IMG/VR virus record: IMGVR_UViG_3300024908_000010
Span: 1 to 53,866 of that record
DNA: 53,866 bases
Strand: one strand, 5' to 3'
Source: a virus
Under the pieces are notes generated by a model. That model saw nothing but the letters and a program-made list of their open reading frames with translations. It was not told the DNA's origin and made no database searches. The translations under genes were made by a program, and so were the position numbers. Shown here piece by piece: positions 1 to 53,866 of this stretch (positions are counted from its first letter, which is position 1; every line of letters starts with the position of its first letter).

Positions 1-1
1 A

Positions 2-493
2 TCTGGTGCTGTTCAAGTTAAAAAAGAAACGCTTGAATTAAAGCAACTGATGCATAACATTATTGAAGATGCGCAATTTGAAGCTGAATCAAAGAACATG
101 AAATTAAAGATGTCTCTAGATCAAAACCACCTATTACAAGGGCAGCCTGATTTACTGTACCGCGCGATTGAGAATGTAGTTCGCAACGCGATTAAATATG
201 GTCCTGATAATAGTGTGATTAATATCGATTGCAGCAAACATAACGACAATCAGAAAATTAAAATTACGGTAACAGATCAAGGTGCTGGAGTCGATGCGCT
301 CGAGTTAGAAGATATATTCAAACCGTTTGTTAGGGGTAGTTCTGGTAGCCAGACAGTTGGTCACGGTGTTGGATTGGCGATTACCAAACAAGTGATTGAG
401 GCTCATAGTGGGCAGGTGATTGCGAAAAACATCACACCTCAGGGATTTTGTGTTGAAATCTCACTACCATATAACGGCTTATCCCTCAGCTAA
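2..493 (+). CDS. Sensor histidine kinase, C-terminal ATPase part (5' end outside window)
   Basis: Host gene cut by the window edge; the reading frame is open from base 2, with no start codon needed. What remains is the HATPase_c domain of a two-component sensor kinase, which binds ATP and phosphorylates a dimerisation histidine upstream. Visible motifs in order are the N box (ENVVRNAIKYG), the G1 box (DQGAGV), the F box (PFVRGS) and the G2 box (GHGVGLAI). The order and spacing match EnvZ/CpxA-type kinases. Sensor and dimerisation regions are missing, so the signal cannot be guessed. It lies outside the prophage, about 220 bases before attL. Confidence 0.9.
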   Translation, partial: SGAVQVKKETLELKQLMHNIIEDAQFEAESKNMKLKMSLDQNHLLQGQPDLLYRAIENVVRNAIKYGPDNSVINIDCSKHNDNQKIKITVTDQGAGVDALELEDIFKPFVRGSSGSQTVGHGVGLAITKQVIEAHSGQVIAKNITPQGFCVEISLPYNGLSLS

Positions 494-680
494 TAAAGTA
501 AATTAGACCACGTCAATCAACACGCACAAACTAAATTGTTGCAGGTTAGGTAGAACACCTAGCACTCTTTTCGCTCTCACTATGTGAGACATGAGCATTT
601 CTTAATGCTCACGAATTTAGCAAACAAGCCTACTCGCTTGAACATCTCACTAAAGTACATTAAAAAATTAGCAAAAAAAA

Positions 681-713
681 AGCATTAAAATCAACAGGAT
701 TGATTTTAATGCT
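681..713 (-). terminator. Original terminator of the tRNA-Leu gene, possibly bidirectional
   Basis: A perfect 14-bp stem (AGCATTAAAATCAA at 681-694 with TTGATTTTAATGCT at 700-713) has a 5-base loop. On the minus strand it is followed by a run of nine T; on the plus strand by TTTT. It lies two bases outside attL. Before integration it would have stood directly after the tRNA-Leu gene, so it is very likely that gene's terminator, now about 53 kb away. Confidence 0.8.
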
Positions 714-714
714 T

Positions 715-733
715 TTTGGTGCGAAAGGAGAGA
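715..733. other. attL core
   Basis: The 19-base sequence TTTGGTGCGAAAGGAGAGA is repeated exactly at 53740-53758, where it is the 3' end of tRNA-Leu including the encoded CCA. A tyrosine integrase gene lies beside the other copy. Together these define the left attachment site of the prophage. Confidence 0.93.
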
Positions 734-977
734 AACGTACATCCTTATTTGGTAGTTCTTACAGAGGTAGTAGTTAGATTAATTGTTAGAATAAAATTAA
801 TGGTACGAGTGCAACTTCGAGCACCTCGATTATTTTAAAGCGCTTTATTTCGCCATAAATTAACCTATGAATTAACTATAAACCATTTTTATGCAAATAA
901 ATACACACACTCAACCAATGAGATTATTATATCGCATGGATAAAGTGATTGTGTTTTCTCTTTGGTGCATGCTTGCG

Positions 978-1709
978 CTAGTAACTAAAATTAGTTTTTG
1001 CGTCTTTACCTCTGTAAAGTATTGCGGCTTCATCAAAAGCTTTGGCGGCTTGAATCGGGTCTTTGTAGCTACCTAAATCAATCACATTCTTAATGCCGTT
1101 TTTGGTGATAGTGATTGCCGCTCTATAAGTCAATGTTCTCATTTTAGGATTATCATTTATCCTAACTCCTCTATATCCAGTTTTGTTTCTTAGCGAATGA
1201 ATAGTTACTGGCTGGACATTGCCAAGCTTTTGCCATGACTGGTTACGTTTTATATGGCTTATTTTTACTTTTGAAACTCCATACATTGACGAAAGCTCTC
1301 TGTTAGTCAATTTTAAATTTCTAATTTCAGTAACTTGTTTTTCTGTAAGCTTGGCATTTATATTTTTAACGCCGTCTGGCAATCTGCCTTTAACAGACGC
1401 ATCATGCATATTTGCTGCGCTATCACCCAAGAAAAGGTGATCTGGATTTATGTTATGTCGTCCAAGTTCTTCATGCTTATGGCAAACATGCAATTCGCCA
1501 TCTATAGGCCCATTGATAAGTTCGTATGCAAATCTGTGTGCAGATACAGTTTTGCCTTTATACCAAAATCCACCATATCCATTGCCAGTTTTTCCACCCT
1601 TCCAAAGCCAAGCGTTTGTATTTGAATCTACGTGAATGTATTTAATAAAGCGTTGAACAGTGTCAGGGTCTATGTGATTTGAAAATCTGGTAATATCTAT
1701 TTCAGCCAT
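978..1709 (-). CDS. HNH homing-type endonuclease with AP2 DNA-binding domain
   Basis: A 243-residue protein with three visible modules. Residues about 30-110 form an HNH_3-type nuclease (WLWKGG, AHRFAYELINGPI, VCHKHEELGRHNINPDHLFLG). Residues about 115-160 form a helix-turn-helix like those after HNH domains (KLTEKQVTEIRNLK, SSMYGVSKVKISHI). Residues about 178-243 form an AP2 domain (GYRGVRIND, DLGSYKDPIQAAKAFDEAA). The order HNH, HTH, AP2 is typical of free-standing phage homing endonucleases that cut DNA and spread by repair. It is the last gene before attL, behind the giant virion gene. A GAGAGG ribosome site lies 5 bases before the ATG. Its target is not evident. Confidence 0.88.
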   Translation of the reverse strand: MAEIDITRFSNHIDPDTVQRFIKYIHVDSNTNAWLWKGGKTGNGYGGFWYKGKTVSAHRFAYELINGPIDGELHVCHKHEELGRHNINPDHLFLGDSAANMHDASVKGRLPDGVKNINAKLTEKQVTEIRNLKLTNRELSSMYGVSKVKISHIKRNQSWQKLGNVQPVTIHSLRNKTGYRGVRINDNPKMRTLTYRAAITITKNGIKNVIDLGSYKDPIQAAKAFDEAAILYRGKDAKTNFSY

Positions 1710-1740
1710 GATTGCCTCTCAACAGGTTAATGGTGGTTAG

Positions 1741-1773
1741 CTATGCAATTGAGCCGCAAACTCTTTTGCATAG
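1741..1773. repeat. Inverted repeat upstream of the HNH-AP2 gene
   Basis: CTATGCAA (1741-1748) and TTGCATAG (1766-1773) form a perfect 8-bp inverted repeat with a 17-base centre that can add GAG/CTC pairs. It sits 32 bases before the HNH start codon. It lacks a T-run, so an operator or mRNA hairpin is more likely than a terminator. Confidence 0.55.
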
Positions 1774-1779
1774 CGCATA

Positions 1780-1890
1780 CTACATCATGTCAATTCGATG
1801 CCAAATATAAGCGCCTACTGTGAATAACAAGAACAAAAAAATAACAAGCCAATGCTCTATTATTTTCCAAATTTCCCATTTAGTTTTCAT
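1780..1890 (-). CDS. Possible 36-residue single-span membrane peptide
   Basis: An open frame of 36 codons begins ATG AAA ACT AAA TGG 20 bases after the stop of the giant virion gene and ends TAG. The product has a charged N-terminus (MKTKWEIWK), one hydrophobic span of about 20 residues (HWLVIFLFLLFTVGAYIW) and a short tail. No clear ribosome-binding site precedes it, so it may be untranslated. Function unknown; no family recognised. Confidence 0.4.
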   Translation of the reverse strand: MKTKWEIWKIIEHWLVIFLFLLFTVGAYIWHRIDMM

Positions 1891-1909
1891 GATTAAAGTT
1901 TACCACTAA

Positions 1910-4900
1910 TTAATTTGATTGCTTATCAAATATATTGATGTATTTATCGTAAATTTTTTTCTCTTCATCTTCAAGCTCATTAATCATTTTAATTTTTTCA
2001 CTAAGCGTTAAGTTTTCATTAAGCTTGATAGCGCCAATAGCATCACGCTTACCGTTAGCCATTTTCAACATCCTATCAGACATTTTTGACATTTTAATCA
2101 GCATGCCATTTTCATTTATAAAATCAGCAATAGCCGCTGTATCGTGTGCTTTTTTTGCCAAAGCTAATTGATCTGCAGCCATATCTGCTTCATTTTTTCT
2201 TTCCCAGAAAGCGGAACGTGAATCTGTTACGCCTGTTTCGCGTGCAAACTTACGTGCTATTGGAATGTCTTTAAGGTTCTGCGGAGATACCCCTTGCGCC
2301 CCCTGTTTAACGATATTTGCAGAATCAAAAGCGAACTGCCCCGCGCCACCCGTTAGAGATTTAACCCAGAATTTTAATGTTTCTGGCGATACGTCCACCA
2401 CTCCAGATTTAAAATTACTGCCACCTGTAAAGCTATTAAGCTTTTCAGATACGCCATCATATAAACTACCCTGCGTACCTCGATTCATTAACTGTGAATC
2501 TGGCGTGGCAGGGTTCCATTTTTTAGGTGTTATTGGTCGACCAAAGCTATCCTCATTTACGCCTGGTGCTAACGCCATCTTTGGTAATGTTGGCAGTAGC
2601 TGGAATAAACCATTTTCGCCTTCCATTGGGTTCCCAACTGGCGAGAAGTTTGCAAACAAACTAGATGCAACACGATTGCCAAGCTTGCCATAGTTAGCGC
2701 CATCTTGCGTAGCATCTGCCATGACATTACCTAAAGACCAAAATACACGGTAGCCATAAGGCAGCGTCAATGTAAATTGCGTGCCGAACATATCAAACAC
2801 AATGTTACCGTCCTTGATATAGTCTGGCGTTTTATTCCACTTATCTTTATCTTCATCATCGCCATTCAGCGCCATCATTGCCATTGTGAAGGCCATAGCC
2901 GTCATGCCGCCAGCAAGCGCTTGAGCTTGGCGTTTGTATGGTGATTCCATTAATGCTTCTTGAATTAACTTAGTGCCTTGTACGGCTGGATTAAAGAACA
3001 GGTAGAGCGCACCTGCTGCGTTTGATTGCTCACCTTTACGGTTGAAGTTCATCAAGTTTTTTGCTTGTGCCGCAGACCTGCCCTTGCTTATGCCGTTTTC
3101 GGTTAATGTTTTATAAGTCGCTACACGTAAAGCGTTTTCAGTAATGGCGTTAATACTTTCCATCAGTTTCAAAAAGTGCCCAATAATCGGTATCTTTTTA
3201 AAGCCTGCTGAACCCGCTTTTAAACTCGCCATTGTATGTGCTGCTTTTGCACTTTTACCGTTAGCAATATTTTTCTCATAAACCGATTTATAAGTCGCTA
3301 AAGCCCCTTGATACTCATTGTAGCTAGATTGAATATCATTGCCTATACGCTCTAAATCACTTAGATATGCGCCACCTGTAGAGCCGCCTTGTGCTCGATA
3401 TTCATTAACTAAAGCAGATGAACCTTTATTTTTAAAGTGCTTAACCAACTCTTTAACAGCCGTTGGATAGTTAGCAAATATTTTTGCAGTAGTTACGCCA
3501 CCTAAATTGCCTGTTAATGTAATCGCGCCTTGAATCGAGTCACGAATCGGGTTGGTAAAAATAAAGTCTGGGCTGTAACCAGTATAGGCTTTTGATAGCC
3601 AGTTATTCACTTCACGGCCTGCCGAAAATATGGCATTCAAATGCTCAACGCCCATGTTTTTATATTCACGCGCTGCAATCTCGTCATTAATTTGCAAGCG
3701 TATCGCATGCCCCCCCACGTAAACCGTCACTTCGTTATCAGCTAATTGTGGTGACGCTTGTAACATCACGCGCACAGGGTCTTTTGTTTGATCAACGCTA
3801 AAGTTTGATTTAGTTTGGCCAAACGCTACTTGTGATTGAATGTACAGCTCGGCTTCTTTTCGCGTGGCGAATGTGGCGGTATCAATACCTTTATTAGCCA
3901 CCACATAAGCTGTTTCTCCTTGCTTTAATACTTGGCGCTTAACGGGCTTATCAATCGTGATAATGTCATCGTTTTTGGCCGCTAATGCAAAGCGAATTAA
4001 TGCTTTTCCTACACGGTTTTTTTCGTCCAATGTAATAGCTGATTCGTGATCGCGCAAAATATTTTCAATAATCGCTTCATCGCGCAACCCATGGCCTAGA
4101 CGTTGTTTGTTTCTAACACGAACATTTAAGCCTTGTCCAGTGCCGGTGGTCGTGCCAGCATCGTCACCGCCCTTAACTGGCACATACATTTCATAAGCGC
4201 TTTCCCAAGCCGCCACCAGTTCGGGAGTCAATAACCCAGAATCGATTTTTATTTTTTTAGTTTGCTCGGTAATTTTGCGCCAATCGTTAGCGATGCTTTT
4301 CAATTCCACAAAGTTTGGCAACTCTTTAAAAGCGTCCATTGCGTCTTGCGCTTCTGCATCGCTTACGCCAAATGCAGTTGCATCTTCTCTGTTCTGCAAC
4401 TGTCTAGCGCGTTTGTTTGCCTCTGGCGCATGTTGCGCTTTTAGAAAATCGCCTATTTGTTCCATGCTTAAATCAGCCGCTTGTGTGCGCTTGATTAACG
4501 GCTCTACTTGGCCTTCTCTAAAGTCCTCTTTACGGGTAGATATACGCCCACTCATGAGCGTTTCCGCTAAGTAAACGTCTGCGGCTTCGTCTAATTCCAA
4601 GCCTTTTTCAACTAGAAAATCTTGCAAAACTTTAAAACGGTTAAACTTATCTTGGCCTATACGTTGAATCTTTTGCGCTGTGGTTTCGGCTGGTATTTCG
4701 TTGTTTAAATTGCCTTGCGATGAAGTGCGACTAAAACGAATATCAGGATTAGTAGGGTTGAAGTCGCCGTTGTTGCCGAACCATGCTTTGAATTGTGGTG
4801 TTTCAGTTTGAGGCGTGCTGCGTGAGTAGAACGTGCCTCTTAAGCTGTCTGCCAGTCCGCGATTCTGTAACTCGCGCACATACGTGCCCAGTATTTCACT

Positions 4901-7900
4901 CCTTCTTTCGCGGCTCTTTTCGCGTAGAAAGGTATTGTAGAAAGCTGCTCTCTTTGCCGTGCGGATTCCTGCGCGATAAGGATTGCTCGTTTCAGTGGCG
5001 TTGACGGTAGCATCTTGTGAACTTCCATCAACAATTCGTGATCCACTGTCGCCATCTGTTCTGGCGTAATAGTCGGATAACACGCGCTCAAAATCATCAT
5101 TGGTGAATTGCTCACCATTGATGGTTGTAAAGTCTTGTGTTGTTGGGTCAAAGATGACATTTTTAAGTTCTGGTAAATTAGTAATTGCACCGTGATAAAC
5201 AGTATAAATCAGTTCTTTAATGTTGTGTGCATCGTCACCTGTTTTCCAGTTGATTTTACGCACTGATTCGCCAAATTCTTTTGTTTTTTCATCGAATGAA
5301 TAGTACAAATCTGGGTCTGTTTGAGCCACATGAGGCGCAATGTGCTTAGTAGTTCCGTACTTCAATGCACTAGACAGCATATTCTCTGCACGGCGGTAGA
5401 AAGCCTTGGCGGTTAAACCAAGCGGATCACCAATAAACACCTTGTCATTGTTGTATGCATAAGCTGCGGCCAGTGAATAAATACGGCTACCAATATCTGC
5501 GCCTGAACGTAAGCGAGATACGTTAATCCAAACCTCATTGCCCTTTTCATAGATAACGGCTGAGCGATATTTAGCGTTTGGTAAAAACACCTCCCAAGCG
5601 GTATCAGCGCCATCTAGTTTTGTTTGTGACTTACCAAATGGTTCAACACGGAATTGCGTGTTCATATCGCTGGCAATATCAGCTATATCTTTTGCATCAG
5701 ATGGGGCGTTCTCAAAGAAATCTTCGTTTCTAGCAGTGAACTCAAGCGCAGCGGTTAGGAATGTGTCGCCTTCTGCTTTTGATGGTACGCGGTTGTTGCG
5801 GCTGTAATACATATTATTGCTTGAGATAAGGCTAACAACATCCTCGCCCTTAGCATAGCGTGAAGCCATTGAAACAATATCTCTAACATCAACATCAGTC
5901 ATCTCAACATTGAATACCAGTTTTGCGAATGCCTTGATGCCATCAATTAAGCGCTGCCATATTGACCTAACAACAGGTGACATTTCAACATCTTGGTCGC
6001 CACGCTCAGCGATAAAAGCTAAAACTTCACCAGCCATTGCGGTATCGTCAATATCCGGCTGCGATTGTTTAACATCATCCCAAATGCCGCGAATGTACTT
6101 ATTGCCTGCTTTATTTAATGTTTTAACTTGCGTTAGCAATTTAGGGAATAAAGTTTTATCAACTTCATTCAGCATGCTCTCAACCGACATATGCCCGATT
6201 GCTTCATGCGCAAACACTTCTCTTAAGCGCTCCTCACTGTTAATGGCATTGGTATTAATCCATATTTCACCATTTGAATATAGGCCTTCCACGTCATTGA
6301 TTCTTACGCTCAATGCGGCCTGAATGTTTTGTTCGCTAGGTAACTGAGTGACCAACTCTAAGCGCTCAATGAGTAGTTGTTCGCTTCCGTTAATTTCCTC
6401 AATAATGCTTGAAGGAATTGGCAGTTTAGAATGATGGTCAACTAACTTTACCTTAGGTATGCCTTTGTGTGACTTCTGCAACTCATCAATAATTGATTGT
6501 GCTTTTTCTTTGTCCATGCCACGGTATGGGGTGGCATTACTACGGCTAAACATCACCACGTTGCCACTGTCGGTTTCTTTGGTTTTTAACTCGCCAAACA
6601 ACGCATCGAACAATGGATTTATTTCCGCTTGCTCTGCTCTTGTTGGATATGGGTATGGATCTTCAAATGCGCCAAAATCTTTAGCTGCTTGGTTAGCAAT
6701 CTCGTAAACGTCCTCATCTTCAATGTTGGCTAAATAGTCATTAGATCTTCCAGCGTCTTTAGACTTAGCAATTAAATATGCTTCAAACGCTCTCGCAGCC
6801 AACTCTTCTGCGGTACTCCAATAATCATTGGTGCGCGTATTGTCAATTTTAGATGAGCGTGTGTAATAGTCTGATTTGCGAATAGCATCCATCAGATTCT
6901 TAAATGCACTTAGCACTTCTGGCCTGATAGATTCATCCAGCTCAAAGCCCTGCCCTGCTTTGTATGTACGCTTTTGTTGTGGCTTCTGTGTTAGGTATTC
7001 ATTGTCACCACGGGCTTTTGAAAAGTAATTGTCCATGGCATGAAACCACTCATGGCCCAAGCTACCAAACCCATTCACTTTAGTGAGGTTAATCACCACT
7101 TCACCACGTTCAAAATGCGCTGCTGCTGGATTTTTCCCACCTTTGCCACGCGCACCAAAAGCCAAGCCTAAAGTGCCGTTTAATGAGATAGCGCGAGGCG
7201 GTACGCCAATAATGTTCGCAAGATCAAGCAATGCGTCATAAGCATTGTTTAAATCTCTTGGTCGGCGTGATTGCTCTACATAGTTACCAAACTGTACCCC
7301 TCTAAAGCCAAACTCTGCGGCAAACTTCTCAGGTGTTACATCTTGTCCTAAGCGATAGTCAATTCCAACGCGAGGGTTGTTTGTACTTCTGCGCTCTGGG
7401 CGCACGTTTTTACGTTGCTCAAGCAACTGCAACAACTCAGCCTCATTGTCTGCATAATATTGGAACGCCTCTTTAGGTGATTTAAACCCACCTTTAAGGT
7501 CAATATATTTATTTGATGCGACCTTTTTACCAATGACTAAATCGCCAGTGGCGGTAACTCGATAAACGTCCAATTTCGTTTTACGTTCTGTACCTTCTGG
7601 TGCAACTTCAAGCTTAATGCGTAATGCATCTACGGCACTTTGTCGGTCATTGAAATATTCACGCTTGCCATTTGGAAACTCTAGCGCAGTTTTCTTGCCT
7701 GCTTCTGCAACGCCTTTATCAAATGAAGTCCATCCACCAGTAATTTTGTAGCCTTTGGCAGACTTAAACGCTGGATACCCAATTTCACCATACAGATTGA
7801 TTCTGTCGGCAAATTTATTATTTACATTGCTCGCGCTTAATATACCTAATACATCATCAATGCTTTTGCTTCCGTTGATTAGTCCATTTGAAAACTCGCG

Positions 7901-10900
7901 CAAAGCAGTAAGCTCACTTACCCATCTACGTACCTTGCTTGGCATTTTAGGTTTGCTAGGAATTTCATCTCGCATCGCTTTGATTGCAGCAATGGCTTTA
8001 ATATCCATGCCACTAGCAATTAGGTTATCGTAGTCAGGTTCAGGAAAGTGTTTAGATAAAGTAATGTCTTTGGCATCAGCAGGCAATTCATCGCCCATGG
8101 CTTTCTGATAGTTTTTCCAAAGGTCTTTTTTAGCGCCTTCTAGCTTCTCGCCGAAGTCATCAATGCGGCCTACTGGCGCTTGATCTGCCACATCCTCTTC
8201 TGCCGCTTCGTTTGGGGCACCATAAGCATCAGCCACCTCATCAGCCGTGACTTTACCTTCGCGCACATCTTTAATGGTGTCTAGCTTTTCCTTGCCTTTA
8301 ACGCCTGCGGCGGTGAGCGCTTCTGCGGCTTTGGCTACTTCGTCATTTGCTTGACCGTTGCTTGATTGATTGGCTGTATTTTCTGCAACATCCTCGCCAG
8401 TGCTAGCTTCTGTATTTGACTGTTGCTTGATTGGCGCTGAGAACAAATCTTGCGCCCCGGCTGCTGCGGCCTGATCTGCTTCACTGTTTGAACCAGTTAG
8501 AGTGAATGTATCTTGATTGTCATTGCCTGAATTGCGCTTAGCGTCTTTTGCACGCTCGGCATCAGCAACGGCTTGTTTGGCGGTAGTATTGTCGCCTAGT
8601 AGGTCGGTTTTACTGTCTGTTACTTCCGCTTGCTGACTGGCGTTAGTTTGCGTTGTTGTTGTACTTCTTTCGCCGCTTCCAGTATCGCCATTCTCGCGCT
8701 CGGTGTTAATGACGCGAGCCTCTGTAGCAGTTTCTCTTTCCTCGTTTGTGGCTTGTCTGAGTTGCTCATTGATTTCATCCTCTGTTAATAGTTCTGCCGC
8801 CTCTTGAACATCGCTTTCAGCTGTTGCTCCTGCGTCTTGGTAGTATTGATTCGCTTGAGCCTCTTCAACAACTGCATACGGCAATACTGATTCACCGTTT
8901 CGTATTTTTTCCGAAAGGTAATCATACGCCTCTGTTGAATCAAAAGCATCATCATTAGCGCCGTTAGATTCAAGGCGCATGTTGTATGGTAGGTAATCGA
9001 CTAAATCACCTGATTCAATCAAGCCCTTGAGTGAACGGTTAGATGCTTGTTTGAATACTTGGTTATATCCACCAGGCGCAAAGCCTTTTACTTCGCCTGT
9101 AACATCTTGTTTTTCAGATAGCTTAATGCCGCCAATGTCACGTAGGGTTGCTAGTAGCGTCTTAGGTTTGTATTGTTTAGGTGATTTTGGCTTTTGTACT
9201 TTAGATGTTGTAGCACCACTCTCAACGGTTGAGCTTGGGAATTCTTTAACATCATCAAGCAACTGAGCAATAGGCGCATTCAAACGGATTACATCAACAT
9301 CGCCGCCTTTGTTTAATTTAGATAGCCATTGATGATGGCCGTCTAACACATGGTTGTCAGATGAAACCAAGATTGAACGGTCACCGCCTGCATACTTGCT
9401 TGCCTTCTTAACCTTGGCTTCTGAAAACTCTTGCTGTGTTGGTTTAAGTGATGATGCTGGTACCGTTTCTTGCGTGTGGTCCACGCCTCTAGCATTCAAA
9501 AAGTTAACCATCGCGCCACGGTGCTCTGCTTTTACTTGCGGCATTTCTGAGCGTGGAATGTTTAGCGTGCCAGATTCAGGACTGAATGCGGTCCACTCTT
9601 TGTTAATTTTCTCACCAACATGTACGCCTTTTACCTTTTCATCGACACGTTCCGCTGTTGTGTTTACGCTATCGACATTAGTAATGCCACGTAACTTCAA
9701 CTCTTCATCAATTTGGCTAATGACTTTTGCATCAGTGGTCATGCTGCGCATCTTCGGCAAGAAGTCGTCTGTGGCTTGGGCGAATGGACGTGATACTGCA
9801 TCTTCGCCATTAAGTATAGCTATTGCATCGTTCCCTTGTATTCCATTTCCATTAAGTTGATCGCTTCCGCTGCCTTGTGCAGATGCTTCGGTAGAGTTAT
9901 CAATTGGTCCTGTATCGCTCCGTCCTGCAAGCTGATTAGGTAAATCTCCCAAGCTTCCTTGTATGTTATCACTTGAGCCTGTAATGGTTTCGTTAGCCAG
10001 CTCGGTAGTGGCATTAGTCGTATCGCTGACATTCTCATCCCCTAAAATATCGCTTGCTGGTATGGCTTCTGTGGCGCTTTGCACTTCTGCAAGTAAGGCA
10101 TCATCACTGATTGAATTTAACAAGCCTGTTTGTGGCACGGGTATATCAATTGCTTTTTCAGCAAGCGCAATAGCGTCATCAATACTTGCATCGGGATTGG
10201 TAATATTGGCAAGCGCTGTATCTGCCTCGGCTTGTTTAGCGTCAAACTCAACTTGTAGTGTTTCAGCGTCAATGTCGCCTTGAGTGTTACCATCAACACG
10301 GACATTTGAAGTAACTTGCTTAAAAGATCCAGCACCTTGCAACGCGCCGACAACTGCACCTGGCACGCCTGCTGCTGCCGCTTCTAATAACCCTTGTCTG
10401 TTGATTTGTCCAAAGTCTATTTCTTCTCGATTGCCAAATGCGTATTCGCCAGTTTGTACGCCTAATCCTTGGCCACCACCTTCAACATATTCTTGCAAAG
10501 ATTCTTTACCTGCAGTTTTTGCTGCATTAGCAAGGCGATTTACTGATGATGAAACGCCACTATTCCCTCTGGCAATTACGCCTTCCGCACCGCCCTTAGT
10601 AATCTTATTGCCTAGTAGCGTAGTAATACCAGCAATTGCCGCTGCCGTGTATTTAGTGCGTGCGTCACCTTCTGCCTCGCTAAATGCGCCGCCTGCGTTT
10701 ACACCAACGTTCATGGCAATAGCGGCTTGTGTGCCTTTTTCACGGCCATACCTTGCAGCTAGCGTTTTGATTGACTCTGCATTACGCCCAGCATATTTAG
10801 CAGTTAAGTTCGCTGCTGCCTTTTCACTGGCTAGTTTAGTCACGCCTGCACCAACGCCACCACTTGCTAACATAAAGCCAAGTGAAGGGATTGCAACATC

Positions 10901-11752
10901 AGATAAAACAGATGGGTTTGCAGTTAAAAACTCTGTTAGTTGAATGCCTGTACCATTTTTTACAATGTTTTGTAGCTCAATAGACTTCTGGCGCAACTCT
11001 GGCGACTGCTTATCTGTCTGGTACTTAATGGCATCATCGAAGCCTTCACCCATCGACATAATCATGTCACCCACTACTGGGATGTAATTCGTGCCTAACC
11101 CTAAAATATCTGTTGCCATCTTCCCTGTTGTCGGGGCGATCTTAGCTACTGCCCTTACGGTATCAAGTGCGTAATCAACGACCTCTCTCTGTGGCAAGCC
11201 GTTTGCTATGGTCGCAATGTCGTTTCCGTCCTCGCCTTGCTCAACCATGTTTTTAGCTGTGTTAAAGTCAGCATTTGAGTTCTTCATGACTTTGTTAATT
11301 TTCGCTTCTTTGCGATTATCACCAATGCCATCTTCTTTAATTTCTTGATATTGTTTATCTACCTCTGATGCGACATTGCCTAGCCAATCTTTGCGATTGG
11401 AAAGTTCTGCTCTTTTTTGTGGTGTTGCATTTTCGTAGGAAGACTTAACTTTATTGAAAGTTTGGTCCGTGACTGGTGCGCCTTTGCGCTCAATGGCACG
11501 GCGATCATCAATAACCTTTCCATCCATGCCATCAACAACTGACTTGTATTTGCTATTTGGTGTAATAGCTTTAACAATATCGTCTTTTACTTGAGATAGG
11601 AATGATTGAGGCTTAGGCGATTCCGGCTGTGGCGCTTGTGCAAAATCCGCATCTATCTGATCCGCGATTGAAGGCATTGCTTGCGATATTTCTGCCTCGC
11701 TCATGCCGCCTGGGAATGTGATTGATTTACCGCGATATACTACGTTAGCCAT
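1910..11752 (-). CDS. Giant polyvalent virion protein (3280 residues), probably ejected with DNA
   Basis: Multi-domain phage protein of the large polyvalent type, expected to be packed in the virion and delivered into the cell. Visible parts: Ala/Gly-rich hydrophobic segments at residues about 210-480; a low-complexity acidic region; a ParB/sulfiredoxin-like motif DGHHQW (804-809); an LPD5-like segment starting DDFGEKLEGAKKDLW (about 1197); an LPD1-like domain with zincin motif HEWFH (1567-1571); a second zincin HEAIGH (1849-1854) after RGMDKEKAQSIIDEL; an unassigned alpha/beta part at about 2050-2300; residues 2318-2343, which look like the fused ends of an excised ADP-ribosyltransferase domain; and an LPD38-like C-terminal region (about 2700-2960) with a hydrophobic segment. 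It is the last and longest gene of the late region, behind its own promoter motif. Domain names are from memory of family patterns; activities are inferred. Confidence 0.85.
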   Translation of the reverse strand: MANVVYRGKSITFPGGMSEAEISQAMPSIADQIDADFAQAPQPESPKPQSFLSQVKDDIVKAITPNSKYKSVVDGMDGKVIDDRRAIERKGAPVTDQTFNKVKSSYENATPQKRAELSNRKDWLGNVASEVDKQYQEIKEDGIGDNRKEAKINKVMKNSNADFNTAKNMVEQGEDGNDIATIANGLPQREVVDYALDTVRAVAKIAPTTGKMATDILGLGTNYIPVVGDMIMSMGEGFDDAIKYQTDKQSPELRQKSIELQNIVKNGTGIQLTEFLTANPSVLSDVAIPSLGFMLASGGVGAGVTKLASEKAAANLTAKYAGRNAESIKTLAARYGREKGTQAAIAMNVGVNAGGAFSEAEGDARTKYTAAAIAGITTLLGNKITKGGAEGVIARGNSGVSSSVNRLANAAKTAGKESLQEYVEGGGQGLGVQTGEYAFGNREEIDFGQINRQGLLEAAAAGVPGAVVGALQGAGSFKQVTSNVRVDGNTQGDIDAETLQVEFDAKQAEADTALANITNPDASIDDAIALAEKAIDIPVPQTGLLNSISDDALLAEVQSATEAIPASDILGDENVSDTTNATTELANETITGSSDNIQGSLGDLPNQLAGRSDTGPIDNSTEASAQGSGSDQLNGNGIQGNDAIAILNGEDAVSRPFAQATDDFLPKMRSMTTDAKVISQIDEELKLRGITNVDSVNTTAERVDEKVKGVHVGEKINKEWTAFSPESGTLNIPRSEMPQVKAEHRGAMVNFLNARGVDHTQETVPASSLKPTQQEFSEAKVKKASKYAGGDRSILVSSDNHVLDGHHQWLSKLNKGGDVDVIRLNAPIAQLLDDVKEFPSSTVESGATTSKVQKPKSPKQYKPKTLLATLRDIGGIKLSEKQDVTGEVKGFAPGGYNQVFKQASNRSLKGLIESGDLVDYLPYNMRLESNGANDDAFDSTEAYDYLSEKIRNGESVLPYAVVEEAQANQYYQDAGATAESDVQEAAELLTEDEINEQLRQATNEERETATEARVINTERENGDTGSGERSTTTTQTNASQQAEVTDSKTDLLGDNTTAKQAVADAERAKDAKRNSGNDNQDTFTLTGSNSEADQAAAAGAQDLFSAPIKQQSNTEASTGEDVAENTANQSSNGQANDEVAKAAEALTAAGVKGKEKLDTIKDVREGKVTADEVADAYGAPNEAAEEDVADQAPVGRIDDFGEKLEGAKKDLWKNYQKAMGDELPADAKDITLSKHFPEPDYDNLIASGMDIKAIAAIKAMRDEIPSKPKMPSKVRRWVSELTALREFSNGLINGSKSIDDVLGILSASNVNNKFADRINLYGEIGYPAFKSAKGYKITGGWTSFDKGVAEAGKKTALEFPNGKREYFNDRQSAVDALRIKLEVAPEGTERKTKLDVYRVTATGDLVIGKKVASNKYIDLKGGFKSPKEAFQYYADNEAELLQLLEQRKNVRPERRSTNNPRVGIDYRLGQDVTPEKFAAEFGFRGVQFGNYVEQSRRPRDLNNAYDALLDLANIIGVPPRAISLNGTLGLAFGARGKGGKNPAAAHFERGEVVINLTKVNGFGSLGHEWFHAMDNYFSKARGDNEYLTQKPQQKRTYKAGQGFELDESIRPEVLSAFKNLMDAIRKSDYYTRSSKIDNTRTNDYWSTAEELAARAFEAYLIAKSKDAGRSNDYLANIEDEDVYEIANQAAKDFGAFEDPYPYPTRAEQAEINPLFDALFGELKTKETDSGNVVMFSRSNATPYRGMDKEKAQSIIDELQKSHKGIPKVKLVDHHSKLPIPSSIIEEINGSEQLLIERLELVTQLPSEQNIQAALSVRINDVEGLYSNGEIWINTNAINSEERLREVFAHEAIGHMSVESMLNEVDKTLFPKLLTQVKTLNKAGNKYIRGIWDDVKQSQPDIDDTAMAGEVLAFIAERGDQDVEMSPVVRSIWQRLIDGIKAFAKLVFNVEMTDVDVRDIVSMASRYAKGEDVVSLISSNNMYYSRNNRVPSKAEGDTFLTAALEFTARNEDFFENAPSDAKDIADIASDMNTQFRVEPFGKSQTKLDGADTAWEVFLPNAKYRSAVIYEKGNEVWINVSRLRSGADIGSRIYSLAAAYAYNNDKVFIGDPLGLTAKAFYRRAENMLSSALKYGTTKHIAPHVAQTDPDLYYSFDEKTKEFGESVRKINWKTGDDAHNIKELIYTVYHGAITNLPELKNVIFDPTTQDFTTINGEQFTNDDFERVLSDYYARTDGDSGSRIVDGSSQDATVNATETSNPYRAGIRTAKRAAFYNTFLREKSRERRSEILGTYVRELQNRGLADSLRGTFYSRSTPQTETPQFKAWFGNNGDFNPTNPDIRFSRTSSQGNLNNEIPAETTAQKIQRIGQDKFNRFKVLQDFLVEKGLELDEAADVYLAETLMSGRISTRKEDFREGQVEPLIKRTQAADLSMEQIGDFLKAQHAPEANKRARQLQNREDATAFGVSDAEAQDAMDAFKELPNFVELKSIANDWRKITEQTKKIKIDSGLLTPELVAAWESAYEMYVPVKGGDDAGTTTGTGQGLNVRVRNKQRLGHGLRDEAIIENILRDHESAITLDEKNRVGKALIRFALAAKNDDIITIDKPVKRQVLKQGETAYVVANKGIDTATFATRKEAELYIQSQVAFGQTKSNFSVDQTKDPVRVMLQASPQLADNEVTVYVGGHAIRLQINDEIAAREYKNMGVEHLNAIFSAGREVNNWLSKAYTGYSPDFIFTNPIRDSIQGAITLTGNLGGVTTAKIFANYPTAVKELVKHFKNKGSSALVNEYRAQGGSTGGAYLSDLERIGNDIQSSYNEYQGALATYKSVYEKNIANGKSAKAAHTMASLKAGSAGFKKIPIIGHFLKLMESINAITENALRVATYKTLTENGISKGRSAAQAKNLMNFNRKGEQSNAAGALYLFFNPAVQGTKLIQEALMESPYKRQAQALAGGMTAMAFTMAMMALNGDDEDKDKWNKTPDYIKDGNIVFDMFGTQFTLTLPYGYRVFWSLGNVMADATQDGANYGKLGNRVASSLFANFSPVGNPMEGENGLFQLLPTLPKMALAPGVNEDSFGRPITPKKWNPATPDSQLMNRGTQGSLYDGVSEKLNSFTGGSNFKSGVVDVSPETLKFWVKSLTGGAGQFAFDSANIVKQGAQGVSPQNLKDIPIARKFARETGVTDSRSAFWERKNEADMAADQLALAKKAHDTAAIADFINENGMLIKMSKMSDRMLKMANGKRDAIGAIKLNENLTLSEKIKMINELEDEEKKIYDKYINIFDKQSN

Positions 11753-11768
11753 GCTGATTATCCAGAAA

Positions 11769-11799
11769 CAATAAAGGGTTGGATAATTCTATCCAACCC
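11769..11799 (-). terminator. Terminator hairpin between two virion genes
   Basis: A perfect 10-bp stem, GGGTTGGATA (11776-11785) with TATCCAACCC (11790-11799), has a 4-base loop and on the minus strand is followed by TTTATTG. It lies after the 294-residue gene and before the giant gene. The -10 element of a promoter motif occupies its loop. Confidence 0.7.
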
Positions 11800-11810
11800 C
11801 ACTTGTGTTA
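11786..11810 (-). promoter_or_regulatory. Late promoter motif, copy 5 (most divergent)
   Basis: Read on the minus strand: AACACAAGTGG, six bases later TAGAAT. It fits the pattern of the four other copies (ACACAGGTGGA, N6, TANNNT), matching 10 of 16 bases of the upstream box and keeping the exact spacing. It would start transcription about 30 bases upstream of the giant gene's ATG. Confidence 0.55.
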
Positions 11811-11821
11811 CCAGAAAAGCA

Positions 11822-12706
11822 CTATCGGTTATACGTGTAGTTACCGCTCTTATCTTTGCTTAGAGCGCCATTTGATTTCTCTGGCACCTTGCCTTTCTTT
11901 GTTTCTCTAATTTCATTGCCATCTTTATCATAATATGTTTTTGCGATAGTTATAACTTCATTATCGTCCTTACCCCATGAAGCCTTTTCTCGGCTGTAAT
12001 CATCACGGCCTTTGCCTTTGTTTTCTGGCTTTCTTTTCCAGTCTGCAAAAGATTGATCGTCATCACTTTGTTTTTGCGGAGCACGTCCTGCTGCACTTAC
12101 CTTAGCTTTTTGGCTAACCAATATGTTGGCCGCTTTTTCTGCATCGCCATCAGCCATGCGCCATGCTAATTCAAGCTCACTTTTTGGCACATCAACTTTT
12201 TGGCCACCTTCCAGCACTATTTTTGCTGTGCCATTAGATTTATCAAACGCCATGACAGAACCATCTTCAAGCTTAATGCTTTCAAAGTCTTTGCCTTTTG
12301 GTACCATCTTTGCAAATGTTTCAGCAGATTTAAAGTCACCGCCTTTCATGGCACGCTCGAAGCCATCTTGCATGGTTGCCTTGCGTGTAGTTTTAACTTC
12401 ATCACCGCCAGATTTAACCATCTGCTCTTGGCCTTTTTCATCCGTGTATTTATTAATGACTGATTCAGGAGTTTTAGTCGTTTCCTCAACGTCAGCCATA
12501 TATGCTTTATTGCGCTCAATTTCGGCGGCGGCGCGTTTATCCTCCATCGCATAGCCAGCTTCTTTTAATCGAAGCTCTTTATCCATCTGTGCATCAAGCA
12601 ACGCCGTCTTTAAATCAAACTCTTGCTTCTGAGCCAGATCACGGCCTCGCCCCTCTGAATATCCTTTAGCCGCGCCTGCTGCCATAAAACCTAATAAGCC
12701 AGACAT
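11822..12706 (-). CDS. Putative internal virion protein, coiled coil (294 residues)
   Basis: No family recognised. The N-terminus is Gly/Ala-rich and mildly hydrophobic (LLGFMAAGAAKGY). Residues about 20-75 are a charged helix likely to form a coiled coil, and the C-terminal third is Lys/Asp/Gly-rich and probably disordered. This resembles proteins that sit inside podovirus heads and leave with the DNA. It starts at the base where the upstream 153-residue gene ends (shared base 12706), so translation is coupled, and it is followed by a terminator. The virion role is inferred from position between other virion genes and composition. Confidence 0.6.
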   Translation of the reverse strand: MSGLLGFMAAGAAKGYSEGRGRDLAQKQEFDLKTALLDAQMDKELRLKEAGYAMEDKRAAAEIERNKAYMADVEETTKTPESVINKYTDEKGQEQMVKSGGDEVKTTRKATMQDGFERAMKGGDFKSAETFAKMVPKGKDFESIKLEDGSVMAFDKSNGTAKIVLEGGQKVDVPKSELELAWRMADGDAEKAANILVSQKAKVSAAGRAPQKQSDDDQSFADWKRKPENKGKGRDDYSREKASWGKDDNEVITIAKTYYDKDGNEIRETKKGKVPEKSNGALSKDKSGNYTYNR

Positions 12707-13167
12707 TATTCTGCTCCCTGATACTGTGATAAAGCTTGTTCCGATATTTGCCCAAACTGTTGTGGATCAACACCAAAACCGCGCATTAAAGAATCGATCA
12801 TTGTTTGCATTGCTTGCGCAATAATCTCTGGTGCCATTTCTTCCTCTGTCACCGTTTCTAAAAACTCTGCAGCCTGTGCAAGTAGATATGTTCCAGCAGG
12901 TACAATCACTTCGCCTGGCATTGTCTGGTTGCTTTTTTGGTAAAGCATCGCCATTAAGCTCGCAATTTGCGAACCAAGCATTTCGCCAATATCACCTTCA
13001 CTTTTATTTAGCATTTGAATAATATCTTCGTGCGTTTCCTCTGAGAATATCACCTTCATCCCAGCCTTAACTACACGCGCAAAAGCTTCTTGAAACTCTT
13101 TAGGTACACTTGCGGCCATATCCTCGGCAATTGCCGCTGGCTTTGCGTTAAATTGTTTCTGGTCCAT
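12706..13167 (-). CDS. Helical phage protein of unknown function (153 residues)
   Basis: An acidic, mostly helical protein without recognised motif. It has repeated Met/Ala/Gln-rich helices (EIIAQAMQTMIDSLMRGFGVD) and a central segment PGEVIVPAGTYLLAQAAEFLE. It is packed between two presumed internal virion genes, with one-base overlaps on both sides, so it belongs to the same transcript and is made in coupled fashion. A small virion component or an assembly chaperone are both possible. Confidence 0.6.
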   Translation of the reverse strand: MDQKQFNAKPAAIAEDMAASVPKEFQEAFARVVKAGMKVIFSEETHEDIIQMLNKSEGDIGEMLGSQIASLMAMLYQKSNQTMPGEVIVPAGTYLLAQAAEFLETVTEEEMAPEIIAQAMQTMIDSLMRGFGVDPQQFGQISEQALSQYQGAE

Positions 13168-14168
13168 TACGCACCTCCCATTTGTGAAAGCATGCCTGCA
13201 CCAGATTTAGCTTGCTGAATTTGATTGTATTCTTCTGGTGTAACGTATTTCACTTCACCTTCAATCGACACGGCTATTTTCCCTGGTGTATTAGTGCCAG
13301 GCTGTCTGTTATAAACGTTCTGATCTTGGTTAACAGTCGCGGCACTATTGGGTTGGAATTGTAAGTTTTTTTGGCGCTGAGCAATCAGGTCCATCTGTTG
13401 CTGTTGTGCCGCAGTTTGTGTGTTTGTTTGGTCAACTCTTGCATCTGTAAGTGGCTGCAACTGCTCAAGCTCTTGACCCTTCATGTAGCCATCTGACAAG
13501 CCACCTAATGCACTGAGTGCGCCTTGGCTATTGTTAAGCGTACCCAATAAGCCACTTCCAACATCTTTTACGCCATCGACCGCACGACCAATGAATGATT
13601 CTGGCACACCATTCACATGAGTTAATTGCTCTGTACCACTTGACCTTAACGCACCGCCAATGCCAGAGGTGTCAGCCGCGTTAGTTGTAACGCCAGCCGT
13701 ATCTTTAATGCCTGCGGCAATCGTGCTATCGCCAATACCAAGCCCCGACTTAATGTTACTAAAAACACTTTTAACTGCATCGCCTGATACTGTATTAAAG
13801 AAGTTAGATGTGCCATCTGCTGCGCTTGAAAACGGATTGACAAAACCACCTTCTAAGCCAGTAAAAGCACCAACGCCAAAACCTGCAAGCCCAGCAACCG
13901 CACCAATTGTGGATAATGCTTTATTGCCGGTAATTGCACCAAGACCACTTGCGATACCGCCTGCAATCATAATTCCACCAAGCAGTGTACTTGTTGCTGC
14001 CATACCTGCTGATATAGAGCCAACAGCGGCCGCAACACCAAGTGCTGGACCATTTTTTTCACCATATGGCGCACCCCTATGTGGACTTGCATATGGCATT
14101 TCAACCGACAATCGGCGAGTATGAGTAATAGTTTTGTACTCAATATTTGGTATTTGAATGGCGATCAT
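13167..14168 (-). CDS. Putative internal virion (ejection) protein, Gly/Ala-rich (333 residues)
   Basis: Residues about 40-115 form a long Gly/Ala/Ile stretch with hydrophobic segments (LLGGIMIAGGIASGLGAI, IGAVAGLAGFGVGAFTG), which could insert in membranes. The C-terminal half is Gln/Asn-rich with helical stretches. Such composition is common in podovirus ejection proteins that build a channel across the envelope, though sequence similarity cannot be judged here. It overlaps the upstream 128-residue gene by 29 bases and abuts the downstream gene. An alternative start at the Met in SVEMPYAS would remove the odd first 23 residues. Confidence 0.6.
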   Translation of the reverse strand: MIAIQIPNIEYKTITHTRRLSVEMPYASPHRGAPYGEKNGPALGVAAAVGSISAGMAATSTLLGGIMIAGGIASGLGAITGNKALSTIGAVAGLAGFGVGAFTGLEGGFVNPFSSAADGTSNFFNTVSGDAVKSVFSNIKSGLGIGDSTIAAGIKDTAGVTTNAADTSGIGGALRSSGTEQLTHVNGVPESFIGRAVDGVKDVGSGLLGTLNNSQGALSALGGLSDGYMKGQELEQLQPLTDARVDQTNTQTAAQQQQMDLIAQRQKNLQFQPNSAATVNQDQNVYNRQPGTNTPGKIAVSIEGEVKYVTPEEYNQIQQAKSGAGMLSQMGGA

Positions 14169-14526
14169 TTTTCGTGTCCTTGTCTAGCCAAAAATATTCA
14201 TGTTGCTGATCTTCGTGTGTTTTTTTAAAGCCAAACAACTCAATAAGTTTTTTGTATTTATCGTTCTTGTAGAGCTTTGTTACCAAGAACTCATGCTTAT
14301 CTAACAATGCATTGACTACTTCATGCATCATTTGCTTACGTCCAATCACTTTGCGAAATCTTTTGTTAAGCGCAAAATGTATTTCGTTGTTTTGCATCAT
14401 CGTTTCACCAATCTGCACGCCTTGATAAATGATTGGCTCAACATTCCATTTTAATAACGCAAGCTTCACCTGCTCAACCGTTAAGTGTTCTTCATTGATT
14501 AAATAATTCTGTATTTCTTTCATCAT
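14140..14526 (-). CDS. Acetyltransferase-like virion protein (128 residues), cf. T7 gp13
   Basis: The length, helical N-terminus and C-terminal part (KHEFLVTKLYKNDKYKKLIELFGFKKTHEDQQHEYFWL) resemble the small GNAT-fold proteins found among podovirus internal virion genes, such as T7 gp13. No clear acetyl-CoA loop (Q/RxxGxG/A) is seen, so catalysis is doubtful and a structural or assembly role is more likely. It overlaps the stop of the 281-residue gene by four bases (ATGATG with TGA), giving two adjacent candidate starts. Assignment rests on general resemblance and context. Confidence 0.5.
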   Translation of the reverse strand: MMKEIQNYLINEEHLTVEQVKLALLKWNVEPIIYQGVQIGETMMQNNEIHFALNKRFRKVIGRKQMMHEVVNALLDKHEFLVTKLYKNDKYKKLIELFGFKKTHEDQQHEYFWLDKDTKNDRHSNTKY

Positions 14527-15368
14527 GCTGTTGGGAATGTAAGCAGGCCATCGAGGTTTAAACCGCCAATTTTCCCTAGTATGTTTAATCCTGTTTTTAA
14601 TAATTCATTTTGATTTGTCACTGCCGCTGTCTTAGCCTCTGGCGTTAGGTCTGGGTTTTGTAAAATGTCGCTAATATTTCTCACTGACTGCTGGTAAAGT
14701 GAACCTGCAGAAGCCTCAGACTGCAGTATGGTTTTATAACTCGCCTCAATGTCTGCTAATTGAAGCTTGTTGCTTTGGTCCATGAACTGCTTAATCACTA
14801 CGTTCTGCTCATTTGCATTAAAAATGTTTGTTTTGTTTTGCTCTGAGGCGTTGAACTGATTTGTTTGATTCTGATTTTGCGCATTGAACTTGTTAATGTC
14901 TTGCTCATTGCTAGCATTAAACTGGTTATTTTGCTGTGTCTGGCTCGCATTAAAAGTATTAGATTGTTGCTGGTTTGCCTGATTAGTATTAAGCACGCTA
15001 CTATTTACACCAGCGTCATATTGAGCGATTGGAACCGCTCTATCCATTACCGCAGCCTGCCCAGCCTGAACCGCCATTGAGCTATTTAACATGCCCCTGC
15101 TATTAGCGGCCTGTTTTGCTTTTGCTGCGGCTTGTTGCATCAATGGCGAATCCTCACCGATTACCTTGTTAACTTGAGTGCTTAACAGTTCATTGTTGTT
15201 CACATCTCTAGTAATTGCAGATGTTAAGCCTGATGGTGCGCTTGCTGCGTTTGCCACTGTTGATGCTGGCGCTGTTTGTGTTGTTGCAAGCTGAGGCGTA
15301 GCGCTCATATTGTTGTAGTTATTAATCCCATCTGTCGGGGTCCATGACTGATTAGTTGTTGTCGCCAT
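14523..15368 (-). CDS. Putative internal virion protein with 11-residue Asn/Gln repeats (281 residues)
   Basis: The middle of this protein contains five consecutive 11-residue repeats: SNTFNASQTQQ, NNQFNASNEQD, INKFNAQNQNQ, TNQFNASEQNK, TNIFNANEQNV. The FNA core is constant and Gln/Asn fill the rest. Hendecads of this kind can form a shallow right-handed coiled coil or helical bundle. The N-terminus is Thr/Ala/Asn-rich; the C-terminus has Leu-rich helices. It follows the spanin gene by 2 bases and precedes the T7 gp13-like gene. A role as an ejection or internal core protein is inferred from context. Confidence 0.6.
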   Translation of the reverse strand: MATTTNQSWTPTDGINNYNNMSATPQLATTQTAPASTVANAASAPSGLTSAITRDVNNNELLSTQVNKVIGEDSPLMQQAAAKAKQAANSRGMLNSSMAVQAGQAAVMDRAVPIAQYDAGVNSSVLNTNQANQQQSNTFNASQTQQNNQFNASNEQDINKFNAQNQNQTNQFNASEQNKTNIFNANEQNVVIKQFMDQSNKLQLADIEASYKTILQSEASAGSLYQQSVRNISDILQNPDLTPEAKTAAVTNQNELLKTGLNILGKIGGLNLDGLLTFPTA

Positions 15369-15370
15369 TT

Positions 15371-15964
15371 CTATTCCTTTTCACACCCTACTTGTTCGCA
15401 TGCAGCATTCGCCCATCCGCGCAATCTGTTGTAATCATTTGTTGTTAACTTGCACGCACCTTCTAGCGCAGAATAACCTGCGTAGCACTCTCGTTCACGT
15501 TCGGTAAATCTGCTGGTATCGCTTGTAGCTTCTGGCAATCCAGAACTAACACGCTCGGCTTCGAGGCGCATGCGCTCAGTAAAGTTAAACTTAGTGCTAT
15601 CAATACGATTTTCATAGTAGGCCCTTAGGTTTTTTGTTTCACGTTCGCGGTCTAGGTTAAATTTGGCGATCACTGCGCCGTGTTGTTTTTCACTTTCTTG
15701 CAGAGCCTTTTTAGCCACGGCTAACTTGGTTGCGTTTTCAGCACTACGCTTCATGGTTTCTAGTGCTATGTCGTCTTTAAACTGCTTATGCAGTTGCACT
15801 TGCTTGGATAAGTCAAGCTCAGCCTTATCAGCACGAGCCACCTGTGCGCTGTATTGTGAGTAGCAATACCAAAGCACCAGTAACGGCAAAATAATTCGCC
15901 AATACTTCATTACAAAGCCAGCAACATGCGATGCTAAAAGTTTGATTAATGTCCACGCAATCAT
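15371..15964 (-). CDS. Rz-like inner-membrane spanin (197 residues)
   Basis: Residues about 20-38 form a membrane anchor (YWRIILPLLVLWYCYSQY), followed by a long charged periplasmic helix with Ala/Lys/Glu/Gln content (AKKALQESEKQHGAVIAKFN) and a C-terminal Cys-containing part (CYAGYSALEGACKL, CEQVGCEKE). This matches i-spanins, which link inner and outer membranes and complete lysis after the endolysin. It overlaps the endolysin gene by 4 bases, the usual order. A partner lipoprotein (Rz1) was not evident in another frame; the C-terminal Cys residues may form disulfides. Confidence 0.78.
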   Translation of the reverse strand: MIAWTLIKLLASHVAGFVMKYWRIILPLLVLWYCYSQYSAQVARADKAELDLSKQVQLHKQFKDDIALETMKRSAENATKLAVAKKALQESEKQHGAVIAKFNLDRERETKNLRAYYENRIDSTKFNFTERMRLEAERVSSGLPEATSDTSRFTERERECYAGYSALEGACKLTTNDYNRLRGWANAACEQVGCEKE

Positions 15965-16515
15965 AAAAGGTTGGCCTTAATCGGCTTCATGCCGCCTCTA
16001 ACCCAAGCTGAAACGTCGAAATTTGGGCAGTCTTTTACCCACTCATTACGTGTAATTTGACCGTCACCATTAAGGTCTGGTGAATAATCTCGGTGGCCTT
16101 TGATTGAAATTCCCATATCTTTGTAAGCATTTAACGCACCTTCAACAGTTGCGTGCGGCTTGCCTTGGATAATTGATGATAGATTAATCAAGCAGGTACG
16201 AAGCGTTTCCCACTGCTCTGGTGTGTATTTATCAGTGCCGATTAAACAAATGCCAATCGAACCTGTATTACGGCCTTGTACGTGTGCGCCCAACTCTTCC
16301 AGCCCACGACCAGTTTCAATCTGTCCATCTACCGTAATCACGTAGTGATAGCCGATGCTTCCAAATTCTGGATTAAAGTTTCGCTTTGCTTGGCTATTAC
16401 GCTTAAATCCAATCTTTGGATTGGCATGCATCACGTCAATATCTTTTGCGCGAATATCCTTGCCATTAGGCGTGGCTGAGCAGTGAATAACAATGTCTTT
16501 AACTAAACGCTTCAT
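15961..16515 (-). CDS. Endolysin: N-acetylmuramoyl-L-alanine amidase (Amidase_2)
   Basis: A zinc amidase that cuts the bond between muramic acid and the stem peptide of the cell wall. Zinc ligands are visible as His in DIVIHCSATP, His in KGHRDYSPD and the C-terminal DCPNFDV motif, in a layout like T7 lysozyme. A loop DLNGDGQITRNEW between the last two ligands has the look of a calcium-binding EF-hand/dockerin loop. The start at the Met of MKRLVKD is chosen because GAAAGG stands 6 bases upstream; a longer frame begins 13 codons earlier. No signal peptide is seen, so release depends on the holin. It overlaps the membrane protein gene before it and the spanin gene after it. Confidence 0.9.
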   Translation of the reverse strand: MKRLVKDIVIHCSATPNGKDIRAKDIDVMHANPKIGFKRNSQAKRNFNPEFGSIGYHYVITVDGQIETGRGLEELGAHVQGRNTGSIGICLIGTDKYTPEQWETLRTCLINLSSIIQGKPHATVEGALNAYKDMGISIKGHRDYSPDLNGDGQITRNEWVKDCPNFDVSAWVRGGMKPIKANLL

Positions 16516-16828
16516 TGTCAGCCTTTCTTCTTGATTTATGATTTGTTTTATCAATTAGAAAGTGGTGTATAAGCGGATATTCAATGCTTAAATATTTTAT
16601 TAGCCTAAAGTACGTTTCTGGCCACATAAATAATGCGATGGTGCACCCAAATAAAATGCTAGAACTATCATGTGTTACAAAAATAAGATACGGTCCACTC
16701 ATCGCAGCACCAACATATTTTGCAATCATGCAGTATCTGTTTTCTCCATTTGTAACTGATGCCAAATAAATCGAATCGGCAAGTATATAAAGTCCAATTA
16801 ACACGGACAGGATTAGTTGGAATTTCAT
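16499..16828 (-). CDS. Small membrane protein of the lysis cassette (109 residues)
   Basis: Three hydrophobic segments can be seen (LILSVLIGLYILADSIYLA; YVGAAMSGPYLIFV; SILFGCTIALFMW), followed by a basic tail rich in Lys/Arg. It lies between the larger putative holin and the amidase, with 4-base and 17-base overlaps. That position suggests a second holin, antiholin or holin regulator. No named family is recognised. Confidence 0.65.
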   Translation of the reverse strand: MKFQLILSVLIGLYILADSIYLASVTNGENRYCMIAKYVGAAMSGPYLIFVTHDSSSILFGCTIALFMWPETYFRLIKYLSIEYPLIHHFLIDKTNHKSRRKADNEAFS

Positions 16829-17193
16829 TTTTTTACCTCAAGTAAATTGTATTTAGATGTAAATATCTGAATTAACCAATCCCTAAATGGCTTATCAATT
16901 ACTGCAAATCCCAACATAAAAGCAACTGGGCGCTGTGGCACGTTATTAATATCTAGCCATGCATGAAATATCCACACAATCCCATGGACCATGACGCATG
17001 CAATAAATGTTGAAAGAATGATTAACCATATTGATTTGCTAACTCTTAATGCACTGTTTCGATAGACAGCCCAATAAGCACCACCAAATGCAGTAATAAT
17101 CACTCCAATTGGCAAATCGAAAAGAGCGCTTAATGCTGCTGTTAATGTTGCAACTATCCATGGGCTGGTTGCGTGCGTTACTGGATCTGGCAT
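16825..17193 (-). CDS. Putative holin (122 residues)
   Basis: Two or three membrane segments are visible (ALSALFDLPIGVIITAFGGAYW; SIWLIILSTFIACVMVHGIVWIF; PVAFMLGFAVI), with a charged C-terminal tail. It is the first gene after a terminator and a late promoter motif, and is followed by another membrane protein, the amidase and the spanin. This is the standard order of a lysis cassette, so a holin role is inferred: timed opening of the inner membrane for the endolysin. Sequence similarity to a specific holin family cannot be confirmed. Confidence 0.68.
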   Translation of the reverse strand: MPDPVTHATSPWIVATLTAALSALFDLPIGVIITAFGGAYWAVYRNSALRVSKSIWLIILSTFIACVMVHGIVWIFHAWLDINNVPQRPVAFMLGFAVIDKPFRDWLIQIFTSKYNLLEVKK

Positions 17194-17223
17194 TTTTTTC
17201 TACCTTACTGTTTTTATGTGCCA

Positions 17224-17249
17224 ATGTTAGCAACGTCCACCTGTGTCAT
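17224..17249 (-). promoter_or_regulatory. Late promoter motif, copy 1 (lysis cassette)
   Basis: On the minus strand: TGACACAGGTGGAC, then TAACAT. The upstream box and the -10-like hexamer are exactly six bases apart, as in the four other copies. It lies between the terminator at 17271-17296 and the putative holin start at 17193. Confidence 0.72.
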
Positions 17250-17270
17250 AACTCAGATGTATGGGCGTAA

Positions 17271-17296
17271 AAAAACCGCAATTAAGCGGCTTTTTA
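17271..17296 (-). terminator. Rho-independent terminator after the tail/peptidase genes
   Basis: On the minus strand: CCGC, TTAATT loop, GCGG, then seven T. A/T pairs lengthen the stem. It stands 11 bases after the stop of the papain-like gene. The plus strand also has a T-run, so it may act in both directions. Confidence 0.75.
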
Positions 17297-17306
17297 ATGT
17301 TTCGGT

Positions 17307-17750
17307 TTATTTAATTTTTGTTTTCTCAAAATTCAGCGATAACAAATGCTGAGGTGTAATACGATGGTGATACTTACTATCAAACGGCCTTTGACCACCT
17401 GCTGCTAGAATGCTGGCCACCAACTCAGCACACGACCATTTATCATCTTCCTGCCAGTTTCGCTTTAGCCCGATACCAATCACACCGAGCCAATCGTATT
17501 GCTTACCAAGCTGGCCAATCGCAAACGCCTCTGATACATCCAGCTCTTTCACTGGGATATGCATCATCACGGCCTTAGATGACTTTGCTAACCTATCGTT
17601 AACCTTACCAAGTACAACGCCCTCCCCTGCAATTGCACCGATAAGCAAATTTTCATCAAGCACCAAGTCAACATGGCTATACTCTGACCAGGTAATAAAC
17701 CTGATCAACCATGAGCCAAGATGCCGCCTACGGCTGAATAAGAGCTTCAT
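17307..17750 (-). CDS. Papain-like (NlpC/P60, YiiX-type) hydrolase, 147 residues
   Basis: The likely catalytic residues are His26 in SEYSHVDLVL and Cys107 in KWSCAELVASIL. The order His before Cys is that of the permuted papain-like YiiX/YebB group of the NlpC/P60 superfamily. Such enzymes act on peptides, amide or acyl bonds; in phages they can trim cell-wall peptide or sit at the tail tip. There is no signal peptide. It overlaps the fibre assembly gene by 23 bases and is the last gene before a terminator. Whether it is a virion enzyme or a lysis accessory is open. Confidence 0.72.
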   Translation of the reverse strand: MKLLFSRRRHLGSWLIRFITWSEYSHVDLVLDENLLIGAIAGEGVVLGKVNDRLAKSSKAVMMHIPVKELDVSEAFAIGQLGKQYDWLGVIGIGLKRNWQEDDKWSCAELVASILAAGGQRPFDSKYHHRITPQHLLSLNFEKTKIK

Positions 17751-18339
17751 CTACATACTCCTGTGGGAATCCATCAAGTACGTCATAGGCTTCAAGTTGT
17801 CCAATGGTCATGGTTTGGATGGCTGCACGCTTGGCTTCTGCTACACCAAAAATCACTTGTTCACGCATAACCTGTGCCGCAAATAGCTCACCAGCCAGTG
17901 CTTGTGTCATAGTCACAAAAGAACCGTCTAGCGTTTTCCATTTCAGATTTGCAGGGATGTTTGCGCCCATGATGACCAATGCAATTTGTTGTTGCTTTGA
18001 ATCGGTGTCTGAGTGAAACCACTTATCCTGAACCAAGCAGCCGCCATTAGTTTTAACGTAATCACGATGGCTTTTAATCTGTGTCCACAAACGCTCACGG
18101 ATAGCGGTTAAGTCCATTGGTGTATTGATATATGTCACTGTTGCGCCGTTGTACTCTTCGGTCACATTGTAGAAATTACGGTTAGCAGGTTGATTAGTTG
18201 CTACTACCAACTCAAGGCCAAATGATTGCAATATCTCAGGAGATTTATCACCTAATGCGGTAAATGGATAAGAGTTGCCATCAATCGTAAAGTCCATGCC
18301 ATCGTTAATATATTGATTGCTTGCTTGTCTGTAATACAT
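17728..18339 (-). CDS. Tail fibre assembly protein (DUF4376-like), 203 residues
   Basis: The C-terminal half matches the DUF4376 pattern seen in small proteins encoded behind phage tail fibres: IRERLWTQIKSHRDYVKTNG, then QQQIALVIMGANIP and WKTLDGSFVTMTQ. The N-terminal part is a short beta-rich piece with YYRQASNQYINDGM and FTIDGNSYPF. It is probably a chaperone or capping protein for the fibre encoded just upstream (2-base gap). Function inferred from family position. Confidence 0.75.
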   Translation of the reverse strand: MYYRQASNQYINDGMDFTIDGNSYPFTALGDKSPEILQSFGLELVVATNQPANRNFYNVTEEYNGATVTYINTPMDLTAIRERLWTQIKSHRDYVKTNGGCLVQDKWFHSDTDSKQQQIALVIMGANIPANLKWKTLDGSFVTMTQALAGELFAAQVMREQVIFGVAEAKRAAIQTMTIGQLEAYDVLDGFPQEYVDEALIQP

Positions 18340-18341
18340 GG

Positions 18342-19937
18342 TTAATTCCCTTTTGCGTTCTGATGTTTAAAGGCTGACTTGCTCTCAGGGCTTAATATTG
18401 TTGCCGTCCAAGTGTTAGTGCCCGATGAGTTGTAACTAGATGATGAGGTGCGTAGCTTGAAGCCGTTGGCTAGCCTGTCCGCATGAGTTCCCCATGTGAC
18501 TGCGTTACCATTGATAGTGAGTGTTTTAGGTGTACCGTTGCACCAGATGAATGGACCAATAGCATTTGCATTACCTGTGAAGCTTCCTGATTCAATCACA
18601 TCGGTGCTGGTTAGGTTTGCTGTGCATAGTGCTTTGAAGCCAGCAGTTGGTGTATGCGCTGAAACTCTTTGTCCAAAGTTAAAATCAGTGACAGATGATG
18701 TATTACCGTTTGGTATGTAAGCTGGTAAATATGTATCTGCATTAATCGAAATTGAACCTTGACTTACATTATTTTTAAAAAAGGTAACTGTTAGGTTATC
18801 TAAATCAAGCTCAACTCTAACAACGTCATTTGTCGTATATGTAGCACCGTAAGCAGTTAAACTTCCTGAGTTCACTTGCTTACTACCATCATTCACATAA
18901 AAAACACCATTCCCTGTTGATTGCAAGCCACCTGATGCAGTTGATGATATTGAAAGAAGTCCAATAAGCGTTAAGTTGTTTAATTGAGTTATGGTTGCTT
19001 CCCAAAACCACTTACCAGTACTAACAGCAATAGTTCCCCTTGAACAGCGGTCAGCAGGGGCGTTTGCCTGTATAGATAAATTACCTTTAGATAGTGTACC
19101 AACACCCAATGCTAGTGGGTTCCATACGCAATAATTCCCACTAGGCTGAACCGCACTTGCACTACCATTTCCTGCTGGCACATCTAACATCCAGCAACCA
19201 TTCACACCAGCAGAACGTGTGAAGTTTGTGAGCGTCCAGTGATTGTTGTTACCTGACTTGTCGTAACCTAGCGTTGTGGTGCTTGTGCCGTCTTTGAAGT
19301 CTAGGTAGAAGCCGTTTGTGCCGTAGGTACCTGTATATTTCTTGGCTACCCATTGGCCAGTGGTTGCATTTGTTTCACCGAATGATGAAGGTGTTAAAGC
19401 TTGACCATCTACAAAGTGCACCTCAGATAAATAACCATCCAATACGTTAGATGAATTTGTAAAGCAGAATAAAGCATGTGGGATAGCTGTGTTTAAATTA
19501 CTAACTCCTGCGAAATCAGAATCAACTTGGGCACCATTTACTAGGATTTTAGTGGCAGACCCATTCATCACCCACATAAAGTGCATGTGAGCGGATGTAT
19601 CTCTGTATTTTGTAGTTGACGTGTAAAATATGCCACCGTTATACCTGACCTCTATCCGGTCAGACGTATTGAACCATGCAAAATAACCATTAGCAGAGTT
19701 TTCACCAAATATTACTTGACCAGCACCCAATGCAGAACGCTTCATGCGCAACGAGAGCGTCCACACTGCTGCGTTTGTAGGAGTGCCGAAAGTGCGGCGA
19801 AGATAAGTGTTCGCCGCCGCATTAAACCTCAAACTACGCTCAATCACATACCCACCAGCAGCACTACCACCACCAGACATAAAAAAGCTAGGTGTGTAAA
19901 GACTGTAAAGCTTAGAGATAAAGTTTCTAATCATCAC
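18342..19937 (-). CDS. Tail fibre or spike with LamG-like and SPRY-like domains (531 residues)
   Basis: After a short N-terminal segment, residues about 30-190 form a concanavalin/LamG-like beta sandwich (FNAAANTYLRRTFGTP; WTLSLRMKR; YLSEVHFVDGQALTPSSFGE). Residues about 260-430 resemble a SPRY domain (STGKWFWEATI; VVRVELDLDNLTVTFFKNNVSQGSI). Both folds often bind sugars or proteins, which fits a receptor-binding part of the tail. The gene starts right after the stop of the preceding fibre protein and is followed by a fibre assembly gene. The receptor is unknown. Confidence 0.78.
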   Translation of the reverse strand: MMIRNFISKLYSLYTPSFFMSGGGSAAGGYVIERSLRFNAAANTYLRRTFGTPTNAAVWTLSLRMKRSALGAGQVIFGENSANGYFAWFNTSDRIEVRYNGGIFYTSTTKYRDTSAHMHFMWVMNGSATKILVNGAQVDSDFAGVSNLNTAIPHALFCFTNSSNVLDGYLSEVHFVDGQALTPSSFGETNATTGQWVAKKYTGTYGTNGFYLDFKDGTSTTTLGYDKSGNNNHWTLTNFTRSAGVNGCWMLDVPAGNGSASAVQPSGNYCVWNPLALGVGTLSKGNLSIQANAPADRCSRGTIAVSTGKWFWEATITQLNNLTLIGLLSISSTASGGLQSTGNGVFYVNDGSKQVNSGSLTAYGATYTTNDVVRVELDLDNLTVTFFKNNVSQGSISINADTYLPAYIPNGNTSSVTDFNFGQRVSAHTPTAGFKALCTANLTSTDVIESGSFTGNANAIGPFIWCNGTPKTLTINGNAVTWGTHADRLANGFKLRTSSSSYNSSGTNTWTATILSPESKSAFKHQNAKGN

Positions 19938-21059
19938 TTAACCCACATTCGCCAAGTGACCGTCATAGATGAGCGTGTTCCCAGCGCCACCGATAAAGCT
20001 AATAATGTCGTAAGCACCGTTAGTGGTTGCGCCAGCAGTTAAAGGCGGTGTTGCATTAGGAAATTTAAACGCAGCATTCCAAGCAAATACACGCGCAGAG
20101 GTATCACCGGCTTTTAGCATGAACTTATACATGGCCTTTTCTGTGATACCTGTAGGCGCGCCAAATGTAACGGTGATTGCATTGGTTAGCGTCACCTCAC
20201 GGATTTGGTCTGCGCCATCGAACGTATACGTTGAGGTAGTTGATACTGCGCCAGAGCCGTTGTCAGGCACTTGAGTTGCAGTGAAAGTGTTGGCTACGTT
20301 TTTCTTGACGGTGTTGGCATCGTAAGCTTGAACGTCTGTGCCGATCACTAAACCTAATGTGGTTCTTGATGCTGCGGCATCTGCATCATTTAATAGTGTT
20401 TGAATAAATGCTGAAACACCAAGCGTTGTTAGGTAAGCCGAAGCATCAGCATCATCTAGTAAAGTGCGAGAAAATGCGGTGAGGTCTGTTAATGCCGCTG
20501 CGCCTGCTCCTGTAAAGTATGGCAGTTTATTTGCATCGGTAACAAGAGAAGCTAGTGCGGTTAAATCTGGATCTAACGGCTGATAGCCCGATGCTACTGC
20601 CGCCGCGGTCACTCGCGTATCAATATCCGCCTGCAATTCAGCCAATGCCGCATTTAGATTAGTGGAGGTAAGATTGCCAACGGCCTCAGTAGTAATCGTA
20701 TTGTTTGCTGCAACAATTGTCTTATTAATAAGCGTTTGTGCTGCGCTTAACAATGCAAACACATCGCTTACCACTTGAGGGATTGTATGTTTCTGCCCAG
20801 CATTTTGACCAATCTCACCACCGGCAACAACTAAATCACCTGCAATATTGGCATCAGTTCCATTGTCGGAAATAACGTTTGAAGTTTCTAGCGCATTGCC
20901 TGCAGCATTTACTTTTACAGATTTGCCACCATTACCTGCTAACGTTGGTAATTTATTAAACCCTGCTTCAATTGCATCAAGTTCGGCACGCATGGAAGCA
21001 GATGAGCCACTTGCGCCAGTTTGCGGATAGCCGGTTGAATCATAATATGGGTTCGACAT
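19938..21059 (-). CDS. Tail fibre protein (373 residues)
   Basis: The N-terminus ([20 protein letters not shown], then [13 protein letters not shown]) is the type that anchors fibres to podovirus tails. The middle has degenerate repeats with [18 protein letters not shown] and [18 protein letters not shown], typical fibre-shaft segments. The C-terminal domain is a beta-rich tip ([33 protein letters not shown]). It lies between the nozzle-like protein and the LamG/SPRY fibre, so the two fibres probably form one receptor-binding apparatus, this one nearer the tail. Confidence 0.8.
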
Positions 21060-21069
21060 AATTAACTAC

Positions 21070-23109
21070 CTATCTTAATAATCTGCGTTGCGTGTAATGA
21101 ATAATCGCGCTGTTCACGGTAAATGGTCTAAATAGCGCAGATGAGCTACGCAATATCAGCGATATATTTTCAGCGGTGCCTGTAATATCCTGCTCTGCAG
21201 GTAACAAGGTTCTACCATCCCAATAGAACTGATCCCAAACGAACTGATCCCAGAACACACTGCCGAAAGCCGTTTGAATACCACTTAATATTCCCTGATC
21301 AATTTCATTGCTCGCATAGCCAATCTCATACGTTGCATCAAGCTCTGCATAACTGCCGCCAGTAATTTCATAAATAGCTTTTCTGAAACGCTTTCTTAAC
21401 CTTGGGTTTTTCATGAATGAGAAAGCTAGATTCATGTATGCAATAATTGGCTCACCATCAAAGCTTGTGCCACGCTCCATACGATATACAAATCCATCTG
21501 TATCACCTGCGTAGATAAACTCTTCACCGTTATTACTTTCATAAGAACTCATGACCGTCATGGTGTGTGCGTATTGAATTGGCATTGCGCCTTTAAATTC
21601 ACCGTTCTGCATGGTGATATGTAGCGCATAACGATCATTAAATAAAAGGCGGTACTGGTCGCGCAATCGCACAATGCAACTGCCAATGGCGCGTGTTACT
21701 CTTGATTCAATAAATGGACGAATAAACTTTGTAAGCTGTGCGCTTGAGAAGTTACCGAATTGATCTGTGGCCGCAATCTGGCGCACGCCGAGTGCATCCA
21801 TCACATAGCCTTCACCAATGTTTTGCATGGTGTAAGCGAAACCGCCGACCTCAAAACCAAGCGTAACCAGTTGAAAATCTGCTGAGCTATTACCGTAAAG
21901 AATCGATGTTTTGTTCGTGGTAAAAATGGCTAATGCAGGACTTTGATTAGAACCTATCATCGGCAAGAAGCCAGATATGGTATCTCCCATCGCCAGCTCA
22001 CCAGCACCAGAAATGATGGTCCAAAGATATGGTTCACCAGGTGCGCTATTCTGTGCACTACCATTAAATGACAAGAACAAATGATTCACATGCACATCAA
22101 TGTGCTTTGGCGTGTCGTTCGCCATGCCTGTGCTAATCGGTACAAATACCGTGCCATCAAACTCAAATGCACGATGCGTACCACTAGCACCGTACATTTT
22201 TATCGTACCTGCACCACCACCGAAGTTATAGTTGATGCACTCATAGCGGCCATTAGGATTTAAAGTGATTGCAGATTCGGCACCACTTAACGTCACCGCA
22301 CCTGATCCAGTGCTCGTTGCTGCGCCAGCAATAAAACTACCACCTGTTGGCTCTGTAATGATTAATCGACCTGTATTCACGCCAGATTGCAAACTACCAG
22401 TCTGAACAACAACTTTAAGAATCGTTGCAGATACGCCACCTTGCGTAAGTGTGTCGCCATCTTCAATGTCTAAATTGGCATTAGTAAATGCAATCTCATA
22501 ACCAAGATCAATCAGCGTCCAGCCAGAAGGTGATGAAACGTATATATCGGCCTCGGTACCTGCTGCATTATTTCTAAATGCATAGACGTTTCCGTTATAA
22601 CGATGCACGCCTAAAATGCCACCACTACCAGGCACGGCGCTAATATCTTGACGATAAACATCAGTCGCAAGCTTTGTGTATTCTGCTTGCTGTAAAGGCG
22701 TTTCGGCCAATCCAGATATAGCAATACTGGTTGACGTAGCAACTACTACCGCTGACACTGATATATCCTCACCTAAAACAAACGCGCCGGTTAGCTTAGT
22801 AAAGATAATGTTGCCATCCGTCCGTGTTAGCACAACGCCAGTCGCGCCACTTGTAGCACCGACAATCACATCATTGACACTTACCGTACCAACAAAATTA
22901 CATGCGATTGAGTAGAACAAGGCATCAGATGGTGAGGCATGACCATCGAAGCGCTCATAACCTGCAACACGGCGATAACCACCATCAATATCAATTTCAA
23001 AATTAAGAGAATCACGGCACATCCCATCTGGCGTTGATAGTGGCGGTGTAACTAGATTTAATCCACCCTTAAGCGCAAAGTAAGTGGTTAATACGGATGG
23101 TAAACTCAT
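21070..23109 (-). CDS. Tail nozzle-like structural protein (679 residues)
   Basis: A large beta-rich protein beginning MSLPSVLTTYFALKGGLNLV, followed by STPDGMCRDSLNFEIDIDGGYRRVAGYERFDG. This start is common in podovirus tail stabilisation or nozzle proteins (P22 gp10-type role). It has many short beta repeats and few helices, consistent with a propeller-containing tube. Its position after the adaptor and before the fibres supports a tail tube/nozzle role. It overlaps the upstream 297-residue gene by 4 bases. Family naming is by general resemblance. Confidence 0.72.
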   Translation of the reverse strand: MSLPSVLTTYFALKGGLNLVTPPLSTPDGMCRDSLNFEIDIDGGYRRVAGYERFDGHASPSDALFYSIACNFVGTVSVNDVIVGATSGATGVVLTRTDGNIIFTKLTGAFVLGEDISVSAVVVATSTSIAISGLAETPLQQAEYTKLATDVYRQDISAVPGSGGILGVHRYNGNVYAFRNNAAGTEADIYVSSPSGWTLIDLGYEIAFTNANLDIEDGDTLTQGGVSATILKVVVQTGSLQSGVNTGRLIITEPTGGSFIAGAATSTGSGAVTLSGAESAITLNPNGRYECINYNFGGGAGTIKMYGASGTHRAFEFDGTVFVPISTGMANDTPKHIDVHVNHLFLSFNGSAQNSAPGEPYLWTIISGAGELAMGDTISGFLPMIGSNQSPALAIFTTNKTSILYGNSSADFQLVTLGFEVGGFAYTMQNIGEGYVMDALGVRQIAATDQFGNFSSAQLTKFIRPFIESRVTRAIGSCIVRLRDQYRLLFNDRYALHITMQNGEFKGAMPIQYAHTMTVMSSYESNNGEEFIYAGDTDGFVYRMERGTSFDGEPIIAYMNLAFSFMKNPRLRKRFRKAIYEITGGSYAELDATYEIGYASNEIDQGILSGIQTAFGSVFWDQFVWDQFYWDGRTLLPAEQDITGTAENISLILRSSSALFRPFTVNSAIIHYTQRRLLR

Positions 23110-23999
23110 GATGCAATAGTTTCAGTGTAAGGGTTAGCTGAGGCCAGTTCATTGCTGACAACTGAGCCACCACTGCCCACTACTTGTGAATTGGCAGCAT
23201 CTTTCTTGAGCAAAGGTTTTAATTTGTTGGTGAGCTCAGAATACGCATTAACAGTTGAGTTTCCTTTGCTTCCATTGATACTGTTACCAAGTGCATTAAT
23301 GTCATTAGTGGCAGATTCTGCCACCTCAAGGTTTTTATACAGCGCACCAAACCCACCAAATGTTTCTGCTTGAACAAATCTTGATGGATCTGAAACGCGC
23401 ATTGCATCAAGGTCTTTTTGTGTGTAATTCTCTGGCACATTGTATTGCCCTAGCCTTTTCACTGATCCTAGCAATCCACCTAAGCCGTTGTTGTATGATT
23501 CCATCTTCTTAGCCGCATCAGCCATCGCCTCTTCTTGCGTCTTGAACATACTGCCTTTAGTGGCAAATGAAGATTTTGGCGGCTCAATAGGCGCAACGTT
23601 TGCATAATCCCCTGCCCCATTTTTTATAGTATTTTGCGTGTACCCAAAATATTCATTGGTTGGTGGTGCAGGTAAAGCTGCTGGATTGTCTGATATTGAA
23701 TAGCGCACTGTGGATTTGTTCGCCATCTGGTCTTTTAAAATGGCGTATCTATCGTTGTAGGCGCTTACCTTTTTTTTGTAGTCATCATCATTGTTAATTT
23801 GACGTGCAAGCCTGTCAGCTTTTTGTGACATATTGCGTGTTCTAAACGATGCACTATCACCAATCGTTTCTTCTACTTGGCGCTTGTTTGATGTTGAGAT
23901 TCTTTCAAGCTCTGGCAGTGCTTGTAGCTTTGCAAATTCCGCATAATAAGCTGCCGCTGCCGCTTGTTGCGCTTTACGCTTTTGTGATGATGCGCCCAT
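23106..23999 (-). CDS. Phage structural protein of unknown function (297 residues)
   Basis: No family recognised. The N-terminal 110 residues are a charged Ala/Lys/Gln-rich helix (KRKAQQAAAAAYYAEFAKLQ; RLARQINNDDDYKKKVSAY), likely coiled coil. The rest is Asn/Gly/Ser-rich with NEYFGYTQNTIKNGAGDYANV and a Gly-rich end. It lies between adaptor and nozzle genes with very short spacing, so a virion or assembly role is inferred. Confidence 0.6.
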   Translation of the reverse strand: MGASSQKRKAQQAAAAAYYAEFAKLQALPELERISTSNKRQVEETIGDSASFRTRNMSQKADRLARQINNDDDYKKKVSAYNDRYAILKDQMANKSTVRYSISDNPAALPAPPTNEYFGYTQNTIKNGAGDYANVAPIEPPKSSFATKGSMFKTQEEAMADAAKKMESYNNGLGGLLGSVKRLGQYNVPENYTQKDLDAMRVSDPSRFVQAETFGGFGALYKNLEVAESATNDINALGNSINGSKGNSTVNAYSELTNKLKPLLKKDAANSQVVGSGGSVVSNELASANPYTETIAS

Positions 24000-24007
24000 A
24001 ATTATTC

Positions 24008-24682
24008 CTAAATAAGCGGTTCAGCCATTTGCACATCTGGCAATTGGTTAAGTTCTAATTTGCCCATGTAAAATGAAATGTTCTTTTGTGCGCGTGCAAT
24101 GACTTCGCCTGCTGATTCATACAGCCCGTAAGATTCAAGCGCCTTCCAAACAATCAACTCATGAAACTGTGCTGGCATTTCAGGCTCATCTGCATCAATC
24201 AGTAATCTTTGCGGCGTTTTCCAATACTGGCCGCTGACAGTAAACACGCCATCTGGCTTAGGACCAATTAAGAGCTTTTGGTCTGGTGCTACTGCAAAAC
24301 AAACTGGCGTGCCTGATGGCTGTGGTCCAGTGAGATATACGCTGCGATATTGACGATAAAGCAATTCGCCCAGCTCAAATTCATTAGAGATACCAACGCT
24401 AGTACGGAAAGACTTGATTGTGTCTGAATCCCATTGGCTAAATCGCTCAGTAATACCAGCTTCCAATGGGGTGTAGTCATACTTGTTTAGCGTAGTTTCA
24501 AACTCAAAGTCCGCACGCATCCAGTTCCAGTTTTGGCGACCAAGTTGGATCATGTTGTATGCACTATTAACCCATGCGACAATGCGACCCATTTCACCAT
24601 TCTGGCTACTTACTGTTGCAGGGCCAACACCACTGATGCCAGCCTCTCGCCTTACCTCTTTGCATATCTCTAAGAACGTCAT
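24008..24682 (-). CDS. Head-to-tail adaptor protein (SU10/P22 gp4-like role)
   Basis: A 224-residue protein with features of podovirus portal-adaptor proteins: N-terminal TFLEICKEVRREAGI, the segment VAWVNSAYNMIQLGRQNWNWMR, a beta part with LLIGPKPDGVFTVSGQYW, and a C-terminal helix ELIVWKALESYGLYESAGEV. It should form a ring under the portal and connect it to the tail nozzle. The order portal, scaffold, capsid, adaptor, nozzle agrees. No enzymatic motif is present. Confidence 0.75.
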   Translation of the reverse strand: MTFLEICKEVRREAGISGVGPATVSSQNGEMGRIVAWVNSAYNMIQLGRQNWNWMRADFEFETTLNKYDYTPLEAGITERFSQWDSDTIKSFRTSVGISNEFELGELLYRQYRSVYLTGPQPSGTPVCFAVAPDQKLLIGPKPDGVFTVSGQYWKTPQRLLIDADEPEMPAQFHELIVWKALESYGLYESAGEVIARAQKNISFYMGKLELNQLPDVQMAEPLI

Positions 24683-24689
24683 GGCTTAA

Positions 24690-25238
24690 CTATGCTCGGC
24701 GTGTTGCACGTAGGTTGCGCAACCACTCAAGACCTTCGCGTGTATCTTGAATTACTGTAAATTGATATGGTGAAATGCTGTATGCTTTTTGGAATGATTC
24801 AAGCACACCTTCACTATTCACTTGCTCATGGTTTTTATATCGAACTTGGCGCGATGCGGAAGCAACGCCTAAATACTTACGTTTAATTGTCACCTCAACG
24901 CCGCGTGGAACCCATGGAATACCATTTGGCCCAGCGCCCACACTATTGATTGATAAGTAAACATACTTTTCTGCGTCTGCCGTGTTGCCTTCTTGAAACA
25001 TTACGGTTACTGGCTCTTCAAGAAAGGCTAATTTTTTTGCTTTATCATCTAATCCGTGAATAGATTGAATTTCAATATCTTCACCAATTAGCTGTTTCTC
25101 ACCCTTTTGAGAAAATTTAACGGTCTTTTCTGGGGCTACTTCTAACTCTTCTGATGCAATCGCATTGGATTTAATAACAGGTGCTGATTTAGCATCTGTT
25201 GGTTTACGTGCTGGTGTATTTTTGGTCACTCTGGCCAT
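24690..25238 (-). CDS. Conserved-looking phage protein (182 residues), role unknown
   Basis: The N-terminal 50 residues are Lys/Ala/Pro-rich and probably disordered. The rest forms a beta-rich domain (EPVTVMFQEG; KYVYLSINSVGAGPNGIPWVPRGVEVTIKRKYLGVAS) with a helical end (EGLEWLRNLRATRRA). It is the first gene after a late promoter motif and stands 8 bases before the adaptor gene. A minor virion or connector protein is likely; no family can be named. Confidence 0.6.
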   Translation of the reverse strand: MARVTKNTPARKPTDAKSAPVIKSNAIASEELEVAPEKTVKFSQKGEKQLIGEDIEIQSIHGLDDKAKKLAFLEEPVTVMFQEGNTADAEKYVYLSINSVGAGPNGIPWVPRGVEVTIKRKYLGVASASRQVRYKNHEQVNSEGVLESFQKAYSISPYQFTVIQDTREGLEWLRNLRATRRA

Positions 25239-25299
25239 TGATGGGTTACTCCTGTGTGAGTTTGAAAACTAAGTGTTTAAACTAAGCATTAACGCACCC

Positions 25300-25325
25300 A
25301 AGATAACGCAATCCACCTGTGTCGC
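25300..25325 (-). promoter_or_regulatory. Late promoter motif, copy 2 (tail genes)
   Basis: On the minus strand: GACACAGGTGGA, six bases, TATCTT. It lies between the terminator at 25336-25361 and the 182-residue gene starting at 25238. Confidence 0.72.
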
Positions 25326-25335
25326 AATTTGATAC

Positions 25336-25361
25336 AAAAAAGCCCCAATTAAGGGGCTTTT
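25336..25361 (-). terminator. Rho-independent terminator after the decoration-like gene
   Basis: On the minus strand: AAGCCCC, TTAATT loop, GGGGCTT, then TTTT. The stem of 7 bp is followed by a T-run and lies 26 bases after the stop of the 121-residue gene. Confidence 0.85.
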
Positions 25362-25386
25362 CTTCAAGTGTTAACTTATAGGTTAA

Positions 25387-25752
25387 CTATGCGATTGCTT
25401 TGAAGTAGCAAGTCTTGCTTGCCAATACAAGTGCGAGTGTCGCATTTTGTAACACACGGAAACCGTTGTCAGTTAATGTAATGCCACCGTTACCGCCGGT
25501 AACTTCAAGTGTACGAGTACCAGCAGCTGCAGTTTTGATACAACTGTTAGCTGCCATTCCTTCATAAAACTCGCCACCAACACGATCAGTTGCGTTGATA
25601 AATTCAACGTATTTAGGTTTAAAGCCAACGTCAATTTCGATATAGTCAGTTGCAGTGATTGCAGTTGCATCGAATACTACTTTACCAACAGCTACCTGAC
25701 CGTTTTGCTGTGATGGATTCAAGGTTACTGTACGCGCTATATTTTCAGCCAT
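25387..25752 (-). CDS. Putative capsid decoration protein (121 residues)
   Basis: A small beta-rich protein with no charged helices: VAVGKVVFDATAITATDYIEI, FKPKYVEFINATDRVGGEFY, EVTGGNGGITLTDNGF. It is encoded two genes after the major capsid protein and before a terminator, where many phages encode a head decoration protein. The family is not certain; the call rests on size, fold prediction and place. Confidence 0.55.
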   Translation of the reverse strand: MAENIARTVTLNPSQQNGQVAVGKVVFDATAITATDYIEIDVGFKPKYVEFINATDRVGGEFYEGMAANSCIKTAAAGTRTLEVTGGNGGITLTDNGFRVLQNATLALVLASKTCYFKAIA

Positions 25753-25790
25753 GATAATTCCTTCCTAATGAGTTAAGTAAACACCACAGC

Positions 25791-26000
25791 TTAAGCTGTA
25801 AGTGTTAATGCTGCTGGATTTGTAGTCGCAGCATAATTTGTGTCTGTTACGCCTGCATCCGCATCAAGCTTTGCAGTGATTGCAACAATACTTGCACGCA
25901 AAGCGGTGTTATCGGCTAAAACAGCTTCTAACAGCTCACGCTGTGCTTTTGCTTCACGCTTGTCTTTAAATGTGGAGGTTTGTTGTTTGATTGAGGCCAT
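25791..26000 (-). CDS. Small phage protein (69 residues), coiled-coil part
   Basis: A charged helix (STFKDKREAKAQRELLEAVLADNTALRA, in part) is followed by an Ala/Thr-rich tail. The start at the Met of MASIKQQ is chosen because AAAGGAA stands 5 bases upstream; a longer frame would begin inside the capsid gene's terminator. It stands between major capsid and decoration-like genes. Function unknown; a minor head protein is possible. Confidence 0.6.
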   Translation of the reverse strand: MASIKQQTSTFKDKREAKAQRELLEAVLADNTALRASIVAITAKLDADAGVTDTNYAATTNPAALTLTA

Positions 26001-26027
26001 ACCATTTCCTTTACTAATAAATTTAAC

Positions 26028-26048
26028 AAAGGGGAATTCCACCCCTTT
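26028..26048 (-). terminator. Weak terminator after the major capsid gene
   Basis: AAAGGGG (26028-26034) and CCCCTTT (26042-26048) form a 7-bp stem, followed on the minus strand by GTTAAATTT. The T-run is poor, so it may only reduce read-through after the capsid gene and thus keep capsid mRNA more abundant. Confidence 0.5.
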
Positions 26049-26054
26049 AGTTGA

Positions 26055-27098
26055 TTAAGCTAGGTTAGGTGTACCAACTTCTAAAACAGCCATCCAGCCT
26101 TGGTTAAGCACTAATGAATCGTAGTAGAACTTAGAGCCTGCATAACCACGTTGGCCCAATGGGTCGGCTTTATCTGCAACACCAGGTGGAACCCATGTCG
26201 GTGTAATTGCATCAACGCCGCGCAACATCACATTGCCCCAAGCCTCTTCTGCCGCTACGATGCAAGGGTAAACGTCAATCAATGTGCCGTTAGTTGAGGC
26301 TAAGCCTGTTGCACCAATTGCCGCACCTGCATCGATGTACGGCGCAAGTTCTGGTGATGTAACAAAGCGGAAGTTTTCAGCAGAACCGATTTCACCTTCT
26401 GAAATGGTTTTACGACTGCCGTAATCTGCCACTGGCACAAAGCCTGGCAAATCACGAATAGCAGGGTCCATATCAGTATGGCAATAAACCACGTATGAAG
26501 CCTCAACTGATGAAGTGCCATAGCCTGGGCTTGCATCTAAAATGCTTGTGATTTGTTTTGCATGGTTAGATTTTAAGCCTTTAGTAACACGGCGAATTAA
26601 GTTAAGACTTAATGTTTCATCCACTGTATCTGTGCTTGAACCACCAGCGTAGTATTTGTTGGTACCAGCCTTTAATGCACCGAAGCAAACCATTTCACGA
26701 ATCAAACCAATCGTTTCACCGATTTGTTTTTTCATGTCGCCAGCAACGTCATCTTCGTACAAGTCAAATGTCTTGTCTGTGATTGAATACAATACGCCGT
26801 ATTGTTCAACTACTGCAGTTACATCGGTGTAAGCCATCGTGCGTGCAGTTGGTGTTACACCTTCGTTAAGTTTGTAGCCATCAGCGAAAGTGCCTACATT
26901 TGAACCATTGATCCAAACGTTATCAACGCCGCCTGGTGGCAATGCACGGCGATAAACAACAGTATCGCTTGAGTTTTTAGGCATCTTTTTTTGTAAGCCT
27001 GTTTTGCATAATACTTCCATTGGCATGGCGTGTTTAAGAATATCGCCTTTAAGTTTGCCAATACGTGCTGCTTGTGTGGTCATTGTTTGAATAGCCAT
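26055..27098 (-). CDS. Major capsid protein (N4-gp56-like), 347 residues
   Basis: The sequence has the look of the N4-gp56 capsid family, an HK97-fold group: GKLKGDILKHAMPMEVLCKTG, VVYRRALPPGG, TDVTAVVEQYGVLYSITDKTFDLYEDD, and a C-terminal FYYDSLVLNQGWMAVLEVGTP. It forms the icosahedral head around the DNA. It lies immediately after the scaffold gene (12 bases) and before a terminator-like hairpin. The length is usual for the family. Confidence 0.86.
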   Translation of the reverse strand: MAIQTMTTQAARIGKLKGDILKHAMPMEVLCKTGLQKKMPKNSSDTVVYRRALPPGGVDNVWINGSNVGTFADGYKLNEGVTPTARTMAYTDVTAVVEQYGVLYSITDKTFDLYEDDVAGDMKKQIGETIGLIREMVCFGALKAGTNKYYAGGSSTDTVDETLSLNLIRRVTKGLKSNHAKQITSILDASPGYGTSSVEASYVVYCHTDMDPAIRDLPGFVPVADYGSRKTISEGEIGSAENFRFVTSPELAPYIDAGAAIGATGLASTNGTLIDVYPCIVAAEEAWGNVMLRGVDAITPTWVPPGVADKADPLGQRGYAGSKFYYDSLVLNQGWMAVLEVGTPNLA

Positions 27099-27110
27099 GA
27101 TATTTCCTTT

Positions 27111-27992
27111 TTATTTTTTAAACGCCGCATTAAAACCGTCTAACTCGCTCATTGCTTGCGGCTTTATTGCTGCTTGTGTACCTTTAGGTGTAATGGCACG
27201 TTGTAAACGCTCTTTGCGTTCTTGCGCACCGCTATTTTTTGTGGCGTGCCAACTCTTAAACTCAGAAAGCTTTTCACCGATATACATTGCATCCCAGCTA
27301 TCATCTAACTTTGTACGCTCATCATCTGGTAGCGTTTGCTTCCAAACTTTGTAATCGTCCGAAGTCAGTAACTGCGGTGCGTCTTTGTGCTGGATCAGCA
27401 ACAAATTCTTTTGCATATCCTTACTTAACTCTTCACGCACTTGCGCTACACGGCTTTCAAATACATCGTTAGATTGATTCGTATCTGCCGTGCCAAAGCT
27501 ATTAAAATCTTCTGCCAATATCTCTGCAATTTCTGGGAACTCTTCACTCAATCGTTTGAAGTTTGCGCCACTAAAATTCATCTTGGCTTGTTGCTGATTT
27601 TGCCCATTCTTTTGCAATTCAAGTAATACGCGATTTATCTCACCAATTTTGCCGTGCACCTTACGAATTTCAGCAGTTGTCATCTGCTCAACTTCTTCGA
27701 TCTTTGGCATCTTGGCTAACATTGCTGTTAGTTGCTCTGGTGTTAAACCTACTTGTTGCTCAATTGGCGCATCATCAACTGCCTTAACTTCATCTTGTGT
27801 AGCGTCATCAGCATTGCTTACCTCTGCTTCTTCTGTGCTTGTTTCATCAGTAGGGGCTTCATCAGCGCGTACTTCATTATTCAAACTTGCAGAAAATGCA
27901 GCAGATTCCTCTGCCTGTGCTACCTCATGCGCGGTTGCTTGCGCTTCAAGGTCGGTTGCTTCATCAATTGCTTGCGTTCCATCTAATTGCAT
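27111..27992 (-). CDS. Scaffolding protein (293 residues)
   Basis: Highly acidic and helical. Residues 1-75 are Glu/Asp/Ala/Thr-rich (EATDLEAQATAHEVAQAEES). The middle has Gln-rich helices, and the C-terminal end is basic (ERKERLQRAITPKG), as scaffolds are where they touch the coat protein. It is encoded between portal and major capsid genes, the conserved scaffold place. It should direct head assembly and leave before DNA packaging. No protease motif is seen, so cleavage is not implied. Confidence 0.75.
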   Translation of the reverse strand: MQLDGTQAIDEATDLEAQATAHEVAQAEESAAFSASLNNEVRADEAPTDETSTEEAEVSNADDATQDEVKAVDDAPIEQQVGLTPEQLTAMLAKMPKIEEVEQMTTAEIRKVHGKIGEINRVLLELQKNGQNQQQAKMNFSGANFKRLSEEFPEIAEILAEDFNSFGTADTNQSNDVFESRVAQVREELSKDMQKNLLLIQHKDAPQLLTSDDYKVWKQTLPDDERTKLDDSWDAMYIGEKLSEFKSWHATKNSGAQERKERLQRAITPKGTQAAIKPQAMSELDGFNAAFKK

Positions 27993-28005
27993 TTAAAACT
28001 CCTCA

Positions 28006-28242
28006 TTACTCAAAAGGGGGTGATTCCTCAACGCCTCTTGCCAAACTCGGCGGTGGATTTTCCAGCGCCAAAAAACTTTTAATCTCTAAAATTCTGCCTC
28101 GCATTTTTGCTGTTTGAACTGCATCTGCATCACCATCGTTTTGCTTTCTGCATGTTTCTAATCTAGCTTCTAAATGCGTTTTGATTTTCGCCCAAAGTGC
28201 AGTCTGCTTTTCAGCAGCGTTTAGCAGTAACTTATTCGACAT
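28006..28242 (-). CDS. Small helical phage protein (78 residues)
   Basis: No family recognised. The sequence is one long charged helix (LNAAEKQTALWAKIKTHLEARLE), two Cys/Lys-rich turns and a Pro-rich tail (NPPPSLARGVEESPPFE). It lies between a portal-linked gene and the scaffold, just after a late promoter motif that overlaps the upstream gene's end. Possibly a minor head or assembly factor. Confidence 0.55.
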   Translation of the reverse strand: MSNKLLLNAAEKQTALWAKIKTHLEARLETCRKQNDGDADAVQTAKMRGRILEIKSFLALENPPPSLARGVEESPPFE

Positions 28243-28248
28243 GTGCTT

Positions 28249-28274
28249 ACTTTATTCTTGTCCACCTGTGTCAA
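28249..28274 (-). promoter_or_regulatory. Late promoter motif, copy 3 (inside a gene's 3' end)
   Basis: On the minus strand: TTGACACAGGTGGACA, then TAAAGT six bases after GGTGGA. The box also encodes the last residues DTGGQ of the 103-residue protein, so the motif and coding sequence overlap. It would drive the 78-residue, scaffold and capsid genes. Confidence 0.65.
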
Positions 28275-28563
28275 AGGGGCTTTTTCCATCTTTTAATCTT
28301 TGAATTGCATGATTCACAGCTTTATCCATAATTGGCTTAGGAATGTCGCTAGGCTTAGGCTCATTCTCTAAAAGATATTTAATTTCTTCTTGGTCTAGCG
28401 TTGGCACCAGTAAAGGTATTTCCATTTCGCCTGCACCAAAATCAACCCCAACAGATATTTCTGTAGATACTTTTCCATCAGGCCTTTGAAGCACACCCAA
28501 AAATCCAGAACCTTTTTTTGTTCCGTCATTTCTGTTACCAAACTCATTTAATAAGCCAGCCAC
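28252..28563 (-). CDS. Portal-linked phage protein (103 residues)
   Basis: It begins MAGLLNEFGNRNDGTKKGSGFLG and continues with VLQRPDGKVSTEISVGVDFG and EMEIPLLVPTLDQEEIKYLL. This short protein type is often found directly behind podovirus portal genes and has no known role. Its start shares one base with the portal stop, so it is translation-coupled. No catalytic motif is visible. Confidence 0.65.
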   Translation of the reverse strand: MAGLLNEFGNRNDGTKKGSGFLGVLQRPDGKVSTEISVGVDFGAGEMEIPLLVPTLDQEEIKYLLENEPKPSDIPKPIMDKAVNHAIQRLKDGKSPFDTGGQE

Positions 28564-30800
28564 TACAATCCACTTCCTAACTGCTGTTTAATGATGATTT
28601 CCTGATTTTGCAAATCTTTCTTGGTGCGCTCTTTCATGGCAGTATCAGCCAATTGCGCCTTAATCTGTTGAATAGACAAATTGCGCTTGTCGGCAAGCTC
28701 CATCAACTTAGTGTCATATGCCATCTTCGCTAGTAATTCACGGCTTGCACGTTCTTCGCGTGCATCCTGCAAATCAATCTCACGCTGCGTCATCTTCTCT
28801 TGCGTGTTAGCTTGAGATACTTGCACCATGCCTTCTGTACGGATCTTGGTTGCTTCAATCGTTGCTTGTGCGGTAATTGCGCGAGGGTCTTGTGGTGGAT
28901 TCGCCGCGGCCTGCTCTGCCATTTTTGCCAGCTCATCTTCGGTATACATAAACAATTTAGGATTCAATCGCTGCGACTTAAAGTATTCTTGCACCCACTT
29001 TTTGGGGTCAATACCAAATTGAGGGTTAGCAACCATCTCGCCCATTTGTGCAATGTTCTGGTTTTGAATATCACGCTCAACCAGGGCGCTAGAGCCTTTG
29101 GCAATTATTTTGTAATCGCCCTTTTCGCTCTCTGGCACTTCTGGGTCTAAGATCAACCACTCGTAATAGCGTGAAATATGCGGCTCTGTTACTTTGTCAT
29201 CATAGGTTCGTGCAATGCGGCGCATGACCGTTGATGCATTGTTGTTTAGCATCTGCATACCGCCAACTGTTTCAGGTGCGGCACCTTGTTGGCCTTGCAA
29301 TAACATTGGCAAGCCTGTGACATCCTCAGCCATCTTGATTGCGAACTCAACGATGTTAAATAACTGGTCTTGCATAGCAGGAATGTTGATTGCTGCGAAT
29401 GCTTCATTCACTGGACCAACTGCATCTTCAACCATGTACCAAAGCTTACGTGGTGTAATTTGCCAAACACCATCAGCAGGCTCAATAATGCCTCTGCGCA
29501 TGACAATCTGCGGACCACTCATTAAGCCTGCGTTATCCATCACATTACGCACCGCAGCATTCAACATGCGCTGTGGCGTTCTAATTTGTCTTGATACGCC
29601 GATACCAGCCCAGTAGCCATCACGCTCTTGCCAGTTCATCACGTCATAAGGGAATGCACCGCTATCAAGTGGATTAATTGCCGCCTTTACTACACGGTCA
29701 TTAATCATCACCACGATTGCTGGCACGCTATCATCACCTTCACATGGGCACCCTGCGGCTTCCATATCCTCTGGTGAAATAAAGCCTGTGTAATACCAAA
29801 TCTCGTATTGGCTCTTATTGTCCAAGTTAAGTGATTGACGTTCTGCGTCTTTCTCTTCTAGGTTCTTTTTCTGCGGACCTTCTTCAATACACATTTCCAA
29901 CATTTCTTTAATGTATGAAGGGTCTTGTTTCAAATCATCCATGCCACGAATAGTGATACGGTCTTTCTCAAAGACAAACGAACCATTGTGAATATCATTG
30001 CCGCATGAAGGGTCTGGGTATAAATCCCAACAATCAATTGAGCGTGATTCTGGGTAGATTTCCATCTTGCGAACAATAGAAGTTAAGCCGCCTTCTTTGC
30101 TAATTGATCCAACGGTTCTAGCGACTGGGTACGGACCTTTAATCACTCCGGTACCTAACCTTGCGCAACTTTCAATCACCTTGCGTGTTTCGTGGTTAAA
30201 GCGAGATTCTTTTAACCAATCATCAATGCGTGTTTCAGCATCCTTAGCGGCAAGTCGTGCAACCTCAAGTATTTGTTCGGCATGTTCGCCTACGGTCATT
30301 TGCTTTGGATTGCCTGCATCATCTGAACTCATAACAGGCTGGCCGTTAGGTGCAACTAATGGCTCTTTGCTTTTGTTATTCTTTAGCAAGCTTGGGATTG
30401 GTGTAGGTTCTATTGCCCAGTTCTGATCATCAGTAGGTAATAACATATCAGCCACCTTTGCGGCAGCTGCATCAACGTATGATCGAGTAATGTTTAAGAA
30501 AATGCGTGAACGTGTTGCTTTTTTTTTATCCTTGTCGGCTCCGCCTTCTGGTGATAAAGGCTTGCCACGGTTACGATACAGGTCGCGGTTAGCGTCATCT
30601 ATCCCCTCGTAGTGATCTTCATCCTCGCGCCAATCCTCTTCAATGCCAGATAGTTGACGCGCCTGAATAGCTTCTTCGCGCTTTTTAACTAAGACTGTGC
30701 TTAAAGATTGCAGCCTAGAGATACGTTCTTCGTAGGCTTTCTGCTCTTCAAGCTTTTGCGCCTCTTCATCAATCTGCGCCGTTAATTCAACGTTGTTCAT
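28563..30800 (-). CDS. Portal protein (head-tail connector), 745 residues
   Basis: A large podovirus-type portal, the ring through which DNA enters and leaves the head. Seen: an N-terminal charged helix, RIFLNITRSYVDAAAAKVADMLLPTDDQNW, a central part with NWQERDGYWAGIGVSRQIRTPQRMLNA, the segment GQQGAAPETVGGMQMLNNNA shared by many podovirus portals, and a long C-terminal helical barrel with Gln/Lys/Ala (ITAQATIEATKIRTEGMVQV). Length is at the large end, as in P22-type portals. It follows the terminase region and precedes scaffold and capsid. Confidence 0.9.
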   Translation of the reverse strand: MNNVELTAQIDEEAQKLEEQKAYEERISRLQSLSTVLVKKREEAIQARQLSGIEEDWREDEDHYEGIDDANRDLYRNRGKPLSPEGGADKDKKKATRSRIFLNITRSYVDAAAAKVADMLLPTDDQNWAIEPTPIPSLLKNNKSKEPLVAPNGQPVMSSDDAGNPKQMTVGEHAEQILEVARLAAKDAETRIDDWLKESRFNHETRKVIESCARLGTGVIKGPYPVARTVGSISKEGGLTSIVRKMEIYPESRSIDCWDLYPDPSCGNDIHNGSFVFEKDRITIRGMDDLKQDPSYIKEMLEMCIEEGPQKKNLEEKDAERQSLNLDNKSQYEIWYYTGFISPEDMEAAGCPCEGDDSVPAIVVMINDRVVKAAINPLDSGAFPYDVMNWQERDGYWAGIGVSRQIRTPQRMLNAAVRNVMDNAGLMSGPQIVMRRGIIEPADGVWQITPRKLWYMVEDAVGPVNEAFAAINIPAMQDQLFNIVEFAIKMAEDVTGLPMLLQGQQGAAPETVGGMQMLNNNASTVMRRIARTYDDKVTEPHISRYYEWLILDPEVPESEKGDYKIIAKGSSALVERDIQNQNIAQMGEMVANPQFGIDPKKWVQEYFKSQRLNPKLFMYTEDELAKMAEQAAANPPQDPRAITAQATIEATKIRTEGMVQVSQANTQEKMTQREIDLQDAREERASRELLAKMAYDTKLMELADKRNLSIQQIKAQLADTAMKERTKKDLQNQEIIIKQQLGSGL

Positions 30801-30808
30801 GGATGTTA

Positions 30809-31048
30809 TTACTCTTCCATGTCCATCATCATGCCGCTTTTAATTGGCTCTTTTACGCTTGCATTAAATGCCGCTTCTTCAACTTCTGGTGGAGGCTCAT
30901 CACCTAGTAAAATACGCTCAGCTACATCAACACCTGCTTCAAAAGTTTCTACTGGCTCAAAGTCTTGAGTGTCAATCGTAGCTGGATCAACTTCACCAAC
31001 TGTCATTTGGCCTTCATCGGATAACATAATAACTACTGCGAATGGCAT
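30809..31048 (-). CDS. Acidic small protein upstream of the portal (79 residues)
   Basis: Very acidic (VEEAAFNASVKEP; EPVETFEAGVDVAERILLGDEPPPE) with a hydrophobic N-terminus (MPFAVVIML). The ATG at 31048 is chosen because CGGAG lies 8 bases upstream; a GTG three codons earlier is the alternative. It is the first gene after a late promoter motif and stands 8 bases before the portal. No family recognised; possibly an assembly helper. Confidence 0.6.
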   Translation of the reverse strand: MPFAVVIMLSDEGQMTVGEVDPATIDTQDFEPVETFEAGVDVAERILLGDEPPPEVEEAAFNASVKEPIKSGMMMDMEE

Positions 31049-31083
31049 GATAAACACTCCGTAAACTAATTTAATTTACAGAA

Positions 31084-31108
31084 AAGATAACAGTGTCCAT
31101 GTGTGTGA
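31084..31108 (-). promoter_or_regulatory. Late promoter motif, copy 4 (head genes)
   Basis: On the minus strand: ACACACATGGACACTG, then TATCTT, with six bases between TGGA and the hexamer. It matches 12 of 16 bases of the best copy. It lies between the terminator at 31116-31142 and the small acidic gene plus portal. Confidence 0.7.
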
Positions 31109-31115
31109 CAGGCGT

Positions 31116-31142
31116 AAAAAAGCCCACGGCTTAGGTGGGCTT
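31116..31142 (-). terminator. Rho-independent terminator behind the terminase region
   Basis: On the minus strand: AAGCCCAC, CTAAGCC loop, GTGGGCTT, then TTTT. The 8-bp stem with a T-run ends the terminase transcript 28 bases past the 62-residue gene. Confidence 0.85.
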
Positions 31143-31169
31143 GGTGTTAACCTTTATTCAATGTGGACT

Positions 31170-31358
31170 TTAGGCATTAACCTTTACCATATCCTTGCCA
31201 TTCCAAACTAAAGTCACACGATTAGTTACCTTGCCGCAGTGAACACAAGTATGCGTTCGATCATACTTAGTGACGATTTGAGCATTAATAGATGGCATCC
31301 ATTTATCTTCTATGCGTATTGAGTGAAATCCTAAGTTACAAATAAATTTTCTAATCAT
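31170..31358 (-). CDS. Small protein with a CxxC pair (62 residues)
   Basis: It starts MIRKFICNLGFHSIRIEDKW and has one clear zinc-knuckle-like pair in THTCVHCGKVT plus Cys7 and His12 that could complete a metal site. This is a common form of small phage protein near head genes, with no known function. It lies 27 bases after the terminase nuclease half and before a terminator. Confidence 0.6.
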   Translation of the reverse strand: MIRKFICNLGFHSIRIEDKWMPSINAQIVTKYDRTHTCVHCGKVTNRVTLVWNGKDMVKVNA

Positions 31359-31385
31359 TGCACAGTCCTTTTATAAATTGTCATA

Positions 31386-32150
31386 TCAATACCCAACTTC
31401 GCTATCAAGTACACCAAATCCAGATGAAGGAGCAGTCCGTTTAGGTGTGTTTACTTTGGCGTGGCGTAGCATCATGACCGCATATCTAACCGCACTCAAA
31501 ATATCATCAAACTCTTTAACTATTTTACCATCCTTGCGATGATATAAGCGGTACTCTTCAAAGTAACCGTCCAAATGTGCGAACACTTTAAACCGCCCTG
31601 TTTGCATACGGTCTAATATTTCAAGCACACCTGCCTCAACGCCATTACCGCCGGTGCCTTCTTCTTCACCTTTTTGTGGTGGATGAGTTGCTTTATCCTT
31701 AAGCATATTCACGCCTAAGTTACGGTACTGTTGTGCAATGGCTTCGCCAGAACCTTTGTCGTGCTGCAATCCATCATGAGGCCATGCAACAGGAATCCAT
31801 TTACCCCTTGCGTTGATTGAAACAGAATGCACGGCTGGCGTTTGCTCACTCAATCTGTGAATGTCATATACATAAACAATGTCTGCATCTCTATCCCATG
31901 CAATCCAACCTGCTGCAGTCGGGTGATCCCAACCGAAGTCCAAACCTGCAATGCGTGGCCAGTGTGCAGGGATTGAGAAAGGCTGCACTTTAATCAACTC
32001 TTCATCTATTGTAAAAATACGTCCTGAACCTAGCACTGGAATCCCCCTTGATCGTGCATCACGTAGATGCGATGGTGTCGAATCTAACAATTCTCTTTTA
32101 GTTTTCTCGCTGAGGTGAGGTACATCGTCAATTCCACCCTGCCATAACAA
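31386..32150 (-). CDS. Large terminase, C-terminal nuclease half (frame-broken gene)
   Basis: The nuclease part of the DNA-packaging motor, which cuts concatemeric phage DNA into head-sized pieces. It begins near DDVPHLSEKTKREL and contains GIPVLGSGRIF, IAGLDFGWDHPTAAGWIAW with its acidic site, VAWPHDGLQHDKGSGEAIA and the end EFDDILSAVRYAVMMLRHA. These match the C-terminal half of podovirus terminases. The open frame begins at a TTG without a good ribosome site, and the N-terminal ATPase half ends 88 bases upstream in another frame. Unless the frames are rejoined, packaging from this prophage should fail. Confidence 0.82.
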   Translation of the reverse strand: MLWQGGIDDVPHLSEKTKRELLDSTPSHLRDARSRGIPVLGSGRIFTIDEELIKVQPFSIPAHWPRIAGLDFGWDHPTAAGWIAWDRDADIVYVYDIHRLSEQTPAVHSVSINARGKWIPVAWPHDGLQHDKGSGEAIAQQYRNLGVNMLKDKATHPPQKGEEEGTGGNGVEAGVLEILDRMQTGRFKVFAHLDGYFEEYRLYHRKDGKIVKEFDDILSAVRYAVMMLRHAKVNTPKRTAPSSGFGVLDSEVGY

Positions 32151-32238
32151 GGTACTTCGATTCAGAAACTTTAGGCATCTGATCCCCCTGATATGGCAAG
32201 GCGTGTTTGGCCTGCTCCATTCATGTAGTTGGCTTTCA

Positions 32239-33003
32239 TTATTTAAGCTTCATTCCCTTTGGTATGAACTGCATTACTGTATCTGTCATGCCTTCTAGTG
32301 GTGTAAATGTCATGTAAATTAAACCTTCTGTTGTTGCTGTTCTTATCAAGCATTCGCCATATATATCCATTGGCGGCTCTTCGTCCAACCAAATGCCATC
32401 TTGTTCAGTGCCTTCAAAAGCACCCCTGCCTTGTTGATATGATTTAAGGCCAAGCAAAGAGAAGCCTCCATTAACATGTTTAATCTCTACCTTATCAATC
32501 AAATCACTAACGCCTTGCTTCCAGCTAATATCACCGATGCATTCACCTGGTATTAATCCAGTGCCGCTTAATCGCTTAGTTGACCCACTGCCTTGCACCT
32601 TGCCAAATAACTTAGCTTGCACAATGTCGCGTGTAGTTTCATTCGTCTTACCAGCCGCCCAAAAGCTAACTGGCGCATCCCACATCGCACCATTCCACCA
32701 TGGAGGATATAACCCTGTTAAATGCAATGCCGTTTCATAACCTCCTGCGCCTTCTGTCTTACCGATACGATTTGCCGCCATAAAACAACGCTCTCTGTAT
32801 ATGTCGCCAGCCTCGAAAAACTCCATGTGCTTAGGATATAACTCACGGCGCAATGGGCCTTCTTCTGGGTAATATGTATAAAGTTTTCTTCTACTTAGCC
32901 TTCGTAGCTGCTCTTGCTGAATTTTTAGCGCTTCCAATTGCAGCTTGCGCAGCTCTGAGGGCTTCTTGGTTAGCGTTGTATCGCTGTTCAAGTTCATCGT
33001 CAT
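32239..33003 (-). CDS. Large terminase, N-terminal ATPase half (frame-broken gene)
   Basis: The ATPase domain that pumps DNA into the head. Visible are the Walker A-like motif AANRIGKTEGAG, the Walker B-like DGIWLDEEPP and the coupling segment YMTFTPLEGMTDTVMQF. The frame stops at TAA (32239). The next 90 bases hold plausible terminase sequence in all three frames: NYMNGAGQTRLAIS in one, KVSESKYLVMAGW in another, then DDVPHLS in that of the C-terminal half. The start overlaps the small terminase gene by 113 bases. Either several indels have broken the gene or the sequence has errors here. Confidence 0.85.
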   Translation of the reverse strand: MTMNLNSDTTLTKKPSELRKLQLEALKIQQEQLRRLSRRKLYTYYPEEGPLRRELYPKHMEFFEAGDIYRERCFMAANRIGKTEGAGGYETALHLTGLYPPWWNGAMWDAPVSFWAAGKTNETTRDIVQAKLFGKVQGSGSTKRLSGTGLIPGECIGDISWKQGVSDLIDKVEIKHVNGGFSLLGLKSYQQGRGAFEGTEQDGIWLDEEPPMDIYGECLIRTATTEGLIYMTFTPLEGMTDTVMQFIPKGMKLK

Positions 33004-33673
33004 TTAACCTTTCAAAATCACCAGGGGAGCCAGTTTCTTTGCGCTCAATGAACATTCCTAGATGCTTAGCAACATTCTCTAGCGCAGAACTCTGGTCAAT
33101 CATCTTTATTTCAAGACCTTCTTTAGTGACCTTAACCCCTGCATAAAGCATTGCTGTTTGTTCATCAATGGTGCGTGTGTCATGTGGCGTGACTTCACCA
33201 GTGCCGCGACCAAAACATTTAGGACACTGTGCATGTGGAGTATGTGTTGGGTTAAATCCATAGCCACCGCCATTGTCTGGTATAACATGCACCTCATCTG
33301 GATTTGCTTCGGCATAGTTCACAGCTTCTGCATAGGCTGATGTAAATTCATCTTCATCAATCCATTGATACAAATGTGATTTACCATAGCAATAACGGCA
33401 AGCGCAGCGCCTATACTCAATTAGCTTGCGCGGATCTGCTGTTGCAATCTTCCACCAGCGATCAAGCACCATGTCTTGAGTGATTTCAGTACGTTTTGAG
33501 CGCTCATCTATTCGCATGGCGATATATTCAGAAACCTTAACATTGCTTAACAATCTTGAAGCCTGAACTTCTGCCGTCTTTTCTGAATACCCACAACGAA
33601 TAGCAGCCTGCTTACCATTAAGATCAACAAGGTACTCATCACCAAATCTAATTTGTTTTTCATTTAAACTCAA
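32891..33673 (-). CDS. Small terminase subunit (Terminase_2-like), 260 residues
   Basis: DNA-recognition subunit of the packaging motor. The N-terminal part LNEKQIRFGDEYLVDLNGKQAAIRCGYSEKTA is the typical Terminase_2 helix-turn-helix start. Next are ASRLLSNVKVSEYI and ALENVAKHLGMFIERKE. An unusual insert carries four Cys in two pairs (CACRYC; CPKCFGRGTGEV), suggesting a zinc-binding or DnaJ-like cysteine insert. I place the start at TTG (33673), 7 bases after GGAG; longer reading upstream runs into the previous small gene. Confidence 0.85.
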   Translation of the reverse strand: MSLNEKQIRFGDEYLVDLNGKQAAIRCGYSEKTAEVQASRLLSNVKVSEYIAMRIDERSKRTEITQDMVLDRWWKIATADPRKLIEYRRCACRYCYGKSHLYQWIDEDEFTSAYAEAVNYAEANPDEVHVIPDNGGGYGFNPTHTPHAQCPKCFGRGTGEVTPHDTRTIDEQTAMLYAGVKVTKEGLEIKMIDQSSALENVAKHLGMFIERKETGSPGDFERLNDDELEQRYNANQEALRAAQAAIGSAKNSARAATKAK

Positions 33674-33677
33674 AGCA

Positions 33678-33779
33678 TCACTCCTGCATTGCTTGCCTGC
33701 AGCGCTGCACTGTTTCAATAGTTGTGTTTAATACATATTCAGCAGACAATTCTATTTTTTTAGGCGTAAGCTCTGCCAT
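33678..33779 (-). CDS. Possible 33-residue micro-protein
   Basis: An ATG overlapping the stop of the 71-residue gene (TAATG) opens 33 codons ending TGA, 4 bases before the TTG start of the small terminase. The product is a single charged helix (ELTPKKIELSAEYVLNTTIE). The tight linkage on both sides supports translation. No function known. Confidence 0.5.
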   Translation of the reverse strand: MAELTPKKIELSAEYVLNTTIETVQRCRQAMQE

Positions 33780-33994
33780 TACATACCATCCCGATAATTC
33801 TTAGCAGGAATCCTGCCTGCTTGTTCTTTTTTAATCTGGCAACCGCCCAAAAAAGAATTTTCATAAGCAAAGTTACCGCCTTTCCACTCTTCGCTACATT
33901 TTTTATTACCTTCCAAATACGTAGCAATACAGCCAAATAAAATAAGCACCGCAATAATTAATATTGAGCGAATCATTTCTATAATTATGTTCAT
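33779..33994 (-). CDS. Small membrane or lipoprotein-like protein (71 residues)
   Basis: A hydrophobic N-terminal segment (MIRSILIIAVLILFGCIATYL) is followed by a polar, Cys-containing domain (GGNFAYENSFLGGCQIKKEQAGRI, in part). The LFGC pattern looks like a lipobox, so it could be a lipoprotein; otherwise a membrane-anchored peptide. It precedes the terminase genes. Function unknown. Confidence 0.55.
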   Translation of the reverse strand: MNIIIEMIRSILIIAVLILFGCIATYLEGNKKCSEEWKGGNFAYENSFLGGCQIKKEQAGRIPAKNYRDGM

Positions 33995-34046
33995 ATCAAC
34001 TTTTCTTTCTCATCGTTTAAAACAGATTTTTATAAGTCATTTGGCT

Positions 34047-34457
34047 TTAATCATCCTCACAAACATGAACACGCGCTTTTACTGTTGATGGTATCGGCAC
34101 TACTTGGCTAAATATCCCAATGTTATAAATCACTGGCACTTGTTTCTTTCGGTACAAATGCGTCACTCTGTTTCTTTTCTTGTAATCTACCCACTCAACT
34201 TTCTTGCACTCTATTGAATCCAATCGCTCTACCGCTATTTGTAGGAGCTTTACCGCCTGGTGAAAGTTAATGCCAACGTTCTTACTAATCTCTGCCGCTG
34301 ATTGCCACTCATTACTTAACGAGCCGTCTAGTAAAACAATGTTTTCTAGCTTTCTCTGTCTGCGTGATTTTTTAGAGAAGAACGATTTATAGCGAACTAC
34401 AATCGTTCCCAAGTCATCCCATAAAGGGTATTTAAAGTTGTCGTAAATTACGCGCAT
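34047..34457 (-). CDS. Winged-helix DNA-binding-like protein before the late genes (136 residues)
   Basis: The central part (WQSAAEISKNVGINFHQAVKLLQIAVERLDSIE) reads like a helix-turn-helix with a following wing (VEWVDYKKRNRVTHLYRKK). The N-terminal part is basic. It is among the last genes of the leftward early operon, just before terminase, where lambdoid phages encode their late activator (Q place). It is one candidate for the protein that recognises the repeated late promoter motif, but no known family is visible. Confidence 0.55.
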   Translation of the reverse strand: MRVIYDNFKYPLWDDLGTIVVRYKSFFSKKSRRQRKLENIVLLDGSLSNEWQSAAEISKNVGINFHQAVKLLQIAVERLDSIECKKVEWVDYKKRNRVTHLYRKKQVPVIYNIGIFSQVVPIPSTVKARVHVCEDD

Positions 34458-34459
34458 TG

Positions 34460-34615
34460 CTACCCTGCTTTAACTTCTTCCAGTTTCTGCATCTTGACTA
34501 TATCTGCCACCATCTGATGCGCAGGTGATTTGTCGTCAATGACAGGGTGAAATTTAACTTCTATCTCTACCTCGCCGTTTGGTAGGTCTTTAATCTTTAC
34601 TAATGCTTCTGCCAT
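34460..34615 (-). CDS. Small acidic protein (51 residues)
   Basis: A 51-codon frame with a strong ribosome site (AAGGGGA, 5 bases before ATG) ends TAG 2 bases before the next gene. The product MAEALVKIKDLPNGEVEIEV continues with KFHPVIDDKSPAHQMVADIV and is a small alpha/beta peptide. Its position between two leftward genes with tight spacing makes it real. No function assigned. Confidence 0.7.
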   Translation of the reverse strand: MAEALVKIKDLPNGEVEIEVKFHPVIDDKSPAHQMVADIVKMQKLEEVKAG

Positions 34616-34641
34616 TTCATTCCCCTTCGTTAAAAAATTTA

Positions 34642-35322
34642 TTACAACAATCCCATGGTTGAAGCAATATGCACCTTGCCGGTCCTAGTTGGCACTCTTG
34701 GTACATGTTGCATTTTTACTGTCATCACGCCGTTCACATACTTTGGCTTATCTTCTGGCTCATCTTTTTTCATGCGCAAATCTTTAACATCTGGCTCTCT
34801 TAAACTGCCTTGGTCATACAAAGGCTCAACTGTTCTATACAGCATCAATCGCTGGCTTTCTTGTCCTGATATTTCTTCAAGGTACCCTGCATCACGTAAG
34901 AATCTAAAGTGAGCATAAAATGCGTTATCTGATTGCAGACCTATTAACAGTCTTACTTCTGAGCCTTTCTTTGCACTGGCGCAAACATCTAAAATCTTCT
35001 GCCTAATCTCTGCTGTACTTAAGTTGGTTACTTGGCCTGCTTTAATGTACTTACTTTTTCTCAGTTCGTTTTTTACGCCTGATAAGCGCTTAACAAAGTT
35101 AACCTCACGATCAGTGAGTTCTGTTTTGAGTGATTGATATAAATTGCACCATCTTCCGTTTTTGCTTGTGCCACGCGAAATAGTCATTAATCCTTGCGAT
35201 ACGAATAGATTGCACATCTGATTTAGTTTGATGTAATCAGATTGGTGTTCTGATTTATCTTTTGCACCTGATGGCTCTTCAAACATTCTTAGCACTTTTT
35301 CATATTTTTGCTTTTCGTTCAT
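34642..35322 (-). CDS. Helix-turn-helix-containing early protein (226 residues)
   Basis: No family recognised. The first third contains NQMCNLFVSQGLMTISRGTSK, and residues about 105-155 read as a winged helix (LSTAEIRQKILDVCASAKKGS; HFRFLRDAGYLEEISGQ). The C-terminus is charged. It overlaps the NinG gene by four bases, so it is on the same leftward early transcript. A regulatory role, for example in the switch to late expression, is a guess from location. Confidence 0.55.
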   Translation of the reverse strand: MNEKQKYEKVLRMFEEPSGAKDKSEHQSDYIKLNQMCNLFVSQGLMTISRGTSKNGRWCNLYQSLKTELTDREVNFVKRLSGVKNELRKSKYIKAGQVTNLSTAEIRQKILDVCASAKKGSEVRLLIGLQSDNAFYAHFRFLRDAGYLEEISGQESQRLMLYRTVEPLYDQGSLREPDVKDLRMKKDEPEDKPKYVNGVMTVKMQHVPRVPTRTGKVHIASTMGLL

Positions 35323-35912
35323 GCTGCTAACCTTTCTTGTTCTTTTTTTGCTTCTTTAATCATTGATTTAAACTTTGCGATCAATTCTTTACACTCATCT
35401 ACGGTGTAGCGGTGGATTTCGTTGTAGTTCTCTATAAATTCAAATCGCTCCATGCCTATTTTCTTTATCAGTCGTGGGCGGTAATAGAATGTATTGCTGC
35501 TTAAATGCACATTGCAGTTGTTGCTACATTGCTTGTGTATGTTGTCTAGGTGAAATCTCAACTGTGGTGCGGCCTTCACAGTGCGGTAATGCCCTGCATC
35601 GTATTTAATGTTTGGGTTAGTCGTTCCGCAACTGATACAAGGCTCGTAAAAATCTCTTAACTTCACATACTGGTTACAGTAGCGCTCTACAATCTTTAAC
35701 CACTTTGATAGCGGCCTAATCTCTACAAGCTTCTGCTTAGTTTCTTTCCGTACTCGCTTGGCCTCACTCGCCTCACGTTTAATGCGTAGGCTTTTGGCGT
35801 GATCCGCAGCGCATTGCCAATCACATACCGATTGCATCTGCTTCTCTGGCTGAAAGTATTTTTTGCAGGCTTTGCAGCGTTTCTTCTTAGGTGGTTTGAT
35901 TGGTTTAATCAT
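35319..35912 (-). CDS. ninG: NinG/Rap recombination protein
   Basis: A 197-residue protein matching lambda NinG: zinc-binding N-terminus (KRCKACKKYFQPEKQMQSVC), the KLVEIRPLSKWLKIVERYCNQ segment, the central PCISCGTTNPNIKYDAGHYRTV and the end IHKQCSNNCNVHLSSN. NinG (Rap) is a structure-specific nuclease that resolves branched DNA and helps Red-type recombination. That fits the RecT/YqaJ pair elsewhere in this prophage. It overlaps its neighbours by 4 bases on both sides. Confidence 0.93.
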   Translation of the reverse strand: MIKPIKPPKKKRCKACKKYFQPEKQMQSVCDWQCAADHAKSLRIKREASEAKRVRKETKQKLVEIRPLSKWLKIVERYCNQYVKLRDFYEPCISCGTTNPNIKYDAGHYRTVKAAPQLRFHLDNIHKQCSNNCNVHLSSNTFYYRPRLIKKIGMERFEFIENYNEIHRYTVDECKELIAKFKSMIKEAKKEQERLAA

Positions 35913-36400
35913 GCAAACCTCAACATCTTCTCTACTACGTTATTCACCTCTTCGCGCCCTGCGTATGTGCTTAAAACATCAGCAAGCAATACATCAAGGC
36001 AACGGTTATAAACTTCTTCAAAGTCTGGTTGCTCCATCCTTGCAAAGCTGATTGACTTAGGTTCTAACCTTAAACGACCATCTAGCCCGAATGTCTGCTC
36101 ATAAAACCCTGCGGCAATCAGTACATCAGCGCGGAATATTTCAAAGTTCTTTTGCACTTCGCGGCCTTTGTAGCTTTTATGCTTGCGCTGTGGCTCCCAT
36201 GCATCAAAGCCTAGGTTCAACATTGCGAAAAACTTGCGATGATGGCGGCTATTGCGTGGTAACTTTGCCTCGATAGAACACAACTCACCCTCTTCAAGTC
36301 TGCTTAAGCGTGTCTTGAAGTTTTTGTAAGCAACCTGATCGGCTTCACTCATTCCGCGAAGTGAGCCGTCTGGTTGTTTTACTAGGGTGATGGTTGCCAT
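35909..36400 (-). CDS. DUF1367 family phage protein (163 residues)
   Basis: Matches the pattern of DUF1367 in NinB/NinG neighbourhoods: KLPRNSRHHRKFFAMLNLGFDAW, NFEIFRADVLIAAGF, EPKSISFARMEQPDFEEVYN. It may do the NinB-type job in recombination, but no activity is established. It shares one base with the stop of the PAPS-reductase-like gene and overlaps NinG by 4 bases. Confidence 0.82.
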   Translation of the reverse strand: MATITLVKQPDGSLRGMSEADQVAYKNFKTRLSRLEEGELCSIEAKLPRNSRHHRKFFAMLNLGFDAWEPQRKHKSYKGREVQKNFEIFRADVLIAAGFYEQTFGLDGRLRLEPKSISFARMEQPDFEEVYNRCLDVLLADVLSTYAGREEVNNVVEKMLRFA

Positions 36401-37251
36401 TAGTCAGTACACCCACAATCCGCAAGCTCAACATCCTCGTAACCGTAAAAGTCACCTTGGCTTACTGCCATTTGTTTAATTTCAAAGTAGCTAGGCCTAT
36501 CTTTTCTAAACTTACCTGTCTTTGCGATAAGTTCTTTTTCAGAAAATGGCCTTGATTCTTGCTCGATCCACCAGTCTGCTAGGCTTGGCGCTTCACTTAC
36601 CAATGAGAGCGTTTGTCCTGCGCCTTTTAAAAAGCACAAATCACAATTGCCGTGCATAGTTTTGCCGTTCATGTTTGGCAAGTTGAGATCAAACGGCTGA
36701 CCTTTCCAAAACTTTCCAACATCTGCGGCCGTTATTCCGATGCTTGCCAATGGTGCGTATCGTTCAAATGGTTCTGATGATGGGATTGATAACTTAGCCA
36801 CACGGCTTGGCTCGTCCGATCTAAAACCAATGGCAACATCCCAGTTCTTCCAGCCAAGAACTTGTTGTGCATATAGCTTCATTACGCGAATTTTTAATTC
36901 AATCGTGCAAAATCGCATTGTTGGATTAGGCAGATAGTTCTTATGCGTAATGAGGTCGGCAAACGGCTCGCCATTTCTGCTTGCTGTTTCGTAAGTCACT
37001 TCACGCCAGCGCTTTTGTGGCTCTTCGTGTGATTGATACTCAAGCCATACAATCGGCACATTCCAGCGTTTTGAACACTCATTAACAAAGTCCAATGTTT
37101 GCGGCATTTCTTTACCTGTGTTTGCAAATACAACCTTTACAAAATCAGGTAATACTCGATCATGAGCATCAAGCAACATATCAAGCATCATTCCGCTAGT
37201 GCGGCCACCGCTAAAACTAAGCATAGTTGGTGATGTTATTACTAAGCCCAT
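36400..37251 (-). CDS. PAPS-reductase/ATP-pyrophosphatase-like protein (283 residues)
   Basis: An N-type ATP pyrophosphatase: the PP-loop LSFSGGRTSGMMLDML, then VVFANTGKEMPQTLDF and IVWLEYQ. Cys residues in TMRFCTIELKIR, HGNCDLCFLKG and the end ADCGCTD could bind an iron-sulfur cluster. Relatives activate sulfate or nucleosides with ATP (PAPS reductase, TtcA, DndC); phage members are common in early operons and mostly untested. DNA or tRNA modification is possible. I choose the ATG at 37251; a GTG three codons earlier is an alternative. Confidence 0.8.
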   Translation of the reverse strand: MGLVITSPTMLSFSGGRTSGMMLDMLLDAHDRVLPDFVKVVFANTGKEMPQTLDFVNECSKRWNVPIVWLEYQSHEEPQKRWREVTYETASRNGEPFADLITHKNYLPNPTMRFCTIELKIRVMKLYAQQVLGWKNWDVAIGFRSDEPSRVAKLSIPSSEPFERYAPLASIGITAADVGKFWKGQPFDLNLPNMNGKTMHGNCDLCFLKGAGQTLSLVSEAPSLADWWIEQESRPFSEKELIAKTGKFRKDRPSYFEIKQMAVSQGDFYGYEDVELADCGCTD

Positions 37252-37253
37252 AC

Positions 37254-37460
37254 CTACCACTCAACCTTTGCAGGCTCTTCATCAGTACCCTTGCTCTCGT
37301 AATTAGGGCAATCGGCAGCAACCCAAAAATCACGGTAGCCAACGCCATAGCCATTCGGTAAGAACCGTTTGCACTTCTCTCGATGCTGGCAAATGTGCGT
37401 TTGCACTGGTGATTCACCGCGGCAAAACTCGTATGAACTTGTTGGTGTTGGCTTACTCAT
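37254..37460 (-). CDS. Small Cys-containing protein (68 residues)
   Basis: No family recognised. It has spaced Cys residues (EFCRGESPVQTHICQHREKC and VAADCPNYES) that may bind a metal. It ends 2 bases before the PAPS-reductase-like ATG, so the two are coupled and may work together. Confidence 0.6.
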   Translation of the reverse strand: MSKPTPTSSYEFCRGESPVQTHICQHREKCKRFLPNGYGVGYRDFWVAADCPNYESKGTDEEPAKVEW

Positions 37461-37462
37461 GA

Positions 37463-37843
37463 TTAACCTAAATCCGATACAGAATCAGCAGCCGTTTTAA
37501 CTACGCCAATGGTTTCAGGAATTGGAAAGCCAGTTTGCTTGCGAGCGCCTTCGTGTAGCGATTGCTTAAGCAAATAGCCTTCAAGCGCCCAAATCTTTTC
37601 GCGTGCATTTTGGTAAGCGATTTTTTTACCAATTTCTGCATCAAAGTTTGCAGCACTTACGCATGCGCTCTCACCGGTTACTTGTGTTCCGTTTTTAAGT
37701 TCCAATGCGCACACTGTTAGCGTTGTGCCTTCTGGTTGCCAATAACGATCTTTTACAATCACGCTATCAATAAGATCAGGTGTTAAACGAGGTGCATTTA
37801 AACCTTTAGTTTGAATTTCTTGCTCAATTTGTTGTTCGCTCAT
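37463..37843 (-). CDS. Phage gp49-like family protein (126 residues)
   Basis: Matches the Phage_gp49_66 pattern: PRLTPDLIDSVIVKDRYWQP, TTLTVCALELKNGTQVTGESACV, ANFDAEIGKKIAYQNAREKIW, EGYLLKQSL. The family is widespread in early regions, with unknown function. The start at MSEQQ is chosen because AAGG stands 9 bases before it; two upstream ATG codons lie too close to that site. Confidence 0.85.
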   Translation of the reverse strand: MSEQQIEQEIQTKGLNAPRLTPDLIDSVIVKDRYWQPEGTTLTVCALELKNGTQVTGESACVSAANFDAEIGKKIAYQNAREKIWALEGYLLKQSLHEGARKQTGFPIPETIGVVKTAADSVSDLG

Positions 37844-37848
37844 AATCA

Positions 37849-38040
37849 TCATCCTTGTTTAAAAAGTTGTTTAATCTCAGCTCTTGATTGAGCTGCAGTC
37901 TTTACTGCCTTCACTTCACTCTCACCACTTGCTTTCACTTCACCTGTAAATGTCTGAGTTCCATTTGTGGCCCGGTAAGTAAAACTAAATCCAGCATCAC
38001 GCATTTCTTTGATGAATTGATTGCAGGTTTTCTCGATCAT
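37849..38040 (-). CDS. Small early protein (63 residues)
   Basis: No family recognised. An alpha/beta peptide: KTCNQFIKEMRDAGFSFTYR, then a beta strand pair and the helix VKAVKTAAQSRAEIKQLF. Overlaps the HNH gene stop by 4 bases (ATGA). Confidence 0.6.
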   Translation of the reverse strand: MIEKTCNQFIKEMRDAGFSFTYRATNGTQTFTGEVKASGESEVKAVKTAAQSRAEIKQLFKQG

Positions 38041-38636
38041 GCCGCCTGCTCTTTTTGCATACTCTCAATCAGTTCTATGCGAGAACCAATCCAAGCCATT
38101 ACAGTTTTACAAAGAGATATGAATTGTTCATCCGTTAAATCTCGCTTTGCTAAGTTCACTTCTTTTGATAGCCATTGCAGATTTTCAATTGCATCTAAAC
38201 CACCTTTTGCTTTTGGCAATTTATGGTCAAGTTGAGCTGTTCTATCAAGCCTTAATCCACTAAGCGCACATAATCCCTTTTGGCTTTTCCATAAAGATGC
38301 AATTTGTTTTGTAGTAGCTTTGTTTTCGCCTTTCAATTTCATTGCCTTAACCCAAAAGAATCTTTTACTTGCGTATTCACGCATTTTCTCCCTAGCTTTT
38401 TCTGGGTTTTTTGCTCTTAAAGAATTTTGATAATTTCTAATTGCTTGTGGGTTTTCTTCACGAACTTTCTTCATGTGCAATCTTTTTCTTTCTCGCGTTA
38501 CTTCACCGCCTTCTTTATAGAGTTTTCTTTGATATTCTCTTTCGCAATTTTTGCACTTTCCAATTCGATAACCTTTTTTATGAAAACGAAATTCAATAAG
38601 GGGTTTTTCTACTAAACACTCTTTGCAGATATACAT
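38037..38636 (-). CDS. HNH endonuclease with N-terminal zinc ribbon (199 residues)
   Basis: The N-terminus is a CxxC...CxxC zinc module (YICKECLVEKPLIEF; GKCKNCEREYQ). A basic helical middle follows, then an HNH motif in the C-terminal part: GLCALSGLRLDRTAQLDHKL, GGLDAIENLQWLSKEVNLAK. It overlaps the C5-methyltransferase gene by 25 bases. It could be the restriction partner of that methyltransferase or a free-standing homing nuclease; the zinc ribbon plus HNH architecture is used in both. Only sequence context favours pairing. Confidence 0.85.
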   Translation of the reverse strand: MYICKECLVEKPLIEFRFHKKGYRIGKCKNCEREYQRKLYKEGGEVTRERKRLHMKKVREENPQAIRNYQNSLRAKNPEKAREKMREYASKRFFWVKAMKLKGENKATTKQIASLWKSQKGLCALSGLRLDRTAQLDHKLPKAKGGLDAIENLQWLSKEVNLAKRDLTDEQFISLCKTVMAWIGSRIELIESMQKEQAA

Positions 38637-39898
38637 AAATCCTCCACCAATTGAATCCTAGTTCCCAACCAAAACATCACAGGCACTGCCATCGAGTTAC
38701 CCAACGCCTTGTAACGTGCTGAATCACTTGCGCCTGGTATGTTCGTAAAATCATCGCTAAATCCTTGAAGGCGCTCACACTCTATTGGCATGAGGCGGCG
38801 CACTTGCATCTTGTGAAATAGTTGCTGGTCTGCACCTGTTGATAGAGTAAATGCTGAATCTTCTGCGCCTAAATAACCTTTGCCGCCGCCTTCACATCCA
38901 CCTCTGACTTTAAAAGTCAGAGGTGCTGCAACGTGCTGAAACAAGACATTCTCGCCTCCGTTATTTCTACCTTGGGCAAAAGCAATGTCTGATACGCATG
39001 GATCTTGAGTGCCGTGGACTACATGAGAAACCGTATGAACATTGTCAAAGTGACCTCCGTGCATCGGTATTAGATTTGATGTTTCTGGGTCCTGATTCTG
39101 GCAACCAGCGCCCCTCGCTGTTAGGCATTTGGCTACTTGGTACGAACAACCCCCCCCCCCATTGATGTGCTGGTTTTCTAACCCTTGCTTAGTACCAAAT
39201 GAGGCATTTAAAGTAGGTGCAACTTGAGCAGGCCATGTGACACAAAAATCTAATTCGTTAGCGTTTCCTGCTGGTCTGTTGAGGCCGCCACCGTTTGAAG
39301 TGAGTGTTCCAGCAATTTCGGTAACTTCTTCCCTCTTTTCTCTGCTCGGCGCAGAATTCCCCTGCAAGCTGTCGCGCTCAAAAAGTACCGCTGCGGCACT
39401 TCCGAAGTCACCAAGACATCCGACAACGAACACACGTCTGCGGCGCTGTGGCACTCCAAAATATTGAGCGTCAAGAACCCTGTAGGCGAACCCATACCCG
39501 AGTTCCCCCAACATAGCGAGGAAGCTTCCGAAATCCCTTCCACCGTTACTGGACAAGACACCTGGTACGTTTTCCCAAACCAACCATTTGGGCTGTAGTC
39601 GTTTAGCAAGCGCACCAAACTCAAGCATGAGGTTTCCTCGTGGGTCATTAAGGCCTGCTCTAAGTCCTGCAACCGAGAATGATTGGCATGGTGTTCCTCC
39701 AACAAGAAGCTCAATTGGCTCATAATCATCTTTCTGAATAGTCGTAAAGTCGCCATGTAACGGCACGTTTGGATAGTGGTGCGCCAATACCTCGCGTGGG
39801 AATTTTTCAATTTCACTGAAAAAAGAAGGCTTCCAACCTAACGGATGCCATGCGGCAGTAGCAGCTTCAATGCCTGAACATACAGAACCGTAAATCAT
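38612..39898 (-). CDS. C5-cytosine DNA methyltransferase (428 residues)
   Basis: Transfers a methyl group from S-adenosylmethionine to cytosine C5. Motifs: I (GSVCSGIEAATAAW), IV with catalytic Cys71 (GGTPCQSFSVAG), VI (WENVPGV, residues 109-111), VIII (QRRRRVF, 151-155), and IX-X in VRRLMPIECERLQGF and ALGNSMAVPV. The target recognition region between VIII and IX is long, with many Gly. It includes four Gly codons made of 11 consecutive G (residues 247-250). Possible roles: protection against host restriction, or half of a restriction-modification pair with the overlapping HNH gene. It overlaps the upstream P-like gene by four bases. Confidence 0.93.
   Translation of the reverse strand: MIYGSVCSGIEAATAAWHPLGWKPSFFSEIEKFPREVLAHHYPNVPLHGDFTTIQKDDYEPIELLVGGTPCQSFSVAGLRAGLNDPRGNLMLEFGALAKRLQPKWLVWENVPGVLSSNGGRDFGSFLAMLGELGYGFAYRVLDAQYFGVPQRRRRVFVVGCLGDFGSAAAVLFERDSLQGNSAPSREKREEVTEIAGTLTSNGGGLNRPAGNANELDFCVTWPAQVAPTLNASFGTKQGLENQHINGGGGCSYQVAKCLTARGAGCQNQDPETSNLIPMHGGHFDNVHTVSHVVHGTQDPCVSDIAFAQGRNNGGENVLFQHVAAPLTFKVRGGCEGGGKGYLGAEDSAFTLSTGADQQLFHKMQVRRLMPIECERLQGFSDDFTNIPGASDSARYKALGNSMAVPVMFWLGTRIQLVEDLCISAKSV
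39150..39160. repeat. Homopolymer tract of 11 C (G on the coding strand) in the methyltransferase
   Basis: Eleven consecutive C lie in the recognition region of the methyltransferase gene and encode Gly-Gly-Gly-Gly. The gene is open in the present state. Gain or loss of one base would shift the frame and remove motifs IX and X. Confidence 0.9.
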
Positions 39899-40374
39899 GC
39901 CGTCATCGCCTCAACTTCTTTTGCAAGCTTCAATGAAATATCTGGGTAAGCTTTCGGATTAGCTAAGATTGGTTTAATCCATGCGCGGTAATCAGTGCGA
40001 CTTTTTGCCGTCATTGATGTTGATATTTCAGTCATGCGCTCATGGTTCTTTTGCAACTCTTCTTGCGTAAACTGCCTGCCAATTGCCTTGGTCATTTCAC
40101 TTGGTGTACTGGCTTTACATAACTGCACAAACTCTGGCAATGTTGGGGGAAATCTCAAGTGATCAGCGCAATAATCAACGGCTTTAAATACCGCTTTTGA
40201 ACTCATGCCAGATAGCTTCAATTGCCATTCCGCTTTCACAGAATCAACTGGCACGTCCGACCACATATCAATCCAATGCTTGCCGTAGAAACTAGCCATG
40301 CGCAGAAATAAGCGGTCTATCGGGTTCTGTTGTGTAGTCTGATACATCGATGATTCTTGGCTGGTTGTCTGCAT
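39895..40374 (-). CDS. Replication protein P-like helicase loader (159 residues)
   Basis: Resembles lambda P-type proteins: NPIDRLFLRMASFYGKHWID, VKAEWQLKLSGMSSKAVFKA, CADHLRFPPTLPEFVQLC. P proteins bring the host DnaB helicase to the phage origin. The start at MQTTSQES is chosen because GGAG stands 9 bases upstream; it overlaps the end of the O-like gene by 83 bases in a different frame. Order O then P is as in lambdoid phages. Confidence 0.75.
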   Translation of the reverse strand: MQTTSQESSMYQTTQQNPIDRLFLRMASFYGKHWIDMWSDVPVDSVKAEWQLKLSGMSSKAVFKAVDYCADHLRFPPTLPEFVQLCKASTPSEMTKAIGRQFTQEELQKNHERMTEISTSMTAKSRTDYRAWIKPILANPKAYPDISLKLAKEVEAMTA

Positions 40375-41194
40375 TTGTAATATCTCCGAACATGGCTTTA
40401 GCCGTTGCACTGCGTTTATCGTGAATTGATTGAGTTTTCTGTGGTGCGGTTGGTAGTGCGCCTTTTGATACGTTTCTAATCCAATTGCGCCAAGTAGCCT
40501 CCCAATCAGCTTTTTTAGATTTGGCTTGATTTGAGTTTGCTATCCAATGGTCTTTAAACTTTTCGGCTTCTTTTCTAATCAAGTCTGCAGTAAGGTCTGG
40601 TCTTTCAGATAAAGCCCATTCCCCCCATGCTTTTGGCAGCAACCAATTTGGATCAAGTGCTTTCCCTTTTTGCTTGGGTGCGGAATTTATTTCCGCACAA
40701 GAATTACTGTTACTGTTACTGTTACTGTTACTGTTACTGTTACTGTTACTGGTTAACGAAGGGTTGTTTAACGGTTCGTTAACTGTTTCAGTTTTCGTGT
40801 AATCCAAACCCAAAAAATATGCGTTAAGCCTCATGTATTCTTGCTTCCAGCTACATTCGTCAGGAATTGATTGTGCAATTTTTGCCGCACTCTTGAATTG
40901 ATTTGGGTTCTCTGGTTTGTTCCACTCAAAATGTTTAACAATCCATACCCATTTGGTGGTTTCGCAACGGTTAGCAAAGCCCTTATTTAACAGTTCATTA
41001 AGGGTTGAATTAACCCTTTCAGAACCCCATTGCAAGTCATCGCAAACATACCCATCAGGCAATCTAAATGCGCCTGATATTGTTCCGTGTGGGCATGTAA
41101 GTAGGTACATCGCAAGCGACCTTGCATCTTCACTCATGGTCCTTGTTGTCTGGCTAGTCCAAAACGATGTATGAACCTTTCCATAATCGCGCAT
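40292..41194 (-). CDS. Replication initiator, O-like (300 residues), with Ser-Asn repeat linker
   Basis: The N-terminal domain (MRDYGKVHTSFWTSQTTRTM; DARSLAMYLLTCPHGTISGAF; VNSTLNELLNKGFA) is the winged-helix type of phage replication initiators. A linker at residues about 149-164 is pure Ser-Asn, made by eight hexanucleotide units. The C-terminal part (LPKAWGEWALSERPDLTADLI; ADWEATWRNWIRNV) is the usual partner-binding domain. The AAGGAG ribosome site before ATG supports the start. It should bind the origin and recruit the P-like loader encoded next. Confidence 0.82.
   Translation of the reverse strand: MRDYGKVHTSFWTSQTTRTMSEDARSLAMYLLTCPHGTISGAFRLPDGYVCDDLQWGSERVNSTLNELLNKGFANRCETTKWVWIVKHFEWNKPENPNQFKSAAKIAQSIPDECSWKQEYMRLNAYFLGLDYTKTETVNEPLNNPSLTSNSNSNSNSNSNSNSNSCAEINSAPKQKGKALDPNWLLPKAWGEWALSERPDLTADLIRKEAEKFKDHWIANSNQAKSKKADWEATWRNWIRNVSKGALPTAPQKTQSIHDKRSATAKAMFGDITNADNQPRIIDVSDYTTEPDRPLISAHG
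40704..40751. repeat. Hexanucleotide microsatellite (TTACTG x8) in the replication gene
   Basis: Eight exact TTACTG units on the plus strand read as (AAC/AGT) codons, a Ser-Asn repeat, on the minus strand. Being six bases long, unit gain or loss keeps the frame and only changes the linker length. Confidence 0.95.
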
Positions 41195-41315
41195 TATTTA
41201 TTACTCCTTATGCCGCCATGCACTGGCGTTCCCTTATGAAATATAGAAGCGCTGGCGTGACTGAACGCATAAGGAAAATTCAGTCTGGATGCCTCCATTG
41301 CCAGCGCGTAAACCA

Positions 41316-41606
41316 TTAAACTGCCGCCTTATTGACGATCAGCTGATACTCAAACAAGCCATTCCCTTTGTGCTTTTTGTTAACCGTGTGCGAACCAAAG
41401 CGTTCTTTACGCATGTGTCTTAACTGCGCAGATATGCTTGATTCGTGGTGACCTGTTAACGCCGCTATTTTGCTAAGTGAGCGAAACTCACCATCTGCCA
41501 TTAGATTGAATATGTCGATGTACTGATTGGTTAAGCGTGCGCTATCGCGGTCATGCTTGTAATCAGCACCGTTGAATCTTGAGGTTTTAGAGATTGAATT
41601 AATCAT
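41316..41606 (-). CDS. Winged-helix early regulator-like protein (96 residues)
   Basis: A helix-turn-helix is visible in YIDIFNLMADGEFRSLSKIAALTGHHESSISAQLRHMRKE (about residues 29-68). A wing follows (GSHTVNKKHKG, GLFEYQLIV). Such small proteins precede replication genes in many prophages. It may regulate the leftward operon or act in replication; neither is shown. A 121-base gap with several inverted repeats separates it from the replication initiator. Confidence 0.62.
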   Translation of the reverse strand: MINSISKTSRFNGADYKHDRDSARLTNQYIDIFNLMADGEFRSLSKIAALTGHHESSISAQLRHMRKERFGSHTVNKKHKGNGLFEYQLIVNKAAV

Positions 41607-41609
41607 TCC

Positions 41610-41861
41610 CTATTGCCCCCCTATTCCTGCAATGAGATTCAAACGGTTTTGCTGTAACCTTTGAATTGTGTCTAATCCATGTGCATCAATAAGGGCTTTC
41701 ATGCGTAGGTATTCAACTAACGAACCAAAACCAGCTTCACGCGCTTTGCGGTGTAAAATTTCCAGTGTTTCCTCTGGAATGCGCACCTTTGGGATTTCAG
41801 CAGTGCATTTACCTAGAATGCAGGCTTCGCTTGAGCGACTAAATGAAATACCTTTTGTCAT
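41610..41861 (-). CDS. Small regulatory-like protein (83 residues), second gene of the leftward operon
   Basis: A central segment (EIPKVRIPEETLEILHRKAREAGFGSLVEYLRMKALIDAHG, about residues 22-62) reads as a strand followed by two helices, similar to ribbon-helix-helix proteins of the CopG type. GAGAGG stands 8 bases before the ATG at 41861; a TTG two codons earlier is less likely. It is placed just after the Cro-like gene, where lambdoid phages have CII. A transcription factor role is plausible, not shown. Confidence 0.6.
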   Translation of the reverse strand: MTKGISFSRSSEACILGKCTAEIPKVRIPEETLEILHRKAREAGFGSLVEYLRMKALIDAHGLDTIQRLQQNRLNLIAGIGGQ

Positions 41862-41909
41862 ATACAAAACCTCTCAACCAACTGTTTTAGTAATTTTTTT
41901 GCATGGGAT

Positions 41910-42134
41910 TTATGCGGCGGTTCTTATAAAAGCCCAGTCAACATTAGGCGACAAATCTTCAACCAATACGGCTCTGTTCGATTCGCGCTCAATGTTCACC
42001 ACAAGCTCAGATTTAAAGGTGGTTCCTTCTGAAATTGCTTTGCGCAAATAACCGATAGTTGTGCCGCACCTGATAGCAAAATTATCTTGCTCAGCGGTGG
42101 TAAGTGAATTGAGAAATTCGCGTAATTTGTCCAT
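41910..42134 (-). CDS. Cro-like (YdaS-type) regulator, 74 residues
   Basis: A small helix-turn-helix protein: MDKLREFLNSLTTAEQDNFA, then IRCGTTIGYLRKAISEGTTF, ending VDWAFIR. The pattern is that of YdaS/Cro regulators, which oppose the lysogenic repressor. The ATG at 42134 is preferred to a longer frame from 42170 because the operator and the -10 element (42142-42158) lie between the two. It is transcribed divergently from the repressor gene across a 93-base operator region and heads the leftward early operon. Confidence 0.82.
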   Translation of the reverse strand: MDKLREFLNSLTTAEQDNFAIRCGTTIGYLRKAISEGTTFKSELVVNIERESNRAVLVEDLSPNVDWAFIRTAA

Positions 42135-42141
42135 AAACGAA

Positions 42142-42170
42142 ACATTACCAAATAGTAATTTAATTTGCAA
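42142..42170 (-). promoter_or_regulatory. Leftward early promoter with repressor operator
   Basis: On the minus strand: TTGCAA (-35, 42170-42165), 17 bases, TAATGT (-10, 42147-42142). The operator-like palindrome TTACCAAATAGTAA (42145-42158) covers spacer and -10. The same arrangement occurs at the rightward early promoter (45397-45425). Binding of the repressor here should shut off the Cro-like and replication genes. Confidence 0.8.
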
Positions 42171-42177
42171 GAATTAT

Positions 42178-42206
42178 TTACCTTTTGGTGTTTTACTAAA
42201 TGGTAA
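42178..42206. promoter_or_regulatory. Two further operators in front of the repressor gene
   Basis: TTACTAAATGGTAA (42193-42206) is the exact reverse complement of the operator at 45409-45422. TTACCTTTTGGTG (42178-42190) is a weaker version. They lie just upstream of the repressor ATG (42228) and probably govern its own promoter. With the site at 42145-42158 this gives a three-site operator like those of lambdoid switches. Confidence 0.72.
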
Positions 42207-42227
42207 ATAACAGTTAAATTAAAATTT

Positions 42228-42908
42228 ATGGATAACCGAAGCCAAACAGCCGATAAAAGACGTGAGAACTTACGCAGATGGATTGATGAAAGATGCGAGG
42301 GGTCTCAGGCAAAATTCGTTGATGTAACAGGCATCAATCAAGGGGAGTTGTCAGGCTTATTGCGTGATAAGTCATTTGGTGAGAAAAAAGCAAGAAGCTT
42401 AGAATTGAGTGCAGGAATGCCTCAATTTTATTTGGATGGCATCATTGCAAATGAATTTACAAGTAAAGAATTGCCGCCGAATAGTTACAAAGTAGAAGCA
42501 AGCTTGTCTTACCCTCCTGTTTACGGAAAAGCTATGGGCGGTTTACCAGATAGATTATTTACAGATGAAGGCCGTTTATGTAATGGTCATGATGAGTATG
42601 GTGAAGTGTATTCAAGTGATAAGAATGCATTTATCACTAGGGTTGATGGAAACTCAATGATTCCTAAATACCATCATGGCGGCTATGCGTTGGTTGAGCC
42701 TGACACTGAACCAGAGCTTGAAGATGATGTATTGATTAAACTAACTACAGGCCAGGTGATGCTTAAGAAATTAATATCACGCAGAGGTGGTGTAGTGCTA
42801 TCGAGTTATGGTGACCCAGTTATTTATACGTTTACACCTGATCAGATTGTTTGGATGTATTACGTTGCTTATCCAGTGCCGGCTAGAAAAATTAAGAATA
42901 GGGTTTAA
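42228..42908 (+). CDS. CI-like repressor with S24/LexA-type peptidase domain (226 residues)
   Basis: Master repressor of lysogeny. Residues 1-70 are a helix-turn-helix domain (RWIDERCEGSQAKFVDVTG, then INQGELSGLLRDKSFGEKKA). Residues about 95-226 are an S24 domain with catalytic Ser143 (RVDGNSMIPKY) and Lys180/181 (GQVMLKKLI). The usual Ala-Gly cleavage pair is not clear; KAMGGLPD at 101-108 stands in the region where it is expected. DNA damage may therefore still trigger self-cleavage, but this is unproven. It is divergent to the Cro-like gene, with operators in between, and is followed within 2 bases by a nuclease gene. Confidence 0.92.
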   Translation: MDNRSQTADKRRENLRRWIDERCEGSQAKFVDVTGINQGELSGLLRDKSFGEKKARSLELSAGMPQFYLDGIIANEFTSKELPPNSYKVEASLSYPPVYGKAMGGLPDRLFTDEGRLCNGHDEYGEVYSSDKNAFITRVDGNSMIPKYHHGGYALVEPDTEPELEDDVLIKLTTGQVMLKKLISRRGGVVLSSYGDPVIYTFTPDQIVWMYYVAYPVPARKIKNRV

Positions 42909-42909
42909 T

Positions 42910-43647
42910 GTGAGCAATTCATTACATGTTTTAGACATTGCAGAGATTGTTTTAAAAGATGGCAATAAGCCTATGCACGTTAATGAAATAGCAATGACTG
43001 CTGCAAATAAAGGGTTGATAGTAAATTTAACTCTTGAGGAATTTACAAAGAAGTTAAATTCATCTTTGCTTGCAAATACAAAAACAGAAAAACCAAAATT
43101 TACAAGAGTAAAAAGCGCAAAAGGAGTTTATAGGAAAGGTTTTTATCGCCTTAAAAGAATTATTAAGCAGCCAGACTTATTTCCTACACCTGAGCCTACT
43201 CAATCAGAAGATACAGGGTATATTGGCAAAGCTGGCGAAATGGCAGTAATGGCGGAGCTTTTGTTTAGAAACTTTAACGTTTCCATGATGATGGTTGATA
43301 AAGGGATAGACATTGTTGCAGCAAACGATGTTGGAAAGTATTTTCATATACAAGTAAAAACAACTGGCGGTAGAGATGGGTATTACTTGTTTACAATTAA
43401 AAGAAAAGCATTTGACGCAAATAATGCGGGTAACACTTTTTACATTTTTGTAATTAGAAACCCAAACAAATCTGATTTTTTAATTTTGCCAAACGCAATA
43501 CTAGCAAGCTATATAGCACTTGATGTTGTTAGAGGTTCAGAATCACTCAGCTTAAAAGTTACTTACGACAGCAAAACAAAGAAATATACGCTAAACGGCA
43601 GGGTTGATATTACAGTTCACGTCAATAAGTTCGCACAAATAAACTAA
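42910..43647 (+). CDS. HARE-HTH and PD-(D/E)XK nuclease-like protein (245 residues), lysogenic operon
   Basis: Residues 1-85 match the HARE-HTH pattern, a DNA-recognition winged helix found in restriction enzymes (LDIAEIVLKDGNKPMHVNEI; GVYRKGFYRLKR). Residues about 102-245 look like a PD-(D/E)XK nuclease or Mrr-like core: GKAGEMAVMAELL with Glu110, GIDIVAAND with Asp134, and FHIQVKTT with Gln148-Val-Lys150. The GTG start follows the repressor stop by one base; a frame from 42808 inside the repressor gene is less likely. Made together with the repressor, it may protect the lysogen against other phages. That role is inferred. Confidence 0.78.
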   Translation: MSNSLHVLDIAEIVLKDGNKPMHVNEIAMTAANKGLIVNLTLEEFTKKLNSSLLANTKTEKPKFTRVKSAKGVYRKGFYRLKRIIKQPDLFPTPEPTQSEDTGYIGKAGEMAVMAELLFRNFNVSMMMVDKGIDIVAANDVGKYFHIQVKTTGGRDGYYLFTIKRKAFDANNAGNTFYIFVIRNPNKSDFLILPNAILASYIALDVVRGSESLSLKVTYDSKTKKYTLNGRVDITVHVNKFAQIN

Positions 43648-43796
43648 AACAGCAACGCTAACTTAAATCAATATAAAATGAATTGCACTGGAATAATGTT
43701 TGATGACGCTTCTTTGCAAGACGCACAAAGCGTGGAAGATGTACAACCTAGATACGGAAAATATGAATAGAAATCATAAAATAAAGGCGCCATCTA

Positions 43797-44150
43797 ATGA
43801 CATTTAATACTATTTTAAAAAATGGATTCCCTCCTAGATTAATGGTAGTAGTTATTATTTTAGCATTGGTATTTCCTCCGTACTTAAATTATGTTGGCCC
43901 TAATACTTTGTACCATTTTGGCTATGGGTTCATCTTTAACTTACCAGAGTTTGATAATGGTTCTGATGCCTTTGTTTACATAGAGATGGTTTTATTAGAA
44001 ATATTTGTATTGGTGCTTTCATCGTATTTCTATGGCTTGCATGTAATCACAAAAAATAACAAGCTTAAAGATGAGTTTGAAAAAATAATAGATGAAGAAC
44101 TAAAGCCAAGAAGAGTACATATTTCACCAAGCCAAATAGAAGATAATTAA
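43797..44150 (+). CDS. Two-span membrane protein (117 residues), lysogenic region
   Basis: Hydrophobic segments at about residues 14-35 (LMVVVIILALVFPPYLNYVG) and 60-84 (VYIEMVLLEIFVLVLSSYFYG) flank a short loop; the C-terminus is charged and cytosolic. AAAGG stands 9 bases before ATG. It lies 150 bases after the nuclease gene on the same strand. Membrane proteins in this place often block superinfection; nothing specific supports it here. No family recognised. Confidence 0.65.
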   Translation: MTFNTILKNGFPPRLMVVVIILALVFPPYLNYVGPNTLYHFGYGFIFNLPEFDNGSDAFVYIEMVLLEIFVLVLSSYFYGLHVITKNNKLKDEFEKIIDEELKPRRVHISPSQIEDN

Positions 44151-44293
44151 TTGAAGTATCTCAAGGCTTATGGGATGCTGTTAATGCAATTATCTCAGGC
44201 TACAATCGTGGCGCAGATTCTGCATTAAGAAATAGGCCTAGAAATGCATCCTGCACTACTATCGGGAATACTACTGATTGTTATGAGTATTAA
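44150..44293 (+). pseudogene. Remnant of a gene 3' end in a 352-base gap
   Basis: Directly after the 117-residue gene, one frame reads IEVSQGLWDAVNAIISGYNR, continues GADSALRNRPRN and ends TTIGNTTDCYEY before a TAA. It looks coding but has no start codon. It is probably the tail of a gene that lost its front by recombination. The rest of the gap (44294-44502) contains a weak 40-codon frame (44283-44405) and a promoter at 44445-44453. Confidence 0.5.
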
Positions 44294-44444
44294 TAGATCG
44301 CAACATGGGATCATTAAAGTTAAACGCATACTAGCTACAATAGCATCGCCATTCGTACAAGGTGGTGCTAATGTTCCAGTGCCTATTATTGATGTGGCAA
44401 TCTAGTAGCAATGGCACTGCGCGCCAATTGGCAAATTGAATTTG

Positions 44445-44453
44445 TGTTACAAT
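44445..44453 (+). promoter_or_regulatory. Extended -10 promoter for the two-gene cassette
   Basis: TGT followed directly by TACAAT forms an extended -10 element, with a poor -35 (CAATTG, 17 bases upstream). It lies 50 bases before the next start codon and allows expression from the silent prophage. Confidence 0.5.
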
Positions 44454-44502
44454 CAATACTCTATGTAAGCATATTAGCCAATACATTTATTAAAATAACT
44501 CA

Positions 44503-44799
44503 ATGACAATATACGCTGCAATTCCTCTAGCCAATAACATTGCAAGACTCTCAGAGTCTGTGAGTGAGGTATTCCCTGATGATAATATCAATACGTACGC
44601 TCTACCTTCTGGCGCAGGTTTTTTAATAAACTTTAGCGGAACAAATCAGGAACTTTGCGACAAACTGTTTATCACTCAAGGAAAAACTGAGGAACAAAAG
44701 TCATACGTTGGATCCACCCTTGTTGTACCTTTTGATTACTACTGGGGCGTTGGAAATTCATCTATGTGGGAATGGCTAAAAGCTAGGTTTGAGGAATAA
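44503..44799 (+). CDS. Small soluble protein of the accessory cassette (98 residues)
   Basis: No named family. It is an alpha/beta protein with IPLANNIARLSESVSEVFPD, ALPSGAGFLINFSGTNQEL, TLVVPFDYYWGVGNSSMWEW and the end LKARFEE. The ribosome site is weak. Its stop is followed after 2 bases by the start of a membrane-anchored coiled-coil protein, so the two are co-made and may work as a pair. The cassette has its own promoter and double terminator, typical of an added gene (moron) expressed during lysogeny. Confidence 0.68.
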   Translation: MTIYAAIPLANNIARLSESVSEVFPDDNINTYALPSGAGFLINFSGTNQELCDKLFITQGKTEEQKSYVGSTLVVPFDYYWGVGNSSMWEWLKARFEE

Positions 44800-44801
44800 C
44801 A

Positions 44802-45248
44802 ATGGCAAATCAACCTGGACATGATGCAGACTCCCCTCCGCAAAGTGAGGCAGTTACAAAACCAACCCCAAGAGCAGATTCAAGCTACTTCACTCAAGAG
44901 GTTGAGTACACTAGGCAAGCAATCAATGAAATGCGAATAGAGATGAATAAGCATGCGGCTGACTCTAAAGCAGAAATAACAAAAGCTGTAGATGCATTCA
45001 TTAAAAACACTATTGAAGTCAACAGCAAGACTGCTATTTTAAGCGCCGAAACGAAAGGGCAATATGCAACACTTGACGTATCAGTGAAGCAGCTTACAAA
45101 ATCCATTGATGAGATGAAGCCAAAGGTTGATTCACTAACTAGTTGGAGATTGTTACTAATTGGAGGAAGCACCGTAATTATGGCTTTATTTAGTATACTT
45201 CTAACTCTATGGATCAAAGGGGTAATAAAAATCTCATGGCCCATTTAA
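44802..45248 (+). CDS. Coiled-coil protein with C-terminal membrane anchor (148 residues)
   Basis: A disordered N-terminus of about 25 residues is followed by a long helix (residues about 30-115; EVEYTRQAINEMRIEMNKHA, QLTKSIDEMKPKVDSLTSW). The C-terminal span is LLLIGGSTVIMALFSILLTLW. The topology places the coiled coil in the cytosol with a membrane tail. It is the second gene of the pair, ending 10 bases before a terminator. Possible roles include sensing or membrane disruption as part of an exclusion system. No family recognised. Confidence 0.68.
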   Translation: MANQPGHDADSPPQSEAVTKPTPRADSSYFTQEVEYTRQAINEMRIEMNKHAADSKAEITKAVDAFIKNTIEVNSKTAILSAETKGQYATLDVSVKQLTKSIDEMKPKVDSLTSWRLLLIGGSTVIMALFSILLTLWIKGVIKISWPI

Positions 45249-45258
45249 ACTTTTAACC

Positions 45259-45281
45259 AACCTGCTTCGGCAGGTTTTTTT
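45259..45281 (+). terminator. Rho-independent terminator 1 after the accessory cassette
   Basis: AACCTGC, TTCG tetraloop, GCAGGTT, followed by a run of T. A 7-bp stem 10 bases past the last stop codon. Confidence 0.92.
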
Positions 45282-45320
45282 ACGTCCATTCAGTTATACG
45301 CAAAAATCGTACAGCTCACT

Positions 45321-45344
45321 AACCGCCCACTGAGGCGGTTTTTT
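45321..45344 (+). terminator. Rho-independent terminator 2 after the accessory cassette
   Basis: AACCGCC and GGCGGTT form a 7-bp stem with a 6-base loop, followed by TTTT. Together with the terminator at 45259 it insulates the repressed early promoter from lysogenic transcription. Confidence 0.9.
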
Positions 45345-45383
45345 ACGTCTAAATTTCCTCACTATAAAAATAATTAAAATAAA

Positions 45384-45425
45384 TTACCAAATGGTATTGA
45401 CACGATAATTACCATTTAGTAATAT
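45384..45425 (+). promoter_or_regulatory. Rightward early promoter with two repressor operators
   Basis: TTGACA (45397-45402), 17 bases, TAATAT (45420-45425): a nearly ideal sigma-70 promoter. Operator 1, TTACCAAATGGTA (45384-45396), abuts the -35. Operator 2, TTACCATTTAGTAA (45409-45422), covers spacer and -10. The sequences match the sites beside the repressor gene, so the repressor should silence the recombination operon from here. Confidence 0.9.
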
Positions 45426-45516
45426 TCACACATCGCAACAAAACACCGTTTCGATACTTCCCCAAAGTTTATGGGCGAAAGCGCGAGTGAGTAGCCCACT
45501 TTTTAAGGTGAATGAA

Positions 45517-45741
45517 ATGAACATATTGCAATCAGGTTTAGCGATGCAAGCCATGCAGGTTAAGGCAAATAAGGTAGCTGTTATCGGCACAGATAAGACC
45601 GTAGAAGCTTTTAAATCACAAGGCAAGGTGTTGGTACATAAACCAGCCAGTTTAGACGCCTTACGTGCTGAGAAAGAAGCTAAGAAAGCGCGTGAAGCAC
45701 AGCGCCAGATGATGGCACATACATCGCCAGAGGCGGCTTAG
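45517..45741 (+). CDS. Small early protein, first gene of the rightward operon (74 residues)
   Basis: No family recognised. An N-terminal helix (NILQSGLAMQAMQVKANKVA), a strand, then a basic helix (RAEKEAKKAREAQRQMMAHT). The ATG at 45517 is preferred since AAGGTGA stands 6 bases upstream; a GTG ten codons earlier is the alternative. First made after induction, it might be a host-takeover or regulatory protein. Confidence 0.65.
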   Translation: MNILQSGLAMQAMQVKANKVAVIGTDKTVEAFKSQGKVLVHKPASLDALRAEKEAKKAREAQRQMMAHTSPEAA

Positions 45742-45743
45742 TC

Positions 45744-46004
45744 ATGGCTGATACAAATACAGGTGGTGCGGCATTTCCAAATCAAAAGCTTAGAACAAAT
45801 GGTGACGATGGTTGTGGAATGTACGCTTTTGACCAAGGCATGACGTTACGCGACTACTTTGCGGCGCAATCGCTTGGTTTAATTCTTAGCAATCCTGAAC
45901 GCTTGGAAACTGTGAATAGCATTAAAACACTAGGTCCACAAAAATCCATAGCACGAATGGCTTACAGCCTAGCAGATGCAATGCTTGAGGCTAGAAAGGC
46001 TTAA
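45744..46004 (+). CDS. Conserved small phage protein (86 residues)
   Basis: It shows the widespread prophage pattern with a Gly/Asn-rich start, GMTLRDYFAAQSLGLIL in the middle and a final helix IARMAYSLADAMLEARKA. Function unknown for the whole group. It follows the preceding stop by 2 bases. Confidence 0.75.
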   Translation: MADTNTGGAAFPNQKLRTNGDDGCGMYAFDQGMTLRDYFAAQSLGLILSNPERLETVNSIKTLGPQKSIARMAYSLADAMLEARKA

Positions 46005-46006
46005 TC

Positions 46007-46189
46007 ATGCCCTTACTAGAGCAATACATCATTGACCAAGACGGCAACAAGCGTGTGGTGTTTGAAGAATCTGAAAACAAGCACGCCAACGAGTTTGCAG
46101 AGTACCAAGCTGGCTATGAAGCCGCACCAAACAAGCTTGATTACAACATGCAACTGATGAAGAAGATTAGAGCGAGGCATCCGCTATGA
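46007..46189 (+). CDS. Small early protein (60 residues)
   Basis: Unknown family. It begins MPLLEQYIIDQDGNKRVVFE and is a short alpha/beta peptide with a charged end. Two bases behind the previous gene; overlaps the next start by 4 bases (ATGA). Confidence 0.65.
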   Translation: MPLLEQYIIDQDGNKRVVFEESENKHANEFAEYQAGYEAAPNKLDYNMQLMKKIRARHPL

Positions 46190-46377
46190 AAACACTTTAC
46201 TCAATATTATGGGCGCTGATTATTGCCTTGGTATTTTTCGGTGCAACACACATCCAGCAACAGTTAAACGCTGAGATTGATAAGCGTGCAAATGCAAAGT
46301 TTAAAGATGGTTGGTGCAATGTTGAAATGTCAGGAAGTGACGCATCAATCGAATGTAGCAGAGTGAGCAAGATATGA
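46186..46377 (+). CDS. Small membrane-anchored protein (63 residues)
   Basis: An N-terminal hydrophobic segment (LYSILWALIIALVFFGATHI) is followed by a short soluble part with two Cys (GWCNVEMSGSDASIECSRV) that may pair outside the cytosol. ATGA overlaps on both sides place it in the operon. Function unknown. Confidence 0.65.
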   Translation: MKTLYSILWALIIALVFFGATHIQQQLNAEIDKRANAKFKDGWCNVEMSGSDASIECSRVSKI

Positions 46378-46463
46378 GTTTTATCAAGCATTACCTCTAT
46401 TGCCGCGAGTTTGGCAGCGGAATAGTTAAGAGTTTTTTGAGAGCAATAAAAGTAAGTATTTAG
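46374..46463 (+). CDS. Micro-protein (29 residues)
   Basis: An ATGA overlap with the previous stop opens 29 codons ending TAG. The peptide is basic with aromatic residues (FIKHYLYCREFGSGIVKSFL). Coupled position suggests translation; no function known. Confidence 0.5.
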   Translation: MSFIKHYLYCREFGSGIVKSFLRAIKVSI

Positions 46464-46506
46464 GATTTTCAACTATCGGCATAGTCCCGATTAAGAAAGG
46501 TATCAA

Positions 46507-47433
46507 ATGGAAGCAAATACAGAGTTAGCAGTACAGCAAGATTCTCAACTTAACACTATTGAGCCAAGTCGCTTGTCGTCACTGTCAATCATGAGCAGTG
46601 ATGACCACATGGCTAGAGTTACAAAAATAGCGAAGTTAATGGCATCAAGCAAAGTTAGCATTCCTAAACATTTGCAAGGCAATGAAGGTGATTGTGCTGC
46701 AGTTGTCATGCAATCAATGAATTGGGGCATGGATCCGTTCATTGTCGCCCAAAAAACACACTTGGTTGGCAGCACCTTGGGGTATGAGGCGCAGTTAGTT
46801 AATGCTGTTGTTTGTTCAAGCAAAGCCATATCTGGAACATTCAGCTATGAATATAAAGATGAAGTAGGCAGCGGTGCGTCTATGTCTGTTAGTTGCAGAG
46901 TAGGAGCGGTTCTTCGTGGACAGAGTGAAATCACTTGGGGCGAGTGGCTAAACAGTAATTCAGTTACCACTAAAAATAGTCCTCTCTGGAAAACAAACGT
47001 AAAACAGCAGATGAGCTACTTGCAGGTAAAAAACTGGTCAAGACTTTATGCCCCTTCTGCAATCCTTGGCGTTTACACATACGATGAATTGTTAGATTCA
47101 CCAATTAAAGACATTAACGCTGCACCGCCTCGCCCACGTAACGGCGCTGAATATGGTCGCCAAGCTCAAGAGCAGCAACAAGGCCGTGTAATTGATTCAG
47201 GCCAAGAAGAGCAACGCGCAGGATTGATTAACGCGCTTGAAGCATTTGCCGCAAAAGGCAGTGCGCCATTCTTGACCCAATGGAAAAAAACAGCGCGTGA
47301 AGAAAGAGTGCTTATTGGTGAGCCTGAATACCTAAGAATCTTAGCTAAAGCTGAGGAAGCAGACCTTAACCAAAAGCCTGCAGTTGATGCTGACTTTGTA
47401 GATCAAATGAACAAAACAGAGGCAGATCAATAA
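46507..47433 (+). CDS. recT: RecT family single-strand annealing protein (308 residues)
   Basis: Pairs complementary single DNA strands in phage recombination. The RecT pattern is seen: MARVTKIAKLMASSKVSIPK, GDCAAVVMQSMNWGMDPF, VAQKTHLVGSTLGYEAQLVN, and TNVKQQMSYLQVKNWSRLYA. A disordered Gln-rich tail follows. Its stop shares one base with the exonuclease start, the usual RecT/exonuclease pairing, so both are made in coordinated amount. Confidence 0.92.
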   Translation: MEANTELAVQQDSQLNTIEPSRLSSLSIMSSDDHMARVTKIAKLMASSKVSIPKHLQGNEGDCAAVVMQSMNWGMDPFIVAQKTHLVGSTLGYEAQLVNAVVCSSKAISGTFSYEYKDEVGSGASMSVSCRVGAVLRGQSEITWGEWLNSNSVTTKNSPLWKTNVKQQMSYLQVKNWSRLYAPSAILGVYTYDELLDSPIKDINAAPPRPRNGAEYGRQAQEQQQGRVIDSGQEEQRAGLINALEAFAAKGSAPFLTQWKKTAREERVLIGEPEYLRILAKAEEADLNQKPAVDADFVDQMNKTEADQ

Positions 47434-48107
47434 TGTTTGAGAACCAGAATCTAATCAGCCCAGAGCAAAGAACCGAAGATTGGTACAAGGCGCGTGCTGG
47501 AAAGTTTACTGGCTCTCGCTTTGTAGATGTGTTAGCTAAAGGAAATAAGGCTTACACAGACCTAATCAATCAGATCGTAGTGGAGCGTCTAACCAATGAT
47601 TATATTGATACTGGCATGGATTCCTACGCGCTTAAATGGGGTCGTGATGTAGAGCCTTTCGCAAGGCAAGCATATAGCTTTTATACAGGAAACAGAGTTA
47701 CTCAAGCGCAGTTTAAAGACCATCCTGTTTATAGCTTTGTAGGGGTTTCACCAGATGGTCTTATTTCAGAGCAAAAAGGTGGATCAGAGTTTAAGTGCCC
47801 TAAAGACCCAAAAATTCACATTGACCGCTTTATAAATGGAATGAACGAAAAAGAGTTTATGCCGCAGGTTCAAGGTTGCATCTGGTGCTACGAGTTTGAT
47901 TGGTGGGATTGGGTGAGCTTTGATCCGCGAATGCCAGAGCACGCAAAGCTATACATACAAAGAGTATGGCGCGATGACAAATACATCGCAAATTTAGAGA
48001 AAACAGTATTAGTAGCAGAAGGTGAAGTAAGGGAAAAGCTGGATAAGTTCAAGCCAGAAACCATTGAAGCACTTTTAAATAATTACGACCAAAGGAAAAC
48101 ATCATGA
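47433..48107 (+). CDS. YqaJ/lambda-type exonuclease (224 residues)
   Basis: A PD-(D/E)XK-fold 5'-3' exonuclease producing single strands for RecT. Motifs: QRTEDWYKARAGKFTGSRF, WGRDVEPFARQAY with the conserved Glu, FVGVSPDGLIS with Asp, and GSEFKCPKDP with the Glu-x-Lys pair; PQVQGCIWCYEF follows. The length and order are standard. It starts at the last base of the RecT gene and overlaps the next gene by 4 bases. Confidence 0.93.
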   Translation: MFENQNLISPEQRTEDWYKARAGKFTGSRFVDVLAKGNKAYTDLINQIVVERLTNDYIDTGMDSYALKWGRDVEPFARQAYSFYTGNRVTQAQFKDHPVYSFVGVSPDGLISEQKGGSEFKCPKDPKIHIDRFINGMNEKEFMPQVQGCIWCYEFDWWDWVSFDPRMPEHAKLYIQRVWRDDKYIANLEKTVLVAEGEVREKLDKFKPETIEALLNNYDQRKTS

Positions 48108-49297
48108 ACGCACCATTACAAACAGTAGAAGCAGAAAAAATTGCTAGCCAAGAGTTGGTTACGCTAGACCCAAAAACTTACGTTGCAGCAGTATATGAGC
48201 CATTCAGTAACCGCCTACAGGCAGCGATTAAATCTTCATCAAAAGTAACTTATGCCATAGCAACTAAAGAAGGCATGGCAACGGCTAAAGAATGTCGCGC
48301 CCTATTCCGCACTATTCGCCTTGATTGCGATAAAGAGCGTGCAGCACGTAAAGCGCCAATTATAGCTATTGGTAAATTGTTGGAATCAGCATACACCGAG
48401 ATTGAAACGGCGGTTAAGGCACATGAAGAAAAGTTCGATGCAGACATTAAAGCAGAAGAGCAACGCCTAGAGGATGAAAAAGCAGCGAAGCTAAAAGCCG
48501 AAGAACAGGCAAAGGCCGCTATTCAAAACAAGATTGATGCCATCAAAAACAAGCCTCTTGGTGTGATGAATAAAACAGTGGCAGACATTGAAGAGGCTAT
48601 CGCGGAGCTATCACCGCTAATCCCTACACCTGCAGAGTTCGGTGAGCGCTTCATTGAGGCTGAATATGCACTTAAAGGTGCGCTGGAAACACTTAATAGC
48701 ATTCTAGCAGGCAAAAAAGCGCAAGAGCAGTTAGAGGCACAAAACAAAGCAGCAGAAGCGGAAGCGGCTGAACAGGCTAAAGAGGCTGCGCGTGTGGATG
48801 GCATCAAAGCAAAGATCCAGAACATTAAGAACTACATCATTAAAGGATCTGATTGTGACTTTTCTAGTCAGCTTGCATCGCTTGCAGAAGAGCTTGAACT
48901 AATCTCTATCACTGAAAAAGAGTATCAAGAATTTACCGAAGAGGCACTGGCCGCCGCATCAAAATCAATGCAGTTTCTATTGAAGCAAAAGGCTGTTTTG
49001 CTAAATACAGAACTTGAAGAGAAAGCCGCTAAAGAGGCCGCTGAAATCAAAGCGCGCCAAGAGCTTGAAGCGAAGATTATTGCAGAGGCTAAGAACGATG
49101 ACGGTGCTGTTGTTGACGCGACATTTAACGAATCTGACTTTAAGAATGTGTTTGCAGAACCAATACAGAAAATTGCAAACGCTAAGCGCCCTACTGCTCA
49201 AGCAATCATCGCCCTAGTAGCTACTACATACAAAGTTGAGGCAAAGACCGCAGAGCGTTGGTTGGCTCAATCGTTTGGTGAGTTGAAGGCGGCGTAA
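48104..49297 (+). CDS. Coiled-coil DUF1351-like protein of the recombination operon (397 residues)
   Basis: Resembles the DUF1351-type proteins encoded beside RecT and YqaJ. The N-terminal part has YATKEGMATAKECRALFRTI-like helices (TYAIATKEGMATAKECRALF, KERAARKAPIIAIGKLLESA). Residues about 110-320 are an extended Ala/Glu/Lys coiled coil. The C-terminus has ALVATTYKVEAKTAERWLAQ. It probably assists the recombinases, but its activity is unknown. It overlaps the exonuclease gene by 4 bases and is the last gene before a 305-base non-coding segment. Confidence 0.78.
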   Translation: MNAPLQTVEAEKIASQELVTLDPKTYVAAVYEPFSNRLQAAIKSSSKVTYAIATKEGMATAKECRALFRTIRLDCDKERAARKAPIIAIGKLLESAYTEIETAVKAHEEKFDADIKAEEQRLEDEKAAKLKAEEQAKAAIQNKIDAIKNKPLGVMNKTVADIEEAIAELSPLIPTPAEFGERFIEAEYALKGALETLNSILAGKKAQEQLEAQNKAAEAEAAEQAKEAARVDGIKAKIQNIKNYIIKGSDCDFSSQLASLAEELELISITEKEYQEFTEEALAAASKSMQFLLKQKAVLLNTELEEKAAKEAAEIKARQELEAKIIAEAKNDDGAVVDATFNESDFKNVFAEPIQKIANAKRPTAQAIIALVATTYKVEAKTAERWLAQSFGELKAA

Positions 49298-49304
49298 TAA
49301 AACG

Positions 49305-49582
49305 GCGTGTAACTTCGAGCGTTCTTTATTAAATCGAAGTCGATTGACTGGCGTAAGCAGTCACATGAATTAAGCCGACTTTATAACGTGGCGCATCACT
49401 AAAGCCAATGCGTAGGCTACCTCACTGGGGTTAAGTCGGTTTAATTGATGGGTAATGCGCAGGCTGATGCGCAAACGGTAACTTAGAGATAAGTGCTTAT
49501 AAGGGAGTAGGTTAATTTATTTAACTGCTATGTAAACGCGCCGAAGCACTGAGCCAGAAACACAGCACTGGTACCCATCACC
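49305..49582 (+). ncRNA. Highly structured non-coding segment, cloverleaf-like 3' half ending ACCA
   Basis: A 305-base gap free of genes is full of complementary arms. In the 5' half: ACTTCGA (49311-317) with TCGAAGT (49333-339); TGACTG (49344-349) with CAGTCA (49357-362); CCGACTT (49374-380) with AAGTCGG (49432-438), which competes with AAGTCG at 49336-341. In the 3' half: TGATGGGTA (49445-453) with TACCCATCA (49571-579) closes three arms: TGCGCA 49455/49467; AGTGCTT 49491-497 with AAGCACT 49543-549 (inner stem GTTAA/TTAAC); GCCAG 49552-556 with CTGGT 49567-571, whose last base competes with the closing stem. It ends ACCA at 49579-582. No canonical T-loop is present, so it is not an ordinary tRNA. 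Regulatory RNA, replication origin or mRNA leader remain possible. Confidence 0.55.
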
Positions 49583-49602
49583 AATTTTATGAAAGGTAGA
49601 TC

Positions 49603-49875
49603 ATGGCTGATTTAACACTACACGTTAAACGTGAATATTTTGAACAAATGCGCGATGGCACTAAGCCAGAAGAATTTAGATTGTGCACACTCTACTGGAA
49701 AAAGCGACTTGAGAAGTATTACGACAACGTTGTTATTTGCCTTGGTTACCCAAAGAAAGATGACCAGAGCAAAAGAATTGTAAGAAAGTGGCGCGGTTCA
49801 GTTATTAAAACAATCACTCATAAACACTTTGGAAGTAATCCAGTAGCGGTTTATGCAATAGATGTTAGAGGTTAA
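49603..49875 (+). CDS. ASCH domain protein (90 residues)
   Basis: Nearly the whole protein is an ASCH domain, a PUA-like fold that binds RNA or modified nucleosides: LHVKREYFEQMRDGTKPEEF, RLCTLYWKKRL, DNVVICLGYPKKDD, KWRGSVIKTITHKHFG, VAVYAIDVRG. A role in RNA binding or nucleoside hydrolysis is known for relatives. AAAGG precedes the ATG by 9 bases. It is the first gene downstream of the structured RNA segment. Confidence 0.85.
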   Translation: MADLTLHVKREYFEQMRDGTKPEEFRLCTLYWKKRLEKYYDNVVICLGYPKKDDQSKRIVRKWRGSVIKTITHKHFGSNPVAVYAIDVRG

Positions 49876-49877
49876 TC

Positions 49878-49958
49878 ATGGCAAAGCATAAAAAGGTAAA
49901 AGGCGGCGAACGCAAAAATCGCAAAGAGATTAGACGATCCAAAGGCCATAAGGTATGA
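49878..49958 (+). CDS. Very basic micro-protein (26 residues)
   Basis: Twenty-six codons from ATG (2 bases after the ASCH stop) to TGA, overlapping the next ATG (ATGA). More than half of the residues are Lys, Arg or His (AKHKKVKGGERKNRKEIRRS). It could bind nucleic acid. Linkage supports translation; function unknown. Confidence 0.6.
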   Translation: MAKHKKVKGGERKNRKEIRRSKGHKV

Positions 49959-50449
49959 AAAAGCAAAAGAAACGCACCAAAGCATTTAACCCTAACAAGC
50001 ATCGCATCAACAGTTTGGCAGGATTAAACGTGATTAAAAAGCACCAGCCATTAACGATAGATGAACAAAGAGAGTTGTGCCAAAGCGCAGTTACCTCACT
50101 CAATGCCATGCAGTTTGGAATAGACCTAAGCCCGAATGATTTTACGATCCTATGTGATGTTATCAATATCTCGCTAGTGTTTACTGAAAGAGGTCTAGGC
50201 AAAGAATATTTAGATGAATTGTATGCGGCGCGTGATGCTTTGCAGAGAAGCAAAATGCGTTTCTTAGACACTGGAAAGCTTGGATTTTTTGGCCCCGATT
50301 TAGACACTATGAAATTCGCACTTAAGGTACACAACTGGCAGTTAGAGCGTTGCAGCTTTGGAATGTTTGAGAGCGCCTACGAAACGCAAAATGCGCGTAT
50401 TAAAGCAGGTAATTTTTATAGAGGTGAAAGTGAAAGGTTAGCGGCATGA
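49955..50449 (+). CDS. Early phage protein of unknown function (164 residues)
   Basis: A basic N-terminus (MKKQKKRTKAFNPNKHRIN) is followed by a helical domain with TIDEQRELCQSAVTSLNAMQFG, DFTILCDVINISLVFTERG and AARDALQRSKMRFLDTGKLG, in part. Proteins of this style occur in other prophage early operons, without known function. ATGA overlaps on both sides. Confidence 0.7.
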   Translation: MKKQKKRTKAFNPNKHRINSLAGLNVIKKHQPLTIDEQRELCQSAVTSLNAMQFGIDLSPNDFTILCDVINISLVFTERGLGKEYLDELYAARDALQRSKMRFLDTGKLGFFGPDLDTMKFALKVHNWQLERCSFGMFESAYETQNARIKAGNFYRGESERLAA

Positions 50450-50610
50450 AAACAGTTAAATTAGTTAGCTTAGTAGCATTTGCAATGTTCTTATGGCAAT
50501 GCGGAATGTATGCACTTGGTGTTCCGTCAGACTTACCTATGTGGCGCTGGCTTCTTGGTATTTCATGTTTAGGTTTTTCAGTTGGTATTGCTAATTGGGC
50601 TAATAAATGA
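50446..50610 (+). CDS. Small two-span membrane protein (54 residues)
   Basis: ATG overlapping the previous stop opens 54 codons. Two hydrophobic segments (LVSLVAFAMFLWQCGMYALG; WLLGISCLGFSVGIANWA) are joined by a short turn (PSDLPMWR). Overlaps the next gene by 4 bases. Function unknown; small phage membrane proteins often modulate host envelope processes. Confidence 0.65.
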   Translation: MKTVKLVSLVAFAMFLWQCGMYALGVPSDLPMWRWLLGISCLGFSVGIANWANK

Positions 50611-50753
50611 ACGCTGAAATGAAAAGCAGATTGTTAGGCATGGTTTTAGAAGTATGCAAAAGCTATGGGATGACCGCTAAAGATGTTCAGGAAATATTCA
50701 ACAAAAGAACTATCGAAGGCGGCATGAAAATATTGGAGCAAAAAAATGGCTAA
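50607..50753 (+). CDS. Small helical protein (48 residues)
   Basis: Forty-eight codons, ATGA-coupled to the previous gene and overlapping the next start by 8 bases. A helix-turn-helix-like run is visible (LLGMVLEVCKSYGMTAKDVQ, then EIFNKR). Possibly a small DNA-binding peptide. Confidence 0.6.
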   Translation: MNAEMKSRLLGMVLEVCKSYGMTAKDVQEIFNKRTIEGGMKILEQKNG

Positions 50754-51009
50754 AAACTACTTTACGGATGAGCAGGTTAAATCGCTAGTTAAGTCGTCTA
50801 TGGCTTGGGCTGAAAATATGCAACTTAGCATTCGACAATTAGCTGAATTTAAATCCATTATGAACCTAGCAGTAGAAGAGGCGATTGTGCGTGTAGGCAC
50901 AGTTGAATGCGCTGATGTAGCTGAATACTCAACAGAATATTGGGGGATTTTGCACGAACCAGTAACGCTAGGCGAACCCCTCTACTCAGTCAAAGAATTG
51001 GATAACTAA
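50746..51009 (+). CDS. Small early protein (87 residues)
   Basis: No family recognised. Helical N-terminal half (DEQVKSLVKSSMAWAENMQL, SIRQLAEFKSIMNLAVEEAI) and a short beta-rich tail. It sits in the tightly packed early operon. A further 16-codon frame (51011-51061) separates it from the zinc-ribbon micro-gene. Confidence 0.65.
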   Translation: MAKNYFTDEQVKSLVKSSMAWAENMQLSIRQLAEFKSIMNLAVEEAIVRVGTVECADVAEYSTEYWGILHEPVTLGEPLYSVKELDN

Positions 51010-51060
51010 CATGACTGATTTAATTAGCAGTATCAAACGTAATGCAGATGGGGTGGAGTG

Positions 51061-51150
51061 ATGTTATTCCATCCAATGAATAAATGTAGCAAGTGCAAGC
51101 TAAGTGGATTTAAAGGCGCAAGATGCCCTCGCTGTGGGAAGCTAATTTAA
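51061..51150 (+). CDS. Zinc-ribbon micro-protein (29 residues)
   Basis: Twenty-nine codons encode MLFHPMNKCSKCKLSGFKGA followed by RCPRCGKLI. Two CxxC pairs, 12 residues apart, form a complete zinc-ribbon in a minimal frame. The start overlaps the stop of a preceding 16-codon frame. Such tiny zinc ribbons can bind nucleic acid or RNA polymerase; the role here is unknown. Confidence 0.68.
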   Translation: MLFHPMNKCSKCKLSGFKGARCPRCGKLI

Positions 51151-51161
51151 AAGGAAGGTGA

Positions 51162-51467
51162 ATGATTGTGGATAAATGTAAATGTGACTTGAGGACAAAA
51201 TTAGTTGGTGATGGTTGCCAACACTGTAATCCTCAAATAACAATTGATAGTTTAATTGAGGAACTCCAAACCCTACGCGCCAAAGTAGCATCGGCAGAGG
51301 TGTTGGTGGAGGCTTTGCGTACAGTTATGAACGAGGCAGAAGAAATAGTATTACACGACACTAATTTTGTAGCTGTTCCTTTTGAAATATTTGACAAGAT
51401 GGAAGATGAATACGAAGCCCTGACCACCTACGACAAACTTAGTGAGGTTAAACATGACACAAAATAA
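51162..51467 (+). CDS. Cys-rich and coiled-coil early protein (101 residues)
   Basis: The N-terminus has CKCDLRTKLVGDGCQHCNP, a possible zinc site, followed by a helix (SLIEELQTLRAKVASAEVLV) and an acidic end. AAGGAAGGTG lies upstream; the GTG at 51168 has better spacing than the ATG at 51162. The pattern is common in variable phage early genes of the Ea22/Lar-like neighbourhood. Function unknown. Confidence 0.65.
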   Translation: MIVDKCKCDLRTKLVGDGCQHCNPQITIDSLIEELQTLRAKVASAEVLVEALRTVMNEAEEIVLHDTNFVAVPFEIFDKMEDEYEALTTYDKLSEVKHDTK

Positions 51468-51786
51468 TGACGAGGTGTTGATTGCTAAAAAGGAATTACT
51501 GGAAGACTTAGTCGATAGAATGTCTGGAGTTTATTCTGACTACCACAAAGAGATTGTTCAAGACGAATTGAATGATACTTTAGAAGCTATAAGCAATTTA
51601 CTACCAATATCGCAGAACGAACAGCAACCTAAGCAAATACCAGAGGGGTGCGCTATCGTAAACGTGGAAGATTTAATAAACCTTGCAGTTTCGTATTGTG
51701 AGGATGGAATGCACCCAGACGATTTGGAGCGCGATATTCGAGCCATGCTTAACGCAGCACCAACCAATACGGAGGTGGGGGAATGA
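51454..51786 (+). CDS. Small acidic early protein (110 residues)
   Basis: A helical N-terminal half (VLIAKKELLEDLVDRMSGVY; EIVQDELNDTLEAISNL), then PEGCAIVNVEDLINLAVSYC and an acidic end. The ATG at 51454 follows GTGAGG at a proper distance. It overlaps the preceding gene by 14 bases and the following by 4. Function unknown. Confidence 0.65.
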   Translation: MTQNNDEVLIAKKELLEDLVDRMSGVYSDYHKEIVQDELNDTLEAISNLLPISQNEQQPKQIPEGCAIVNVEDLINLAVSYCEDGMHPDDLERDIRAMLNAAPTNTEVGE

Positions 51787-52286
51787 CTAACCAAGTAAAT
51801 CAAGAGTTTGAGAAGTGGTGGTACGGAACGGATGCTAATTTAATTTTACGTAGTAGAAATTCAGCAGAAGCGGGCTACCAAGCCTGCACCCAAGCCAGTG
51901 AAAGTGAAATAAACTCACTTAAGCAACGTGTGCATGAAGTAGAAGCTAGGGCATTAGAAGAAAGCAACAAATATGTAGAGTATTGCAATCTAGCGGAAGC
52001 AAAAATAGCAGAACTAACCGCATCTAACAATCAGTTGCATGAGGCTTTGGAAAGAATGGTTGAATCTTATCAATATGAAGCTAGTAGCGAAAATGAATCA
52101 TTGCTTAATGCTTTTAAAGTGTTGGAATCAACCACTGCACAATCACTAGCAGAGCATGATAACGCCACCATCGACCGCTGTAAAAACATTGTAGCAGATG
52201 ACGCACTAGCGATTACGTTTCAAAGCATGGGCGCATATAGAAGCGCGATCATCAAACAAATAGGTGAACTGAAAGCCACACCATAA
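51783..52286 (+). CDS. Coiled-coil early protein, Ea22-like style (167 residues)
   Basis: It starts with QEFEKWWYGTDANLILRSRN, a motif common in variable phage early proteins. A long coiled coil follows (EINSLKQRVHEVEARALEES; LAEAKIAELTASNNQLHEAL) and a polar tail. Related phage proteins have no proven function. The stop codon TAA overlaps an ATA that may start the next gene. Confidence 0.68.
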   Translation: MTNQVNQEFEKWWYGTDANLILRSRNSAEAGYQACTQASESEINSLKQRVHEVEARALEESNKYVEYCNLAEAKIAELTASNNQLHEALERMVESYQYEASSENESLLNAFKVLESTTAQSLAEHDNATIDRCKNIVADDALAITFQSMGAYRSAIIKQIGELKATP

Positions 52287-52435
52287 CCAGAAAATTCTAC
52301 GTTGAATGCACTAACACTAAGTGTGAAGTAAAAGGATTTGCCGCAGCATCACAGCTAGCAAGTAAGCTATTTAAAATGGGACATGAGCCTGAAATTACGA
52401 TTAAGTACAAACAAGATAAGTTGGAAGGGAAATAA
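52283..52435 (+). CDS. Small protein (50 residues) with apparent ATA start or lost start codon
   Basis: A good frame reads TRKFYVECTNTKCEVKGFAA, then SQLASKLFKMGHEPEITIKY and a charged end to TAA. Its first codon would be ATA, overlapping the TAA stop of the previous gene (CCATAACC). In this operon most overlaps are ATGA; one G-to-A change would turn ATGA into ATAA, keeping the stop but losing the ATG. It is therefore either a gene with a rare ATA start or freshly silenced. No family recognised. Confidence 0.5.
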   Translation: MTRKFYVECTNTKCEVKGFAAASQLASKLFKMGHEPEITIKYKQDKLEGK

Positions 52436-52436
52436 G

Positions 52437-52613
52437 ATGAATTTACTAAAAACAGAAGAGACTGCGAAAAAGGTAGGCGTGTGTGTAGATCACTTTAGAA
52501 AGATCATCAAGCATCAACCAGATTTTCCAAAGCCAATTAAGCTTACGCCCAAGGCACACCCAAAATGGAGTGAAGAAGCAATTGAAGAATATTTAAAAAA
52601 GAAAGCGGCCTAG
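52437..52613 (+). CDS. AlpA/MerR-like excisionase (58 residues)
   Basis: A short winged-helix DNA-binding protein: LLKTEETAKKVGVCVDHFRK, then PDFPKPIKLTPKAHPKWSEE and the end EAIEEYLKKK. This is the AlpA/excisionase pattern. GGAAGGGAA lies before the ATG at 52437, ruling against a longer upstream start. It ends overlapping the 3' end of the convergent integrase gene by 4 bases. It should direct integrase toward excision after induction. Confidence 0.85.
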   Translation: MNLLKTEETAKKVGVCVDHFRKIIKHQPDFPKPIKLTPKAHPKWSEEAIEEYLKKKAA

Positions 52614-53581
52614 TCTAATTTTGAAACTAAATCACTTGCGGCTTTGTTGTAATAAACCAGCAACATTTTCAAATCTTTGTGACCGACAACGCGCGCCAAT
52701 TCAAGCACTTCTAACTTAGATGCCAGGCGCGTAATAGCTAAATGCCTAGTGTCATGGAAATGCAGATCGTCAATAGCAACTAGCTTCTTAGCCTTTCTAA
52801 ATAGACTATCAAGCTGGCTAGTATTGATATTAAATACATACGTTTTATCAAGCCCTTTGCACTGCTCAAGTATGGCCATCGCCGCCTTGCTCAAAGGCAC
52901 AGACCTAATGCCGGTATAAGTTTTAGAATCATTTATCTTCGCAACGCGATCATTTATATCTGACCATTTTAGATTGCAAATTTCTTGCGCACGAAAAGCT
53001 GTTTCAATTGCAAACATAAAAGCAGCACCAACTCGGCTAGTTATAGTAGTTAGAATTGCATTGTTAGAATAGTTAAGTGCAAAACATAGCCTGTCTATTT
53101 CGTCATCTGTAATGATTCGATCTCTAGGTGGCTGGCCTTGTGGCTTCTTTAGCCCTTTCATTGGATTATCTTTCAGGTACTCCCACTCAGTAATAGCAAT
53201 CTGTAAGCAATGACTTAATAAAGCCCACTCGCGTAACACCGATAAAGCACTAACTTCTTTAAGCCGCCTGTCGCGCCATTCTGCAAATGTATTCTTAGTT
53301 AAATCGCCTATCTTAATCTTGGCGACTTCATCGTTAAGAAACTTGTTGATGCGGATTGTTTCCCATCGTGAGCCTTTTTTCTTAACAGAAACTTCATCAC
53401 GGTACTTTTCTAGGAGCTTGCCGAATGTAATCGATGGCGTTTTATTATCTTTGCCAGCCTTAAGAGATTCCTCCCAGACGTAGCCTTCTGCTTTCGTTGC
53501 GAAAGTTTTTACTTGCGCCTTGTAATTAACAGTTACTTGAAAACGCCACTTGCCGGATGCGGTCTTTGTTACGTTGGCCAT
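52610..53581 (-). CDS. int: Tyrosine integrase (323 residues)
   Basis: Site-specific recombinase that inserts and removes the prophage at tRNA-Leu. An N-terminal arm-binding region (ASGKWRFQVTVNYKAQVKTF) and a core-binding region (ITFGKLLEKYRDEVSVKKKG) precede the catalytic domain. Catalytic residues: Arg197 (TAFRAQEIC), His276 and Arg279 (HDTRH), His301 (VVGHKD) and Tyr310 (LLVYYNK). The gene points away from attR, 159 bases from it. Convergent with the excisionase gene. Confidence 0.95.
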   Translation of the reverse strand: MANVTKTASGKWRFQVTVNYKAQVKTFATKAEGYVWEESLKAGKDNKTPSITFGKLLEKYRDEVSVKKKGSRWETIRINKFLNDEVAKIKIGDLTKNTFAEWRDRRLKEVSALSVLREWALLSHCLQIAITEWEYLKDNPMKGLKKPQGQPPRDRIITDDEIDRLCFALNYSNNAILTTITSRVGAAFMFAIETAFRAQEICNLKWSDINDRVAKINDSKTYTGIRSVPLSKAAMAILEQCKGLDKTYVFNINTSQLDSLFRKAKKLVAIDDLHFHDTRHLAITRLASKLEVLELARVVGHKDLKMLLVYYNKAASDLVSKLD

Positions 53582-53634
53582 GAGTAGTTAGAATGATGGT
53601 GAGAAAGTAGTGAGAATATATATCTTTATATCCC

Positions 53635-53654
53635 CAGAATCAACCAGAATCAAC
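53635..53654. repeat. Tandem 10-base repeats near attR
   Basis: CAGAATCAAC occurs twice in direct tandem, 86 bases from the attR core and 54 bases from the integrase start. The location suits integrase arm or excisionase binding sites. Confidence 0.5.
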
Positions 53655-53673
53655 CACATATACCCATAAACAA

Positions 53674-53717
53674 AAACCCCGTGATATTTAGCTTATAAGC
53701 CAATAAACACGGGGTTT
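53674..53717 (-). terminator. Phage-borne terminator for the rebuilt tRNA-Leu gene
   Basis: AAACCCCGTG (53674-53683) and CACGGGGTTT (53708-53717) form a perfect 10-bp stem. The loop contains the palindrome GCTTATAAGC, and on the minus strand the stem is followed by TTGTTT. It stands 22 bases behind attR in the direction of tRNA transcription and replaces the terminator separated by integration. Confidence 0.8.
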
Positions 53718-53739
53718 CATGGTGCTTTTACAACTCAAA

Positions 53740-53758
53740 TTTGGTGCGAAAGGAGAGA
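53740..53758. other. attR core
   Basis: The right copy of the 19-base repeat TTTGGTGCGAAAGGAGAGA. It corresponds to the 3' end of the tRNA-Leu acceptor stem with CCA, so crossing-over here leaves the tRNA whole. Confidence 0.93.
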
Positions 53759-53826
53759 CTCGAACTCTCACGCCTTACGGCGCTGGAACCTAAATCCAGT
53801 GCGTCTACCAATTCCGCCACTCTCGC
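53742..53826 (-). tRNA. tRNA-Leu (anticodon UAG)
   Basis: On the minus strand the 85-base gene begins GCGAGAGTGGCGG and ends CTTTCGCACCA. Acceptor pairs GCGAGAG/CTTTCGC, anticodon loop TTTAGGT between CTGGA and TCCAG, a long variable arm (GCGCCGTAAGGCGT) and T-loop GTTCGAGTC are all seen. The long variable arm is the mark of leucine tRNAs. CCA is encoded. It is the phage integration target. Confidence 0.97.
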
Positions 53827-53866
53827 AGGTAGTTTACGACTTAACAAAACAGCCGTCGTTCAACAA

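Follow-up and report, generated by a model that had tools for sequence, protein, structure and literature searches.

What role might a phage gene play that starts one base behind the prophage repressor and encodes a DNA-binding domain joined to a nuclease domain? The question is raised by a gene at 42910..43647 (+ strand; 245 aa, GTG start, stop included) in the window, which here means the whole stretch of 53,866 nucleotides that was analysed (IMG/VR record IMGVR_UViG_3300024908_000010). The window is an integrated phage, as a 19-bp direct repeat (TTTGGTGCGAAAGGAGAGA) is found at both of its ends: an attL-like copy lies at 715..733 and an attR-like copy at 53740..53758, where it coincides with the 3′ end of tRNA-Leu (53742-53826, - strand), and the integrase gene adjoins this end. 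The phage also encodes a 3280-aa polyvalent protein at 1910-11752 with LPD1, LPD5, LPD37 and LPD38 domains. An Asn-Ser codon repeat run (40627-40782) lies on the opposite strand of 40292-41194, inside a replication-type protein.

The gene upstream of the nuclease encodes an S24-type (CI-like) prophage repressor of 226 aa (42228..42908, + strand; Peptidase_S24 7.8e-11, phrog_4 6e-21). Its TAA stop codon occupies 42906-42908 and the nuclease GTG begins at 42910, which confirms the earlier note on this DNA in its claim that a single base separates the two genes. An AGGG Shine-Dalgarno-like motif lies 6 bases 5′ of the GTG, within the 3′ end of the repressor gene (42900..42903, + strand), and is the likely ribosome-binding site of the nuclease. 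An alternative ATG at 42808, which would overlap the repressor gene, was rejected, and the GTG is preferred because the starts of the homologues cluster near it, at a distance of no more than about four codons. No terminator-like site was found between the two genes. Together with the one-base gap and the shared strand, this suggests that the nuclease would be co-expressed with the repressor.

The surroundings of the two genes resemble a lambdoid immunity region. A divergent gene for a Cro-like regulator (41910..42170, - strand; phrog_35 transcriptional repressor, 7e-7) precedes the repressor, and palindromes of the TTACCAAATRGTAA type are found at 42145 and 42193 in the Cro-like/repressor interval and again at 45384 and 45409, 5′ of the RecT/YqaJ operon. 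The first pair belongs to a putative OR-like operator cluster at 42145..42206 (TTACCAAATAGTAA at 42145-42158, a weaker site at 42178-42191 and TTACTAAATGGTAA at 42193-42206), while the second pair makes up a putative OL-like cluster at 45384..45422 (TTACCAAATGGTAT at 45384-45397 and TTACCATTTAGTAA at 45409-45422) which overlaps a promoter-like site of the rightward recombination operon (RecT/YqaJ). Five genes, those of the repressor and the nuclease plus three small ones, lie between the putative operator clusters, and two intrinsic-terminator-like hairpins behind them (45259..45345, + strand) would end the cargo transcript. In lambda, the arrangement is OR-cI-rex-OL, and the nuclease is placed as lambda Rex is, between the repressor and the OL-like cluster and on the repressor strand. 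RexA/RexB of lambda and Hex of 434 are likewise cargo 3′ of the repressor between the operators, and they are made in the lysogen, as the window nuclease would be. The likeness is one of position: RexA/RexB families gave no match among the Pfam or PHROG hits up to E 1, and Rex is, to our knowledge, not known to be a nuclease, in which it differs from the window protein.

The product of the gene consists of two domains. A HARE-HTH-type winged helix covers residues 8-69 (42931..43116, + strand; Pfam PF05066, AlphaFold2, VIA-align) and a PD-(D/E)XK nuclease domain covers residues 101-245 (43210..43644, + strand; PF11645, phrog_5018, fold and invariance). Taken singly, the window protein matches the Pfam HARE-HTH model weakly (residues 8-69; 22.2 bits against a curated cut-off of 25.9, E=1.9e-4), and its Pfam PDDEXK_5 match at residues 101-201 (E=4e-5) falls just under the curated cut-off; the nuclease part also matches phrog_5018 at 4e-9. 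HARE-HTH is matched by 16 of the 22 family members at 0.01, the best at 8e-21 in that scan and at 7e-21, above the cut-off, in a further one, and PDDEXK_5 by 20 of the 22; these family-wide matches go far to settle the doubt left by the sub-cut-off scores of the single protein. An AlphaFold2 model built from the 22-row alignment (mean pLDDT 87.5) agrees with this division. In the model, residues 1-84 form three helices and a two-stranded wing, as in a winged helix, with a pLDDT mostly above 90, and a low-confidence linker (residues 87-104) joins them to a PD-(D/E)XK core at about residues 104-245 in which the α-β-β-β-α-β arrangement expected for this superfamily is present. The HARE-HTH call of the earlier note thus holds by way of the family matches and the winged-helix fold, in spite of the weak Pfam score of the protein itself.

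The fold comparison was the sole informative route to solved structures, as a PDB sequence search with the single sequence or a profile gave no match. The N-terminus resembles the winged helices of I73R, FOX and PHF1 (Z 8-9.6). The nuclease domain comes closest to I-Ssp6803I (Z 14.5) and archaeal Hjc (Z 12.6), in both of which the nuclease domain alone is matched, at about 16-17% identity, with no winged helix and in another genomic setting; SPARDA nucleases (Z 11.5), the methylation-dependent enzymes Eco15I and NhoI (Z about 10) and RecU (Z about 8.5) follow. Among viral predicted structures, none of the best matches was full-length over both domains. The earlier note had also pointed to Asp134 and Gln148-x-Lys150 as nuclease residues, and they lie as claimed: D134 (codon at 43309) where the second strand of the model begins, Q148 (43351) and K150 (43357) on the third, and E110 (43237) in the preceding first helix, which completes the site. 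Each of these residues is the same in 29 of 29 homologues from phages, proteobacteria, CPR and DPANN, and the flanking motifs GKxGE and QVKT are nearly or fully invariant. The invariance of the predicted catalytic positions across 29 divergent homologues argues for catalysis. The modelled domain may nevertheless act on particular DNA structures, as its closest folds are those of Holliday-junction resolvases and of a homing endonuclease.

Whether the nuclease belongs to the core machinery of the phage can be judged from its sister phages. The gene lies in a variable cargo slot that reaches from the repressor to OL (42909..45258, + strand), as seen from comparison with L091, L092, L093 and L110-L112 and from GC content and hydropathy. 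GC content is 33.9% in the nuclease gene, 29.9% in the neighbouring gene and 42.5% in the phage. The other genes of the slot, all on the + strand, encode a 117-aa protein with two transmembrane segments (43797-44150, very AT-rich), a 98-aa protein (44503-44799) and a 148-aa protein with one C-terminal transmembrane segment (44802-45248), none of which has a confident family match. The C-terminus of the repressor is 98% identical to that of the window in L092, 91% in L091, 81% in L110 and 65% in L093, while L111 and L112 have the same flanking core genes; orf84, the core gene that follows the slot, is kept along with RecT in most sister phages, the L093 record ending before orf84. From the repressor to orf84, their slots hold a lipoprotein gene, genes for secreted proteins, or a lipoprotein gene together with one for a secreted HNH-like protein and a 190-aa gene, and the nuclease is absent from the slots of all six phages. 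As the slots are filled with unrelated genes, the nuclease is swappable lysogeny cargo and not core phage machinery. The small secreted HNH-like protein, found beside the lipoprotein in L111 (4247-4516) and L112 (2698-2967), is possibly another exclusion factor. The repressors of L091, L092 and L095 have S24 C-terminal halves 91-99% identical to that of the window and a different N-terminal DNA-binding half, which amounts to domain swapping of immunity specificity.

These observations bear on the possibility that the protein is a Holliday-junction or branch-specific nuclease which serves phage or host recombination and not defence. The presence of archaeal Hjc and of RecU among the similar solved folds speaks for such an enzyme. 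However, the gene lies in a lysogeny cargo slot apart from the recombination genes, it is missing from the sister phages, and the sister clade of the family, described below, is located among restriction-modification genes. In addition, the phage already encodes NinG, RecT and the YqaJ exonuclease, which together with the swappable nature of the cargo argues against an essential recombination role. We know of no resolvase that bears a HARE-HTH domain, which also counts against this explanation, and we consider it unlikely.

The position of the gene would also suit a toxin-like or abortive-infection nuclease that is switched on by a signal of infection and cuts both host and phage DNA, possibly in concert with the membrane proteins of the slot. 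Exclusion systems that respond to a signal are among the genes which lambdoid phages carry in the Rex position, and the downstream 117-aa and 148-aa products do resemble membrane proteins. Against this, the homologous loci L006 and L010 are devoid of those downstream genes and differ in what follows the nuclease, so that a conserved partner gene is lacking, and the N-terminal domain is DNA-binding in type with no obvious signal sensor. Such a mode of action appears quite improbable.

Homologues with both domains are found in a few phages and, rarely, on the chromosomes of members of the proteobacteria, Desulfobacterota, CPR bacteria and DPANN archaea. With about 400 genomes sampled per phylum and full-length members counted, such members were present in 6 of 380 CPR genomes, and the Pseudomonadota sample and the sample of the Desulfocapsa phylum held none, seed genome aside. 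A tblastn search of annotated phage and plasmid records gave no match at 0.01 and only fragments at E up to 10. The tree contains two well-supported groups, with the finer placement unsure given the long branches. Clade 1 unites the window gene with those of five other phage records and with proteobacterial and desulfobacterial genes, while clade 2 is mostly made up of CPR and DPANN members. In one phage-record homologue (L031 4792-5528), the HARE-HTH part is separated from the nuclease part by a frameshift, which may reflect decay, a sequencing error or a programmed shift.

The linkage to a repressor on which the earlier note had built survives a survey of these neighbourhoods, which added four further cases. 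In L006, the nuclease lies 41 nt downstream of a different S24 repressor. In L010, it follows a repressor-like gene, judged as such from its HTH-like sequence and without a Pfam match, with two small genes in between, and in L033 and L036 an S24 repressor adjoins the nuclease on the opposite strand. The chromosomal homologues L011-L016 and L021 lie outside obvious defence islands.

The two clades differ in their association with methyltransferases. A methylase motif or restriction-modification cluster (scored as an amino-methyltransferase motif gene within about 5 kb, or a cluster shown by Pfam) was found at 11 of the 13 clade-2 loci against 0 of 20 control regions, which came from five of the clade-2 genomes and lay in several cases on short contigs (Fisher p=4e-7). 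Pfam families in these neighbourhoods include N6_Mtase, Eco57I, D12, N6_N4_Mtase, Dam, MT-A70, ResIII, HsdR-type and Methylase_S. One homologue is directly preceded on its 5′ side by a fusion of a TnsA-like nuclease domain with an S24 peptidase domain (L026 3622-4974), and this fusion lies beside type III restriction genes. Near the clade-1 nucleases, no amino- or C5-methyltransferase motif was found (12 loci, flanks up to about 5 kb), the sole nearby methyltransferase in this clade being the C5 enzyme of the window phage itself. Within these flanks, a methyltransferase paired in the same operon is absent for the window gene and clade 1, whereas restriction-modification genes are adjacent in clade 2.

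The C5-cytosine methyltransferase of the phage (38612-39898; PF00145, 9e-54) is encoded in the leftward operon behind the Cro-like gene, on the opposite strand and 3 kb from the nuclease. An HNH-like ORF (38037-38636) adjoins it. A PAPS-reductase-family protein is encoded at 36400-37260 in the leftward early region, and a link to the nuclease is conceivable, as Dnd loci, which serve sulfur modification, are known to include HARE-HTH nucleases. If the methyltransferase protected DNA from the nuclease, the two would form a restriction-modification pair, as the presence of the enzyme in this phage, a C5-methyltransferase match in the phage of locus L006 (G001) and the methyltransferases adjoining sister-clade members might suggest. 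In the lysogen, however, the repressor should silence the divergent leftward operon and thereby leave the host chromosome unprotected. Moreover, the match in G001 is partial and contains a stop, the phages G002 and G014-G016 have none at all, and the chromosomal homologues are without a nearby methyltransferase. The chances of such a pairing are slim. That the protein is a regulator, whose winged helix binds operators of either the phage or the host and whose nuclease fold now serves as a non-cutting binding module, would suit the repressor linkage and is very improbable given that the four catalytic positions are invariant in 29 divergent homologues.

The preferred reading is that of a lysogen-expressed, stand-alone, restriction-type nuclease, plausibly modification-dependent, which serves superinfection exclusion as lysogenic cargo, and we hold it with slightly better than even confidence. 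The gene is a moron, placed immediately 3′ of the repressor gene in the part of the immunity region that the two operator clusters flank, and while the prophage is dormant its product would come from the transcript of the repressor. The HARE-HTH winged helix would bind DNA and probably recognise either a modified base or some specific sequence, whereas cutting would fall to the PD-(D/E)XK domain by means of E110, D134, Q148 and K150. Superinfecting phages would thus face a restriction enzyme of type IV (modification-dependent) or one that tells self from non-self in a similar way. What we observe is the gene with its domains, predicted fold and invariant residues, its place in the cargo slot and the restriction neighbourhood of clade 2; that it is transcribed along with the repressor, cleaves DNA, senses modification and excludes superinfecting phages are steps which we infer.

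As methyltransferases are missing from the flanks covered in the prophage clade, self has to be spared by another rule, for which a modification reader is the simplest candidate; methyltransferase-free flanks in clade 1 are what an enzyme able to do without a protecting partner would lead one to expect. A role in defence by cutting DNA is supported by the restriction neighbours of clade 2, by the fold and by the invariant site, and with the variable slot these lend weight to the restriction-type role suggested earlier. On the other hand, a modification-dependent nuclease could be a danger to the very phage that carries it, as this phage encodes a C5 methyltransferase; that enzyme is possibly a partner, or else its mark is one which the nuclease must ignore. 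That HARE-HTH reads modifications in bacteria is itself predicted.

The two-domain plan has been met with before. Fusions of HARE-HTH with a REase have been described for Dnd phosphorothioate loci as well as for BREX loci, in papers that cite Aravind and Iyer (2012). In Dnd loci, HARE-HTH fused to a REase has been proposed to discriminate modified from unmodified DNA (PMC10853773), and HARE-HTH-REase is listed among BREX-associated effectors (PMC12839542). The window protein shares this plan, whereas its clade is solitary or prophage-borne, repressor-adjacent and outside Dnd and BREX operons; the two are likened here by architecture. Winged-helix type IV endonucleases, including the prophage-encoded HhiV4I, are likewise fusions of reader and nuclease that rarely have methyltransferase neighbours, but their wH domains belong to another winged-helix group and read 6mA, and both domain order and nuclease family differ (PMC11037411). 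For HARE-HTH, cytosine modification is named as the likelier target (PMC11037411). NhoI and Eco15I (8rpx, 8q5n, 8q5o) share the nuclease fold over about 110 residues, at an identity of 16% or less and with no alignment to the HARE-HTH domain.

The description of the gene as an undescribed defence gene in the earlier note has to be narrowed accordingly: the architecture is published, while no model of PADLOC-DB 2.0.0 matches the window protein and it has no annotated phage or plasmid relative in the records searched. Relatives of the nuclease gave scattered weak matches to PADLOC nuclease models only. What is new here is the setting in a prophage cargo slot, the contrast between the two clades and the absence from PADLOC and the searched phage and plasmid records.

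A broader and more tentative proposal, to which we give well under an even chance, is that the solitary HARE-HTH nuclease clade has spread among the immunity regions of prophages, as cargo exchangeable behind unrelated repressors, and constitutes a repressor-coupled form of type IV restriction which reads cytosine or other phage modifications. HARE-HTH occurs both in restriction enzymes of bacteria and in human chromatin proteins (ASXL, HB1-type), and in the literature surveyed no demonstration was found that it reads DNA modification in bacteria; if the proposal is true, the clade would provide a bacterial HARE-HTH with demonstrated reader function. Further exclusion genes might be sought in the variable slot behind this repressor. 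As one clade is linked to methyltransferases and the prophage clade is free of them, the contrast yields a testable prediction on what each of them reads, and the window protein, with 245 aa, a single gene and no partner, is about the smallest test object that the HARE-HTH family offers.
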